A stretch of 50,672 nt of DNA from an uncultured Bacillota bacterium (lineage in GTDB: Bacteria > Bacillota_I > Bacilli_A > RF39 > UBA660). The notes beneath the pieces are model-generated. The model was not told the origin of the DNA and searched no databases. It saw nothing but the letters and a program-made list of their open reading frames with translations. Position 1 is the stretch's first letter; each line of letters starts with the position of its first letter. Location of the stretch: the NCBI GenBank assembly GCA_946622285.1, contig CAMOPK010000006.1, positions 1-50,672 on the forward strand. Direction: 5' to 3'. A program made the position numbers and the translations under genes. Below, in pieces: positions 1-50,672 of this stretch.

Positions 1-347
1 TTATAAAAGAAGATGCAAATTAAAGTTATTATAAATTGAATTGTAAATGCTAATACTGCTAGCATTAAATAGTTTGAAAATCCTTGTTCATCCCAATCAA
101 ACATTCTTGGTATTTTTGCTCCTGGCATAGTTTTTACAAATTGCTTACCACCCATAGAGTTTCCACCCATAGATTGTGAATTGCTTTGACTTACTTGGTT
201 CTCTTGACTAGTTTGATTACTTTGAGCACTTCCAAGCATTTCATTAAAAAGTTCTGGATGAGCACTTATAAATTGTCTCGCTTGATACGGATTGTTTTTT
301 AAAAATGCTCTTACTCTTTCTAATTGTTCTTTATCTGCACTACTCAT
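1..347 (-). CDS. small membrane protein, 3' end beyond window
   Basis: An ATG at 345-347 opens a frame that stays open to base 1 (115 codons, no stop reached). The start overlaps the last codons and stop of rmuC by 8 bases, so it is the next gene of the same operon. The product begins with a charged helical stretch, has a Gln/Ser/Asn-rich linker with two copies of SMGG near residues 60-68, and ends in one clear hydrophobic segment at about residues 95-115. I do not recognise the family. Its position behind the coupling ATPase and RmuC suggests a membrane accessory of the secretion locus, but this is inference only. Confidence 0.6.
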   Translation of the reverse strand, partial: MSSADKEQLERVRAFLKNNPYQARQFISAHPELFNEMLGSAQSNQTSQENQVSQSNSQSMGGNSMGGKQFVKTMPGAKIPRMFDWDEQGFSNYLMLAVLAFTIQFIITLICIFFY

Positions 348-1422
348 TATTTTCTTCCCCCTTACTTTCAAGTTTTTCTATATCAACTTGATTAATAGCA
401 TTAAATCTTTTACTGATTTTATCCGATGTTGTGTTTAATTCCTTAACATCTTTTGAAACAGTATCAATGCTTCGACTGAGTTTATCCCAACGTTCGCGAT
501 AGCGACTAAATTCGATATCTAATAGTCTTAATTCTTCATGAATTACTTTTGCATATTTGTCTCTTTCAACATTTTTCAAAATTACTTGAATTGTTGTCAA
601 TGTGCTAATTAGTGTCGTTGGCCCAGTAATCCATACTTTCTTCTTATATGCATAGTCAATTAAATCCTGATGATATGCATTTATTTCAGCAAATATTGCT
701 TCTGCTGGTAAAAACATAATTGCATGATCTGCTGTTACACCAGGAATAATATATTTTGAACTTATTGCATCAATATGCTTTTTAACATCAATTTTAAAAT
801 TCTTTTCAGCTTGAGTACGCATTAGTTCACTGTTATTTTTATCAACCATTGCCTGATAATTTTCAAGTGGAAACTTAGAATCGATTGCAATTGTTCCAAG
901 TGGCTCTGGTGCAAATAAAACACTATCTGCTATTGTATCATTATCAAATGTATATTGTAATTTATATATCTTATCTTGGTTCTCACCAAAAACATTAACT
1001 AAAATATGTTTTAGATTTACTTCTCCAAATATTCCACGAGATTTTTTATCCGTTAATATTGATTGCAATGAAACAATATCATTAGATAATAATTCGATTT
1101 TTTTCTGAGCTTCATCAATCTTAGACAAGCGTTCTAATACTGAAGTAAATGTTTTATTAGTTTTTTCAAAGTTTTGATCTAATCTTTCATTTACTTTTTC
1201 ATTTATTAATCTTAGTCTTTCTTCAATACGATCATTTAATTCATTAAAGTCTTTATTAATATTTTGATTAATATCGTTTTTAAACTCACCTAATTCTTTA
1301 ACTGTGTTTGTCTCTAATCTACTTAAACGATCAGATATATTTGATTCATTTATATTTTTAAATAGTGAGATGACACTTATTATTAATATTATAACTAGTA
1401 ATCCAATTGTTATATATTCCAT
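340..1422 (-). CDS. rmuC: RmuC family DNA recombination protein
   Basis: The 360-residue product has an N-terminal membrane helix (about residues 4-22), a long coiled coil (about 25-115) and the RmuC domain (about 130-320), recognisable from the stretch with GIFGEVNL, then IDSKFPLENY and IMFLPAEAIFAE. RmuC proteins have a nuclease-like fold and limit recombination at inverted repeats in Escherichia coli; the biochemical reaction is not settled. The start follows a GGTGG ribosome site. It lies 80 bases behind virD4, separated by a terminator, and overlaps the following small membrane gene. Finding RmuC next to a T4SS coupling protein is suggestive of DNA handling at the membrane, but it could be a chance neighbour. 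Confidence 0.9.
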   Translation of the reverse strand: MEYITIGLLVIILIISVISLFKNINESNISDRLSRLETNTVKELGEFKNDINQNINKDFNELNDRIEERLRLINEKVNERLDQNFEKTNKTFTSVLERLSKIDEAQKKIELLSNDIVSLQSILTDKKSRGIFGEVNLKHILVNVFGENQDKIYKLQYTFDNDTIADSVLFAPEPLGTIAIDSKFPLENYQAMVDKNNSELMRTQAEKNFKIDVKKHIDAISSKYIIPGVTADHAIMFLPAEAIFAEINAYHQDLIDYAYKKKVWITGPTTLISTLTTIQVILKNVERDKYAKVIHEELRLLDIEFSRYRERWDKLSRSIDTVSKDVKELNTTSDKISKRFNAINQVDIEKLESKGEENNE

Positions 1423-1478
1423 ATTACCACCATTTTAATTATAATATAAATTAATTAAAAAAACTAGTTTTATGCATT

Positions 1479-1505
1479 AAAAAAACACCATAAGTATGGT
1501 GTTTT
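1479..1505 (-). terminator. intrinsic terminator after virD4-like gene
   Basis: An 11-base-pair inverted repeat (482-492 with 495-505) is followed on the minus strand by a T run. The virD4 stop codon lies at its upstream edge. Confidence 0.85.
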
Positions 1506-3855
1506 AATTATTATCATCAAAGAAGTCATCAAAGAAGTTATCATCTTTCTTCTCATCTTCAGAAGGTTCTTCAAAAATAATTTCTTCACTCTTCTTTAAC
1601 TCTTCATTATATTTACGATATTCTTCACTATAATCAGTTTTTTCATTCACGGTATTAATATCAGTAGATTGAACAAACTGATCATTGCTTGATACAAATG
1701 GAGTGTTTTGATTAGTTGACTCCACAAATGGATTAGTTGATTGAGCTGGATTAACCGGCTTTGTAATTTCATCATATTCGAAGTCAGAAGAAGTTGGTTC
1801 AATTGGCTTTGGAGCTTCAGTAACAGCATCTTTAACTTCATTTTTAGCTGCTGCAGCTTCGTTTTCTCTTTTCTCTTCTTCTTCTAATTCAGCGATCTTA
1901 GCATCAATCTTCTTAACAATCTCATCAATATCAAAATCTTGGTTGGGTTGTGCAGGTTTATTAGCTGCAAATGGTGATGATGCTCCAAAAGGAGTTGCAT
2001 TTGACCCACCAAATGGGCTTGCTGCATTTGAACCAAACATTCCGCCACCACCAAATGGACTTGCTACACCTGCTCCAAACATTCCGCCACCACCAAATGG
2101 TGAAGCTGAACCATCAGCACCGTTTGCTCCCATTTTTTCTTCACGTTTTTTGTTAACAAATGCTTTTAAATCGAACAACTGAACGTGATTTTCTTCTCTG
2201 ACTGGATATGTCGCTTTTTCATATTTCTTGCCCCAACGATTTTCTTTTTCCATCTCAAAGTTTGGTTTTAAAACAGTTTTAAATGGCATACAACGAGTTC
2301 TTAAAACTATTATAGTCCATAATTTTAAACGTTGAAGATCACTTACTGTAACAAGTGGAGTTGAAGCTGTTTTGTCTTTTTCTTTTGACTTAACTTCACC
2401 GCACATCTTACTGATTTCTTCTAAGGCTTTCATTTCACTACTAATTAAGTAGATAATATTACCACAGTTACCACGAATAGTATCACCATTTTCAGCACCA
2501 TACACTTGATTTAACTGTGCAAAGTTCTGAATGATAAAACTAAATCTTATTTGACGGCTTCTGGCAGCTGTTACCATTGTTGTAACATCTTTTAAAGGTG
2601 GCATGTTAGCAAACTCATCTAAAATGAAGTTTGTTCTATATGTTAGTTTTCCACCGCTTTCTTGAGCAACATCAATTAATGTTTCATAACATTGTTTTAC
2701 AAATATTGTAACTAATGAGTGATATGTCTTCTTCTCGTCTTGAATAACAATAAATACGGCTGTTTTTTTACGACCAATATCTTTCATGTCAAAATCGCTT
2801 CGACATAGCATTTCACTTAAATTTTCACGTGACGCAAACAATTTAATTTTTTGTTTAAATACTGACAAAATACTATTTTTAGTATCACTTGGTGCCATTA
2901 TTGTACTTGAAGCATTAACGTACGCTGGTGATGCTGGATCTTTAAAACCAAAGTATTCTTTGATATAAGTTGATGCCATCAATTTATCTTCACCAACAGT
3001 TGTCATTAAGTTAATACTGTTTAAGTTTATTTCTTCTTCTTTTGCATCTTCAAACAAACCTAGTGCTAAACCTGTAAAATAGTCAGCTGATGTCTTTTCC
3101 CAGAATGGGTCTTGATTTTGAGCTTTCTCATCATACAAGATATTCATTGCTAAGTCATCTAAAAGTTCGTTTGCTTTATCTTTATTACCTGCTTTATATA
3201 ATTCATAAGGTAATGTTAATGGGTTCCATGAGTTTCCTTTTTGAGGATCACGGAAGTTAAGAAGAACTACGTTATATCCTTTTTCTTTTAACTCGCTAGC
3301 ATTGTTTTCATAAATTTCACCTTTAGGGTCGGTGATAATCATTGATTCACCCTTTTTAGCCAATAATTTAACCATTGGCTGTACAAGCATTTCTGTTTTA
3401 CCAGAACCAGTAGAACCAATAATTAGATTATGGTATCCACCATTATCAACCCAGATGTCTCGTCCGTTGTTAATAAGTGGAATACCTGCTACTTGAGATG
3501 TTTTATCATCGGCATAGACATGTTTTAACTCTTTTTTGAATTCTTTATCTGTTGCCCATCTAGAATAACCACCTTTATCTTTCTTTGAAAATCCAAAGCC
3601 GAATCCTTTTTCCTTTTCAAAGAATTGAGAAGATGATCCAAATATGATTGATAATAAAACAATAATCCACACAACAATAGTTAACAAAAGTGAATCCATG
3701 TCTTCAAAAATTATAAATGGATTAATTCCAGCAAGTTGTCCATTTTGAGAAAAATCGATTATGTTAGCCATAATTATTGCCACAACAAGGAACATTGCTG
3801 CTGAAAAAATTAAAAATTTTATTACGTCGTCTTTATTGGCAGTTAGCTTAAACAT
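1504..3855 (-). CDS. VirD4/TraG type IV secretion coupling ATPase
   Basis: The 783-residue product has two N-terminal membrane helices (about 11-33 and 54-73), a Walker A GSTGSGKT at 147-154, the TraG motif MIITDPKGE near 172-180 and a Walker B with ILDEFAN near 411-417. These are hallmarks of the type IV coupling protein, a hexameric inner-membrane ATPase that hands substrates to the channel. After the ATPase comes an unusual extension: Gly/Phe-rich 14-residue repeats (about 584-630), a charged coiled segment, and an acidic C-terminus rich in Asp and Phe. In other systems an acidic C-terminus of the coupling protein recruits substrates; that role here is inference. It starts behind a GAGGTGAT ribosome site and is the last core gene of the locus. 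Confidence 0.93.
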   Translation of the reverse strand: MFKLTANKDDVIKFLIFSAAMFLVVAIIMANIIDFSQNGQLAGINPFIIFEDMDSLLLTIVVWIIVLLSIIFGSSSQFFEKEKGFGFGFSKKDKGGYSRWATDKEFKKELKHVYADDKTSQVAGIPLINNGRDIWVDNGGYHNLIIGSTGSGKTEMLVQPMVKLLAKKGESMIITDPKGEIYENNASELKEKGYNVVLLNFRDPQKGNSWNPLTLPYELYKAGNKDKANELLDDLAMNILYDEKAQNQDPFWEKTSADYFTGLALGLFEDAKEEEINLNSINLMTTVGEDKLMASTYIKEYFGFKDPASPAYVNASSTIMAPSDTKNSILSVFKQKIKLFASRENLSEMLCRSDFDMKDIGRKKTAVFIVIQDEKKTYHSLVTIFVKQCYETLIDVAQESGGKLTYRTNFILDEFANMPPLKDVTTMVTAARSRQIRFSFIIQNFAQLNQVYGAENGDTIRGNCGNIIYLISSEMKALEEISKMCGEVKSKEKDKTASTPLVTVSDLQRLKLWTIIVLRTRCMPFKTVLKPNFEMEKENRWGKKYEKATYPVREENHVQLFDLKAFVNKKREEKMGANGADGSASPFGGGGMFGAGVASPFGGGGMFGSNAASPFGGSNATPFGASSPFAANKPAQPNQDFDIDEIVKKIDAKIAELEEEEKRENEAAAAKNEVKDAVTEAPKPIEPTSSDFEYDEITKPVNPAQSTNPFVESTNQNTPFVSSNDQFVQSTDINTVNEKTDYSEEYRKYNEELKKSEEIIFEEPSEDEKKDDNFFDDFFDDNN
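2001..2110. repeat. 42-base tandem repeat inside virD4-like gene
   Basis: An exact 26-base copy occurs at 2033-2058 and 2075-2100, period 42 bases, with degenerate copies on both sides. It encodes the 14-residue unit GGGGMF...ASPF of the coupling protein. In-frame copy-number change is possible. Confidence 0.75.
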
Positions 3856-3904
3856 CTAAATCACCTCAATCGTTATATATTATAGCAAAGTATAATTTTA
3901 AAGT

Positions 3905-4615
3905 CTATATTCTATTTCTAAATTTAGCCCTTGTTCTAATACTACTTATAACAAATATTGCTACAATAACTAGTATTATTGTTATATAGACATAAGGGCT
4001 TACAAACTTAAGTAAATAAGCCGGATTATACGTATAAAGTTCATTACTTCTATACTCTAAATTAATTACTTTTGTCCCTGGAGTAGAAGAATTAAAATTC
4101 CACGTATATGTATTTGTTTCGGTATCAACCGAACTAGCATTGTGTTTTACTACTTTATATGGCAAACTTAAGTTTATTTCTACACCTTCAACTGTTGTAG
4201 GAAAGTCGCCACTAGGTTTATGATAATTTGCAGTTTCATTGTACCCTCGAGTATTCAATTTTACATAATGATCTTCTTCATCAACTGATAGACCATTAAA
4301 TATTGCATTTAGGGCTGGACTTTGATTAGAATATTTTGATGAATTTGGATATCTTTGATAAAAATCATAACCAAAATAATTACCATTATTAAAAGGCAAC
4401 TTTTTTGTAATCCAACTAAAATTATAATTTTTACCTGCTTGGCTCAAAAATTCTAAATATTTTGTTGAATATCCACCTTTTCCAAGTAAGGTAGAATTGA
4501 AAGAGATAGATCCAGTTTCAATATAATTCCCACCAAAATTTATCTGCAAATTGTATTTTGCTTTGCATCCAGTCAAAAGTACTAAAGCAAGCAATATAAA
4601 TATTTTCTTTTTCAT
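3905..4615 (-). CDS. LppM-like lipoprotein with C-terminal anchor
   Basis: The 236-residue product has a lipoprotein signal ending in LLTGC (Cys17), an extracytoplasmic beta-rich body, and a C-terminal hydrophobic helix (about 208-227) followed by basic residues. The arrangement (lipobox, YNLQINF-type beta strands, C-terminal TM) resembles the LppM-domain lipoproteins of Gram-positive bacteria; that match is by eye. It sits 7 bases after the 1000-residue protein and 49 bases before virD4, so it is probably a surface-exposed component of the secretion apparatus. It has an AGGTG ribosome site. Confidence 0.6.
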   Translation of the reverse strand: MKKKIFILLALVLLTGCKAKYNLQINFGGNYIETGSISFNSTLLGKGGYSTKYLEFLSQAGKNYNFSWITKKLPFNNGNYFGYDFYQRYPNSSKYSNQSPALNAIFNGLSVDEEDHYVKLNTRGYNETANYHKPSGDFPTTVEGVEINLSLPYKVVKHNASSVDTETNTYTWNFNSSTPGTKVINLEYRSNELYTYNPAYLLKFVSPYVYITIILVIVAIFVISSIRTRAKFRNRI

Positions 4616-4622
4616 TTTTCAC

Positions 4623-7600
4623 CTACCACATGCTAGTTATATTACCAACACCATTATAGTAATCATCTGCAAAATATATATGCGTGTATTTTGAATCTGA
4701 TTCACCATATGAAGTAATCTTTGTAACAATTAATCCCATATTATCATTTGCCTCAGCAACATATAAAGTTCCGTTACTCTTTCCAATAATAATTCCTATT
4801 CTAGAATCATTATATGCAAAATCCCCAACTTGAACTTTATCATAATATTTATATAATTCCGTTGTTATTTTTAAGTTGCCAACAACGTTATTACTTATAA
4901 GTTCATTTGAAGTCATTGATTTATCAATGTTTGCACCTCCATTTTTAAGTGCCCATGATACGAATCCAGAACTATCAAGTCCATCACTATACCATGTTTG
5001 ATTAAATCCTTCTTCAAAATATTTACCACCATTTTTATACGGTATTTTATAATTTAAACCAAGTACTAAATATCTAGCAGCTTCTACTACTCCTGCTCTC
5101 GTACCATATTTAGCATCCTCGATTTTATTTTTTAAATTTCTATTTATTCTTTCAATTTCTCCAAAAGAATATGAACTTTCGACTAAATTATCTTTATCAT
5201 TTTTTATGGAATATGCATTTACTCTAGACGCATATTCGTTGCAATAATTTTCATTAATATTAAAACTTGGATAATAAATTTTTAATACTTCCTTATATGT
5301 TTTTGCATTACTTAATTTTATTGCTTCAGTTATACATAGTTCATTATAAACAGCATTAGCATTTTTATCTTTTTCTGTTCTTGTACAAGTGTTTGAATAT
5401 TTTACATTTGCAAACTTATTAGCATATGTAAGTACTTGTCCCATTGTAGTACTAACAGCTTGATCAAGTTTTTCATATTCTTTTTCAGTTATTTTTATTT
5501 CTTGGTAATTACATTTTTTAATATCTATTTCTGTAGTACCAATCATATAATTGTTTTCATTTAATGTTTTAGTAGTAGTTATTAATGTTGCAGCTTTTAA
5601 GAATTCTACATCATCTATACCATCTTTAAAATTATTATAAATTTCTTCTTTAACATAATCATAAAATGGCATAGTCTTAATTAATTCATCATTACAATCA
5701 TGTAAATTTATTTTAATATTTTGAAAATTACATAAATTTGCTGTGTTTGTAAAACTACTACAATTTTGAACAAGCTCATTTGTGTTATAACTTATTCCAT
5801 TTTCACTGATCAATTTGAATGTCGTTTTCTTAGTGTTTGTACATCCACTATTTCCTTCAGTTGCAATGACATCTCCTTTTTTAATCTGATCTCCTACATC
5901 AACGCGGATTTCAGCTAAATTAGAATAAATTGCCATATATTCAACTTCATCATAAGTAAATTTTATCTTTATTTGTGAACCATTTGAGTTTTCGCATTCA
6001 ACTCCATCACATAAACATTTTCCTGATTTAGAATCGTATTTAGAATATATATTTTCGCCACTATATATAACTTCAACTACTTCACCATCACTAACACTAT
6101 ATATTTCATCACCATCTATATTCTTGCTAACGACATACTCATGTGTCAATGGATTATATTCTTCTAAGACAGCACATTTTGATTCACCATATATAGGACC
6201 TAAGCTATCAATTATAGTAGCATCAAGCCCGCCACCACTAAGATTTTCATAATATTGTTCTAATCCATCTGCTGCTGCTGATTCATAGATTCCAAGTTGT
6301 GAAACTGCATCATCAATAAAAGTTCTCTTGATCTCTGGAGTTGCATTGCCTCCATCGTCTTTGACTAAACTATTATATCGAAGTCCATAATAGTAATTTT
6401 CTAAAAAGTGTTTATATGTTGCTTCATCAAATTGATAGTCATTTGCCACCCTAATCCTATCATTAAGTGGATTTTGTTCATTTAAAATTAAATTATGATA
6501 AATGTTGGCTGGCGCCTCAATTAGACTTTTGAAAAAATTTTCCACACTACTAGTATCAATAGATAAACTTGAAATGTTAAATTTGTTTGCGAGTCCTTCA
6601 TAACCATTGCACGCTCCACCGCTTGCAGTTATTGTTCTAACTGCTTCTTCATAATCGCTTTGTGTAAGTTCACTAGTAGTACTTCGCAATGATTGATAAT
6701 ATGATTGTCCGTTCTTAGAAAGTCCTGCAAATGCAAGAATGCACGCATCCTCCGCTGTTTGCCTAAAAATGTCTCCTTGTGCAAAAAAAGCAGGAATATC
6801 GTCACTCAAAAGTTTTGGAACTTTTGCCACAAAATCATCGAAACTACTAAAATTAAAAATTTCGCTTATTGTTTTTTTATTGTCTCCAATATATGTTGTA
6901 TCATAAGTATATACTGGAGATAATATCCCTGCATTAATCTTACTTAATCTTTCTATTTCCGCTTTCCTGGTTTTTTCTTCTTCATCGCCAGATAATCCCT
7001 GTATCTGCTTATCAATATAATCATGGTTAGGAAGTGATACTGATAAATATACTTGGAATATATATGTACCACTTATTAGGTCCGTACCTGCTTCATTTAA
7101 AAATTCTACAATTGCAGCTTCATCAAATGAAAGTAATTTTATAATGAAACCAAATCTTTCAATAACTACTCCAGCTGCAGCAAAAATCAAAATCCCCATC
7201 AAGAGCAATTGGCCTACAGCAAGAAATATTGGAGATAGTGCAGATATGATTCCTGCTATAATTGAAGCTTTCTTTGCTTTAATGGTATTAACTAATTTAG
7301 CAAGAGTACCATTGGCTTCTGCTTTATCAACAATCTCTTTTGCAGCTGGTCCTGGAACACCTGCACCTTCTAAAGCTAATTTTGCTCCTTCTTTTACGGC
7401 TTTATCTTCGAGATTTTCTTTTTTTTGGCCGTTTTCGTCTAATTCTGAACCATCATTTGGATTTTCTGAATCATCTGTATTCTCTGCCTGGCTTTGAGCC
7501 GGATTTTGCCTTTGCATCTCATGCTCATGAAACTTCTCATTATCAAAAGAAGGCTGAGCTTTAGTATCTGGTGTTAACATGGCTCCGCCTCCGGTTTGAG

Positions 7601-7625
7601 AGAATCTATTATCTTTTGAAGCCAT
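4623..7625 (-). CDS. VirB1-like protein with inactive LytM and NlpC/P60 folds
   Basis: The 1000-residue product has a hydrophilic N-terminus, a membrane region (about 120-157), a long extracellular body, a LytM/M23-like beta domain (about 500-610) and a C-terminal NlpC/P60-like domain (about 850-990). In NlpC/P60 the catalytic motif is D-C-S-G-F; here it reads D-S-S-G-F with Ser885 (codon AGT) in place of Cys, and the H-V-G-I position reads R-I-G-I (Arg942). The LytM region keeps the VGDQIKKGDVIA strand but lacks the HLHFE ligand motif, having TTFKLI instead. The VirB1-type position next to VirB4 suggests a structural role in spanning the envelope rather than wall cleavage. Not a pseudogene: the frame is long and intact. 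Confidence 0.8.
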   Translation of the reverse strand: MASKDNRFSQTGGGAMLTPDTKAQPSFDNEKFHEHEMQRQNPAQSQAENTDDSENPNDGSELDENGQKKENLEDKAVKEGAKLALEGAGVPGPAAKEIVDKAEANGTLAKLVNTIKAKKASIIAGIISALSPIFLAVGQLLLMGILIFAAAGVVIERFGFIIKLLSFDEAAIVEFLNEAGTDLISGTYIFQVYLSVSLPNHDYIDKQIQGLSGDEEEKTRKAEIERLSKINAGILSPVYTYDTTYIGDNKKTISEIFNFSSFDDFVAKVPKLLSDDIPAFFAQGDIFRQTAEDACILAFAGLSKNGQSYYQSLRSTTSELTQSDYEEAVRTITASGGACNGYEGLANKFNISSLSIDTSSVENFFKSLIEAPANIYHNLILNEQNPLNDRIRVANDYQFDEATYKHFLENYYYGLRYNSLVKDDGGNATPEIKRTFIDDAVSQLGIYESAAADGLEQYYENLSGGGLDATIIDSLGPIYGESKCAVLEEYNPLTHEYVVSKNIDGDEIYSVSDGEVVEVIYSGENIYSKYDSKSGKCLCDGVECENSNGSQIKIKFTYDEVEYMAIYSNLAEIRVDVGDQIKKGDVIATEGNSGCTNTKKTTFKLISENGISYNTNELVQNCSSFTNTANLCNFQNIKINLHDCNDELIKTMPFYDYVKEEIYNNFKDGIDDVEFLKAATLITTTKTLNENNYMIGTTEIDIKKCNYQEIKITEKEYEKLDQAVSTTMGQVLTYANKFANVKYSNTCTRTEKDKNANAVYNELCITEAIKLSNAKTYKEVLKIYYPSFNINENYCNEYASRVNAYSIKNDKDNLVESSYSFGEIERINRNLKNKIEDAKYGTRAGVVEAARYLVLGLNYKIPYKNGGKYFEEGFNQTWYSDGLDSSGFVSWALKNGGANIDKSMTSNELISNNVVGNLKITTELYKYYDKVQVGDFAYNDSRIGIIIGKSNGTLYVAEANDNMGLIVTKITSYGESDSKYTHIYFADDYYNGVGNITSMW

Positions 7626-7648
7626 GTTATCACCACCATTCTTTTAAA

Positions 7649-9439
7649 TTATAGTCCGCCACCTCGACCGAATGAATCTAATTCTTCTTCAGTCGCGATA
7701 ACATTTATACGCATACGTCTGCTTCCACAAACAAACAAGGCTTCTCCTTGTGAATATCTCTTTATACTATCCTGTTCACTCTCATTTAAATCAATTAAAC
7801 GAGCTAAATCCTCAACAGCTTGTTTCTTTAATCCCATTACCAAGTAATAAGAAGCATTATCAAATATTGCTTTACCTTGAGTAATTACTGATGGATCACT
7901 AAAGTCACTAGGTTGCTGTGTGATAATTATTGTTCCGGTATTATATTTACGAGAACGTCTTTGAATTTGTGCTAAGAAATCAGCACCTAAAGTATTATTA
8001 CTTCCTAAAAGAACATGAGCTTCATCTACCATTAATATAGTATTAACAGTTCTATCTAAAGTTAAGCTCCACGCATATTTTAATATGTTGAAGAAAAGTG
8101 CATTTCTTACATTCTCATCAGCGTTCATAACTTCACGAATATTAAATACAATAAATCTACTGTTTGTTTTAATTGTAGTGTGTCCTGAGAAATAATACTT
8201 TAATTCTCTTACAAGAGGTCTTACTTTTAATTCTAATCGTTCCATAATGTCTTTTTCATGAGTTCTATCAGTCATTGACATCAAACGACCTCTGATTGTT
8301 TCATAAACATCTGCTAATGTTGGATAATCTTCAGAAGTAAATTTGCTAAAATCACTTTGATGATTAATACCAAAACGTGCATATGTTTCTTGAACTACTT
8401 CACTAAATAATGTTAATACATCATCTTCAATGTCTGGAGCATAGTATTTCATAAATGCTTTTAATGTTTGCAAAGTTCTTGTTAAAATTGCAAATCCAGA
8501 ACCTGAAATTTGTTCATCTTCATCACTATCAACAACTATTTCAAGTGGGTTTATCATACCGAATTCGCCACCTTTACCCAAGTTGATGAAATCTCCATTA
8601 AAGACTCTAACCATGTCTTCAAGTTCACCTTCTGGGTCAATACATACTAGTTGGTGATTATTTCTTATGTTTGCACGTAAAAGTATTTTAGCAGCAGTAG
8701 ATTTACCACTACCTGATGTGCCTAAAATAATCATATTAGCATTATTTCGGTTATGTTCTTTCTTAATTTGATATAAGAATTGGTTAAATAGAATTACACC
8801 ACCGGAGAAGTCTACTCCGAATAATGTTGCCATTCCAGCATCCTTTATACTATCAAAAATGAAAGGATACATTGCTGCAATTGTTGGAGATGGAATTGGA
8901 ACTCCAATTCTATCTTCAATATCATGTTGTTTAGGGAAGATTGGAACAATTGATTTTAAAACCTTCTCTTGTTCAAATCTAAGTGGAATAGCTTTCAATT
9001 CCATTGATTCTAAATAATTCTTTAATTGCATTTTTTTGTTTTGCAATTGTTCTTGAGTATCAGCTGTTAACATTACATGCATTTGAAAATCAAATATGTT
9101 AGATTGATTAGCAGCTATCATTTGAATGAAATATTCCAAAGATTCGTAGTCTTGACGAATTCTTTCTTGAATTGTTTTATCATTTTCTTCTTGATATCTT
9201 TGCTTTAAATCAGCTATTTCTTTATTTAACATCTTGCTGATTACACTAAAAGGTAATGGAATATGTTTAATGATAACCTTTATCCCTGGAATACTTGTTA
9301 GTGATGATAAGTAACCTGGATCAATATATTTCGGATATGAAATAACTGTCATTATAGTTGCCCATTGATCACTAATAATAAATTCTGCTGGTTTAAATTG
9401 TAACCCCTTTGGGGCTAATTCTGCTTTTAAATTAGCCAT
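7649..9439 (-). CDS. VirB4 ATPase, C-terminal part
   Basis: The 596-residue product carries the VirB4/TraE signature: middle domain with an EIADLKQRYQ-type coiled coil (about 70-115), Walker A GTSGSGKST at 240-248, the CIDPEGE strand near 266-272, and Walker B ILMVDEAH near 468-475. VirB4 is the conserved motor of all type IV secretion systems. The usual N-terminal domain is missing here and is encoded by the gene just upstream, whose stop shares a base with this start (TAATG). Together they make about 780 residues, the size of an undivided VirB4. The two proteins therefore probably act as one motor. Confidence 0.93.
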   Translation of the reverse strand: MANLKAELAPKGLQFKPAEFIISDQWATIMTVISYPKYIDPGYLSSLTSIPGIKVIIKHIPLPFSVISKMLNKEIADLKQRYQEENDKTIQERIRQDYESLEYFIQMIAANQSNIFDFQMHVMLTADTQEQLQNKKMQLKNYLESMELKAIPLRFEQEKVLKSIVPIFPKQHDIEDRIGVPIPSPTIAAMYPFIFDSIKDAGMATLFGVDFSGGVILFNQFLYQIKKEHNRNNANMIILGTSGSGKSTAAKILLRANIRNNHQLVCIDPEGELEDMVRVFNGDFINLGKGGEFGMINPLEIVVDSDEDEQISGSGFAILTRTLQTLKAFMKYYAPDIEDDVLTLFSEVVQETYARFGINHQSDFSKFTSEDYPTLADVYETIRGRLMSMTDRTHEKDIMERLELKVRPLVRELKYYFSGHTTIKTNSRFIVFNIREVMNADENVRNALFFNILKYAWSLTLDRTVNTILMVDEAHVLLGSNNTLGADFLAQIQRRSRKYNTGTIIITQQPSDFSDPSVITQGKAIFDNASYYLVMGLKKQAVEDLARLIDLNESEQDSIKRYSQGEALFVCGSRRMRINVIATEEELDSFGRGGGL

Positions 9440-9993
9440 TATGACATCACCGTCCCAAACTTAGTGGTTTTTCCTGCATTGAAGAAATTATCGAGTAATA
9501 CTCGTAAATCTTCATTGCTTACTTGTCTTGTTGCTAAACCAGCATTAGCAAAGTTATTAATTAAATTTCTAATTCGTTTTTGAATTGTTTCATCATTTTT
9601 TTCTTTAAACAATAAGTAAAACTCTGTATCTACTACATCATTTTGCATAAATTGTTCACCTTTTCGCATATCCTGCATAATTAATTTTTTGCGCACAGGA
9701 TCGGTTTCATTTTGATATGCAAGTTCCAACTGCGACATATAAACGCTTATATCAACAGGTCTATCTGCAGATATAATCCAGAACTCATAATCAATTAAGT
9801 TGTAAACAACTCTTAAATTACTAATTACTGAGTTCATCATTTCAGGTCCCATGATGAATATGTTTTTTGGCATTATTTTTACACCAGTTACTTTTTCCTT
9901 TGTGTTCAAAAGAATGCAGTTGTTTGCTATTTCTTTAACTGGTAAGAAATCCTCAGTATATTTACTTCTTGTCTGGTTCGTCGTTGAAGGCAT
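9439..9993 (-). CDS. VirB4 N-terminal domain as a separate protein
   Basis: The 184-residue product ends exactly where the VirB4 ATPase gene begins (TAATG) and has no ATPase motif. Its start resembles the N-terminal domain of VirB4/TraC proteins: KYTEDFLPVKEI followed by a strand with ANNCILLNTKEKVTGV, then a helical region with YNLIDYEFWII. It overlaps the PrgI-like gene by 32 bases in a different frame. Order PrgI-VirB4 is the classical Gram-positive arrangement. The split looks real because both pieces keep good starts and tight coupling, but a single ancestral gene interrupted by a stop cannot be excluded from one sequence. Confidence 0.8.
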   Translation of the reverse strand: MPSTTNQTRSKYTEDFLPVKEIANNCILLNTKEKVTGVKIMPKNIFIMGPEMMNSVISNLRVVYNLIDYEFWIISADRPVDISVYMSQLELAYQNETDPVRKKLIMQDMRKGEQFMQNDVVDTEFYLLFKEKNDETIQKRIRNLINNFANAGLATRQVSNEDLRVLLDNFFNAGKTTKFGTVMS

Positions 9994-10291
9994 CTTTTAC
10001 ACACCATCCTTTCCATACAAATACTTGTCTATTTGTAAAAAATTCCCATATTGATTTTATAATCGTCCGAACATTGTGATAGTTAGGTATCGGTGATACC
10101 AACAAAATTGCAACTAATGCAGGGATTAAAACAATAAACGTATCTAATGCTTCGCTCGGACCAACTACCATTAATAATAGTAATGATGTTCCTGCTCCAA
10201 CTGAAAATATTATTAAATCAAGCCCGTTGAAAAGTCCAAATATCAACATAGATTTTTTGGAGTTCGCCGGTATTAAAAATCTTCCATTCAT
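9962..10291 (-). CDS. PrgI/VirB3-like membrane protein
   Basis: The 109-residue product has two adjacent membrane helices (about 15-35 and 45-65) after a short polar N-terminus beginning with an RFLIPANSKKS stretch. This is typical of the PrgI family, the Gram-positive counterpart of VirB3, which sits directly before virB4 and helps place the motor at the membrane. The start shares a base with the stop of the VirB6-like gene (TAATG), and a GGAGG site lies in the end of that gene. The C-terminal region with VFVWKGWC is also usual for the family. Confidence 0.8.
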   Translation of the reverse strand: MNGRFLIPANSKKSMLIFGLFNGLDLIIFSVGAGTSLLLLMVVGPSEALDTFIVLIPALVAILLVSPIPNYHNVRTIIKSIWEFFTNRQVFVWKGWCVKDAFNDEPDKK

Positions 10292-12591
10292 TATTTTTTA
10301 CCTCCATCGCCAGATTTTTTGGCATTCATTTCGTTAGCAGTGGCCCTTCTATAACCCTCACTATTTCGATCAATAGAACTCTGAACTTGTCCAGCTTTAG
10401 ATGCATCCGAAATACGTGTAAATCCACCTTTTGTTGGGTCATATGCATCTCTGACAACTCTGTCAGAAGAGTGTGTAATAGTTCTTTGTAATCCTTCAAA
10501 CATAGCATCGGCTTCAGCGTCGCGTTCAACCGCATCACCTGTTGTAGTTGTAGCCGTACCTGCAAGAATATTGTTGTATGCGTGTTCTTGCATTTTTTTG
10601 GTAATTCCCTCAAACTCAGTAATATCAACTCTTCTTGTTGTTGCATGTCCTGTAGCGTCGACAGCAGCTACATCTATGTGATCTAGCCCTTTGCTTCTAG
10701 CAATATTCATTTGAGATAAAATACTATTATAGCCAACACCAGCGGCAGCTCTTAAGCCACCACCTAAATCAGATCCAGCTACTGAAACATTGTTCTTCAA
10801 TGCGACTTTATCTAATTGACCGGCTAAAGCATCTTGACCTTTTTTAATGTTGTCTCTTGCTTCCATCACACGATCCATTTTTTGTCTTGTTGTTTCAATT
10901 CCTAATGATTGTTCAAATCCTGCGGCTACTCTTCCTAATCCGGTTGCACCAGCTTCCATTGCACGATCACGTTCTTGTCTTCCAACAACTGCATCGTGAG
11001 CCCCAGATTTTACTGCACCAACGATTGCACCTGGTGTTAAGCCACCTTTATCATTTTTAGCACCATTTACTGCACCACGCACTGCTCCAGCTAGCATACT
11101 ACCACCATACTGTGAAGCATTATCTCGTTTAAATTGTCTATCTGCTTGATGTGCAGCCCACCTAGCTTGTGCAAGGTTTTGTCCATTAGCTATTGCATTA
11201 TTAAAGGCTTCATTGCGCAAATTCTTTCGCGTTTCACGATCTCGCCATCTATTTCCAATATTTGCAGCCTTATGAATAGCATTGGCAGCCATGCCACCAA
11301 CAGCTCCAAGGCCAGCATTAATTGCACGTCGTCCCGCAAGATCATCGCCTAATTTTTTCTTCAAATTGAAGTTGCCAGTTTCAAATTTAACACCTAAATC
11401 TTTTAATATATCAGGTAACTTCTTAGCAAAAGTTAATGCACCTAATATTAAGAATAATTCAACAAAGAATTCTCTAGACTTAATTAAGTTTTCATCTTTT
11501 AATAGAGTATTTATGAAAAATACTGCTATTTCTAAACCCGCTATTCGCGTAAATAAATCAGCATAAGTTTTTAATACTTGTGAAAACCACTTATTAAGCA
11601 TTGTTTCTTTTCCATCTTTAGGTCCAATATATGAAACTATCGGAATTGGAGCTATAAGTTCATAGAATGAAAGTTTAACACTTCGAAGTGCTATATCAAT
11701 ACACATTACAATTAACATGTAGCCAATGAATATTCCGACTAATGTTGTACCTATAAATGGATATTCATATTTTGCATAAAATGTATGGGTTTCCCAGTTT
11801 CCTTCGCCACCAAGTGCCATCAAAGCTCTCAAATCATATTTGTCCCCCGTAGGATACGCTGCTTTAAATAATGTTGATCCATAATTTGAGTCCGTTTGAA
11901 ACTCTGTATCTCCTGTACCAAGTCCACAAAAAGCAGTACAAGTAGAGCCAGCCCCAGAGGCACAGCTAATATTTCCACTCACTGTATTAACACTTATATT
12001 AGCGTCCCATCTACCATGTTCGCACAGTTTATCATCAGCGTTGTTCACTCCTCGTTGACCCGCAACTGTTTTACAATCATCCGTACACATATATGGAGTT
12101 ACAAAAAGAATCCCGACCGTATGCATAAATTCATATCCGCTTGAAACATTGGCAGTATTACCCTGTCCAAATACAAAATATTCAATTATACCTTCTTCTA
12201 AAATTAACTGTTGCACAATTCTTGCTTGTTGGAAACCCCAAGGTGTTACAATTATTAAACCTAAAGTAATAATCATTTTTTTAAGAACATTTTGATAACC
12301 TTTTGTTTTATCAAGCATATCATCTGGATTTACAATATATGTTACAAACAAGAATATTAATCTAAATACCATTATGAGTGCTAAAAGTTGATATACTCTC
12401 CCTGCGACTTCATTTAAAGTACCTTTACCAAATATTTCCTGACGTGCTATTTTAACAATTAAATCATATAATTCAGCATCTGCAGTATATATTAATCCAT
12501 CAATAAAAGTTACTAATTTTCGCAACAATATTGGCAATGTAAAACCGAAGAAATCTTCAAAAATAAAGCCGAGCATTTTAAAAAAGTCCAT
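10291..12591 (-). CDS. VirB6/TrbL-like polytopic channel protein
   Basis: The product (766 residues from the ATG at 12591, spaced 7 bases from GGAG) has membrane helices in residues 1-140 and about 280-410, and a long extracellular loop between them (about 150-275) rich in Cys (at least seven), probably disulfide bonded. The segment with DIALRSVKLSFYELIAPIPI is typical of VirB6/TrbL proteins of Gram-positive T4SS. Beyond the last helix is an Ala/Gly/Asp-rich soluble tail of about 350 residues with many charged repeats, presumably cytoplasmic. VirB6 proteins form the inner-membrane channel. An ATG two codons earlier lies too close to the ribosome site. Confidence 0.85.
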   Translation of the reverse strand: MDFFKMLGFIFEDFFGFTLPILLRKLVTFIDGLIYTADAELYDLIVKIARQEIFGKGTLNEVAGRVYQLLALIMVFRLIFLFVTYIVNPDDMLDKTKGYQNVLKKMIITLGLIIVTPWGFQQARIVQQLILEEGIIEYFVFGQGNTANVSSGYEFMHTVGILFVTPYMCTDDCKTVAGQRGVNNADDKLCEHGRWDANISVNTVSGNISCASGAGSTCTAFCGLGTGDTEFQTDSNYGSTLFKAAYPTGDKYDLRALMALGGEGNWETHTFYAKYEYPFIGTTLVGIFIGYMLIVMCIDIALRSVKLSFYELIAPIPIVSYIGPKDGKETMLNKWFSQVLKTYADLFTRIAGLEIAVFFINTLLKDENLIKSREFFVELFLILGALTFAKKLPDILKDLGVKFETGNFNLKKKLGDDLAGRRAINAGLGAVGGMAANAIHKAANIGNRWRDRETRKNLRNEAFNNAIANGQNLAQARWAAHQADRQFKRDNASQYGGSMLAGAVRGAVNGAKNDKGGLTPGAIVGAVKSGAHDAVVGRQERDRAMEAGATGLGRVAAGFEQSLGIETTRQKMDRVMEARDNIKKGQDALAGQLDKVALKNNVSVAGSDLGGGLRAAAGVGYNSILSQMNIARSKGLDHIDVAAVDATGHATTRRVDITEFEGITKKMQEHAYNNILAGTATTTTGDAVERDAEADAMFEGLQRTITHSSDRVVRDAYDPTKGGFTRISDASKAGQVQSSIDRNSEGYRRATANEMNAKKSGDGGKK

Positions 12592-12683
12592 ATGCATTCT
12601 CCATCTATTCTATTATTTTTTGCTATTTTTATATATATTATATTATAACATACTTTACAACATAATTGTATCTATTTTGCAAC

Positions 12684-12707
12684 AAAAAAAGCAATAAAAT
12701 TGCTTTT
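12684..12707 (-). terminator. terminator between pilin-like gene and VirB6 gene
   Basis: Stem 687-694 with 700-707 (8 base pairs), T run on the minus strand. It separates the pilus half from the T4SS half of the locus. The following 90 bases hold only an AT-rich stretch with a possible TATAAT element. Confidence 0.8.
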
Positions 12708-13176
12708 AATTAAAAACGTATATTTTTTCTGTCTCACCATAAATAGGAACTTTAATAAGTTCAATTAATGGCAAATCAATTCTCATATATGAAATAACTC
12801 CATAAGTCACATATTGTGTCTTAGTTTTTCCGGTTTCATCCTTGTAAGTTGTTTTATCCATCTCATATATGCAAATGCCTGATGGTGCCCATGAAGCACT
12901 TTTATCACTACCTTTAGCATTTTTTCTTGTAGGGCAATTAGAAGTTTTGATTGGGGCAGTATTATATCCCATTCCTGATAAATATCTTGCGATGGCAGTT
13001 TCTGTTGGGCTACCAGCACCAGCATACCCAGAATAATTTTCAATAATGGCAAGTACACCTTTACTTACACGATATGCTTTTGAATAACTAACTGAAGCCA
13101 TTAAAAAACCAAAAGCAACAAGTAAAAAAACAATTACCATATTATACACATATGCGCCACCAACAGCTTGTTTCAT
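12706..13176 (-). CDS. pilin-like protein C (paralogue of 13223-13675)
   Basis: From the ATG at 13176, preceded by GAGAGTGG, the product has 156 residues: a 10-residue polar N-terminus, one membrane helix (about 11-32), then a soluble C-terminal domain. Past the helix it reads SYSKAYRV, matching AYSKAFRV in the neighbouring gene, followed in both by a helix, a GY-containing loop and a CPT motif. The two are paralogues. A short N-terminus leading straight into one helix is the layout of Tad pilins and TadE-like minor pilins. An in-frame start at 13272 is possible but would begin inside the previous gene's end and terminator. Confidence 0.65.
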   Translation of the reverse strand: MKQAVGGAYVYNMVIVFLLVAFGFLMASVSYSKAYRVSKGVLAIIENYSGYAGAGSPTETAIARYLSGMGYNTAPIKTSNCPTRKNAKGSDKSASWAPSGICIYEMDKTTYKDETGKTKTQYVTYGVISYMRIDLPLIELIKVPIYGETEKIYVFN

Positions 13177-13210
13177 ATAACCACTCTCTATCTTTAAGAA
13201 TATTATACAC

Positions 13211-13237
13211 AAAAAAAACAGTTTATTCAACTGTTTT
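13211..13237 (-). terminator. terminator inside the pilin-like gene set
   Basis: Stem 215-223 with 229-237 (9 base pairs), followed by T8 on the minus strand. The stop codon of the 150-residue gene lies at the edge of the loop. Confidence 0.85.
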
Positions 13238-13675
13238 CCAACTATCTCCCGAATAAAGAACTTTTGTTTCACCTGTTACTGGTATCAACAAATGACTGCC
13301 AATGAATGGAATATCAAAATACATGAAAGAAACAACTTTGTAGTATTTTTCCCCACTACTTTTTTTATAAATACAATATAAATATCCTGGATATTGACTT
13401 GTTTCTAAGTCAAAACCAGCAAATTTATTTGTAGGACAATATGATAAATACTTTGAACGATCTATTGTTTTATATCCAATATCTCCTAAAGTTTTATCAA
13501 TATTAGTCTTTGTTATACTATTATATCCATTTTGTTTTTCAATGGCATCAATTATTCGATTTTTAACTCGGAATGCTTTGCTATATGCGATTGATCCTGC
13601 CAAAAGCACGATTATAATTGCAATAATAGATAGCATTATTCCCATTAAACCGGCTTGTCCAGTTGCATCAGACAT
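13223..13675 (-). CDS. pilin-like protein B (TadE-like layout)
   Basis: A 150-residue product with a short polar N-terminus, one membrane helix (about 10-31) and a soluble domain with conserved Cys. The AYSKAFRV...AIEKQNGY stretch is shared with the next gene downstream. It follows the small pilin gene by 16 bases and has a GGAGTG ribosome site. Placement behind tadB-tadC suggests a minor pilin or pseudopilin of the Tad machine. I see no standard prepilin-peptidase site, and no peptidase gene is in the window. Confidence 0.6.
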   Translation of the reverse strand: MSDATGQAGLMGIMLSIIAIIIVLLAGSIAYSKAFRVKNRIIDAIEKQNGYNSITKTNIDKTLGDIGYKTIDRSKYLSYCPTNKFAGFDLETSQYPGYLYCIYKKSSGEKYYKVVSFMYFDIPFIGSHLLIPVTGETKVLYSGDSWKTVE

Positions 13676-13691
13676 AAGCTCACTCCTTTAA

Positions 13692-13934
13692 TTACTTACA
13701 TTTTTTATTAGCTGCGTCATAATAACGGTCTACTGTTACTACTGTCTTGCTACCAGATGCAGTATATTGATAACATTGGCCGCTTTCCCAAGTACCACCA
13801 TATGATGAACAACATCCTTTTTGAGCACTACCACCTAATAATTGTGGAATTAAAATTGCTCCTGCTGCTGCAACTAAACCAATTAAAACGATTGTAATAA
13901 CTGTCATGTTTGCTTCTCCAGCTGCTTCTTTCAT
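13692..13934 (-). CDS. small pilin-like protein A (candidate major pilin)
   Basis: An 80-residue product: nine polar residues (MKEAAGEAN), one membrane helix rich in Val, Ile, Ala and Gly (about 10-34), and a short C-terminal part with four Cys, two of them adjacent. Size, helix position and location right after tadC match Flp-type major pilins. The Gly6-Glu7 pair could be a prepilin cleavage site but is not canonical. The four cysteines suggest two disulfides in the exposed part. The gene has a GGTGGTGAT ribosome site and lies 56 bases after tadC. Confidence 0.65.
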   Translation of the reverse strand: MKEAAGEANMTVITIVLIGLVAAAGAILIPQLLGGSAQKGCCSSYGGTWESGQCYQYTASGSKTVVTVDRYYDAANKKCK

Positions 13935-13990
13935 TTAATCACCACCCTACTTTTCTAAAATAATTATATCATAATTTTTCTAAATTTCAA

Positions 13991-14788
13991 TTAAATATTC
14001 ATCATGGTTAACATTGCAAACATCAATAGTGCTAATACACCACCACCTGTGCATGTAAGCATGATCATTGTTTTGTTTTCCATTGTATCTAAACGCGCTT
14101 GATACTTTTGCTCACGGGCTTTATTTTGTAAAACTGAAACATTCCTTGCAAATAAAGCAAGTTGCTCTTGCTTACTATCTTGAGAACCTAGTCCTAATCG
14201 ATAAAGCAAACGCATCATACGCATAGAATCACGTACTGGATAAGTTTTTGCAAATTCCATATATGGATCTACCGAAGAATCTCCGGCATCAATTCTTGCA
14301 ATTAAACGTTTTAGTCCTTCTTGAAAAACAATTGGCGCTGTATTAATTGACTTTGCAATTGCAACAGGCACAGTATAATGTTGAACAAGAATTTCTAAAC
14401 TTTTTAAATAGTATGGCAACATTTGATTAATGTTGTTTAAATTTCTTTTATAATATTTTTTTAATTTGTTATATGGATCTTTAAACATTAAATATCCAAC
14501 TGCAACTGCAGCTAATGAATATACAAGTGATAATTGCCCAGCTAATGCTAAAACTAATACCATTATTGCTGTTGTAAGTCCAAATATCATAAGTCTTTTT
14601 GAATATAATGCATTAACATCTATTCCTGCTCCATACTTTATTTTTAGAAGAAATTCATAATCTTTTTCCATCATGAATTTAAATATTGGAGCAATATTTT
14701 CTTCCATTCCCTTTGAGGTCAAAACTCCATTTGCAATTAATATGACAACTAAAATTGCTGGAATACCTATTATTACTAATAAATCCAT
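13991..14788 (-). CDS. TadC-like pilus platform protein
   Basis: The 265-residue product is a type II secretion F-domain protein: N-terminal membrane segment, a helical cytoplasmic half with KSLEILVQHYTVPVAIA and the TYPVRDSMRMMRLLYRLG region, and a C-terminal membrane segment. It starts on the stop of tadB (TAATG), so the pair is translationally coupled as in Tad operons. TadB and TadC form the inner-membrane platform above the ATPase. Confidence 0.85.
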   Translation of the reverse strand: MDLLVIIGIPAILVVILIANGVLTSKGMEENIAPIFKFMMEKDYEFLLKIKYGAGIDVNALYSKRLMIFGLTTAIMVLVLALAGQLSLVYSLAAVAVGYLMFKDPYNKLKKYYKRNLNNINQMLPYYLKSLEILVQHYTVPVAIAKSINTAPIVFQEGLKRLIARIDAGDSSVDPYMEFAKTYPVRDSMRMMRLLYRLGLGSQDSKQEQLALFARNVSVLQNKAREQKYQARLDTMENKTMIMLTCTGGGVLALLMFAMLTMMNI

Positions 14789-15693
14789 TATTCAGCACCT
14801 ACATTCTCATTGTAATATTTTTCACCATTTAGAAGGAAATATGTGTTTCCTATCAATATTAAGTGAATCAAAATATTAACTAATATATTTTCTTTAATCA
14901 TTGCAATGTAAACGTCAATACCAATTAAGAATTCTACTAATAAAGCCATAATATAGAGTACACAACCGAATTGAATAAATTTCCTGTGGAATACAGCTCT
15001 ATCCATACGGTCGCGATATACAGCTTCAACAAGCATATCAATGTCAGATGACATATTTTCTAGTGCCATTGCGGAGTCTTTTGAACCTTCGTTTGTGATT
15101 TGTAAGAAAAGTTGATGCATATTTTTAACAATAAAGAAATCATATTTAGCGTTAAAGAATTCTATTGATTGTTCAATTGAACCATTTTTATATGCCAAAT
15201 CAATCATAACTTTAACATCTGACTTAACAGGATCTTCTAATACTCCTGATGCATATACACCTTCAATTGCTCTTACAAATGCTTGAGTTGTTGCAAATTC
15301 CATAATTGTGTTTGTTGTATAAGTTTGAATTTGTTCAAAGATAAATTCACTATATAATCTTTTACAACGTAAATATGATAGATATGGAACCACACATATT
15401 GCTGCTAGTGCATATATCAAACTAATTATTATATTGTAAAAATAAAAGTATGAAATAACAGCTGCACAGCCAGAATATAGAATAATTTGAGTCGTATACT
15501 GCCTAACAGTATATTCTTGACCTAATTGTTTGATTTTTTCACGAATTTGTTTAAATGAATAAGGGGCATATTTCTCATAGGCAACCCCAACGGCATCTAC
15601 AATTGTATTATAAACACCACGTCCAGAACTTTGCCAATTAACAAACAAATATAGCAAAATGAACGCTATTAGTACCAATATTACCGCAGGCAC
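14788..15693 (-). CDS. TadB-like pilus platform protein
   Basis: The 301-residue product has an N-terminal membrane helix, paired helices near 75-110, a cytoplasmic F-domain (about 120-235) and C-terminal membrane helices. It starts at GTG 15693, spaced 5 bases from GGGGTG. It lies 12 bases after tadA/cpaF and is coupled to tadC. Family assignment is by layout and gene order with moderate sequence resemblance to the T2SSF domain (GVLEDPVKSDVKVMIDLA). Confidence 0.85.
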   Translation of the reverse strand: MPAVILVLIAFILLYLFVNWQSSGRGVYNTIVDAVGVAYEKYAPYSFKQIREKIKQLGQEYTVRQYTTQIILYSGCAAVISYFYFYNIIISLIYALAAICVVPYLSYLRCKRLYSEFIFEQIQTYTTNTIMEFATTQAFVRAIEGVYASGVLEDPVKSDVKVMIDLAYKNGSIEQSIEFFNAKYDFFIVKNMHQLFLQITNEGSKDSAMALENMSSDIDMLVEAVYRDRMDRAVFHRKFIQFGCVLYIMALLVEFLIGIDVYIAMIKENILVNILIHLILIGNTYFLLNGEKYYNENVGAE

Positions 15694-15705
15694 TATATCA
15701 CCCCT

Positions 15706-16896
15706 TTACATGAATAAAACTTCTTCAGTTTGATTAGCAGCATTATTTTGAACTGCTGCAGGTTGAACTCCACCGTTTTTTGCAATTGCATCATTAACTT
15801 CAATTTCACCAGACTTAGATGATTCTGTATTACCTTCATCATCAGTTGGAACTATTGCATCGGCTTCTAGAGTTACACCTTGTGCATCTAAATAATCAAT
15901 TAAATATTTAGATGGCGCTTTTTTAATTACCTTACCCGTAGAAGATTTTCTAAAAATTGTGTTATAAACTGCATTGTTATCTTCATCTACATAGAATTCA
16001 GTAACTTCTGCAATTTCACGTTTAAAACTCTTCGTTTTTGGATCTTGATAACCTCTTATATATACACCTAATTGAATGTAACGATAAATAGATTTTAAGA
16101 ATTGTTCGATATCTTGATTGGTCTCAAGCAAACTATACATACGGTTAGGTATAGATGCTGCTTTATCAGCATGTATTGTTGATAATATGTAGTGTCCTGA
16201 TGAAATAGAGTTACGAACTGCCATTACAGCTTCAGCACTACGAACTTCTGATAGTAAAATCCATTTTGGATTTTGACGCATACAAGTAACTAAGATATCA
16301 CTATAAGATACAATGTTATTTGTTTTCATTGCAACTATATCTCTTTCAGGAAATATCTTATCCAAATGAAGTTCTAATGTATCTTCTACAGTTATTATTT
16401 TTTCATTCTCACGAATCTTTGAAGCTAGATATTTTACAAATTCTGTTTTACCAGAACCAGTTTCTCCACAAACTATAATGTTGCAATGTCCTTGAATTGC
16501 CTTCATTAAAAGTTCGTGAATATCTAGTGAAATATAATTGTCTGCTAATATTTTTTCTTTTTGTAAACGAATCTTAGCAGGTGTCTTTCTTATTACACAT
16601 GCAATGCCGTTTTTAGCAACAGAGTCATGTACAAAATTAAGACGAATTTCAGAGCCTTCAGCATCTAAGAACGGGCTTGCAGAGTTAAATGTTTTACCCA
16701 TTATATTAGAACACTGGAAAGCTATTTTTTCCATCAACGCATTAGTTACGTCTTTATTTTCTTCCCTGTAGATTCCTTTGGATAATGTTTTGATCCAAAG
16801 TTGGCCATTATTAGTATAGGAAATATCGGTTACATCATCATTTTTTAAGTATACATCTAATGAACCGAAATCTATTTGACCAAATAAATCATCCAT
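15706..16896 (-). CDS. TadA/CpaF secretion ATPase (VirB11 superfamily)
   Basis: The 396-residue product has an N-terminal domain, Walker A GETGSGKT at 144-151, the Asp box TVEDTLELH (about 169-177), Walker B ILLSEVRSAEA (about 213-223) and the His box STIHADKA. This is the CpaF/TadA family that powers Tad pilus assembly and is homologous to VirB11. Walker B reads LLSEVR where GEVR is more usual. The last 100 residues form a hydrophilic extension with Asn/Gln. It starts on the stop of the CpaB-like gene (TAATG). Since Gram-positive T4SS usually lack VirB11, this ATPase could serve both halves of the locus. Confidence 0.92.
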   Translation of the reverse strand: MDDLFGQIDFGSLDVYLKNDDVTDISYTNNGQLWIKTLSKGIYREENKDVTNALMEKIAFQCSNIMGKTFNSASPFLDAEGSEIRLNFVHDSVAKNGIACVIRKTPAKIRLQKEKILADNYISLDIHELLMKAIQGHCNIIVCGETGSGKTEFVKYLASKIRENEKIITVEDTLELHLDKIFPERDIVAMKTNNIVSYSDILVTCMRQNPKWILLSEVRSAEAVMAVRNSISSGHYILSTIHADKAASIPNRMYSLLETNQDIEQFLKSIYRYIQLGVYIRGYQDPKTKSFKREIAEVTEFYVDEDNNAVYNTIFRKSSTGKVIKKAPSKYLIDYLDAQGVTLEADAIVPTDDEGNTESSKSGEIEVNDAIAKNGGVQPAAVQNNAANQTEEVLFM

Positions 16897-17873
16897 TAAT
16901 TATTATCTCTTATTTCTACAGTAGCATTTTTAATTAAGTCTTCAATTTGACTATGATTAACTTGAGTTACTGAATTACCTTTATATGTTTTTCCATCTAC
17001 TACAGGGTAAATTGACATTGAATACTCAGATGCTTCTAATTTTTGTGCTTTTCTAATTAATTTAATAATTTCACTATCTAGAGTAAAGACAAAATATGAT
17101 GGATATAATTTGTTTTCATGATCAGCAAATACATTGTTACCATTTGCATCTAGAACTGCTAATACTTTAGCACCTGTTACAAGTGGTCCGGTTATATATT
17201 CTACATTTCCACTTCTTGTTGTATTTTGCGCGTCAACATAAATATCAACTACGTCGCCTGGCATAATTGAATTACCATATGTTTTTTCTAAATCTACATT
17301 TATCATAATTGCTGCATCTTGTTCAATTAAATCTTTAAAAATTGAGTTTGGTGCAGTATTAGTTGAAGATAATGCTTCAGAATAGAAAAGTGAATTTGCT
17401 GGAATAATTGTGTCATAATTAACATATTTTCCAATTATTTCTTCAGCGTTAGTAACTGCCTTAACAGTTCTTAAAGTTGAAGCAGGAACATCAATATATT
17501 CAATGTGTTCTTCTGTAATTCTTGTTCCAGCTTTAATTCTTTCTTTTGCAACTGGTACACTACTTACAATTTCTAAATTTTTATTTAATTGATAATTATA
17601 AGTAAAATATAAAATTGCAACAATTGCTAAAACGCCAAGAATTGTTACAAGTTCTCTACTTAAAAAACCTTTTTTCTTTTTGACTGGCGCAGGTTTATTC
17701 CCTTCTTTGATAAATTGGCTAGCATTATTAACTTTTGGTTGTGGTGCTGGGCCAACATTATTTGCAGTAAAATTGTTGTTTGCTACAGGTCCAGCATTGT
17801 TTGGCTGAACTGGATGTTGATTTAAATTTTGTTGTCCACTTGGATTTGTTGGACCATTAGGATTTTGATTCAT
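16896..17873 (-). CDS. CpaB/RcpC-like SAF domain protein
   Basis: The 325-residue product has an Asn/Pro/Gln-rich cytoplasmic N-terminus (about 1-65), one membrane helix (about 75-95), and an outer domain beginning VPVAKERIKAGTRITEEHI, which is the SAF fold of CpaB/RcpC. A second beta-rich domain follows with MINVDLEKTYGNSIMPGDVV. In Gram-negative Tad systems CpaB interacts with the secretin; Gram-positive Tad loci keep it without a secretin. It has a strong AAGGAGG site and precedes tadA with a one-base overlap. Confidence 0.85.
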   Translation of the reverse strand: MNQNPNGPTNPSGQQNLNQHPVQPNNAGPVANNNFTANNVGPAPQPKVNNASQFIKEGNKPAPVKKKKGFLSRELVTILGVLAIVAILYFTYNYQLNKNLEIVSSVPVAKERIKAGTRITEEHIEYIDVPASTLRTVKAVTNAEEIIGKYVNYDTIIPANSLFYSEALSSTNTAPNSIFKDLIEQDAAIMINVDLEKTYGNSIMPGDVVDIYVDAQNTTRSGNVEYITGPLVTGAKVLAVLDANGNNVFADHENKLYPSYFVFTLDSEIIKLIRKAQKLEASEYSMSIYPVVDGKTYKGNSVTQVNHSQIEDLIKNATVEIRDNN

Positions 17874-17888
17874 TTTTATTCCTCCTTA

Positions 17889-18314
17889 TTATTTTATATT
17901 TGTAACTGGTCTTGTTGGATCAGTTTCCAAAATCGCATTTATTGAATTTGTTAATGTATATTCCCCGTGATAGCCAACAGAATCCGTTGCTTCACTACTC
18001 AAAACTCTTATATTAACGAGTGGTGGATTAGTTTGAATTTTGTAAAAATCAATCTTATATGTTGAACTTAATTGAGCATTCTCTGCAAATCTTCTTATAA
18101 AACTTTCGACAAATGCAGCTTCGCTTATTTGGACAGTACCATCTTTTTTATAAGCGTCCCAATCAACCGCATCATTCATTGATGCCTCAGTAACTTCTTT
18201 TAGTAATACCATATTGTGTTCATCTGTATTAGTTACATTTTGAAAAAAGAATATAACAAATATTAATACAATACCTATTACAATTACCAAATATCCCCAC
18301 ATAGACTCTTTCAC
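17889..18314 (-). CDS. TadE-like single-helix protein
   Basis: The 141-residue product begins at GTG 18314, behind AGAGGTG with 8-base spacing. It has a five-residue N-terminus then a membrane helix (about 6-26) and a soluble domain with a Glu/Asp-rich middle. The start KESMWGYLVIVIGIVLIF resembles small membrane proteins annotated as DUF5411 and, in layout, TadE-like minor pilins. It lies 15 bases before the cpaB-like gene. Confidence 0.6.
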   Translation of the reverse strand: MKESMWGYLVIVIGIVLIFVIFFFQNVTNTDEHNMVLLKEVTEASMNDAVDWDAYKKDGTVQISEAAFVESFIRRFAENAQLSSTYKIDFYKIQTNPPLVNIRVLSSEATDSVGYHGEYTLTNSINAILETDPTRPVTNIK

Positions 18315-18328
18315 TTTTTAATCACCTC

Positions 18329-18946
18329 TCAGATAAAGTCTTTTTCGTGCTTTTCACGAACTATAAATATTAATAACAAAGTTAATCCAAACAAGGCAAG
18401 GCCAGCAAAAATGTAAAAATAAGTAGCGTTTGATTCATATTCTATTACTTTTACGTCTGGTTTTTTTAAACTCTCACGATATTCGTCTGTTTGTTTTTTT
18501 AGTACTTCTTCAGTGATTGAAGCACTTAATGTCTGCCATTTCCTACAAGAAGAAAATTCACTTATACCCTCACAATACTTTGTACCATAGTACTTATTAT
18601 ATTTTGGGAGAGCAATATCCTTTGAACCAACATTTCTATCGTTGCATTCCTTTGAATAAATCTCAAAGCTTAATTTTTGATTGTCAGCTAAATTTTCTAT
18701 CACAAATTCCGATTTTGTATATTTTTTACTTGTTGATGTATCAATTATATATAAATCTTCATAGAGATTGCTAACTATTATGTTAAAGCGCATCTCATTT
18801 TTTACTAAATAATATTCATATGCCCAACTGATATTTCTTGCTAAGTTTCTTTTTTCGGCTTCTTCTCCCCAATCACAGTCTTTTGCCGATACAAGAAATG
18901 GCAAAAGTGATAGCAGAACAAGCATATACTTTATACATTTTTTCAT
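18329..18946 (-). CDS. secreted protein with C-terminal membrane anchor
   Basis: The 205-residue product has a signal peptide ending about LVSA (residues 1-21), an extracellular domain with at least five Cys, and a C-terminal helix (about 173-195) with a basic cytoplasmic tail. I do not recognise the family. It is placed 14 bases before the TadE-like gene, so it is probably a surface subunit of the same apparatus. Confidence 0.6.
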   Translation of the reverse strand: MKKCIKYMLVLLSLLPFLVSAKDCDWGEEAEKRNLARNISWAYEYYLVKNEMRFNIIVSNLYEDLYIIDTSTSKKYTKSEFVIENLADNQKLSFEIYSKECNDRNVGSKDIALPKYNKYYGTKYCEGISEFSSCRKWQTLSASITEEVLKKQTDEYRESLKKPDVKVIEYESNATYFYIFAGLALFGLTLLLIFIVREKHEKDFI

Positions 18947-19008
18947 ACCATCACCTATTATATATAATTATAACATTCGATTGTTCTGTTTTCAATATTT
19001 TTGTCTTA

Positions 19009-20229
19009 TTATAGGCCAAATTTCTTCTTGAAAGCTGAATCTTTAAATTTAGATGTTGCACTATATTTTGCCATTATATTAGCATATTTAATATTCTTGT
19101 TATCATTTCTAATAGCTTTAATAGTAGCCGGGGTTAGTTTAATACTATATAAAGGAGTCTTTTGATATATTTTTGCATCAATATTTCCTTCTTTTCCATA
19201 CCAGTTGCTATCTTTTGATAACGTTCTTTTTTTACCATTTATTCCTAAGAATGGATTAGCCAAATCAACTGTACGATAAACTATTTTATAGTATCCTTTA
19301 TTACACCTATCACCACAAACATCCCAACCATGGATGAATCCCATACCAACACCAAAGTTAGATGTTGTTACTTCGTCAGGAGTATAATTTCCAATACCAT
19401 AACCACATTTTTTTGCAGATAAATTTGTTTTTTTGAATTCTATTTTTCCTATATTTCCGTCGGCTTCAAGCGAAAGATATTTAACTACATTACATCTCAA
19501 GTTATAATTGTTGATATATGTATTTGAACGAACTAGGCTTCCAAAATCTGCTGCAGTATATATTCCACCTAGCTTTCCTTTCCCACACGCTACAACTCTA
19601 ACAAGAACTTCAATAACCATTGTATAATCTGGATTTAAGCTATCAATTCCTGTTACTTTTGCTATATTCATATATCTTTGCACAACTTCAGCCGTTGAAA
19701 GATATGCTTTCATAGCAGATGCTCCATCAGCCGTATACATAAGTTGATAACCTGTCGCAGTTTTATCATAATAATAGTAATATGTGCCACCAGATAGAGT
19801 GAAAATTGATGGTTTTTCATGATAATCTATTCTTGACGGGAGACCATGGGCATGATTTATATTAATTGAGTAATATTCAAATCCATTGGCACTTGCTAAT
19901 TTAGCATCTGCATTATTACTATCAACTGCTTTCCACGTATTATTAGTAGCAGCTTTTTCCTTATTCCATACATCAATTGTGTTTCCGAGTTGTTTTCCAT
20001 TTATATCATAAAAACTAACTCTTAATCCAAGCAATTGATCTTTGCCACCTAGTCTTGTATTTTGGCCACCTAAATAGTATGCACCTGTTGGACACGACTT
20101 ATCAGATGCTGATGAACTCTTACTAGGAAGTACTACAGTTCCAACTACATTAGTGTCATGATTCATTGCTGAAACAAAATTAATATTAATGATTAACAAT
20201 AAAATTATTATAATTTTTGCCTTTTTCAT
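19009..20229 (-). CDS. secreted protein A, paralogue of 20239-21465
   Basis: The 406-residue product has a signal peptide (about 1-21) and no other membrane segment. The N-terminal two thirds share a pattern with the neighbouring paralogue: a CPTGAYYLGG or CTATNYYVGY start, the phrase RVSFYD or RVTFYD, GNTIDVWN or GNTVDVWN, then TYYYYYDKTA or TYHFYFDKTA. The last 93 residues are almost the same in both proteins and end in FKKKFGL. It is likely an exported tip or adhesin component of the pilus locus; the function is unknown. AAGGAG ribosome site. Confidence 0.75.
   Translation of the reverse strand: MKKAKIIIILLLIININFVSAMNHDTNVVGTVVLPSKSSSASDKSCPTGAYYLGGQNTRLGGKDQLLGLRVSFYDINGKQLGNTIDVWNKEKAATNNTWKAVDSNNADAKLASANGFEYYSININHAHGLPSRIDYHEKPSIFTLSGGTYYYYYDKTATGYQLMYTADGASAMKAYLSTAEVVQRYMNIAKVTGIDSLNPDYTMVIEVLVRVVACGKGKLGGIYTAADFGSLVRSNTYINNYNLRCNVVKYLSLEADGNIGKIEFKKTNLSAKKCGYGIGNYTPDEVTTSNFGVGMGFIHGWDVCGDRCNKGYYKIVYRTVDLANPFLGINGKKRTLSKDSNWYGKEGNIDAKIYQKTPLYSIKLTPATIKAIRNDNKNIKYANIMAKYSATSKFKDSAFKKKFGL
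19014..19290. repeat. direct repeat, copy 1 (3' part of secreted protein A)
   Basis: This 277-base stretch matches 20244-20520 with 19 differences that I could count (about 93% identity) and no gaps. Identity stops abruptly upstream, at the codons before YKIVYRTVDL. Confidence 0.9.
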
Positions 20230-20238
20230 TTTTTCTCC

Positions 20239-21465
20239 TTAAAGACCAAATTTTTTCTTGAAAGCTGAATCTTTGAATTTAGATGTTGCACTATATTTTG
20301 CCATTATAGCAGTATATTTAATGCTCTTATTATCATTTCTAATTGCCTTGATAGTAGCTGGAGTTAGTTTAATACTATATAAAGGAGTTTTTTGATATAT
20401 TCTAGCATCAATATTTCCTTCTTTTCCATACCAGTTGCTATCTTCTGATAACGTTCTTTTTTTACCATCTATTCCTAAGAATGGATTAGCCAAATCAACT
20501 GTACGATAAACTATTTTATATGTTGTTTCTGGAATTTTACAATTTGGTTCACAAACTTCTGTACCATTAATAACTGATATTCCAACTCCAGTATTTCCAC
20601 CAAATTCGTTTCCTAAGAACCCTTTTGGGTTTCCTTTTGCATCAAGCACATCTGTTTTTGTATATTTTACTCCTGCAACTACTGTATCTTTACTAAGAGC
20701 TAACCATCCCGGAACTGTTTTTAATGTGTTATTAATTCCGATACTCTTGCGTTCCCAAAGTTTACCTACCTCAGTTGAAGTAAATGCACCTGCATATGTT
20801 CCTCTAACACAAGCAGATATTTGAACAACTGGTTCTAATACCATTACGTAATTTCCCACTTCAATATCAAGTAATCCGTCTGCTCTAGCTATTTTCATAT
20901 ATCTTCTCATTACATCAGGATTTAGCAAATATGCTCGCATAAGAGTTTTATTAGCATCTTGTAACGAATAAAATAATGGTCCACTAGAGACAAAGCGCTT
21001 ACGATTTTTCACACCATATTCAATTTTACTTGCGGCTGTTTTATCAAAATAGAAATGATATGTTCCACCATCTACTTCAAAACTTTTACCTTTTGAATAA
21101 TCAACACGCGAATAATAATATCTACTATGATTAGCTGTTTTGGAGTAATGGATAAATCCCTCTGCTTCACCTAAATTTTTATAGTTTCTCGCATAGTAAA
21201 AAGCATCTCCCCAGTTCCATACATCAACTGTATTTCCTACTTGCTTATCTTCTTCATCATAGAATGTAACTCTTATTCCTTGTAAAGCGTAAGCTTCTGT
21301 ATAGTATCCAACATAGTAATTAGTTGCTGTACATTTTGCACCACCAGAGCCACTGCTTGGAGGTACTTTAACTCCAGTTATATCTGCACTATAAGTTGCA
21401 GCCATCGCTCTAAACGGAATCATAAGCGTAATTAATAATAACGATAATAGTATTTTCTTTTTCAT
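20239..21465 (-). CDS. secreted protein B, paralogue of 19009-20229
   Basis: From the ATG at 21465 (AAGGAG, 6-base spacing) the product has 408 residues with a signal peptide to about residue 22. It shares domain order with the downstream paralogue but is clearly diverged in its N-terminal part, while the C-terminal 93 residues are nearly identical. A TTG codon at 21483 is in frame but lies before the ribosome site. It follows the 527-residue membrane protein by 10 bases. Function unknown; extracellular role in the Tad/T4SS locus inferred from position. Confidence 0.75.
   Translation of the reverse strand: MKKKILLSLLLITLMIPFRAMAATYSADITGVKVPPSSGSGGAKCTATNYYVGYYTEAYALQGIRVTFYDEEDKQVGNTVDVWNWGDAFYYARNYKNLGEAEGFIHYSKTANHSRYYYSRVDYSKGKSFEVDGGTYHFYFDKTAASKIEYGVKNRKRFVSSGPLFYSLQDANKTLMRAYLLNPDVMRRYMKIARADGLLDIEVGNYVMVLEPVVQISACVRGTYAGAFTSTEVGKLWERKSIGINNTLKTVPGWLALSKDTVVAGVKYTKTDVLDAKGNPKGFLGNEFGGNTGVGISVINGTEVCEPNCKIPETTYKIVYRTVDLANPFLGIDGKKRTLSEDSNWYGKEGNIDARIYQKTPLYSIKLTPATIKAIRNDNKSIKYTAIMAKYSATSKFKDSAFKKKFGL
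20244..20520. repeat. direct repeat, copy 2 (3' part of secreted protein B)
   Basis: Second copy of the 277-base module of 19014-19290. The repeat distance is 1230 bases, about one gene length, as expected from tandem duplication followed by conversion or selection on the 3' end. Confidence 0.9.
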
Positions 21466-21475
21466 AAGTTTCTCC

Positions 21476-23059
21476 TTAATCAAGCTTATAATTAAATACT
21501 TGGTTTCTTATTTTAATTCTGATATTTCTATTTGTCCCTTTCAAAACATCTTTAGAAACTTGTACATAATATGTATTAGGTTCTTTTGATAATTTTGGTG
21601 AAATGAAAGAGTAGAAATAACCTTCCTTCTTATTATTATCTATTTCATACTCTATTATAGCATACTTCATAAGTATTGTAGCAAAGTTAACTTTATTATT
21701 ATCAACAAATGTTTCTTCATAGTTAATTCTCATTATTGCTTTATCTTCATTATCTTCAGCAGTTGGAGTTATATATTCATTTAAACTATATATTTTCTTA
21801 TTTATTTCTGCATTAGATGTGATTTTAAATTTATCCTTTACTGCAAAATCACTTACAATAACTTTTGTTTTTACGCCATAAGCCTCAACATTCATTTCGT
21901 CATTTAATTTAAAATCTTTTGTAACTTCTGCATTATTTAATCGGTTATATCCTGTTTTTATTTCATAGTAAGTATATCTATTCACTGTGTAATCAAAATT
22001 ACTTGCTATTTTTATCAATATTTCTTCATTTGAAAACTCATATGGAACATTATAAGCAAGATAGTAATCTTCATATTCCTGTGATAATTTTTGATCTTTA
22101 TATGCAATACCTAAATCAGTAAAATATTCATAATATTTTGGGTTCGCATAATAATTTTTACCATTAACTATTACGCTGATATATGCATCATCAAAAGTAT
22201 ATTCTTGTTCGTTATTCTTTTTGATTTTAAATTTTAATACTACAAAACTATTATTGCCATCGATTCGTTTGCCTAAATAGTCATAGCAAGTTACATAAGC
22301 GTCAGTGACAACAATGTTATAATTTCGTGTTTTTAATTCATTGCCTAATTCATAATAAACTGGTTGATTAGCTTTTATAATCATTTGAACGACAACAAAC
22401 AAAATTGCCAGAATCAAACATCCAATTATATTGATTTTCCATATATTTTCAAAATATAAATATTTCAAATTTCTAATTTTTCTTCTTCGTTTTGTTTTTA
22501 ATTCATTGCCGTCAATTTCTAAATTAAACTCGATTTCTTCATCATCACCATCATCTAATTCTAGATCATATGAGATTCCATCAAATGAGAATGTTTTAAT
22601 ATTGAATCCAGTTGCTTTAAATAGCCACGCAAAAGTAAAAACGCTATGAGTATAAAATAGCATTCTTGATACATCGCCATATGCCAAATACTTTGGTGCT
22701 GCTACATTTGTTTGTTGCATTTCGCGAATGTTAACATATGAAAGAATATAAAAAACAAACATGAAGCCTAAAAGTAAAATTGTTGCCAAATAAAAAACAA
22801 ATCTTTTTTTCCTCTTTATTAGCAAAACCATAATTGTTATTACTGCTATCAAACATAAAACTAAAACAATATACATAAGCGCACCATAGGTATCTGATGC
22901 ATACGTTTGCCCAATTATTGATTTTGCTTTTGCAACTCTATCATAAATAACACTTATTTCGTTTGTTTTATATAATAAATATCCTATTCCTAATAGAATT
23001 ATTGCGTGAATTATTTTAATGTGTTTTATTATAAAAGCGTCCGGCCTTCTAAATATCAT
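21476..23059 (-). CDS. polytopic membrane protein with extracellular beta domain
   Basis: The 527-residue product has about five membrane helices (near 17-34, 60-80, 85-108, 130-150 and 210-230), an acidic cytoplasmic loop (about 168-182) followed by a basic one, and an extracellular C-terminal half of about 290 residues predicted beta-rich. The C-terminal half has the look of a telokin/DUF4352-type fold (VTDAYVTCYDYLGKRI, FVVLKFKIKKN), which is a weak resemblance only. It is the first gene of the pilus and secretion locus, behind GAGGG and a TATAAT element. Confidence 0.65.
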   Translation of the reverse strand: MIFRRPDAFIIKHIKIIHAIILLGIGYLLYKTNEISVIYDRVAKAKSIIGQTYASDTYGALMYIVLVLCLIAVITIMVLLIKRKKRFVFYLATILLLGFMFVFYILSYVNIREMQQTNVAAPKYLAYGDVSRMLFYTHSVFTFAWLFKATGFNIKTFSFDGISYDLELDDGDDEEIEFNLEIDGNELKTKRRRKIRNLKYLYFENIWKINIIGCLILAILFVVVQMIIKANQPVYYELGNELKTRNYNIVVTDAYVTCYDYLGKRIDGNNSFVVLKFKIKKNNEQEYTFDDAYISVIVNGKNYYANPKYYEYFTDLGIAYKDQKLSQEYEDYYLAYNVPYEFSNEEILIKIASNFDYTVNRYTYYEIKTGYNRLNNAEVTKDFKLNDEMNVEAYGVKTKVIVSDFAVKDKFKITSNAEINKKIYSLNEYITPTAEDNEDKAIMRINYEETFVDNNKVNFATILMKYAIIEYEIDNNKKEGYFYSFISPKLSKEPNTYYVQVSKDVLKGTNRNIRIKIRNQVFNYKLD

Positions 23060-23082
23060 CGCAATCCCTCTATTCTAAAATA

Positions 23083-23088
23083 ATTATA
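23083..23088 (-). promoter_or_regulatory. -10 element of the Tad/T4SS locus
   Basis: TATAAT on the minus strand, 24 bases before the start codon of the first gene. No good -35 box is seen 17 bases further up, so it is a candidate only. Confidence 0.4.
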
Positions 23089-23131
23089 CAATAAAATTTA
23101 TAAAAAAACTATATTTAGTATTTTTTAAAAC

Positions 23132-23162
23132 AAAAAAAGAGAAATATTTTTTTCTCTTTTTT
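23132..23162 (-). terminator. terminator after SH3 protein gene
   Basis: Stem 133-144 with 151-162 (12 base pairs), T run on the minus strand. It isolates the secretion locus from the surface-protein genes upstream. Confidence 0.85.
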
Positions 23163-23166
23163 AATA

Positions 23167-24141
23167 TTATCTTGTCATATGAGCTTCAGTATTGAAATTT
23201 AAATTAGTTATTCCTCTTGGAACCAATTTTTCATTAACAATTTCGATGCATTTTAACGACTTACTAATGTATCCTTCTACCCCATTAAGACTAACACGAT
23301 ACCATTCACCTTCATCAGCAATTATTTTTAGTTTAGCTCCACTATTTAATTGTGTTAAAACTTCGCCATTCATTGAAGGTTGAGCTCTAAAGTTTACTTG
23401 CGTACCAGTAATTCTAATATAGTCTTCCCCACGAGTTACTAGTTCTTGCATTTCTTCTTCACTAATGAAAGTTCCATTTTCACCAAGCATATATCCAATA
23501 TAATTTCCATATGTAACAACATACCATGTTTCATTTGACCATTCAGCTCCACGAACAACACCAATTACTCTAGCGTAGTCACCTTTTTTAGCAGTTGTTA
23601 AAATGTTTCGTGCTTCTGGACTAGTATTCATTTCGTTACGAATTCTAACGTTGTTAGCAGTGAAATGTACATATTTTTTATCAGTATTAGCTTCTGGATA
23701 TACTTTATTCCCAGACAATGTTACAACACTTTCACCTGGAACATATCCAAGGCGTGTATAACTATCTCCAGGATTGCGGTGGCTTACTAAAGCATATTCA
23801 CCATCGATTGCAATTAAATTACCACGATTGTCTCCGCTTATTGTTTCAACATAAGCACCATCTTGAGAAGGCTCTAAACGCATTCTTGTTCCTTGACCAA
23901 TTTTAATATCAAAACCATCATAATGCACTGGCGCTGGTGTTGGTGTTGCCGGAGTTGGAGTTGCCCTCTGTTCGATTTTTGGAGGCATTGTTGGAAATAC
24001 TTGTTCTGTACCTTGTTTTTTTGGCATTGATGTTATAAGTGTAATAATCAATATAACAGTCGCAACAATTGCTCCACCTCTTACCAATATTGGATGTCTA
24101 TTATTTAATTTTTTTAAACCTTCATATATTTTTATATTCAT
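23167..24141 (-). CDS. membrane-anchored protein with three SH3 domains
   Basis: The 324-residue product has an N-terminal membrane helix (about 20-40), a Pro/Thr linker (about 48-72) and three bacterial SH3 (SH3b) units: about 76-145, 160-225 and 245-300. The second and third carry the typical NVRIRNEMN and VNFRAQPS starts and a GYISKSLK end. SH3b domains bind wall peptides or glycans, so the protein probably sits at the outer face of the membrane. It lies 49 bases behind the phosphodiester glycosidase gene. Confidence 0.8.
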   Translation of the reverse strand: MNIKIYEGLKKLNNRHPILVRGGAIVATVILIITLITSMPKKQGTEQVFPTMPPKIEQRATPTPATPTPAPVHYDGFDIKIGQGTRMRLEPSQDGAYVETISGDNRGNLIAIDGEYALVSHRNPGDSYTRLGYVPGESVVTLSGNKVYPEANTDKKYVHFTANNVRIRNEMNTSPEARNILTTAKKGDYARVIGVVRGAEWSNETWYVVTYGNYIGYMLGENGTFISEEEMQELVTRGEDYIRITGTQVNFRAQPSMNGEVLTQLNSGAKLKIIADEGEWYRVSLNGVEGYISKSLKCIEIVNEKLVPRGITNLNFNTEAHMTR

Positions 24142-24190
24142 CTTAAATCACACCAAAATTATACAATGTTTTCATAGAAAAAGCAATTTT

Positions 24191-26089
24191 CTACTTTTCA
24201 ACAAAGTATATCCCCTCTACTATTGAGCGACATGAGTCGCGATTACTACCATCAGAGCATTTTACTCTAGTAACAGTTGTTTGACCTGGTTTTTTATAAA
24301 ATAAACTAGTCGAACCTCCACCATCTAAATTGAAGGCTGTTTTACAACCAAGTTTTACAAGTAGATCAGCCATATCTGCATAACAAGCATTATATATAGT
24401 TGTAAACATAATATAGTTGTTTGAATTGACTTGGCAAATTACTTGTCTTTGAGCCATTTCTTTCTTCCATGAATTTACTTGGCCGTTTTTAACTAATAGT
24501 GGATCAAAATCCCATGTGTTTTTGGTTTTGTCAGCCATTATTGCATTATATAATTTCTCTCTATCATTAGGATTTTTAGCATTACCATAAATTTTTAAAT
24601 CTCCATTTGAGTCAATCCCAATTATAGTTCTTCCAGGGCCATCACTTTCAGTTATTCTTTTTCGAGTAACTTTTCCATCAATTAAGACAACCCAACTACT
24701 TGAACGGTTATGATAGAAATCGCTTGGTGGTTCCCAAGCACCTTTTACATAAAATCCACTTGCATTATAGCCTATTGCTGCTTTTGATGATGAAATCATG
24801 CCATGTGAAATATATGAATTCATCATTTCTCCAACAGTCGCCCTGACAGGAGATTTACCAGCACTTGCAAGCTCACTATCTGTCATTATTTTCCCATATT
24901 TTGCTGTATTTGAATCAAGTTTTTTAATTTGATTATATGGATCCGCCATCCAAATATATGTTAAATAATAACTTGATTTATTTTGAACATAATATTTTAA
25001 TGTTTCGCCTTCATATTTAATATTTGCTGAAGTTGGAACAATTGGTGCTTCTGTCGATTTAACTGTTATTGTCGCAGTTGCACTTACTCCATCGCAAGTA
25101 ACAGTTATCTTGGCAGTGCCATCTGCAACGCCCGTAACTGATCCTGCATTAACTGTTGCAACTTTAGTATTATTCGAACTCCAATTAATACTATCGCAAG
25201 AAGCATTTGAAGGTTCAATTTTAGAAATTGATAAAGTTGCTTTGCCTTTTGGCTTAATTTTAATACTTGTTTGATTTAATGTAATACTTTTAACATTAGT
25301 CTTAGTCACTTTTATGACAAATTCATATAGATCTCCATTAGTTAAAGTTGCTGTAACAGTTGCCGTTCCTGCTATTTTGGCAGTTATTTTTCCTTTTTGA
25401 TCAACAGTAACAACATTACTATTATTACTTTGCCATGTTTTAACTGTTCCTTCATCTACTACTAATGTTTTGCTTGTATTTGTATACATATCTATTTTTC
25501 TTGTAACAGTAGGATTCCCAATACTATTAACTGTATAGCTTAAAGCTGTTATGTTTCCAGCTCTATCTCTTACATAACCTATGTACTTACCATTGCTACT
25601 TACTATTAAAGTATTTTTATTAGACCAATTCTTTTTATCCCATGAATATGCATCAGATGCTAATCCAATATCATCAGATGCCTTTATTGTTAATTTTGCT
25701 GCGAGGTCTCGTTCTTTACTATCTATGCTAATTGATCCTGTAGGAGGATTTTTATCAATATTTGTTACACTCGCTGTACAGCTTTCTTTTGATTTGCCAT
25801 CTGTTGCAAAAAAAGTATATGTACCATTTTGACTTACGACTGCTTCATAGATTGTTTGATTTGTGTTTACACCTTCATTAGTCTGAACAGTTGCGTTTTC
25901 ACCATTCGCAGTAACACGTATCTTAACATCAGCATTTGTTGGTAAACTGTTAACTAAAACTGCATTACAAGATAATTTTCCACTGCTTGGAGTACCTAAC
26001 AACAAAAATATTACAAAAATTATTGCAATTATTACTATAATAATTAATATTGTTGTACCTATTTCGTTAGAATTATCCCTATTATCCAT
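24191..26089 (-). CDS. BIG2 and phosphodiester glycosidase (NAGPA) surface protein
   Basis: From the ATG at 26089 (GGTG, 6-base spacing) the product has 632 residues. After a membrane helix (about 10-32) come an Ig-like domain, a domain with SIDSKERDLAAKLTIKASDD, two BIG2 domains (WQSNNSNVVTVDQKGKITA and WSSNNTKVATVNAGSV) and a C-terminal NAGPA domain ending in FNLDGGGSTSLFYK, the usual NAGPA signature. NAGPA enzymes cleave phosphodiester-linked sugars, and bacterial ones act on wall or exopolysaccharide phosphodiesters; the substrate here is unknown. A start at 26128 is in frame but lacks a ribosome site. Confidence 0.85.
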   Translation of the reverse strand: MDNRDNSNEIGTTILIIIVIIAIIFVIFLLLGTPSSGKLSCNAVLVNSLPTNADVKIRVTANGENATVQTNEGVNTNQTIYEAVVSQNGTYTFFATDGKSKESCTASVTNIDKNPPTGSISIDSKERDLAAKLTIKASDDIGLASDAYSWDKKNWSNKNTLIVSSNGKYIGYVRDRAGNITALSYTVNSIGNPTVTRKIDMYTNTSKTLVVDEGTVKTWQSNNSNVVTVDQKGKITAKIAGTATVTATLTNGDLYEFVIKVTKTNVKSITLNQTSIKIKPKGKATLSISKIEPSNASCDSINWSSNNTKVATVNAGSVTGVADGTAKITVTCDGVSATATITVKSTEAPIVPTSANIKYEGETLKYYVQNKSSYYLTYIWMADPYNQIKKLDSNTAKYGKIMTDSELASAGKSPVRATVGEMMNSYISHGMISSSKAAIGYNASGFYVKGAWEPPSDFYHNRSSSWVVLIDGKVTRKRITESDGPGRTIIGIDSNGDLKIYGNAKNPNDREKLYNAIMADKTKNTWDFDPLLVKNGQVNSWKKEMAQRQVICQVNSNNYIMFTTIYNACYADMADLLVKLGCKTAFNLDGGGSTSLFYKKPGQTTVTRVKCSDGSNRDSCRSIVEGIYFVEK

Positions 26090-26126
26090 ATCATTCACCA
26101 TTATAATAATACCATTTTTTAGGTAC

Positions 26127-26151
26127 AAAAAAAAGATATTAATCTTTTTTT
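26127..26151 (-). terminator. terminator after HTH gene
   Basis: Stem 129-137 with 142-150 (9 base pairs), T8 on the minus strand. The stop codon is in the loop. Confidence 0.8.
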
Positions 26152-26465
26152 ATATCTTTTACTAAATTATATATACAAGAATAACTTCGAGTATTATAAA
26201 ATTTACAAAATTTTCTAATGCTTGCATTGCTTCTTTTATACAAATTAATTATTTTTTCTTTTTCAGCTTCACTCAAAGCATTAACTGGTTTTTTATTTTT
26301 ATTACCATGTTCAAGTGAAAACTTATTTTCTTTTATATCTTTTTTTAATTTAAAGATATATTTAACATGATATCCTGTTATATCGGCTATTTCTTGATAG
26401 GATAAAAAACAGTCTCCTGTTTCCATTTTCTTTAAAAGTTTAAGTGCTTCTTCTTTATTCTTCAT
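26139..26465 (-). CDS. transposase-like helix-turn-helix protein (remnant)
   Basis: The 108-residue product has two helix-turn-helix units: YQEIADITGYHVKYIFKLKK (about 23-42) and a C-terminal one after LSEAEKEKIINLYK. This layout, with the phrase GNKNKKPVNALSE between them, matches the N-terminal DNA-binding part of ISNCY/IS1202-type transposases. The catalytic integrase core is missing. The gene keeps a GGTGAC ribosome site and its own terminator, so it may be expressed as a small DNA-binding protein. Family name is from memory. Confidence 0.55.
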   Translation of the reverse strand: MKNKEEALKLLKKMETGDCFLSYQEIADITGYHVKYIFKLKKDIKENKFSLEHGNKNKKPVNALSEAEKEKIINLYKRSNASIRKFCKFYNTRSYSCIYNLVKDIKKD

Positions 26466-26579
26466 AAATAGTCACCAAGTAAATTATAATACAATAGTAA
26501 TTTTTTTGCAAGAAAACTTTATGATTAATATTTAGAAATTCATTTAATACAACATTATTAAATAAAATGTTTTTAAAAT

Positions 26580-26605
26580 AAAAAAGAGAATTATTTCTCT
26601 TTTTT
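26580..26605 (-). terminator. terminator after metK
   Basis: Stem 580-590 with 595-605 around a TTAT loop, T run on the minus strand, 45 bases after the metK stop. Confidence 0.85.
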
Positions 26606-26649
26606 GTTTGTACAATTCTTTACAAATATGTAATTATTTTTCAATTTTC

Positions 26650-27732
26650 TTACTTTATTTGTTCCCATTTATACTCTTCTCGACCAAAATGCCCATAAGC
26701 AGCTAGGTCATAATAAATAGGTTTTTGTAAATCTAATTCATTAATTATGTTACTTACACGAAAATTAAAATTAGTTTTGATATAATCCATTATTTCTTCT
26801 AATGACACATGGTTTGTATTATATGCATCTATCGAAATTGAAATCGGTTCACTTTTGCCGATGGCATAACTTAATTCGATTTCAAATCTGTCTGCAAGGT
26901 TTTTAGCAACTACATTTTTAGCAACATATCTTGCATAATAAGCAGCACTACGATCAACTTTTGATGGATCTTTACTGCTAAAGCACCCACCTCCGATATG
27001 AGCTCTACCACCATATGTATCAACAATTATCTTACGTCCTGTAGTTCCACTATCACCAAAAGAGCCTCCTACAATAAAACTACCACTGGTGTTAACTAAA
27101 ACTTTAGTTTTTTCATCCATCAACTCTTTAGGTACAACTTTGTTAATAACTTCTTTAATAATATATTTTTTTAATTCTTCTTGACTAACAGATTCCTTAT
27201 GTTGAGATGCAATTATAATAGTATCAACTCTAACAGGTTTATCATTCTCATATTCAACTGTTACTTGAGTTTTACCATCTGGCATCAAAAATGAATTCTT
27301 ATCATTTTTTCTAACTTCTGCAAGTTTTCTTGCAAGATTATTTGCAAGCATAATTGGTAAAGGCATCAATTCCTTTGTCTCTTTGCAAGCGTAACCAAAC
27401 ATTATTCCTTGATCACCTGCTTTTATTTCTTCTGCATCAACACAATTATTAATTTCAGTAGATTGCTTGCTAACTTTAACAATTACATGATATTCTTCAT
27501 TGTATCCGATATCTTTAAGCACATGTTTTGCCAGTGCTTCATAATTTAAATTGGCTTTTGTATTTGCTTCACCATAGATAAGAATTAAATCATCCTTAAT
27601 AGTTGCCTCAACTGCCATTTTACTATTTTTGTCTTCCCTCAAAGCAGCATCTAAAATATAGTCGCTTATTTTGTCACATATTTTATCCGGATGCCCTTCT
27701 GTAACTGCTTCACTCGTAAATAAATATCTCAT
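26650..27732 (-). CDS. metK: S-adenosylmethionine synthetase
   Basis: The 360-residue product makes S-adenosylmethionine from methionine and ATP in the cytosol. Family marks are plain: SEAVTEGHPDK at the start (His of GHPDK), DQGIMFGYA near 107-115, and the GGGCFSSKDPSKVDRSAAY loop with catalytic Lys and Asp. It is somewhat shorter than the usual 380-400 residues, which is common in reduced Bacilli. A GGGAGGAG ribosome site lies 6 bases from the start. Expression is controlled by the SAM-I riboswitch directly upstream. Confidence 0.98.
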   Translation of the reverse strand: MRYLFTSEAVTEGHPDKICDKISDYILDAALREDKNSKMAVEATIKDDLILIYGEANTKANLNYEALAKHVLKDIGYNEEYHVIVKVSKQSTEINNCVDAEEIKAGDQGIMFGYACKETKELMPLPIMLANNLARKLAEVRKNDKNSFLMPDGKTQVTVEYENDKPVRVDTIIIASQHKESVSQEELKKYIIKEVINKVVPKELMDEKTKVLVNTSGSFIVGGSFGDSGTTGRKIIVDTYGGRAHIGGGCFSSKDPSKVDRSAAYYARYVAKNVVAKNLADRFEIELSYAIGKSEPISISIDAYNTNHVSLEEIMDYIKTNFNFRVSNIINELDLQKPIYYDLAAYGHFGREEYKWEQIK

Positions 27733-27763
27733 AAAAACTCCTCCCTTTTTTTATCAAAAATAA

Positions 27764-27782
27764 AAAACTCTGAAAGAGTTTT
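27764..27782 (-). terminator. expression-platform terminator of SAM riboswitch
   Basis: Stem 764-770 with 776-782 (7 base pairs, loop 771-775), then a T-rich run. On the transcript, bases 27778-27772 can instead pair with 27801-27795 in the aptamer's P1 strand, giving a 7-base-pair antiterminator. Confidence 0.85.
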
Positions 27783-27788
27783 AGTTAG

Positions 27789-27886
27789 CATTATCTCTTT
27801 CATCGATATTAGCTTTACCACCTTACTTAAAGCAGGTTGGTATGAGTTCATAGAGCTAATTCTCTCCCTCATTCTTGATAAAATTC
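27789..27886 (-). ncRNA. SAM-I (S-box) riboswitch of metK
   Basis: Minus-strand reading gives the P1 5' strand TTTATCAAGA (27884 down), a GAGGGAG kink-turn part, CTATGAA, CCAACC, GGTGGTAA and the P1 3' strand GATGAAAGAGATAA. These are the conserved S-box elements in order. P1 pairs TTATC with GATAA. With SAM bound P1 forms and frees the terminator; without SAM the antiterminator forms and metK is read. Confidence 0.9.
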
Positions 27887-27892
27887 GATTAT

Positions 27893-27901
27893 AGTATAGC
27901 A
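27893..27901 (-). promoter_or_regulatory. extended -10 promoter of metK leader
   Basis: TGCTATACT on the minus strand, which would start the transcript near 27886, at the first base of the riboswitch. It overlaps the edge of the upstream gene's terminator. Confidence 0.55.
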
Positions 27902-27902
27902 T

Positions 27903-27929
27903 AAAAAAAAGTAGATGTCTACTTTTTTT
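27903..27929 (-). terminator. terminator after PII-like gene
   Basis: Stem 904-915 with 918-929 (12 base pairs), T8 on the minus strand; the TAG stop of the gene lies in the stem. Confidence 0.88.
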
Positions 27930-28584
27930 CTAATTCATCCATAAGTCCCGCAACATTTTCAACAGGAAGTGAAAAACAGATACCAGCTCCTGGCGTTTTT
28001 AGTCCACAAGAGTCAACAATTTCATTCATGATTGGAGTCTTTTTATCCTCATCAGTAAGAATTAAAACAATGTCTTTTTCAGGTTCAATTGAGATACCTA
28101 AAAACTTAACTATTTTTTCAGTTTCAAGGCCACGACCGTTGATTGTTGTGCCACCTGTTGCACCAGCTTTTTTAGCAGCATTCATGACAGTTTCGGCAAA
28201 GCCTTCATTAGTAATTGTAATAATTAAATGTTTTACTTCCTCTTTCATTTCAAAATCCTCCAATTTTATATTTCTATAAAGATCTAGCATATAGCCAGTT
28301 GAGCTTGATACTGGAATTGTAAATGCAATCCCACTACCTGGTTCATTTATCTTTATTTTTGATTTTGTATATCTTAATATATGTTTACCCATTACTTTTG
28401 GTAATACTGCAAATATGACGATTTTATCGACTTCATTTAAGCCAAAATATTCAAGCATACTTGATGATGCGGTTCCTTTGCCATATGTAATTGCTTTAAA
28501 TTTTACTTTATATTTATTAAGTACTTCTAAGTATTTATGTTCCAATATAGTAGGTGCAATTATCATAAGTAAACTCATATTCAT
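27919..28584 (-). CDS. tandem PII-like signalling protein
   Basis: From the ATG at 28584 (GGAGG, 8-base spacing; ATGA overlap with the upstream stop) the product has 221 residues: two PII-like domains of about 100 residues each. The second has the typical GATGGTTINGRG strand before a shortened T-loop; the first has AITYGKGTASSSM at the same place. Both end in PGSGIAFTIPV or PGAGICFSLPV. PII proteins are trimeric sensors that gate partner proteins by nucleotide binding. Tight coupling to the DUF1538 gene suggests it controls that transporter. A GTG start three codons earlier is also possible. Confidence 0.75.
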   Translation of the reverse strand: MNMSLLMIIAPTILEHKYLEVLNKYKVKFKAITYGKGTASSSMLEYFGLNEVDKIVIFAVLPKVMGKHILRYTKSKIKINEPGSGIAFTIPVSSSTGYMLDLYRNIKLEDFEMKEEVKHLIITITNEGFAETVMNAAKKAGATGGTTINGRGLETEKIVKFLGISIEPEKDIVLILTDEDKKTPIMNEIVDSCGLKTPGAGICFSLPVENVAGLMDELEKK

Positions 28585-30074
28585 GATGCACACCTCCAGT
28601 CATATTCAACAATACTTTCATCAAGATCATTAATATCAATAACATGTCTTGTTTTTAATGAATAGATTGCTCCAAACGCTTGAATTGTAAGTAGTGGTGA
28701 TAGAGCTACTAAAGCGACTAGTCCAAAAGCATCAGTCATTACATTTCCACCTTTTTGATAGCATATACCTATTATAAGTGGTAAAAGAAATGATGTTGTC
28801 ATTGGTCCAGATACAGCTCCACCAGAATCAAATGCAATCATGGTAAATATTTTGGGTGTTATAAACATTAATAGAATAGCTAGTAAATATCCGCCTGCTA
28901 AAAACCAAATAATCGGGATTCCTGTTAGAACTCGAATTATTGAGACTGTAATAGCAATTGCTACTCCACAAGCAATTATATTGTTAACACCTTTTTTAGA
29001 GACACTTCCCTGCGTTATTTTTTCAATTTGACTAGTTAAAACTGCAACTGCTGGTTCTGCTTTTACTATTACAAGTCCTACTATAATTCCAAGTGGTATT
29101 AATAGATATTCGTAATTTTCAAACATTTTAATACCAATTAAATATGCAACTTTCATATAACCTGCATTAACTCCAACAAAGAATAATGATAAACCTATAA
29201 AAGTAATAATTAAACCAACAATAATTTGTTTTAATTTGTTTTTCTTAATTCTTCTAGTTATTAAATTATATATAATGAAAAGCACTAAAATCGGTAATAA
29301 AGATAAGCTTACTTCTTTTAATGTTGGTATAATTTGATTAATATATGATTCATACAATTGACCAAAATCTTTTATTTCGTTTGAAATATTATATTTATAA
29401 ACCATGTCTCCTTGAGTTAAAAAACTAAATAGTAGCACAATTAAAATCGGTCCAATTGAACACATTGCTACTAGTCCAAAACTATCATCCTTTGATTCTT
29501 TCCTAGCTCTTGCCTTTGAAAAACCAATTCCCATTGCAATTATAAATGGAACTGACATTGGTCCAGTTGTAACGCCACCAGAATCAAATGATACTGGTAT
29601 CATTGCTTCATTTGCAAATAACATTAAAATCAAAATTAAGCCATAGAAAATAATAATAAATACCTTTAAATCTATTTGATATATGATTCTAAGTGCTGCA
29701 AGGGCTAGAAAAAGTCCAACACCAAATCCTACGCAAAGAATGAGTGTTGTGTTACTGATAGCAGTCATTTGTTCAGCAAGCACTTTTAAATCCGGTTCTG
29801 CAATAGTGATAATAACACCAATTATCAAGGCAATGAAAGCAATTAAAAGAGGTTTTTTTGTTTTAACAAGTGAAGAAGCCATTGATTTTCCAATTTCAAT
29901 CATTGAAATGTCGGCTCCATAAGTAAATAAACAAATCCCAATAATTAATAAAAGTGTGCTTACTAATATTGATACAATTGTAACAATACTAAATTTCAAT
30001 AATATTGATGCAAGTAATATTATTGTCATTATTGGGGCTATTGAATATATAGATTCTTTCAATTTGCTCTTCAT
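28581..30074 (-). CDS. DUF1538 (UmpAB-type) membrane protein, two repeats
   Basis: The 497-residue product has about twelve membrane helices in two homologous halves. Each half has a SFDSGGVTTGPMSVPF or AFDSGGAVSGPMTTSF motif and a GKSMASSL or KAEPAVAVL region, the marks of DUF1538. A two-gene form has been reported as a cation/proton antiporter (UmpAB), as I recall; the substrate here is unproven. Translation is coupled to the PII-like gene, and a GGTGAT site precedes its start. Confidence 0.8.
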   Translation of the reverse strand: MKSKLKESIYSIAPIMTIILLASILLKFSIVTIVSILVSTLLLIIGICLFTYGADISMIEIGKSMASSLVKTKKPLLIAFIALIIGVIITIAEPDLKVLAEQMTAISNTTLILCVGFGVGLFLALAALRIIYQIDLKVFIIIFYGLILILMLFANEAMIPVSFDSGGVTTGPMSVPFIIAMGIGFSKARARKESKDDSFGLVAMCSIGPILIVLLFSFLTQGDMVYKYNISNEIKDFGQLYESYINQIIPTLKEVSLSLLPILVLFIIYNLITRRIKKNKLKQIIVGLIITFIGLSLFFVGVNAGYMKVAYLIGIKMFENYEYLLIPLGIIVGLVIVKAEPAVAVLTSQIEKITQGSVSKKGVNNIIACGVAIAITVSIIRVLTGIPIIWFLAGGYLLAILLMFITPKIFTMIAFDSGGAVSGPMTTSFLLPLIIGICYQKGGNVMTDAFGLVALVALSPLLTIQAFGAIYSLKTRHVIDINDLDESIVEYDWRCAS

Positions 30075-30108
30075 ATTATCACCATATAATAATTATAACA
30101 TTTTTTCT

Positions 30109-30137
30109 AAAAAAAAGAAGCCTATTACTAAGCTTCT
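30109..30137 (-). terminator. terminator after htrA
   Basis: Stem 116-121 with 132-137 (6 base pairs), T run on the minus strand; the stop lies in the loop. Confidence 0.7.
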
Positions 30138-31198
30138 GCTTTCTTATTCAAAGTTACTTTTGTTTCTAATATGCGATTATTACGATAATACTTAACTTTG
30201 ATTGTATCACCTATTTTATACTTATATAAAGCATATCTAAAATATGAACTATCTTCTATTTTAGTTCCATCAATTTCAATTATGACATCACCTTTTTGAA
30301 GACCTGCTGCTTCTGCAGGATAATCTTTTTCGACAGAAACTAATACTGCTCCATATTCAACTGTTTGATCAACAATAATTCCATATCGATATAATTGCCA
30401 TGTATTTGCTACATCTGAAATAGTTACTCCAAATACAGGTCTATCTATTTTTTCACCTTTTTCTAATCGATCAACATATGACATTACTGTATTTATAGGA
30501 ATTGCAAAACCCATGCCTTCTATTTTATCACTAGCTATTTTCATTGAATTAACTCCAATTACTTCACCATTAATATTTAGAAGTGGTCCACCACTATTAC
30601 CTTCATTAATTGCAGCATCAATTTGGATTGCTTCAAGCATAATTGTACTAGAACCAACTAAACGATTTTTACCTGCAATTATTCCCTTAGTAACTGTACC
30701 AAAATATTCACTTCCTAAAGGAGAACCAACAGTAAAAATAGTGTCACCAAGTTCTACTTTAGAACTATCACCTATCTGAGCAGTTTTACTTACATTACTA
30801 ACATTAGTAGATAACACTGCAATATCGGCATATTCATCACTACCTAATATTTTTGCTTCGTAAGTTTCACCTTTAGAATTTATAACTTTTACTTCACTTG
30901 CATTAGCAATTACATGCGCATTTGTAATAATATAACCATTCTTACCATCGGTTTTGTAAGCAAATCCAGATCCTGTTGATTTTCCGTTTCTTGTTGTTGC
31001 TTCAATCAAAAATACAGAATCATAAACTTTATCAATAGCAGTTTTTATAGTATTTGCCTCAGTAATGTTGACATTGCTTTCATTTTTATTAACAATAACT
31101 GACTGATTTGGTATAAGTTTATATACTCCTATTGTTGCTATTACTCCTAGAAAAAAGGTCATTATTATTACAAAAACATTTAATACTTTTCCTCTCAT
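30128..31198 (-). CDS. HtrA/DegP-type membrane serine protease
   Basis: From the ATG at 31198 (GGTGATG site) the product has 356 residues: one N-terminal helix, a trypsin-like S1C domain with His (TNAHVIA), Asp (YADIAVL) and Ser (NEGNSGGPLL), and a C-terminal PDZ domain (AAGLQKGDVIIEIDG). This layout is the single-TM HtrA of Gram-positive bacteria, which degrades misfolded exported proteins. A frame extends up to 31237 but would start inside the palindrome at 31225-31258. It is probably monocistronic, with its own terminator. Confidence 0.93.
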   Translation of the reverse strand: MRGKVLNVFVIIMTFFLGVIATIGVYKLIPNQSVIVNKNESNVNITEANTIKTAIDKVYDSVFLIEATTRNGKSTGSGFAYKTDGKNGYIITNAHVIANASEVKVINSKGETYEAKILGSDEYADIAVLSTNVSNVSKTAQIGDSSKVELGDTIFTVGSPLGSEYFGTVTKGIIAGKNRLVGSSTIMLEAIQIDAAINEGNSGGPLLNINGEVIGVNSMKIASDKIEGMGFAIPINTVMSYVDRLEKGEKIDRPVFGVTISDVANTWQLYRYGIIVDQTVEYGAVLVSVEKDYPAEAAGLQKGDVIIEIDGTKIEDSSYFRYALYKYKIGDTIKVKYYRNNRILETKVTLNKKAEA

Positions 31199-31224
31199 TT
31201 CTTCATCACCAACTATATTTAACC

Positions 31225-31258
31225 ACATAATCATCACATAATTATGTGACGATTATGT
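31225..31258. promoter_or_regulatory. 34-base palindrome upstream of htrA
   Basis: Centre between 31241 and 31242; the inner 16 bases TCACATAATTATGTGA are perfect, then one mismatch pair (31233/31250), then eight more pairs. It runs from the Abi stop codon to 27 bases before the htrA ATG. It lacks a T run, so it looks more like an operator for a dimeric regulator than a terminator. Confidence 0.6.
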
Positions 31259-32190
31259 TAAATTTTGGATATTTCAATCCAATTGTTAGGGAACCCTATT
31301 CGATTCAAAATGCTATTCAAAGATACAGTATTTACTCTACTATCAAGAAGATTTATTTCATATTCAACTTCTCTTAAAAAGTCAACAAATTCACTTTCAC
31401 TTAGCATTTGTTTTAAGATGATTGTCATTGCAAACAAATCGTTTTTACCATATTTGTATACTCCTTCTTCATCTTTTTCTATATCTAATTTATAGTGAAA
31501 ATCAGTATCTGAAATACTTCTCTGCGTTCTATGATCGTACAATATATCTTCATGTGCACATATGTTTCTGAAGTTTGATAACAAATTTAAATAAATAGTT
31601 AATTCTTCTTCATCAATATTATATGTAGCAGATATTGCTTTCTTATCTTCAGATTTTAAAATCGAGTAAAGTTCAGATATCAAACCAAATGATAATACTT
31701 TTACTAAAACCCACATTGGGATATAGCCATAGTTATACATATAGTGTTGAGTTGCAGAATGTTGCTTTCCATTAACTCTGATTTGACGTTTCATTTTAGA
31801 AATAACATCATAAACTTGTTTTTCACGAAGTGGATCTTTAGTAAAGTTCTCTGGATTTAGATAATCTTTTTCCTTAAAACCATATTTTTTAGATAATTGG
31901 TAACTCATAATTGATTTAATATTGTTTTCAACAATTAAGATGTTTTTAAACATAATATTTCTTACATGTCTATCAAATAAAAAGACAGCATAAAGTTCAT
32001 CAAAAGTAGTACCATTATTAAATTTTTTTTCTCTTGAATCCTTCATGAACAAATAACGATATCCCATCAAAAAGAAGTAGTTCTCTTTGAAAAGAATCTG
32101 CTTTGTGTGCTCAATATCGCCAATTGCTAACCCCTTAGTTTTTAAGAGCTCGATTTGTTCATCTAAGGTCTTAAATATTTTCTTTTGCAT
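31258..32190 (-). CDS. Abi_2 family protein with HEPN motif
   Basis: The 310-residue product matches the Abi_2 (AbiD/AbiF-like) pattern: an N-terminal KTLDEQIELLKTKGL, then YFFLMGYRYLF, FDRHVRNIM and the C-terminal NFRNICAHEDILYDHR. The last holds R-X4-H (Arg208-His213), the HEPN RNase motif, so a toxin-like RNase acting in phage-triggered abortive infection is likely. It is a lone gene between htrA and the LPG-synthase-TM gene. Antiphage function is inferred from the family. Confidence 0.85.
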   Translation of the reverse strand: MQKKIFKTLDEQIELLKTKGLAIGDIEHTKQILFKENYFFLMGYRYLFMKDSREKKFNNGTTFDELYAVFLFDRHVRNIMFKNILIVENNIKSIMSYQLSKKYGFKEKDYLNPENFTKDPLREKQVYDVISKMKRQIRVNGKQHSATQHYMYNYGYIPMWVLVKVLSFGLISELYSILKSEDKKAISATYNIDEEELTIYLNLLSNFRNICAHEDILYDHRTQRSISDTDFHYKLDIEKDEEGVYKYGKNDLFAMTIILKQMLSESEFVDFLREVEYEINLLDSRVNTVSLNSILNRIGFPNNWIEISKI

Positions 32191-32261
32191 ATTTCCACCT
32201 TATTAAATTATATCATATTTAAAGATGAAAAGTTTGAAATTTTTTAATATTTATGTAAATA

Positions 32262-32290
32262 TAAAAAGAAGAGTTTTTATCTCCTCTTTT
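32262..32290 (-). terminator. terminator after LPG-synthase-TM gene
   Basis: On the minus strand AAAGAGGAG pairs with CTCTTCTTT (one G-T wobble) around a 7-base loop. Stop codon at its edge. Confidence 0.65.
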
Positions 32291-33296
32291 TTTTCTTTAA
32301 AGATATTATTGCAAATATTAATCCGGTTATAATAACTAATATGTAAAAACTTGCTACTCTTGATAAAATCATTGATATTTCAACAATTTCAACAGGGAAT
32401 AAACGTTTAAACATTATTGCAAATCCAGTTTCACTTACTCCAACAGTACCAGGTAATGGAACAGCAGATACTGAAATAAATATTACTGATTGAAGCAATA
32501 GTATTTCTAAATATGAATATCCATGGAACCCTAAGGCCCAGAATACAAAATAAGAAATGCTATGAACTGAAACTACTTGTAAAAATGAAACAATAAAAGT
32601 TCTTATAATTGCCTTTTTGTTTGAAACAATAAATCTTGAACTTTTATGATATTCATCTAATTGAGCATTCCATTTATCTTTTATTTCAGAAGCTTTTTGA
32701 GGACTAAATCTAGCAATTACTGATATTATCCAATTTAACCATTTGTGTGCAAGTTTTGTTGCAAACATTGCTACCATTACAACTCCTGTTATTAATGAAT
32801 TAGCAATAAGGCCAATATAAATCAAATATTTAAAAAAAGCTATATCATTTATATATTCATAATTAACAACAAAACCAATTAATGCTAGTAATACAGCACT
32901 TACCATATAACATATATATGATGCAAATAATGCTGATGCCCCATGTGATAATTTTATTTTATCTTTAGTCATAGCATATAGTTGCATAGGTTGTCCACCT
33001 GTTGCAGCTGGTGTTATTGAACTAAAAAAGAATCCAATTATCGAATATTTTAAACAGCGTAAAAACTTTACTTTATCACCCAATAATTTAAAATTACTTT
33101 TTAAATTTATGGCTTCGAAAGTAATATTATTTGTTGCAATTATAAATGCAATTAAAACAAATATTAAATTTGAATTTTTTAAAGCATTTCTTACAGCACG
33201 CATATCTATTTTAGAAAAAATAACAATGTATGTTAAAACAATGATAAGAACAAAAAAAATGCCATTACGAATCATATTCTTGGTTTCTTTTTTCAT
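32277..33296 (-). CDS. LPG synthase TM (UPF0104/MprF flippase-like) protein
   Basis: From the ATG at 33296 (AAGGTG, 6-base spacing) the product has 339 residues and about eight membrane helices. The TPAATGGQPMQLYAM motif and the VPLPGTVGVSETGF motif identify the LPG_synthase_TM family (MprF N-terminal domain and relatives), which move lipids or related substrates across the membrane. It has no MprF catalytic domain, so the substrate is open. A frame up to 33332 has no ribosome site. Confidence 0.88.
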   Translation of the reverse strand: MKKETKNMIRNGIFFVLIIVLTYIVIFSKIDMRAVRNALKNSNLIFVLIAFIIATNNITFEAINLKSNFKLLGDKVKFLRCLKYSIIGFFFSSITPAATGGQPMQLYAMTKDKIKLSHGASALFASYICYMVSAVLLALIGFVVNYEYINDIAFFKYLIYIGLIANSLITGVVMVAMFATKLAHKWLNWIISVIARFSPQKASEIKDKWNAQLDEYHKSSRFIVSNKKAIIRTFIVSFLQVVSVHSISYFVFWALGFHGYSYLEILLLQSVIFISVSAVPLPGTVGVSETGFAIMFKRLFPVEIVEISMILSRVASFYILVIITGLIFAIISLKKKKRR

Positions 33297-33330
33297 GAAA
33301 TTCACCTTTTTAATTATATCACATATAACC

Positions 33331-33352
33331 AAAAAAAGACCAGTTGGTCTTT
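33331..33352 (-). terminator. terminator after RluA-type gene
   Basis: Stem 335-342 with 345-352, T7 on the minus strand, next to the stop codon. Confidence 0.85.
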
Positions 33353-34022
33353 AATTAAATACATTAAATGGATATCGATTAGGTAAATCACATTTAAATT
33401 CAAGTTTTTCTTTTGATACTGGATGCTTAAAAGATAAAAAATATGAATATAAAGCTATTTGTTCTCCTGCTTTAGCCTTACTATTATATTTTTGATCACC
33501 ATATAAAGGATAATTTCGAGATGAAAATTGAACTCTTATTTGATGTGATCTTCCAGTATGAAGAGTTATATCTACCAATGTTTTATCCTCTTTTTCAGAG
33601 ATTACTTTATATTCAAGCAGAGCATATTTTCCTCGTTTATCAACTACTACTTTGTTTAATTTAGAATCTTTTAATAAATAATCTTCAAATTTACCTTCTT
33701 TTTCTTTCACTATTCCATCTATAACAGCAAAATATTTTTTGCTAAATTCATCATTTTTAATTTGTTCATTTAGTCTGCTAGCAGCCTTACTTGTTTTAGC
33801 AAATACCATTACTCCACCTACTGGACGGTCTAGTCGATGAACAAGACCTAAGTAAACATTTCCTGGTTTATTATATTTTTCTTTTAAATACATTTTAACA
33901 ATACTAAGTAAATCAAGATCTTTTGAAGAATCTTCACAAGTTGGAACATTTATAGGTTTTTCAACAACAATTATATGATTATCTTCATATAAAACATTAA
34001 GACTTTTTGCTAAATCTACCAT
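33351..34022 (-). CDS. RluA-family pseudouridine synthase
   Basis: The 223-residue product (ATG at 34022; GTG at 34031 also possible) has the catalytic motif HRLDRPVGGVMVFAKT with the essential Asp, and the end motif TGRSHQIRVQFS. It converts uridine to pseudouridine in RNA; the exact target cannot be told. It has no S4 domain. It overlaps the end of the methyltransferase gene by about 26 bases, so both RNA modification genes are coupled. Confidence 0.92.
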   Translation of the reverse strand: MVDLAKSLNVLYEDNHIIVVEKPINVPTCEDSSKDLDLLSIVKMYLKEKYNKPGNVYLGLVHRLDRPVGGVMVFAKTSKAASRLNEQIKNDEFSKKYFAVIDGIVKEKEGKFEDYLLKDSKLNKVVVDKRGKYALLEYKVISEKEDKTLVDITLHTGRSHQIRVQFSSRNYPLYGDQKYNSKAKAGEQIALYSYFLSFKHPVSKEKLEFKCDLPNRYPFNVFN

Positions 34023-34869
34023 AAATACCACAAGGTAATACCAAATTGTTAGTTGTTATTGGTATTCCTATTTCTCCACTTTCAATTTCATAATCAGGAT
34101 ATTTTTCACCTAGTGTTACTTTTAAAATATTTTCTAAAACTGTACTAGAAATTCCTGTTGTGTATGAATTTATTAATAATAAAACTGGTTCATCAGACAT
34201 AATATCTATGCATTTTAATACAAGCTCGTAGATGTTTTTTTCAAACTTCCATGTTTCACCATTTGGTCCTCTTCCATATGATGGTGGATCCATTATAATT
34301 ACATCATATTTGTTTCCTCTTCGATGTTCTCTTTCAACAAATTTAATACAATCATCAACAATGAAACGTATTTTATTATTTTCTAAATGGCTTAATCTCA
34401 TATTTTCTTTCGCCCATTCTACCATACCTTTGGCTGCATCAACATGAACAACGTCAGCTCCTGCAGCTGAGCAAGCCATAGTAGCAGCTCCTGTATAAGC
34501 AAATAGGTTTAAAGCATTTAATTTTCTTTTTTCTTTGCTTATTTTATCCATTATGTAGTCCCAATTGACAGCTTGTTCTGGAAATAAACCTGTGTGTTTA
34601 AAGTTGGTTGGACTTACTTTGAATGTTAAATTTCTATAATTGACAGTCCAATAATCAGGTAATTTTGTTTTAAATTCCCATTCTCCTCCACCTTCGTGGC
34701 TACGATGATAATGCCCATCTACTCTTTTCCATAAATCTTTTTTTTGATTAATTGGCCATATTGCTTGAGGATCTGGTCTTCTTAAAATTACATTCCCCCA
34801 GCGTTCTAGTTTTTCTCCATTTCCTGCATCTATGCATTCATAGTCTTTCCAATTATCTGCTAGTTTCAT
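33997..34869 (-). CDS. class I SAM-dependent rRNA methyltransferase (RlmI/RlmK type)
   Basis: From the ATG at 34869 (GGAG, 8-base spacing) the product has 290 residues: an N-terminal domain with WPINQKKDLW, then a Rossmann fold with ALNLFAYTGAATMACSAAGA (SAM site) and the NPPY-like motif VIIMDPPSYGRGP. It lacks the PUA domain of RlmI. Substrate is probably rRNA cytosine, by family. The in-frame TTG at 34887 is before the ribosome site. Confidence 0.88.
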   Translation of the reverse strand: MKLADNWKDYECIDAGNGEKLERWGNVILRRPDPQAIWPINQKKDLWKRVDGHYHRSHEGGGEWEFKTKLPDYWTVNYRNLTFKVSPTNFKHTGLFPEQAVNWDYIMDKISKEKRKLNALNLFAYTGAATMACSAAGADVVHVDAAKGMVEWAKENMRLSHLENNKIRFIVDDCIKFVEREHRRGNKYDVIIMDPPSYGRGPNGETWKFEKNIYELVLKCIDIMSDEPVLLLINSYTTGISSTVLENILKVTLGEKYPDYEIESGEIGIPITTNNLVLPCGIYGRFSKKS

Positions 34870-34883
34870 CTTTTCAACTCCAT

Positions 34884-35270
34884 TCAATCATTAAATCTTA
34901 ATAAATATCCATCTGGATCTTGTATTAAGAACTCTTTATCTTCGTATATTTTATTATCTACTCTATAACTGTGAACTTCCAAATCAAGAAACATTTTTAT
35001 GTTTTTTGATTTTAATTTACTATAGTATTCTTCAATATCATCGATTGTCATACTAATATTAATTCCTCTACCAAAAGGATATTCGAGTTTACCTGTATTC
35101 CAATTATTATTTATTTCTTCAATCATTATTTGGTTGCCTTCTAATTCTAGAAAACAAAATTTTGATTCTTCTCTTTCATATTTTATTTGGAATCCTATAT
35201 TTAAATAAAATTCTTTACTTATATTTATATCTGAAACACTTAGTTCTGGTATTAGTTTATTATATTTCAT
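34884..35270 (-). CDS. VOC (glyoxalase/bleomycin-resistance) family protein
   Basis: The 128-residue product (ATG 35270; a GTG at 35279 is also close to GAGG) shows the two beta-alpha-beta-beta-beta repeats of the VOC fold: LIPELSVSDINISKEFYLN at the start and FLIQDPDGYLLRF at the end with a metal-ligand-like Glu. Members bind small toxic compounds or metabolise them; the substrate is unknown. It overlaps both the preceding and following genes slightly. Confidence 0.85.
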   Translation of the reverse strand: MKYNKLIPELSVSDINISKEFYLNIGFQIKYEREESKFCFLELEGNQIMIEEINNNWNTGKLEYPFGRGINISMTIDDIEEYYSKLKSKNIKMFLDLEVHSYRVDNKIYEDKEFLIQDPDGYLLRFND

Positions 35271-35577
35271 TTTTTTCACTTTTCCTCAATATATCAAAAA
35301 ATTTTTCATCAACCACATTCAAAATAGGACCAAAATGCAACAAATAAAATATTAATTCAGCATCTTTTGTTTCAACTATTTTGTTGGCTACTTCTATTAT
35401 ATTAGCATATTCATTTGCTATAGAAAGCAATTCTCCAATGTTAAATCCATCTTTAATTTCAAGAAAATAATCAAATATTTTATTAAACTCTTCTTCATTT
35501 TCAATATCAAATGCAATTTCAATTAATTTCTTTTTATTGCCTTCAATTACAAGTTTTTCTATTTTATCAATCATCAT
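35260..35577 (-). CDS. small helical protein, unknown
   Basis: The 105-residue product is mostly helical, acidic and Ile/Glu-rich, with no membrane segment and no motif I recognise. It overlaps the transglutaminase-like gene by 11 bases and the VOC gene by about 10, with a GAGGTAG ribosome site, so it is translated from the same mRNA. The repeated pattern of short helices could be a HEAT- or ARM-like fold. Confidence 0.6.
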   Translation of the reverse strand: MMIDKIEKLVIEGNKKKLIEIAFDIENEEEFNKIFDYFLEIKDGFNIGELLSIANEYANIIEVANKIVETKDAELIFYLLHFGPILNVVDEKFFDILRKSEKNEI

Positions 35578-36073
35578 AATCTACCTCTTTAAAAGATGTG
35601 CAATGATTTATAAATTCTTTAACTGAGATATGTGACTTTGGTTTTTTATACTCATAAATTACTAAATTCTCGTTTTTAAAGTCTTCTGCTAGTTCATATT
35701 CTATATATTTATTCCTAACATCATGGAGTAATTCACTTTCACTAATATATTCATGTATTCCCGAAAACTTTTCCCACGCATGTTCTACCCAATAATATTT
35801 ACCATTTTTTTTATATGTTAAAAAAGTATGAGTTGGAGATATTCCTTCATAATAAATTAAAAAATACGTTTTTACTTTAAACTTTTCTTTTTCTAAATAA
35901 TCTCTTAAGTATTCAACTTGATCCCAACAAAGACCAATTTTATTTTTTTCTACTTCTTCAGCAGTCTCTAAAATATAGTCGTTGATAAAGTCACCTTCAT
36001 CTCCATAATACTTATTGCCTTTTTTATCTATCCAACCATATTCAATAGGGTTCATTATATCCATTATTTTCAT
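35567..36073 (-). CDS. transglutaminase-like small protein
   Basis: From the ATG at 36073 (GGGAGG, 8-base spacing) the product has 168 residues. GLCWDQVEYLRDYL supplies a Cys at a helix start, PTHTFLTYKK a His, and YYWVEHAW another His in a strand followed by Glu/Asp, which fits the Cys-His-Asp triad order of small transglutaminase/papain-like proteins. The family is not certain. It is first in a three-gene overlapping set with the helical and VOC genes. Confidence 0.6.
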   Translation of the reverse strand: MKIMDIMNPIEYGWIDKKGNKYYGDEGDFINDYILETAEEVEKNKIGLCWDQVEYLRDYLEKEKFKVKTYFLIYYEGISPTHTFLTYKKNGKYYWVEHAWEKFSGIHEYISESELLHDVRNKYIEYELAEDFKNENLVIYEYKKPKSHISVKEFINHCTSFKEVDYDD

Positions 36074-36123
36074 ATAAAAAACCTCCCAGTTATATAATAA
36101 CATAAACAACCAGTTTTAATCAC

Positions 36124-36150
36124 AAAAAAATCCGAATAAATCGGATTTTT
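36124..36150 (-). terminator. terminator after rpsI
   Basis: Stem 126-135 with 141-150 (10 base pairs, GC core CCG/CGG), T run on the minus strand, 15 bases after the stop. Confidence 0.92.
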
Positions 36151-36164
36151 CCAATACATATTTC

Positions 36165-36581
36165 TTAACGTTTTGAGAATTGTGGAGCACGACGAGCTGC
36201 TTTTAGACCTGGTTTCTTTCTTTCTTTCTTACGAGAATCACGAGTAACCATTCCATTTTGTTTTAATGTTTTTCTGTAGCTATCATCTTTATCAGCATTA
36301 GCTTTATCATATTCTAACAAAGCTCTTGTAATACCTAAACGGATTGCTCCTGTTTGACCAGTAAATCCACCGCCAGATACTTTTACTTCGATATCAAATG
36401 TTTCTTCATTATTTGTCATAACTAATGGTTGTTTTAAATCCATTACATTAGTTTCATATGGGAAGAAGTCACGAACATCACGTCCATTAACTGTAATCTT
36501 ACCTTTTCCTGGAACTAATTTTACTTGAGCAACAGAAGATTTTCTTCTACCTGTTCCTAAAAATACTCTTTTTTCTGCCAT
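36165..36581 (-). CDS. rpsI: 30S ribosomal protein S9
   Basis: The 138-residue product has the S9 signatures [16 protein letters not shown] at the start and the basic C-terminus [20 protein letters not shown] ending in SKR, whose tail reaches the P-site tRNA. It lies 13 bases after rplM with an AGGAGG site, the usual L13-S9 operon. Confidence 0.98.
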
Positions 36582-36594
36582 TTAATAAACCCTC

Positions 36595-37029
36595 CTAGTT
36601 AATTTTTAACTCAACTGGTTGTTGAGCTGTATGTGGATGAGTTTCATTCGCATACACAAATAACTTTCTGTACATTTGTCTTCCTAATCTTCCTTTTGGA
36701 AGCATTCCTTTGATAGCAACTTCCATCATTTCTTCTGGATATTTTTCAATCATATCCTTAGCAGTTCTAACTCTCATACCACCTGCATAACGACTGTGAT
36801 TATAGTATTTCTTATCAGCTAATTTGTTGCCTGTTAAAACAACTTTAGAAGCATTAATAACAATTACAAAGTCACCACAATCTACATTTGGTGTGTAAGT
36901 TGGCTTGTGTTTTCCTCTCAAAACTGTTGCAACTTTAGCAGCTACACGTCCAAGGCTTTGTCCTTCAGCATCAACGACATACCATTTACGTTCAACTGTT
37001 TCTTTTGCTTGAATATATGAATTTTTCAT
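36595..37029 (-). CDS. rplM: 50S ribosomal protein L13
   Basis: The 144-residue product has the L13 motifs [35 protein letters not shown] and [19 protein letters not shown]. It is an early-assembly protein of the large subunit. A strong -35/-10 promoter and an L13-leader-like RNA lie upstream, suggesting autoregulation by L13. First gene of the rplM-rpsI unit. Confidence 0.98.
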
Positions 37030-37032
37030 ATT

Positions 37033-37103
37033 TCATTCTCCCTTCAATTTAATCTAAACAAGTCTTCCCACGACTCGTTTAATGGGATTTATAAAATGTA
37101 CCA
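37033..37103 (-). ncRNA. L13-leader-like RNA
   Basis: The 5' leader of rplM forms a hairpin at 37056-37080: AAACGAGTC pairs with GACTTGTTT around a GTGGGAA loop. Size and place match the L13 leader of low-GC Gram-positive bacteria, where L13 is thought to bind. The ribosome site GGGAG lies 11-15 bases before the ATG. Confidence 0.6.
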
Positions 37104-37109
37104 GTGATA

Positions 37110-37138
37110 ATATTACTAAATTATTTAATTTTTGTCAA
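37110..37138 (-). promoter_or_regulatory. sigma-A-type promoter of rplM-rpsI
   Basis: TTGACA (37138-37133), 17-base spacer, TAATAT (37115-37110) on the minus strand. It is the cleanest promoter in the window. Confidence 0.85.
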
Positions 37139-37148
37139 TATTTTAAAG

Positions 37149-37189
37149 CAAAAAGAAGTGATTTTACATGTTAATATTTCACTTCTTTT
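37149..37189 (-). terminator. terminator after truA
   Basis: Stem 151-161 with 179-189 (11 base pairs) and a T-run on the minus strand; the 17-base loop holds the truA stop. Confidence 0.65.
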
Positions 37190-37902
37190 AAATATAGTCC
37201 ACTTGCAGGTGCAGTTTTCTTAGCATAGATGCGATCTTTTCTATCTAAAATCTCTTTTACATCCTTTGGCTCTATTCTTTTCTCGCCAACAAATATAAGA
37301 GTTCCAACGATATTTCTGACCATATATCTTAAGAATCCATTACCTGTTATATTAATTAAAATAATATCATTTTTTTCTTTAATATCGATTTTATAAATGT
37401 TTCGAACATTGTCTTCTTTTAAACTATCTTTTTTTACAAATGATGAAAAATCATGTTCACCTAATAAATATTTTGATCCTTCAATCATTTTATCTAAATC
37501 TAATTTCTTACAATATTGATATGCATAATTAGCTTCAATCGGATTATATTCACCAACATTTATTTTATATTCATACGTTTTTTCCTTAACATCATGTCTT
37601 GCACTGAAATCGTCGTTTACACTTATTATACTTTTTACATAAATATCGCCTTTAAGAAGCCTATTTAAGGAATTTCTTACTCTTTCCGGCTTTATTTCTT
37701 TGGCAAAATCAAAATGTCCTTTTTGATTATAAGCATGAACAAGCGCATCTGTACGTCCACTTGAGATCAATTTTACAGGTTTCATACCATTTAATCTTGT
37801 AAGCTCTGTTTCTATTTCTGATTGAACGGTTCTAAGTCCGTTTTGAACTTGATATCCGTGAAACTTAGATCCATCATAAGAAAAAGTCATTAAGTATCTC
37901 AT
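37171..37902 (-). CDS. truA: tRNA pseudouridine synthase A
   Basis: The 243-residue product has the TruA marks FSYDGSKFHGYQVQNGLRTV, SSGRTDALVHAYNQ with catalytic Asp, and FLRYMVRNIVGTLI. It modifies positions 38-40 of tRNA anticodon arms. It lies 3 bases after ecfT, with an AAGGGG site, in the conserved Bacillota order ecfA-ecfA-ecfT-truA-rplM-rpsI. Confidence 0.97.
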   Translation of the reverse strand: MRYLMTFSYDGSKFHGYQVQNGLRTVQSEIETELTRLNGMKPVKLISSGRTDALVHAYNQKGHFDFAKEIKPERVRNSLNRLLKGDIYVKSIISVNDDFSARHDVKEKTYEYKINVGEYNPIEANYAYQYCKKLDLDKMIEGSKYLLGEHDFSSFVKKDSLKEDNVRNIYKIDIKEKNDIILINITGNGFLRYMVRNIVGTLIFVGEKRIEPKDVKEILDRKDRIYAKKTAPASGLYLKEVKY

Positions 37903-37905
37903 AAA

Positions 37906-38640
37906 TTACCCCTTTATAAGTATTGCTATAAATAATAGTATTTGTACACTAACAATTACATAATCAACACGTCTTGTATACATAATATATTTTTTCTTTT
38001 TATCAAACGAATAATTTCTAACAGTCATGACATCAGCCAAGCGATCAGCGTGATCTACACTCTTACCCATGAGTGGAGTCATAATATTAGCAGTATTATG
38101 TATTTTATCTTTAATAGTTTCCTTTTCTTTAGGATTTCTATTTTTCATCGCCTTTATAATATTCTTTGATTCTCCTAATAAAATGGGAACAAATCTAATT
38201 GCAAGCATTATTGAAAATGCAACTTTTCTTGGATTGATTCCGAATATTTTAAGTGGAGTTAACAATATTTCAAATGTCATCATTAAATCATGAACTTTTG
38301 TTGTAAATATTAATACTGATGTCATTAAAATAATCATTATCATCGGAAGTAATGTGCCAATTAAATGAGTGAATGATCTAAAGAAAATTAAATCCATTAT
38401 TATTAACAATATAATAAAAAATCTAGTAAACCAAATTGATTTTAGATATTCAATTATCGGAACATTGCTTGCAATCATTATTATTAGTAAAAATGCAAAT
38501 AAGAATAGATTTGCTAATAAAGATTTTGCTATGAATGCACTTATAATAAATACAATTGTAATAAATAATTTTAAAAATGGATTAACTTCATGAATAAGAG
38601 ATTCAGTTCTATAATAACGACTTAATTTAAACATTGTCAT
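37906..38640 (-). CDS. ecfT: ECF transporter transmembrane protein EcfT
   Basis: The product (244 residues from ATG 38640; starts at 38646 and 38634 also fit) has about five membrane helices near the N-terminus and middle and the coupling-helix regions typical of EcfT (PLKIFGINPRKVAFSIMLAIR and MGKSVDHADRLADVMTVRNY). It links vitamin-binding S components to the two ATPases. Its start overlaps the end of ecfA2. Confidence 0.93.
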   Translation of the reverse strand: MTMFKLSRYYRTESLIHEVNPFLKLFITIVFIISAFIAKSLLANLFLFAFLLIIMIASNVPIIEYLKSIWFTRFFIILLIIMDLIFFRSFTHLIGTLLPMIMIILMTSVLIFTTKVHDLMMTFEILLTPLKIFGINPRKVAFSIMLAIRFVPILLGESKNIIKAMKNRNPKEKETIKDKIHNTANIMTPLMGKSVDHADRLADVMTVRNYSFDKKKKYIMYTRRVDYVIVSVQILLFIAILIKG

Positions 38641-39367
38641 ACACATCCTTTACAATATCAGTTATGCGATCTCTATATGGCAGATCGACACTTTTTCGCC
38701 TAGCAACTAAATTTGTAAATTCAATATATTCTGGAACCTCTACATCTAATTCATTTAATAAATCGACATTTTTGAAAACATCATATTTATCTCCAGATAA
38801 TAGTATTTCACCATTTAATAGTATTACTTCATCAACTAATTCATACAATAATTTAGTATTTTGGTCTGCAATTATTACAATTTTATGATCATCAAATTGC
38901 ATTCTTTTTAGTAAATTTATAAACATCTTTTGAGTTTCAAAATCAAGTGAATTTAGAAAATTATCAACTAGAATAATGTCTGGATTAAATGCAAGCATTG
39001 AAGCTATTACAAGTTTTCTTTTTTCACCATTACTTAGATTTATTGGTTTTTTATTCCAAAAACTTTCATCTAATCCAACTTTTTCACTTATTTCTTCTAA
39101 TGAAACATCATTCTCATCTAATCCATATGTTATTTCTTCTTTTATTGTGTCACCAAAAATTTGATCATCACTACTTTCAAAAAGCATAAATGATTTTAAA
39201 TTTTCTTTATCTATTGTTCCACTTGTTGGTTTTTTTAAACCACGAATTAACTCTAGCAATAATGTTGAATCTTTTCTATTACCAACTATGCCATATATTT
39301 TTTTATGTGTAAAAGTGTAATTTATATTTTTTAATTCTTCTTTATATGTTAAATTCTTTATTTCCAT
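38627..39367 (-). CDS. ecfA2: ECF transporter ATPase with degenerate nucleotide site
   Basis: The 246-residue product is an ABC ATPase by fold, with an intact signature LSNGEKRKLV (111-120). The Walker A position reads GNRKDST (about 29-35), lacking the GxGK core; Walker B reads ILVDN, with Asn136 for the catalytic Glu; and the switch His is Gln169. It probably cannot hydrolyse ATP at its own site but supplies the signature motif to its partner. Second ATPase gene of the set, overlapping ecfA1 by 10 bases. Confidence 0.88.
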   Translation of the reverse strand: MEIKNLTYKEELKNINYTFTHKKIYGIVGNRKDSTLLLELIRGLKKPTSGTIDKENLKSFMLFESSDDQIFGDTIKEEITYGLDENDVSLEEISEKVGLDESFWNKKPINLSNGEKRKLVIASMLAFNPDIILVDNFLNSLDFETQKMFINLLKRMQFDDHKIVIIADQNTKLLYELVDEVILLNGEILLSGDKYDVFKNVDLLNELDVEVPEYIEFTNLVARRKSVDLPYRDRITDIVKDVYDNV

Positions 39368-40167
39368 ACTGCATCCACCAATTCTTCCATGCTATAGTAA
39401 TTATCATTTATAACTTCATATAGTTTTAAATATTCTGATAATTCAACAATAAATGGCAAATCTGCATCTTCTTCAGTTAACAATTTATCATTAAAGACTC
39501 TTCTTACACTTTCATTAAATTTTATTTGGCCATTTTCTAATAATATAATGTTATTACCTAACAAACTATCTTCTAAATTATGAGTTATATTTAAAACAGT
39601 TAGTTTGTTATCTTCACGGTATAAGTTGATAATATGATACAGTTTCTTTCTTAAATTTTTATCTAATTTAGAAAAAGTTTCATCAATTATAAGTATTTTA
39701 GGTTTAATTATTAAGGCAGATGTCAAAACCAAGATATATTTTTCTTCTAGTGTTAGATCAATGATATCTTTGTTAATAAAATCTTTAATACGCGTATATG
39801 CATTAATATCATCAATTGATTGTTCAATTAAATCTTCACTATAATCCATATTCCTTAATTCAAATGTTATTTCGTCATAAATGTTGTCTTCTACAATCAA
39901 ATCATCAACATTACTAAATAAAACACTCATTCTAGTACGAATCTCATATAGATTTTCTTCAGATGATTTCAAAAAATTGAATTCTATTTGACCTTCATAA
40001 TCATCGATAAGACCACATATTAGTTTTATTAAGGTTGTTTTACCAGAGCCATTTTTACCAATAAGCGTGTACCAATCATTATAATTCAATAGCAAATTCA
40101 ATTTATCAATTAATTTCATATCATCATAGCCAAAAGATAAATCGGTTATTTTTAATATTTCATCCAC
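39358..40167 (-). CDS. ecfA1: ECF transporter ATPase with degenerate signature motif
   Basis: The 269-residue product starts at GTG 40167. It has a good Walker A IGKNGSGKTT (36-45), Walker B ILIIDET with catalytic Glu163, and switch His196 (NITHN). The signature LSGGQ is replaced by LTLEE (138-142) and the Q-loop Gln by Ser (VLFSNVDD). With EcfA2 this leaves one complete nucleotide site per heterodimer: Walker A/B here plus the EcfA2 signature. Energises the ECF importer of vitamins or similar micronutrients. Confidence 0.88.
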   Translation of the reverse strand: MDEILKITDLSFGYDDMKLIDKLNLLLNYNDWYTLIGKNGSGKTTLIKLICGLIDDYEGQIEFNFLKSSEENLYEIRTRMSVLFSNVDDLIVEDNIYDEITFELRNMDYSEDLIEQSIDDINAYTRIKDFINKDIIDLTLEEKYILVLTSALIIKPKILIIDETFSKLDKNLRKKLYHIINLYREDNKLTVLNITHNLEDSLLGNNIILLENGQIKFNESVRRVFNDKLLTEEDADLPFIVELSEYLKLYEVINDNYYSMEELVDAVWK

Positions 40168-40215
40168 ATATACCGCCCTCTTTAATTATATCATTTTTTG
40201 TTCTTATTTTTCAAC

Positions 40216-40241
40216 GAAAAAATAGCTTTTCAGCTATTTTT
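40216..40241 (-). terminator. terminator after 418-residue protein gene
   Basis: Stem 218-227 with 232-241 (10 base pairs), T run on the minus strand, stop codon in the stem. Confidence 0.85.
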
Positions 40242-41490
40242 GATAAATAATTTGATATTCAATATTTTGGTTAAAATTTAGTTCACTATTAAATGCCAAT
40301 GTCCTTTTTCCGGTATGATCAGAGTAATACTTAATATATCCATCTTCTAAGAAATAGATATATTCATTTAAAGCAATTAATTTATCAATGTATTTAGTAT
40401 CAAATAAGTACATATATTGGTCTTTGTATGAATTATTTACACGATATATTTTATATATGTCATCTTGTTTTTTTGCATAATAACTATATCCTGTTTTAGT
40501 ACCTTTAGTTGATACAACTAATTCATATTCACCATTTGTTTCTTTTTCTTGTTCAAACAATATATCACGACTAGCACATTCATATGCGCTTACGCGTTCA
40601 GCTTTACCATTTTTATATATATTAACTCCCGTTGCCGTATTTCCAACTTCTAAAGCTGTTTTATTTTCAACATCTACTTCATATTGAACTTTATTGTCAC
40701 GATCAAATATATAAATAGAATTTTTATAAATTCCTTGGATGTATGAATTCTTTTCAAGATTCTTTGACAATCTAATAGCTGTTTCATTGTTATTGGTTAT
40801 ATCATATACATATATTTTAGTATATCCATATTGTTCATCATAATTAACTGTCACGAAATATTTATTAACATATGCACTTAGATAATTATCATAAACATCA
40901 TTTGTATATATATTATTTGCATATAATAACTTCTTAGTTGCGTTTGCATATATAAATCCTTTATATGAAACTAAACTAAAATAATAATTTGGTTGCATAT
41001 TGTTTTTATAAAGTGTTATGTTATTTCTAACATCTTGGCTTTCAAGATTTTCTTTAGTTATATATTTATCTAAAGAAGTATAAAAGTCATAAAGGCCACC
41101 TTTATTATCATCATGAGGATATTTAATATCATTATAATTATAAACAACTCCATCCATCATACACATAAGGTCAGTTAAGGCATTACCATCTATAAATATT
41201 GGCATTATGCAACTAATACCATTTTCACTATAGTGTTTGATTTCTTTAATAATTTCGGTTTTATTATCAAAATCCTTAAATATTTGAAGATAAAAGTCAT
41301 TTGAACCATCATTTATAACAAAATTATAAACTTGGTTTTCATCTTTTTGTTTATTAATATATTCCTCTTTTATTGTAAACCCATCTATATTATAAGATGT
41401 ATTATGTCCGGGTCCAAAAAAGTAGAACAAAGCTTGTAACGAAAAGTATATAAAAAATAGAAACAATAATGTAAAAAATAGTTTTTTCAT
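40234..41490 (-). CDS. anchored extracellular protein, unknown
   Basis: The 418-residue product has one N-terminal membrane helix (about 3-24) and an extracellular beta-rich body full of Tyr, Asn and Asp. A stretch of repeated strands (YTKIYVYDITNN, YKNSIYIFDRDNKVQYEVD, DIYKIYRVNN) suggests a beta-propeller-like fold. I do not recognise the family. It precedes the ECF set in the same direction, with its own terminator. GGAGG ribosome site. Confidence 0.65.
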   Translation of the reverse strand: MKKLFFTLLFLFFIYFSLQALFYFFGPGHNTSYNIDGFTIKEEYINKQKDENQVYNFVINDGSNDFYLQIFKDFDNKTEIIKEIKHYSENGISCIMPIFIDGNALTDLMCMMDGVVYNYNDIKYPHDDNKGGLYDFYTSLDKYITKENLESQDVRNNITLYKNNMQPNYYFSLVSYKGFIYANATKKLLYANNIYTNDVYDNYLSAYVNKYFVTVNYDEQYGYTKIYVYDITNNNETAIRLSKNLEKNSYIQGIYKNSIYIFDRDNKVQYEVDVENKTALEVGNTATGVNIYKNGKAERVSAYECASRDILFEQEKETNGEYELVVSTKGTKTGYSYYAKKQDDIYKIYRVNNSYKDQYMYLFDTKYIDKLIALNEYIYFLEDGYIKYYSDHTGKRTLAFNSELNFNQNIEYQIIYQK

Positions 41491-41536
41491 ACTTTACCTC
41501 CAATTATAGTATATAAAATCATAAGTTTTTTTGCAA

Positions 41537-41563
41537 GAAAAAAGACGTTATTGACCACGTCTT
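41537..41563 (-). terminator. terminator after PH-like protein gene
   Basis: Stem 542-548 with 557-563 (7 base pairs), T run on the minus strand; the stop is in the loop. Confidence 0.8.
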
Positions 41564-41994
41564 GCACGTATCCTAGCGATACGATCTTCAGTACCATATT
41601 TTATTATGTATTCTGAGAAATTAGTTTCAACTTCAATTAAAGCTTTCTTTTGAAGTCCGGAAATAGTAATAAATTCTTTTATTGTATCAACATATACTTT
41701 TCCCCATAAAATAGAGTTATAAACTTTAAAGTCATTGAACATTTCTGGTGTTATTGAAGTTAAGAAATAACCAAATATTACTCTTTTACTTCCAATTAAA
41801 ATTCTTTTATTAGTTAGAATAATTACACATGTGCTAAAAGGTGCACCGTTTTTTTGGCCAGCAAAAGCATAGAAGACTTCTTCTCCTGGATTTAAATGCT
41901 TTTCTAAAACCTTTGAGTGTCTTCTTAATCTCCATGCTATTGTGAATGGATATTTATCAATAAATCTAGCTACTAGTGGATATACTTTCCCCAT
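41548..41994 (-). CDS. bacterial PH-domain-like protein
   Basis: The product (148 residues from ATG 41994, 9 bases from GGAG) has a Arg-rich N-terminus, then strands with GEEVFYAFAGQ, CVIILTNKRILIGSK and VYVDTIKEFITISG. Alternating strands with TNKRILI are typical of bacterial PH domains (YvbH/YdbT-type), which bind membranes or protein partners. Basic C-terminus (RIARIRARRGQ). Overlaps the thioredoxin gene by 29 bases. Confidence 0.65.
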   Translation of the reverse strand: MGKVYPLVARFIDKYPFTIAWRLRRHSKVLEKHLNPGEEVFYAFAGQKNGAPFSTCVIILTNKRILIGSKRVIFGYFLTSITPEMFNDFKVYNSILWGKVYVDTIKEFITISGLQKKALIEVETNFSEYIIKYGTEDRIARIRARRGQ

Positions 41995-42457
41995 CTTCAA
42001 CATCTCCTTCTATTACTCCGGCATTCTTTAGAAGTTCAATAGTATCTTCCTTTTCTTGAGCGCCCACTTGAGATCCAATTACTTTTCCATCTTTTAATAT
42101 TATTAAATGTGGAATACCTTTATATTCAATCTTTATTTTATCATATATTTTTTTTAAGTCTTCTTGGAAAAGCATACTCATATCTAAATATATATATTCA
42201 AAATTATTTTCTTTTGATATTTCAGTTAAAACTGGAACAAATTTCTTACACCACTTACATGATGGACTTGCAAATAATACTACTTGTGTTCCCTTTTTTT
42301 TATAAATTTCATCAAATCTTTCAACTACTGCATGACTTTCTTTAGTCCGATTTGTAAAATCATATACTGATTTACCAATTACAAATACTAAAAATCCAAT
42401 TAATAGTACCATTAGAATAACTATTATAGCAAGTTGCCATTTTCTTTTTTTATCCAT
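41966..42457 (-). CDS. membrane-anchored thioredoxin-like protein
   Basis: The 163-residue product has one membrane helix (about 8-29) and a thioredoxin fold with the CKWC active site (Cys67, Cys70) and the cis-Pro GIPHLIILKDGKVIG strand. It probably reduces or forms disulfides of exported proteins at the outer face. The cysteine-rich surface proteins of this window could be substrates, which is inference. Confidence 0.88.
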   Translation of the reverse strand: MDKKRKWQLAIIVILMVLLIGFLVFVIGKSVYDFTNRTKESHAVVERFDEIYKKKGTQVVLFASPSCKWCKKFVPVLTEISKENNFEYIYLDMSMLFQEDLKKIYDKIKIEYKGIPHLIILKDGKVIGSQVGAQEKEDTIELLKNAGVIEGDVEDGESISTSS

Positions 42458-42514
42458 TTTAAACCTCTTTAATACAAGTTTATTATAACATAATTATTTT
42501 TATTTAAAAACCAT

Positions 42515-42952
42515 TTATTTACATGTTGCGCCATTTGTTTTCATTTCTTTTATAATATTGTTTATATTTGGATCATCTAAATCCATTCCTATTTTCTTTA
42601 ATAACTCTTTATTTGCTTTATCATAATTAACTTTAACAAGTACAGATATTTCTTTATTAACTGACACATTTATATCAAGGCCTTCATAACTACTTTTTTC
42701 GAAACCTAATTTTGATAATATTTGTTTTTTTAAAACTGCTTTTTGATCATTATTTAATGATTCAAAACTATCAATGTTTTCAAATATAGAATTGTCATAG
42801 ATAATTTCTAGTTCAATTTCTTTTACTTTTTCATTTTTAGATACAAATTTCCATTTTTGTTCTAGTTCTTTTGTTTTAACATCACATGTGTTTATTTTTT
42901 GACCGCAACCAGTCAATAATAACAAAAATAATAAAACTAATACTTTTTTCAT
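42515..42952 (-). CDS. small lipoprotein, unknown
   Basis: The 145-residue product has a lipobox LLTGC (Cys16) after a short signal, then a mixed alpha/beta domain. Similar in size to YehR/DUF1307 lipoproteins, but I cannot confirm the match. AAGGAG ribosome site. It follows the phosphodiesterase gene by one base, so it is in the same operon. Confidence 0.7.
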   Translation of the reverse strand: MKKVLVLLFLLLLTGCGQKINTCDVKTKELEQKWKFVSKNEKVKEIELEIIYDNSIFENIDSFESLNNDQKAVLKKQILSKLGFEKSSYEGLDINVSVNKEISVLVKVNYDKANKELLKKIGMDLDDPNINNIIKEMKTNGATCK

Positions 42953-42953
42953 A

Positions 42954-44063
42954 TTACTCCTTATCTATAACTATTAGTGGTATATAGATTTCATCATCTG
43001 TATATCCAGCATGTTGTGAATATAGTTTCGTGTCCCCAGGACATAAAATTGCTTTATTAGATTTAGATATTGCAAGATAATCACCTAAAATATCGCGAAA
43101 TACTGGATTTTCTTCTCCATCACCAAACAGTTTGCTTTCTATAACTTCTTCCATTGGGTATAAGTCAAAGTCGTTTCCGAATTCTTTGTTGAAAAGTGAA
43201 CAAAATTCTTCTTTCCTGCTATCTTTAATAAAAAAGTTAATTGCTCGTTGCTCAATTGATGTATTCATTTTTAAACAATCATATATTTCGGGATAATCTT
43301 TTAGAAAAATATTATCTACTTTTATATGTCCATGATCTGCTATAACAAAAACAATTGTATCTTTTAAATTTTCACACATTTTTTCTAGTTTTTCATTTCG
43401 CTCTAATATTAAGTTTCTTGCTTCTTCACTATCTGGACCATAATCATGCATTGTATGATCCGGTTCAGTGTCATATGCATATATATATTTCTTTTCGTCG
43501 TTTTTACACAAACTAGAAATTTTATTTAACATATCATCTAAATCATGATAATGAATATCACCAAAAGGTGAGATAAAATAACCCTTAACTTCTCCTTTTT
43601 CATTTAATTCAGACGTCATTGGTTTAGTAATCATATGAGCATTTTTATAATCATTTGCTTCTTTTAATGGTTTGCAAGTCAAATCTTCTTTTTTGCAACC
43701 AATAAATGTCGTAATTATTTTATCAATCCCTTTATAATACATATTCCAACCAAGCATTGCTGTTTCAACTGGATTAAGTCCAGTTAATACTGATGTTGTT
43801 GCGGCCACTGTAGTAGCTGGAAAAACTGTTGTTATTGGCTTTAACATATGTCTTACTAAAAATGCATTTTCTGGCAAATTTCTTTTTAAAATGTTTGCAC
43901 CCATTCCATCGAATAAAATTGTTACAACATTTTTAGGCTTTTTCTCTTCCAACAATTTATCAATATAATCTATCGTATTGTGTTTATAATCTAATCCATA
44001 ATATTTTCTAATTGAGCATATTAAATTTGTTAAACATTCATTATAATTATTCTTTACTTGCAT
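42954..44063 (-). CDS. alkaline-phosphatase-fold phosphodiesterase
   Basis: The 369-residue product matches the type I phosphodiesterase/nucleotide pyrophosphatase family: VVTILFDGMGANIL (metal Asp), TTVFPATTVAATTSVLTG with the nucleophile Thr, DTEPDHTMHDYGP (Asp/His ligands), and VIADHGH (Asp/His). It acts on phosphodiesters with two metal ions. It lacks an export signal. Substrate unknown. Confidence 0.88.
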   Translation of the reverse strand: MQVKNNYNECLTNLICSIRKYYGLDYKHNTIDYIDKLLEEKKPKNVVTILFDGMGANILKRNLPENAFLVRHMLKPITTVFPATTVAATTSVLTGLNPVETAMLGWNMYYKGIDKIITTFIGCKKEDLTCKPLKEANDYKNAHMITKPMTSELNEKGEVKGYFISPFGDIHYHDLDDMLNKISSLCKNDEKKYIYAYDTEPDHTMHDYGPDSEEARNLILERNEKLEKMCENLKDTIVFVIADHGHIKVDNIFLKDYPEIYDCLKMNTSIEQRAINFFIKDSRKEEFCSLFNKEFGNDFDLYPMEEVIESKLFGDGEENPVFRDILGDYLAISKSNKAILCPGDTKLYSQHAGYTDDEIYIPLIVIDKE

Positions 44064-44087
44064 AGTTTCACCTATCTAAATTATAAC

Positions 44088-44116
44088 AAAAAAATTAGTT
44101 TTAAACTAATTTTTTT
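44088..44116 (-). terminator. terminator after gpmI and hydrolase remnant
   Basis: Near-perfect inverted repeat 89-101 with 103-115 (realistic loop about 7 bases), T7 on the minus strand. It directly follows the stop of the remnant below, not that of gpmI. Confidence 0.85.
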
Positions 44117-44306
44117 AATCAATATAATTTAGCAATTCAGCAAACTCGATATAACCTGATTCACTATTTAAATGTCCACCATTTTTTATCATGATTTGTT
44201 TTGTTGCAATCCTAGCAAATTCTTTTTCTACTTCGTATTTAACATATGGAGCATTATCAGAATAATAACATACTATTTCATCTGAATAATTTTTAATTTC
44301 TTCTAA
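44115..44306 (-). pseudogene. C-terminal remnant of RBBP9/YdeN alpha/beta hydrolase
   Basis: A frame after the gpmI stop, with no start codon, reads as 63 residues containing IVCYYSDNAPYV and IKNGGHLNSESGYIEF. These are the Asp and His parts of the catalytic triad in the RBBP9/YdeN serine hydrolase family; the nucleophile Ser and the first two thirds are absent. Its first codon follows an in-frame TAA inside the end of gpmI. A deletion appears to have fused the hydrolase 3' end, with its terminator, to gpmI. Confidence 0.75.
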
Positions 44307-45819
44307 TTAAAGAAACCCCTGTCATTTCTTCTGGAATTGGTAGACCTAATAACTCTAACATTGTTGGAGCAATATCAGCTAATTTGCCATTATTTATTTC
44401 TATTCCTTCTTTTGTAATGATACAAGGAACTGGATTTGTTGTATGGCTTGTAACTGGATTATGATTTTCATCCCACATCATATCACAGTTACCGTGATCA
44501 GCTATAATTATCATTACTCCACCTAATTCAGTAACTTTGTTATACATTTTAGTTATACAAATATCCATGTCTTCAACTGCTTTTTTAGCAGCTTCATAAA
44601 CACCTGTATGTCCTACCATATCACCATTTGCTAAATTGATTATTGTTACATCGTAATTGCCTACTTCTTTTAAGAAGTTATCAGTTACTTCATATACACT
44701 CATTTCTGGTTTTAAATCATATGTTGCAACTTTAGGTGATGGAATTAATATTTTTTTCATATCATCATATTCTACTTCTTTTCCACCATCAAAGAAGAAT
44801 GTAACATGAGGATATTTTTCTGTTTCAGCAATTCTTAACTGACTTAAATGATTATTGTGTAAATAATCAACCAAGATATTTTTTAAGTCTAAATCATTAA
44901 ATGCATGTTTTGATTTAACTGTTTCCGTAACTGGATACATAGTCAATGTCTTTAGATTAACAAAATGCTTAACTTCTAGTCCTTTTTCATTTGCTTGAGC
45001 TTCATAAGCACTTGGATTTGATAACAAAGTAAACATTTCTCTTAAACGATCTTTTCTAAAATTGAAAGATATAACACCATCATTATCACTTAATGGACAT
45101 TTATTTATAATTCCAGGTATTACAAACTCATCATATATACCTTGATTATAGTTATCATTTATTAATTCTTCATAACTATCATATTCTTTTGCATTACCAT
45201 ATATAATTGCGTCATAGGCTTTTTTCAAACGATCAAAGTTATTATCACGATCCATACCATAATAACGCCCGCTTATAGTTGCAATTTTACCAACGCCTAA
45301 TTCTTTTAGTTTTTCATCTACGATATTTAAATAAGTCAAAGCACTTTTTTCATAAGTATCTCTACCATCTAAACAAAGATCTAGATAAATATTAGATATC
45401 TTATTTTGTTTGCACATTTCAAGGAGTGCTAATAAGTGATTTATATGGGAATGTACTCCACCATCAGATAATAAACCAAATATGTGTAGGTTTGATTTGT
45501 TATTTTTAACGTGATTTAATACTTCTAATATTTCTTTATTTTCAAAAAATGACTTATCTTCTATTGATCCACTTATAGCTTCCAAAGGTTGTAATGCAAC
45601 ACGTCCTGATCCAAGATTCATATGTCCTACTTCGCTTGTTCCCATTTGACCTTCTGGAAGTCCTACTGCTTTACCACTTGCTTCTAAAATAGAATGTGGA
45701 TATTTATTCATTAGCATATCCAATGTTGGCTTATTGGCATTTTTGAAAGCATTTCCATCTGTTTCTTCTCTTACACCACAACCATCAAGTATGCATAAAA
45801 CTAAAGGTTTATTTTTCAT
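44293..45819 (-). CDS. gpmI: 2,3-bisphosphoglycerate-independent phosphoglycerate mutase
   Basis: The 508-residue product interconverts 3- and 2-phosphoglycerate with two metal ions. It has LCILDGCGVR (Asp12), the nucleophile Ser62 in GTSEVGHMNLG, HSHINHLLAL, LDGRDT, and the DHGNCDMMWDENH ligand set. Length is typical. The final codons overlap the hydrolase remnant in another frame; the original downstream context appears to have been replaced. Confidence 0.98.
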   Translation of the reverse strand: MKNKPLVLCILDGCGVREETDGNAFKNANKPTLDMLMNKYPHSILEASGKAVGLPEGQMGTSEVGHMNLGSGRVALQPLEAISGSIEDKSFFENKEILEVLNHVKNNKSNLHIFGLLSDGGVHSHINHLLALLEMCKQNKISNIYLDLCLDGRDTYEKSALTYLNIVDEKLKELGVGKIATISGRYYGMDRDNNFDRLKKAYDAIIYGNAKEYDSYEELINDNYNQGIYDEFVIPGIINKCPLSDNDGVISFNFRKDRLREMFTLLSNPSAYEAQANEKGLEVKHFVNLKTLTMYPVTETVKSKHAFNDLDLKNILVDYLHNNHLSQLRIAETEKYPHVTFFFDGGKEVEYDDMKKILIPSPKVATYDLKPEMSVYEVTDNFLKEVGNYDVTIINLANGDMVGHTGVYEAAKKAVEDMDICITKMYNKVTELGGVMIIIADHGNCDMMWDENHNPVTSHTTNPVPCIITKEGIEINNGKLADIAPTMLELLGLPIPEEMTGVSLIRRN

Positions 45820-45881
45820 ATATTCAACTCTTTTCTACCACATTTAATTATATATTATTTTATTTAAATATTCAATTATAT

Positions 45882-45905
45882 AAAAAAGTCAGAATAGTCT
45901 GACTT
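45882..45905 (-). terminator. terminator after broken small membrane gene
   Basis: Stem 886-893 with 898-905 (8 base pairs), T6 on the minus strand. It starts at the stop codon of the frame below. Confidence 0.85.
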
Positions 45906-46112
45906 ATTTTTTACCAAATGCTTTTATTAGAATTAATAAAACTAATAGGAAGGCCATTATACCTAATGTAATGTATATTAGCGTATCAATGTTGATGCCA
46001 AAGAATTTTTTGGAGCTGTCCCCCAGCCTCTATGTGCATAAAAGAGAGTACTTACTCTTGTCTTTTCAACGCCATTTTTATAATACAAATTTATATAACT
46101 TTTCGGTTTCAT
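45904..46112 (-). pseudogene. frameshifted small single-helix membrane protein
   Basis: Two adjoining frames look like one broken gene. The 3' frame ends in a membrane helix (ITLGIMAFLLVLLILIKA) and FGKK, right before a terminator, but has no start: it runs back to a TAG. The 5' frame starts at ATG 46112 inside the end of the GNAT gene and continues through STLFYAHRGWG. They meet at a run of five G (46020-46025 region); one more G would join them as HRGWGDSSKKFFG. The start codon is uncertain because no ribosome site is seen. A sequencing error in the G run is an alternative. Confidence 0.4.
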
Positions 46113-46530
46113 TTATATCTTTTATATAAATTGCCCCGAATTTTTCATAATAATTATTTAATTCAGTTTTAAGATATATTTCCTTATATCCCATTTTTCT
46201 AGCTTCTTTTAAAATTGCATCGTTCAAGATTTTAGAATATCCTTTTCCTCTATATTCTTTTTTTACATACATAGTAGCATACCACGGAGTAAGTTCTAGA
46301 CACTCTTCTGCATCTTCTGGAAAGATTGAAATGAATCCAATTAACATATTGTTGTCAATTAAAATCAATTTGCAAAAATTCTTGCTATTTAGCAACTTTC
46401 TTACTTTTTCGTATTTTAATTCAATTCTTTCACCACGATTATCATATTTATTACTTGCCCATTCATCGTACTCCAAGGTGACAACTTCACGTAAAAATTC
46501 AAGTTTTTCTTTTAAGTTACATACTTCCAT
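46078..46530 (-). CDS. GNAT family N-acetyltransferase
   Basis: From the ATG at 46530 the product has 150 residues with the GNAT motif A VKKEYRGKGYSKILNDAIL (acetyl-CoA pyrophosphate loop RGKGYS) and a final YYEKFGAIYI strand. Substrate unknown. A weak AGGG site lies 8 bases upstream. It is divergent from gtrA, with a 67-base intergenic region. Confidence 0.85.
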   Translation of the reverse strand: MEVCNLKEKLEFLREVVTLEYDEWASNKYDNRGERIELKYEKVRKLLNSKNFCKLILIDNNMLIGFISIFPEDAEECLELTPWYATMYVKKEYRGKGYSKILNDAILKEARKMGYKEIYLKTELNNYYEKFGAIYIKDINETEKLYKFVL

Positions 46531-46572
46531 ATTCAATACCCTAATATTATTTTACAATAATATTTAATTTTA

Positions 46573-46581
46573 TGCTATAAT
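46573..46581 (+). promoter_or_regulatory. extended -10 promoter of gtrA
   Basis: TGCTATAAT on the plus strand, 17 bases before the ATG. The AGGTG ribosome site lies between. A possible TTTACA lies 19 bases upstream of the -10. Confidence 0.65.
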
Positions 46582-46597
46582 TAACATAGGTGTTTTT

Positions 46598-47011
46598 ATG
46601 AAAGATAAAAAAGAATTATTAAGAACAATTAAATTTACTTTATTTTCAATATCAGCAGGAATAATTGAAATGCTCGTATTTACTCTTTTAGATGAGTTTA
46701 CAAACCTTGATTATTGGGCTTGCTATTTACCTGCTTTAGTACTATCGGTTGTTTGGAATTTTACATTAAACCGCGAATATACATTTAAATCTTGTGTTAA
46801 TATTCCAAAAGCAATGTTTCAAGTATTTATATTTTATTTGATATTTACTCCATCATCAACATTACTCGGGAACTATTTAGCTGAAAACTTGCATTGGAAT
46901 GATTATCTTGTAACTGGTATTAATATGTTGTTAAACTTTGTTTTAGAATATTTATATGATAAATATGTCGTTTTTAAGGGTCATATTGATGAAAAAGAAA
47001 AAAAGTCATAA
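46598..47011 (+). CDS. GtrA family membrane protein
   Basis: The 137-residue product has four membrane helices and the GtrA pattern: KFTLFSISAGIIEMLVFTLL, WNFTLNREYTF, and a C-terminal NFVLEYLYDKYVVFKG. GtrA-type proteins are thought to flip lipid-linked sugars. It is the only plus-strand gene in the window and is flanked by its own promoter and a shared terminator. Confidence 0.92.
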   Translation: MKDKKELLRTIKFTLFSISAGIIEMLVFTLLDEFTNLDYWACYLPALVLSVVWNFTLNREYTFKSCVNIPKAMFQVFIFYLIFTPSSTLLGNYLAENLHWNDYLVTGINMLLNFVLEYLYDKYVVFKGHIDEKEKKS

Positions 47012-47023
47012 TATGACTTTTTT
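46998..47023. terminator. bidirectional terminator between gtrA and 71-residue gene
   Basis: Inverted repeat centred at 47011 (about 46999-47009 with 47013-47023); A run on one side and T run on the other, so it can serve both converging genes. Both stop codons lie in it. Confidence 0.85.
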
Positions 47024-47237
47024 ATATGTCCAAAAATAAACCAATTATTGAAATTATATATATAAATATACTTGTAATCATTGTCCACTTACCAACATTT
47101 TTCCAGCCTTCCTTATTTAGACCTTTGAAAGCTGCTCTCCATTCTAACAAACCTATTTTATGGCCTTTATACATATAAAATCCTGTTAATAACACGCATG
47201 TTGCAAAAATAAACATTAATATTGAAAATCCATTCAT
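47022..47237 (-). CDS. small two-helix membrane protein
   Basis: The 71-residue product has two membrane helices (about 3-22 and 50-69) with a polar loop (KGLNKEGWKNVGKWTM). I do not recognise it with certainty; the layout is like DUF3784-type proteins. It lies 9 bases after the 280-residue gene with a TAGGAAAT ribosome site. Confidence 0.6.
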   Translation of the reverse strand: MNGFSILMFIFATCVLLTGFYMYKGHKIGLLEWRAAFKGLNKEGWKNVGKWTMITSIFIYIISIIGLFLDI

Positions 47238-47246
47238 ATTTATTTC

Positions 47247-48089
47247 CTACTTATTACCTAATATTACTTTACCATCCAAATTACATATATAACAATCAGG
47301 TAACTTAGATTTAATATATTCTAATGCTTTTTTATCATTTTCAATTTTTCTTCCTACAAATACTCCTTCAATTAAGGATGATGGTAGCCCAAACATAATT
47401 GATGACTCTCTATCAGTCGTTGCAGCAGTCCTATTAATTCGATCATTAGTTATAAACTTTTCAACATAACGAGAGTCTAAAAAATTAGTTAATACTTCTT
47501 CATCAAATTCAAGGTTCCAAACATCATTATATGATAATTTCTTTGCATAATCTGATTCCATATTAAGAATAAATGCAATTTGTCTTTTGTTTGCAACTAA
47601 ACTAGGAATAAATGAAACTTCTTTTGTTTTATCTCCCCAGAATGTCCATATATTATCATCATCATTAATTTTTTCAGTTACTTCATCAAACTTGTGATAT
47701 GGTATTAATTCACTTACCTGCTTAGCTTCTGGGCCTCTACCAACTGAATATGTTATTGTGAAACCACTATAATTATAAATATAATCTTTTAATAAAACAT
47801 CTTCTTGAATATTCCAAAAACCTACACTATTGTTTATTTTATTTGATCTTGGTTCTGCAGTAAAATCACTAGAAATAAAACCATTTTCAATTGTAAAATC
47901 AAAATTATCAAGTAAACCAAATATTCCATGAATAAATGTCCCTTTTTTTAATTTAACTTCATCACCTACATTATATTTAGTTTTAGTTATTTTTCCTCCT
48001 TGATAAAATAATTCCAATTGATTAATTAATAACTCTTGAGTTTTACCGGTAAATCTTGTTTTAATATCATTCAAGTATTTTTCTTTCAT
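47247..48089 (-). CDS. soluble protein of unknown function
   Basis: From the ATG at 48089 (TTGGAG, 9-base spacing) the product has 280 residues, without membrane segments. Features include KLKKGTFIHGI near 50, SSDFTAEPRSNKIN, YNYSGFTITYSVG, IAFILNMES and a late block GLPSSLIEGVFVG. The late block faintly resembles the end of ADP-ribosyltransferase-like folds (DUF2971/DarT type), but no catalytic residues can be named, so no function is assigned. Confidence 0.6.
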   Translation of the reverse strand: MKEKYLNDIKTRFTGKTQELLINQLELFYQGGKITKTKYNVGDEVKLKKGTFIHGIFGLLDNFDFTIENGFISSDFTAEPRSNKINNSVGFWNIQEDVLLKDYIYNYSGFTITYSVGRGPEAKQVSELIPYHKFDEVTEKINDDDNIWTFWGDKTKEVSFIPSLVANKRQIAFILNMESDYAKKLSYNDVWNLEFDEEVLTNFLDSRYVEKFITNDRINRTAATTDRESSIMFGLPSSLIEGVFVGRKIENDKKALEYIKSKLPDCYICNLDGKVILGNK

Positions 48090-48125
48090 ATATATCAACT
48101 CCAATAATAGTATATCATAAGAATT

Positions 48126-48148
48126 AAAAAAAGCTCATTAGAGCTTTT
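48126..48148 (-). terminator. terminator after ABC exporter gene
   Basis: Stem 129-136 with 141-148 (8 base pairs, ATTA loop), T run on the minus strand, at the stop codon. Confidence 0.9.
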
Positions 48149-49880
48149 AATCTTTTTCAACAAGTTCAGTTTCGCATAATTGTTTATAGTATTTGTTACT
48201 TTTTAACAATTCTTGATGTGTACCAGAATCTGATATTTTTCCATTTTCTAGAATAAATATTTTATTGCAATTAACAATTGTAGATAAACGATGAGCTATT
48301 ATGATAATAGTATAGTCCCCAGTTAGATTGTCAATTGCCTTTTGAATTTTTCCTTGTGTTTCATTATCAAGTGCTGATGTTGCTTCGTCAAACAAAATTA
48401 TTTTTGTATTTTGAACTAAGGCTCGCGCGATCGCAAGTCTTTGTCTTTGACCTCCAGATAAATTAACTCCACCTTCGCCTATAACTGTATCATACTTATC
48501 TGGTAATGTTTCAATATAATCGTCCAAACATGCAATTCTACATGCATTTATAATTTCTTCATCAGTTACTTTTTCTTTTACTAATCTCAAGTTTTCTTTA
48601 ATAGACATATTAAATATATATGGATTTTGATTAATTATAGTAATATTTCCTCTTATTGATTGTTCATCTAAATCATTTATATCTTCACCATCAATTAAAA
48701 TAGCTCCCGAATTTATATCATACATCTTGCACAACAAATTAAATATTGTCGTTTTTCCAGAACCACTTTTACCTACGATTCCATAAGTATGTCCGCTTTT
48801 TATATTTAAATTTAATCCTTTTAAAACAATATTTTCATTATAACCAAATGTGACATTTTTAAATTCAAAATTACCAATAACTTCTTTTGATTTTTCACCA
48901 AATTTTTCTTTTTGAAAATCTTTGTTATTCATAAGTGCAAATACTCTATCTGTTGAAATGTTGAAATTCTTACATTCTTCTAGTAGTTCTGAAACTATAT
49001 CCATAAAATTATTTAAAACTGTATGTCTATAATTGAAAAGTGCCATTGCTATTGCAACACTTAGTATGTTTTTATTGATTAAAGTTATCAATAGCAATAC
49101 TGAAAGGAATTCTAGAATTATCTTAATATAACCAATAAATAAATTATAATTCATGTCAATATTTCGCATTTCAAAAACTTTGTCATTTTGAACATCTATT
49201 TTTTCATCTAAATTGTGCATAAAACTTTCTTTAGCATAAAGCATTTTAATGTCTCTTGCACCTCTAACAAGTTCCCCAGTTAAACCTGCAACTTTGTCGC
49301 TTTCTTTACGATATTCTTTGTCTTTTTCTCCAACTTTTTCATTTTTAACATAATTTAAAGCTGACAAAATGAAAGATGCAATAACATAGTATAAAAACAT
49401 ATGCCAATCTATTATTAAAATTGCTATAAATGATCCAATTGCAGACAAAAATTTAATTATAATTACCATTCCATTGGTAAATATTTTAGACATTTTTTCA
49501 GTATCATTTGTTAACCTTTGAATAAATGTTCCACTAGAATTTCCATCTAGTGTTTTTTGGTCTAAGGCAAGAATTTCTCGTCCTAAAGACATTTGCATCT
49601 TTTTGACCGTTCCTCGCCTGAATAATTGATTGTTTTTTCTTATCAATAAAACTTTTATTAAATCTATTCCGTAAATTACTAATGCTACAAGAGCCATATA
49701 TATAGCTTGTTCAAAATTCGAATCTGTGAAATTAACAACAAATTGTGCAGATATTAAAGGAATTGCTATATTAGTAATGAGCCCAAATAAGCTGATAACA
49801 AATATCTTTATTAATGGCGACTTATATTCTTTCCCATATTTCCTATAAACTCTCTTTAAATTTCTAATTGTTTCAGCCAT
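48147..49880 (-). CDS. ABC exporter, fused membrane and ATPase domains
   Basis: From the ATG at 49880 (GGAG, 8-base spacing) the product has 577 residues: six membrane helices (about 25-300) and an ATPase domain with Walker A GIVGKSGSGKTT, signature NLSGGQRQR, Walker B IILFDEATSALD and switch His IIAHRLS. A full motif set, so it should hydrolyse ATP. It is a half-transporter that forms a dimer; substrate (lipid, peptide or drug) unknown. Sequence before 49880 in frame lacks a ribosome site. Confidence 0.95.
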   Translation of the reverse strand: MAETIRNLKRVYRKYGKEYKSPLIKIFVISLFGLITNIAIPLISAQFVVNFTDSNFEQAIYMALVALVIYGIDLIKVLLIRKNNQLFRRGTVKKMQMSLGREILALDQKTLDGNSSGTFIQRLTNDTEKMSKIFTNGMVIIIKFLSAIGSFIAILIIDWHMFLYYVIASFILSALNYVKNEKVGEKDKEYRKESDKVAGLTGELVRGARDIKMLYAKESFMHNLDEKIDVQNDKVFEMRNIDMNYNLFIGYIKIILEFLSVLLLITLINKNILSVAIAMALFNYRHTVLNNFMDIVSELLEECKNFNISTDRVFALMNNKDFQKEKFGEKSKEVIGNFEFKNVTFGYNENIVLKGLNLNIKSGHTYGIVGKSGSGKTTIFNLLCKMYDINSGAILIDGEDINDLDEQSIRGNITIINQNPYIFNMSIKENLRLVKEKVTDEEIINACRIACLDDYIETLPDKYDTVIGEGGVNLSGGQRQRLAIARALVQNTKIILFDEATSALDNETQGKIQKAIDNLTGDYTIIIIAHRLSTIVNCNKIFILENGKISDSGTHQELLKSNKYYKQLCETELVEKD

Positions 49881-49947
49881 TTTATCAACTCCATTTAAAC
49901 TTTTTACACTAGTATTATAACATATTTTATTATCTTTATATATTAAC

Positions 49948-49972
49948 AAAAAAAGACTTTTTCAAGTCTTTT
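49948..49972 (-). terminator. terminator after Nudix gene
   Basis: Stem 951-959 with 964-972 (9 base pairs, TTTC loop), T7 on the minus strand, next to the stop. Confidence 0.9.
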
Positions 49973-50552
49973 ATCTTTGTCTTTTATTTATATAATTTAA
50001 ATAGGCCTTTATTAAATCAGCATCCATAAGATTTTCTGGAAATTCTTCTACATTGAAAAAACTTAATCTCTTTGTTTCAGAGTCCCCTTTTAATGTTGAA
50101 GCGTCTTCAATAGAAACATCAGCTAAGTATAACGATGTATTGTTATAAACAATATCACCATTAGGATAACTATTTTTTCTTGATTCACCAGATAAAGTAT
50201 CAATTAATTCAATTTCATTTGGATCTAACTTAATACCAGTTTCTTCATAAGCTTCTCTAACAGCTGTAATCCTTAAATCTTCTCCAAGTTCTTGACAACC
50301 ACCTGGTAATCCCCATTGATTTCTATCAGTTCTTTCTTGTAAAAGAATTTGACCAGCTTGATTTCTGATAATAATTGATGCTCCAGTTTGAATAAAAGGT
50401 ATATGGCTAATTCTATCATCTAATGCCATTCTAAATAAAACTGGATATCCACCACCAGTAGCACTCAATTTTAACAATTCTTCTTCGCTCAATTTTTTAA
50501 CTAATTCGACAAACTCTTCATGACTATATTCCCTCATTTTTTTATAATCCAT
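49971..50552 (-). CDS. Nudix hydrolase
   Basis: The 193-residue product has a helical N-terminal part (residues 1-50, with HEEFVELVKKLSEEELLKL), then a Nudix domain with the box GGCQELGEDLRITAVREAYE followed by ETGI. It hydrolyses nucleoside diphosphate derivatives; the extra N-terminal helices and the QTGASIIIRN strand resemble the ADP-ribose/NADH-type branch. TAGGAG ribosome site. Confidence 0.93.
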   Translation of the reverse strand: MDYKKMREYSHEEFVELVKKLSEEELLKLSATGGGYPVLFRMALDDRISHIPFIQTGASIIIRNQAGQILLQERTDRNQWGLPGGCQELGEDLRITAVREAYEETGIKLDPNEIELIDTLSGESRKNSYPNGDIVYNNTSLYLADVSIEDASTLKGDSETKRLSFFNVEEFPENLMDADLIKAYLNYINKRQR

Positions 50553-50602
50553 AAATTCATCTCCTATAAGGATTATATCATATTTTAAACTTAAAGTATT
50601 AA

Positions 50603-50626
50603 AAAAGCTCGTAAAATCGAGCTTTT
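50603..50626 (-). terminator. terminator after SEC-C protein gene
   Basis: Perfect 9-base-pair stem 603-611 with 618-626, loop TAAAAT, T run on the minus strand, 2 bases after the stop codon. Confidence 0.92.
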
Positions 50627-50628
50627 AA

Positions 50629-50672
50629 CTATTTACCACAACATTGTTTGTATTTTTTCCCTGAGCCACATG
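50629..50672 (-). CDS. SEC-C motif protein, C-terminal end (probably SecA)
   Basis: The last 13 codons before TAG at 50629-50631 read CGSGKKYKQCCGK, the zinc-binding SEC-C motif. It is most often the C-terminus of SecA, where it binds SecB or lipid, but free SEC-C proteins end the same way. The gene continues beyond the window. Confidence 0.8.
   Translation of the reverse strand, partial: CGSGKKYKQCCGK

Follow-up and report, generated by a model that had tools for sequence, protein, structure and literature searches.

A VirB1-slot protein with three degenerate wall-hydrolase folds, a probable pseudoenzyme of a chromosomal type IV secretion system in RF39-type Bacilli

RF39-type Bacilli carry a family-wide type IV secretion system (T4SS) on the chromosome. 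In one genus the protein in its VirB1 slot is probably a pseudoenzyme, which would serve as a non-enzymatic scaffold or regulator while the wall is cut in trans. The gene was identified in the window, the whole stretch of 50,672 nucleotides that was analysed, and the features are listed in Table 1. In both sampled species of the genus, three folds are kept, as are the membrane anchor and the position within the operon, while the three active sites are lost. Judged from the sequence, the protein appears to lack any competent wall-hydrolase domain, residues having been lost in the three recognised folds. The fuller picture has about an even chance of being right: a working T4SS in a walled cell, with a dedicated VirB1 that would be wholly non-enzymatic, its three folds reused structurally or regulatorily and its hydrolases borrowed from the cell.

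Table 1. Features of the T4SS locus, of the VirB1-slot protein and of the Tad/Flp-like neighbours (window positions)
Feature	Position	Strand	Basis
VirB1-slot protein, 1000 aa, TM + M23 + SpoIID + NlpC/P60 folds, all degenerate	4623..7625	-	ORF + Pfam + HMM alignment
VirB4 ATPase, directly upstream of VirB1-slot gene	7649..9439	-	Pfam AAA_10 and P-loop_TraG
Lipoprotein, directly downstream of VirB1-slot gene	3905..4615	-	Weak LPAM_1 match; position conserved
VirD4-type coupling protein	1504..3855	-	Pfam T4SS-DNA_transf
Hydrophobic membrane segment, residues ~119-157 of VirB1-slot protein	7155..7271	-	Hydropathy scan
Degenerate M23/LytM fold, residues 494-605	5811..6146	-	Pfam; structure matches
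H495, sole M23 metal ligand retained (first Zn ligand)	6141..6143	-	
V499 where HxxxD has its Asp ligand	6129..6131	-	
N569 at conserved His of YAH	5919..5921	-	
K600 at first His of HxH	5826..5828	-	
T602 at second His of HxH	5820..5822	-	
Degenerate SpoIID fold, residues 636-734	5424..5720	-	Pfam, genome search, HMM alignment
N665 at SpoIID catalytic Glu column	5631..5633	-	
Degenerate NlpC/P60 fold, residues 808-1000	4626..5204	-	AF2, Foldseek, relative's domain
S885 (AGT, in D-S-S-G-F) at nucleophile Cys	4971..4973	-	
R942 (AGA, in R-I-G-I) at catalytic His	4800..4802	-	
T2SSE-type ATPase (Tad/Flp-like neighbour)	15706-16896		
RcpC/CpaB (Tad/Flp-like neighbour)	16896-17873		
DUF5411 (Tad/Flp-like neighbour)	17889-18314		

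The reading frame starts at ATG and follows the standard code. The protein resembles VirB1-like proteins in its location in a T4SS locus beside VirB4 and VirD4, and in its N-terminal membrane anchor followed by wall-hydrolase-type ectodomains. Residues 161-470 matched no Pfam family. Tad/Flp-like neighbours were identified beside the T4SS genes (window 13991-18946). Elsewhere the window encodes a phosphodiester glycosidase (NAGPA) that carries Big_2 repeats, and also an Abi_2 protein (24191-26128 and 31258-32190).

The M23/LytM fold was matched by Pfam at residues 504-606 (E=3e-8). The Zn ligands HxxxD and HxH of a peptidase M23 are incomplete, H495 being the only one retained. The first-pass annotation had observed that the LytM-like region lacks the HLHFE ligands; this is borne out by K600 and T602, and V499 and N569 add to the losses. 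An M23 fold lacking a full Zn site is the mark of degenerate LytM scaffolds and activators, and the protein carries it. The AF2 model of residues 470-760 has a pLDDT of 70, weaker overall than that of the NlpC model. For its M23 part the structure matches include LytM (E 6e-7) as well as the degenerate LytM proteins EnvC, DipM, SpoIIQ and PrgK-LytM. A joint M23 and SpoIID alignment (A6) set the SpoIID rows onto M23 columns and was discarded, alignment A5 being folded instead; the SpoIID part of the resulting model rests on two sequences.

The first-pass annotation had counted two wall-hydrolase folds and missed the SpoIID one, which makes three. SpoIID was identified by Pfam at residues 648-734 (E=1e-5, above the curated cut-off). 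The Glu after YxxGVxxxE, which we take to be the catalytic residue of SpoIID, is replaced by N665, and the protein thus lacks the mark of a SpoIID lytic transglycosylase.

The third fold, NlpC/P60, is beyond the reach of Pfam and was recognised by its 43% identity to the intact NlpC domain of a relative and by its structure. The AF2 model of residues 808-1000 (pLDDT 90.4) has as best solved match MepS, an NlpC/P60 enzyme (Foldseek E 0.004, probability 0.99). The earlier reading of Ser in D-S-S-G-F and of Arg at the H-V-G-I position was correct, and the Cys nucleophile and the His of an NlpC/P60 enzyme are both absent. The domain contains no Cys and a single His (H982), distant from the motif. 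A shifted active site with another Cys and His was considered and is ruled out by the absence of Cys from residues 808-1000; the match of the model to MepS-type NlpC/P60 folds likewise speaks for an unshifted alignment. The NlpC-region Glu (E958) is retained in one of the two genus species. In the NlpC domain tree the branches are long, and the tree is compatible with an origin of the domain either within the locus family or among surface NlpC proteins that stand alone.

The T4SS (locus at window 1504-12597) is a near-core trait of the family, and the slot after VirB4 is a hot spot for the swapping of hydrolase modules. VirB4 was present in 120 of 141 family genomes, mostly at 64-90% identity, and of 60 loci compared across the family most have the gene order VirB4, VirB1-slot protein, lipoprotein and VirD4. 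A scan of the genome contigs with the VirB1-slot protein as query gave no matches, whereas the scan with the VirB4 alignment did. The comparison set comprises 112 distinct slot proteins from the same locus (370-1154 aa), 110 of them with a hydrophobic membrane segment before residue 260, and the hydrolase modules vary: SpoIID, M23, CHAP, NlpC/P60, C39-like, glucosaminidase, lysozyme, YkuD, GDSL and M15. The full 57-way alignment (A1) was too divergent for reading at residue level. The literature search on an RF39 T4SS found no paper in the collection searched. One record (L131), titled Christensenella sp. UBA3700, has a VirB4 identical to that of the window; its relatives are RF39-type Bacilli and the title looks misassigned.

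With few exceptions, the M23, NlpC/P60 and SpoIID active sites in these slot proteins are intact. In the 43 with M23 the Asp is kept in 41 and each His column in 40-43; the NlpC Cys is kept in 20 of the 22 covering that column and the His in 25 of 27; the SpoIID Glu is kept in 45 of 51 aligned proteins, among them a few that match only weakly. Exceptions for M23 and NlpC are the window protein, its counterpart in the sister species G115 and L091, whose M23 has Asp at the last His. SpoIID Glu is replaced by Lys in L143 and L145, with M23 intact. RF39-type orthologues such as G016/L072, G120/L081 and G087/L087 are like the window protein in the slot after VirB4, the TM anchor and the pairing of M23 with NlpC/P60, but their M23 and NlpC motifs are intact. 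Among the 112 slot proteins, whose M23, SpoIID and NlpC/P60 active sites were read individually, only those of this genus were seen to have all recognised folds predicted, from their residues, to be dead; about eight proteins without a recognised hydrolase domain stand outside this judgement.

The genus, one of gut bacteria with very small genomes, was sampled by two species, the window genome and G115 (record CACXGO010000014, RUG11241). The M23 columns read H,V,N,K,T in the window protein and H,I,N,K,T in G115, and the SpoIID Glu column reads N in both. The comparison of orthologues at positions 885 and 942, proposed in the first-pass annotation, gave a divided result: the NlpC Cys and His columns (S,R in the window protein) are equivalently lost in G115 (S,K), whereas other locus orthologues keep Cys and His; the losses are more than a chance event. 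The two genus species cluster with full support in the VirB4 tree, which is consistent with a single origin.

The membrane-anchored protein would bind peptidoglycan and act as a scaffold or regulator where the channel crosses the wall. By analogy with the degenerate LytM of PrgK and SpoIIQ, it may bind the wall or partner proteins and so organise the channel. Wall cutting would be supplied in trans by intact M23, SpoIID or NlpC/P60 enzymes of the host. The host genome (968 kb, 88% complete) was covered by family searches for wall genes and hydrolases, and encodes stand-alone proteins with intact motifs: M23 (HKGID, HVHFE), SpoIID (GVLYGE) and NlpC/P60 (DC.., HVGI). Its contig C10 gave two NlpC/P60 readings (L001 and L002) that have an N-terminal half in common (Big_2, about 300 aa) but differ in their NlpC domains; the two loci overlap, and the common half may be one DNA stretch read twice. 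The scaffold suggestion of the first-pass annotation is favoured by the losses in both genus species, the kept folds and locus order, and purifying selection. This reading is limited by a fixed state sampled in two species, by residues 161-470, which could hide activity, and by the retained H495 and, in one species, E958.

The main rival, although an unlikely one, is a dead-enzyme adhesin, whose folds would attach to peptidoglycan on an adjacent cell, whether recipient or target, and not mainly to the cell's own wall. According to a 2025 review, an adhesin role has been proposed for inactive VirB1 homologues in some Gram-positive systems, how widespread this is being unknown; it cites lactococcal TraAd/TrsAd (PMC12857230), which cause cell clumping (PMC11067333). 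However, TraAd/TrsAd themselves were described with catalytic residues present, and conjugative mating is not established here: the MobA-type relaxase (PF03432) was not found in the window genome, although VirB4 and VirD4 are intact, and the T4SS may therefore be non-conjugative. A second VirD4-like protein was identified on contig C18 of the same genome.

Residual catalysis through an unrecognised site, either in the N-terminal region or with Ser885 as nucleophile, is a little less probable still. It would fit the lack of a Pfam match for the N-terminal region, and serine enzymes that hydrolyse peptidoglycan are known. However, the N-terminal region (161-469) is poorly conserved, with 34% identity between the two species, and the His partner of Ser885 is lost too (Arg in the window protein, Lys in G115), the domain lacking Cys or a suitable His.

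Improbable as well is a decaying gene, left over from an active VirB1 that the lineage has ceased to need. The slot protein evolves fast in comparison with VirB4 (~47-48% vs 90% identity between the two species), and dN/dS values of 0.17 (M23), 0.29 (NlpC) and 0.50 (SpoIID) are rough figures, since dS is ~1-1.8 and near saturation. They are nevertheless well below 1, M23 being the most constrained, the frames of 1000 and 825 aa are open and intact, and the same positions are lost in both species; VirB4 and VirD4 are intact, with dN/dS of 0.06-0.08. At dN/dS of 0.17-0.5 between the two species the folds are constrained despite their dead sites, and simple decay does not explain the protein.

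A host with peptidoglycan absent or greatly reduced, where a hydrolase would be needless as the first-pass annotation had alternatively suggested, is very improbable: some related orders have lost peptidoglycan, but a wall is predicted for most RF39 (PMC10868615), and the host encodes MurC, MurD, MurE, MurF, MurT, a class A PBP and a PBP2-like transpeptidase (assigned by sequence reading) besides its intact hydrolases, so that a wall-less host was rejected and wall loss is not the reason for the dead sites.

The scaffold or regulator reading bears on how VirB1 proteins are understood, as these are usually described as the wall-cutting part of the T4SS, PrgK having already shown regulatory roles for some of its own domains. 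A genus with every recognised fold apparently dead amid about 100 mostly intact locus homologues offers a test, set by nature, of what VirB1 does without enzyme activity, and the same case tests whether a T4SS needs a hydrolase of its own.

The closest precedent is PrgK, the VirB1-like protein of pCF10 (LytM-MUR-CHAP), which likewise belongs to a T4SS, is anchored in the membrane and has three hydrolase-type folds outside the cell. Neither HxxxD nor HxH is present in the LytM of PrgK, the structure of this LytM (8s0u) was among the structure matches, and LytM and CHAP down-regulate the PrgK muramidase (PMC11323569). PrgK differs in its active muramidase and in the Cys and His kept in CHAP, whereas the window protein has SpoIID as the middle fold and no complete active site. 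Lactococcal TraAd/TrsAd are also VirB1-like and are the proposed adhesins (PMC11067333, PMC12857230), but have two domains, in which the predicted catalytic residues are in place. SpoIIQ, EnvC and DipM share with the window protein an M23 fold whose Zn site is incomplete, and which in these proteins binds partners or activates other hydrolases; the SpoIIQ of B. subtilis, whose LytM lacks one Zn ligand, binds SpoIIIAH (PMC4982068). These three differ from the window protein in having one dead fold and in standing outside any VirB4/VirD4 T4SS, SpoIIQ serving a sporulation channel.
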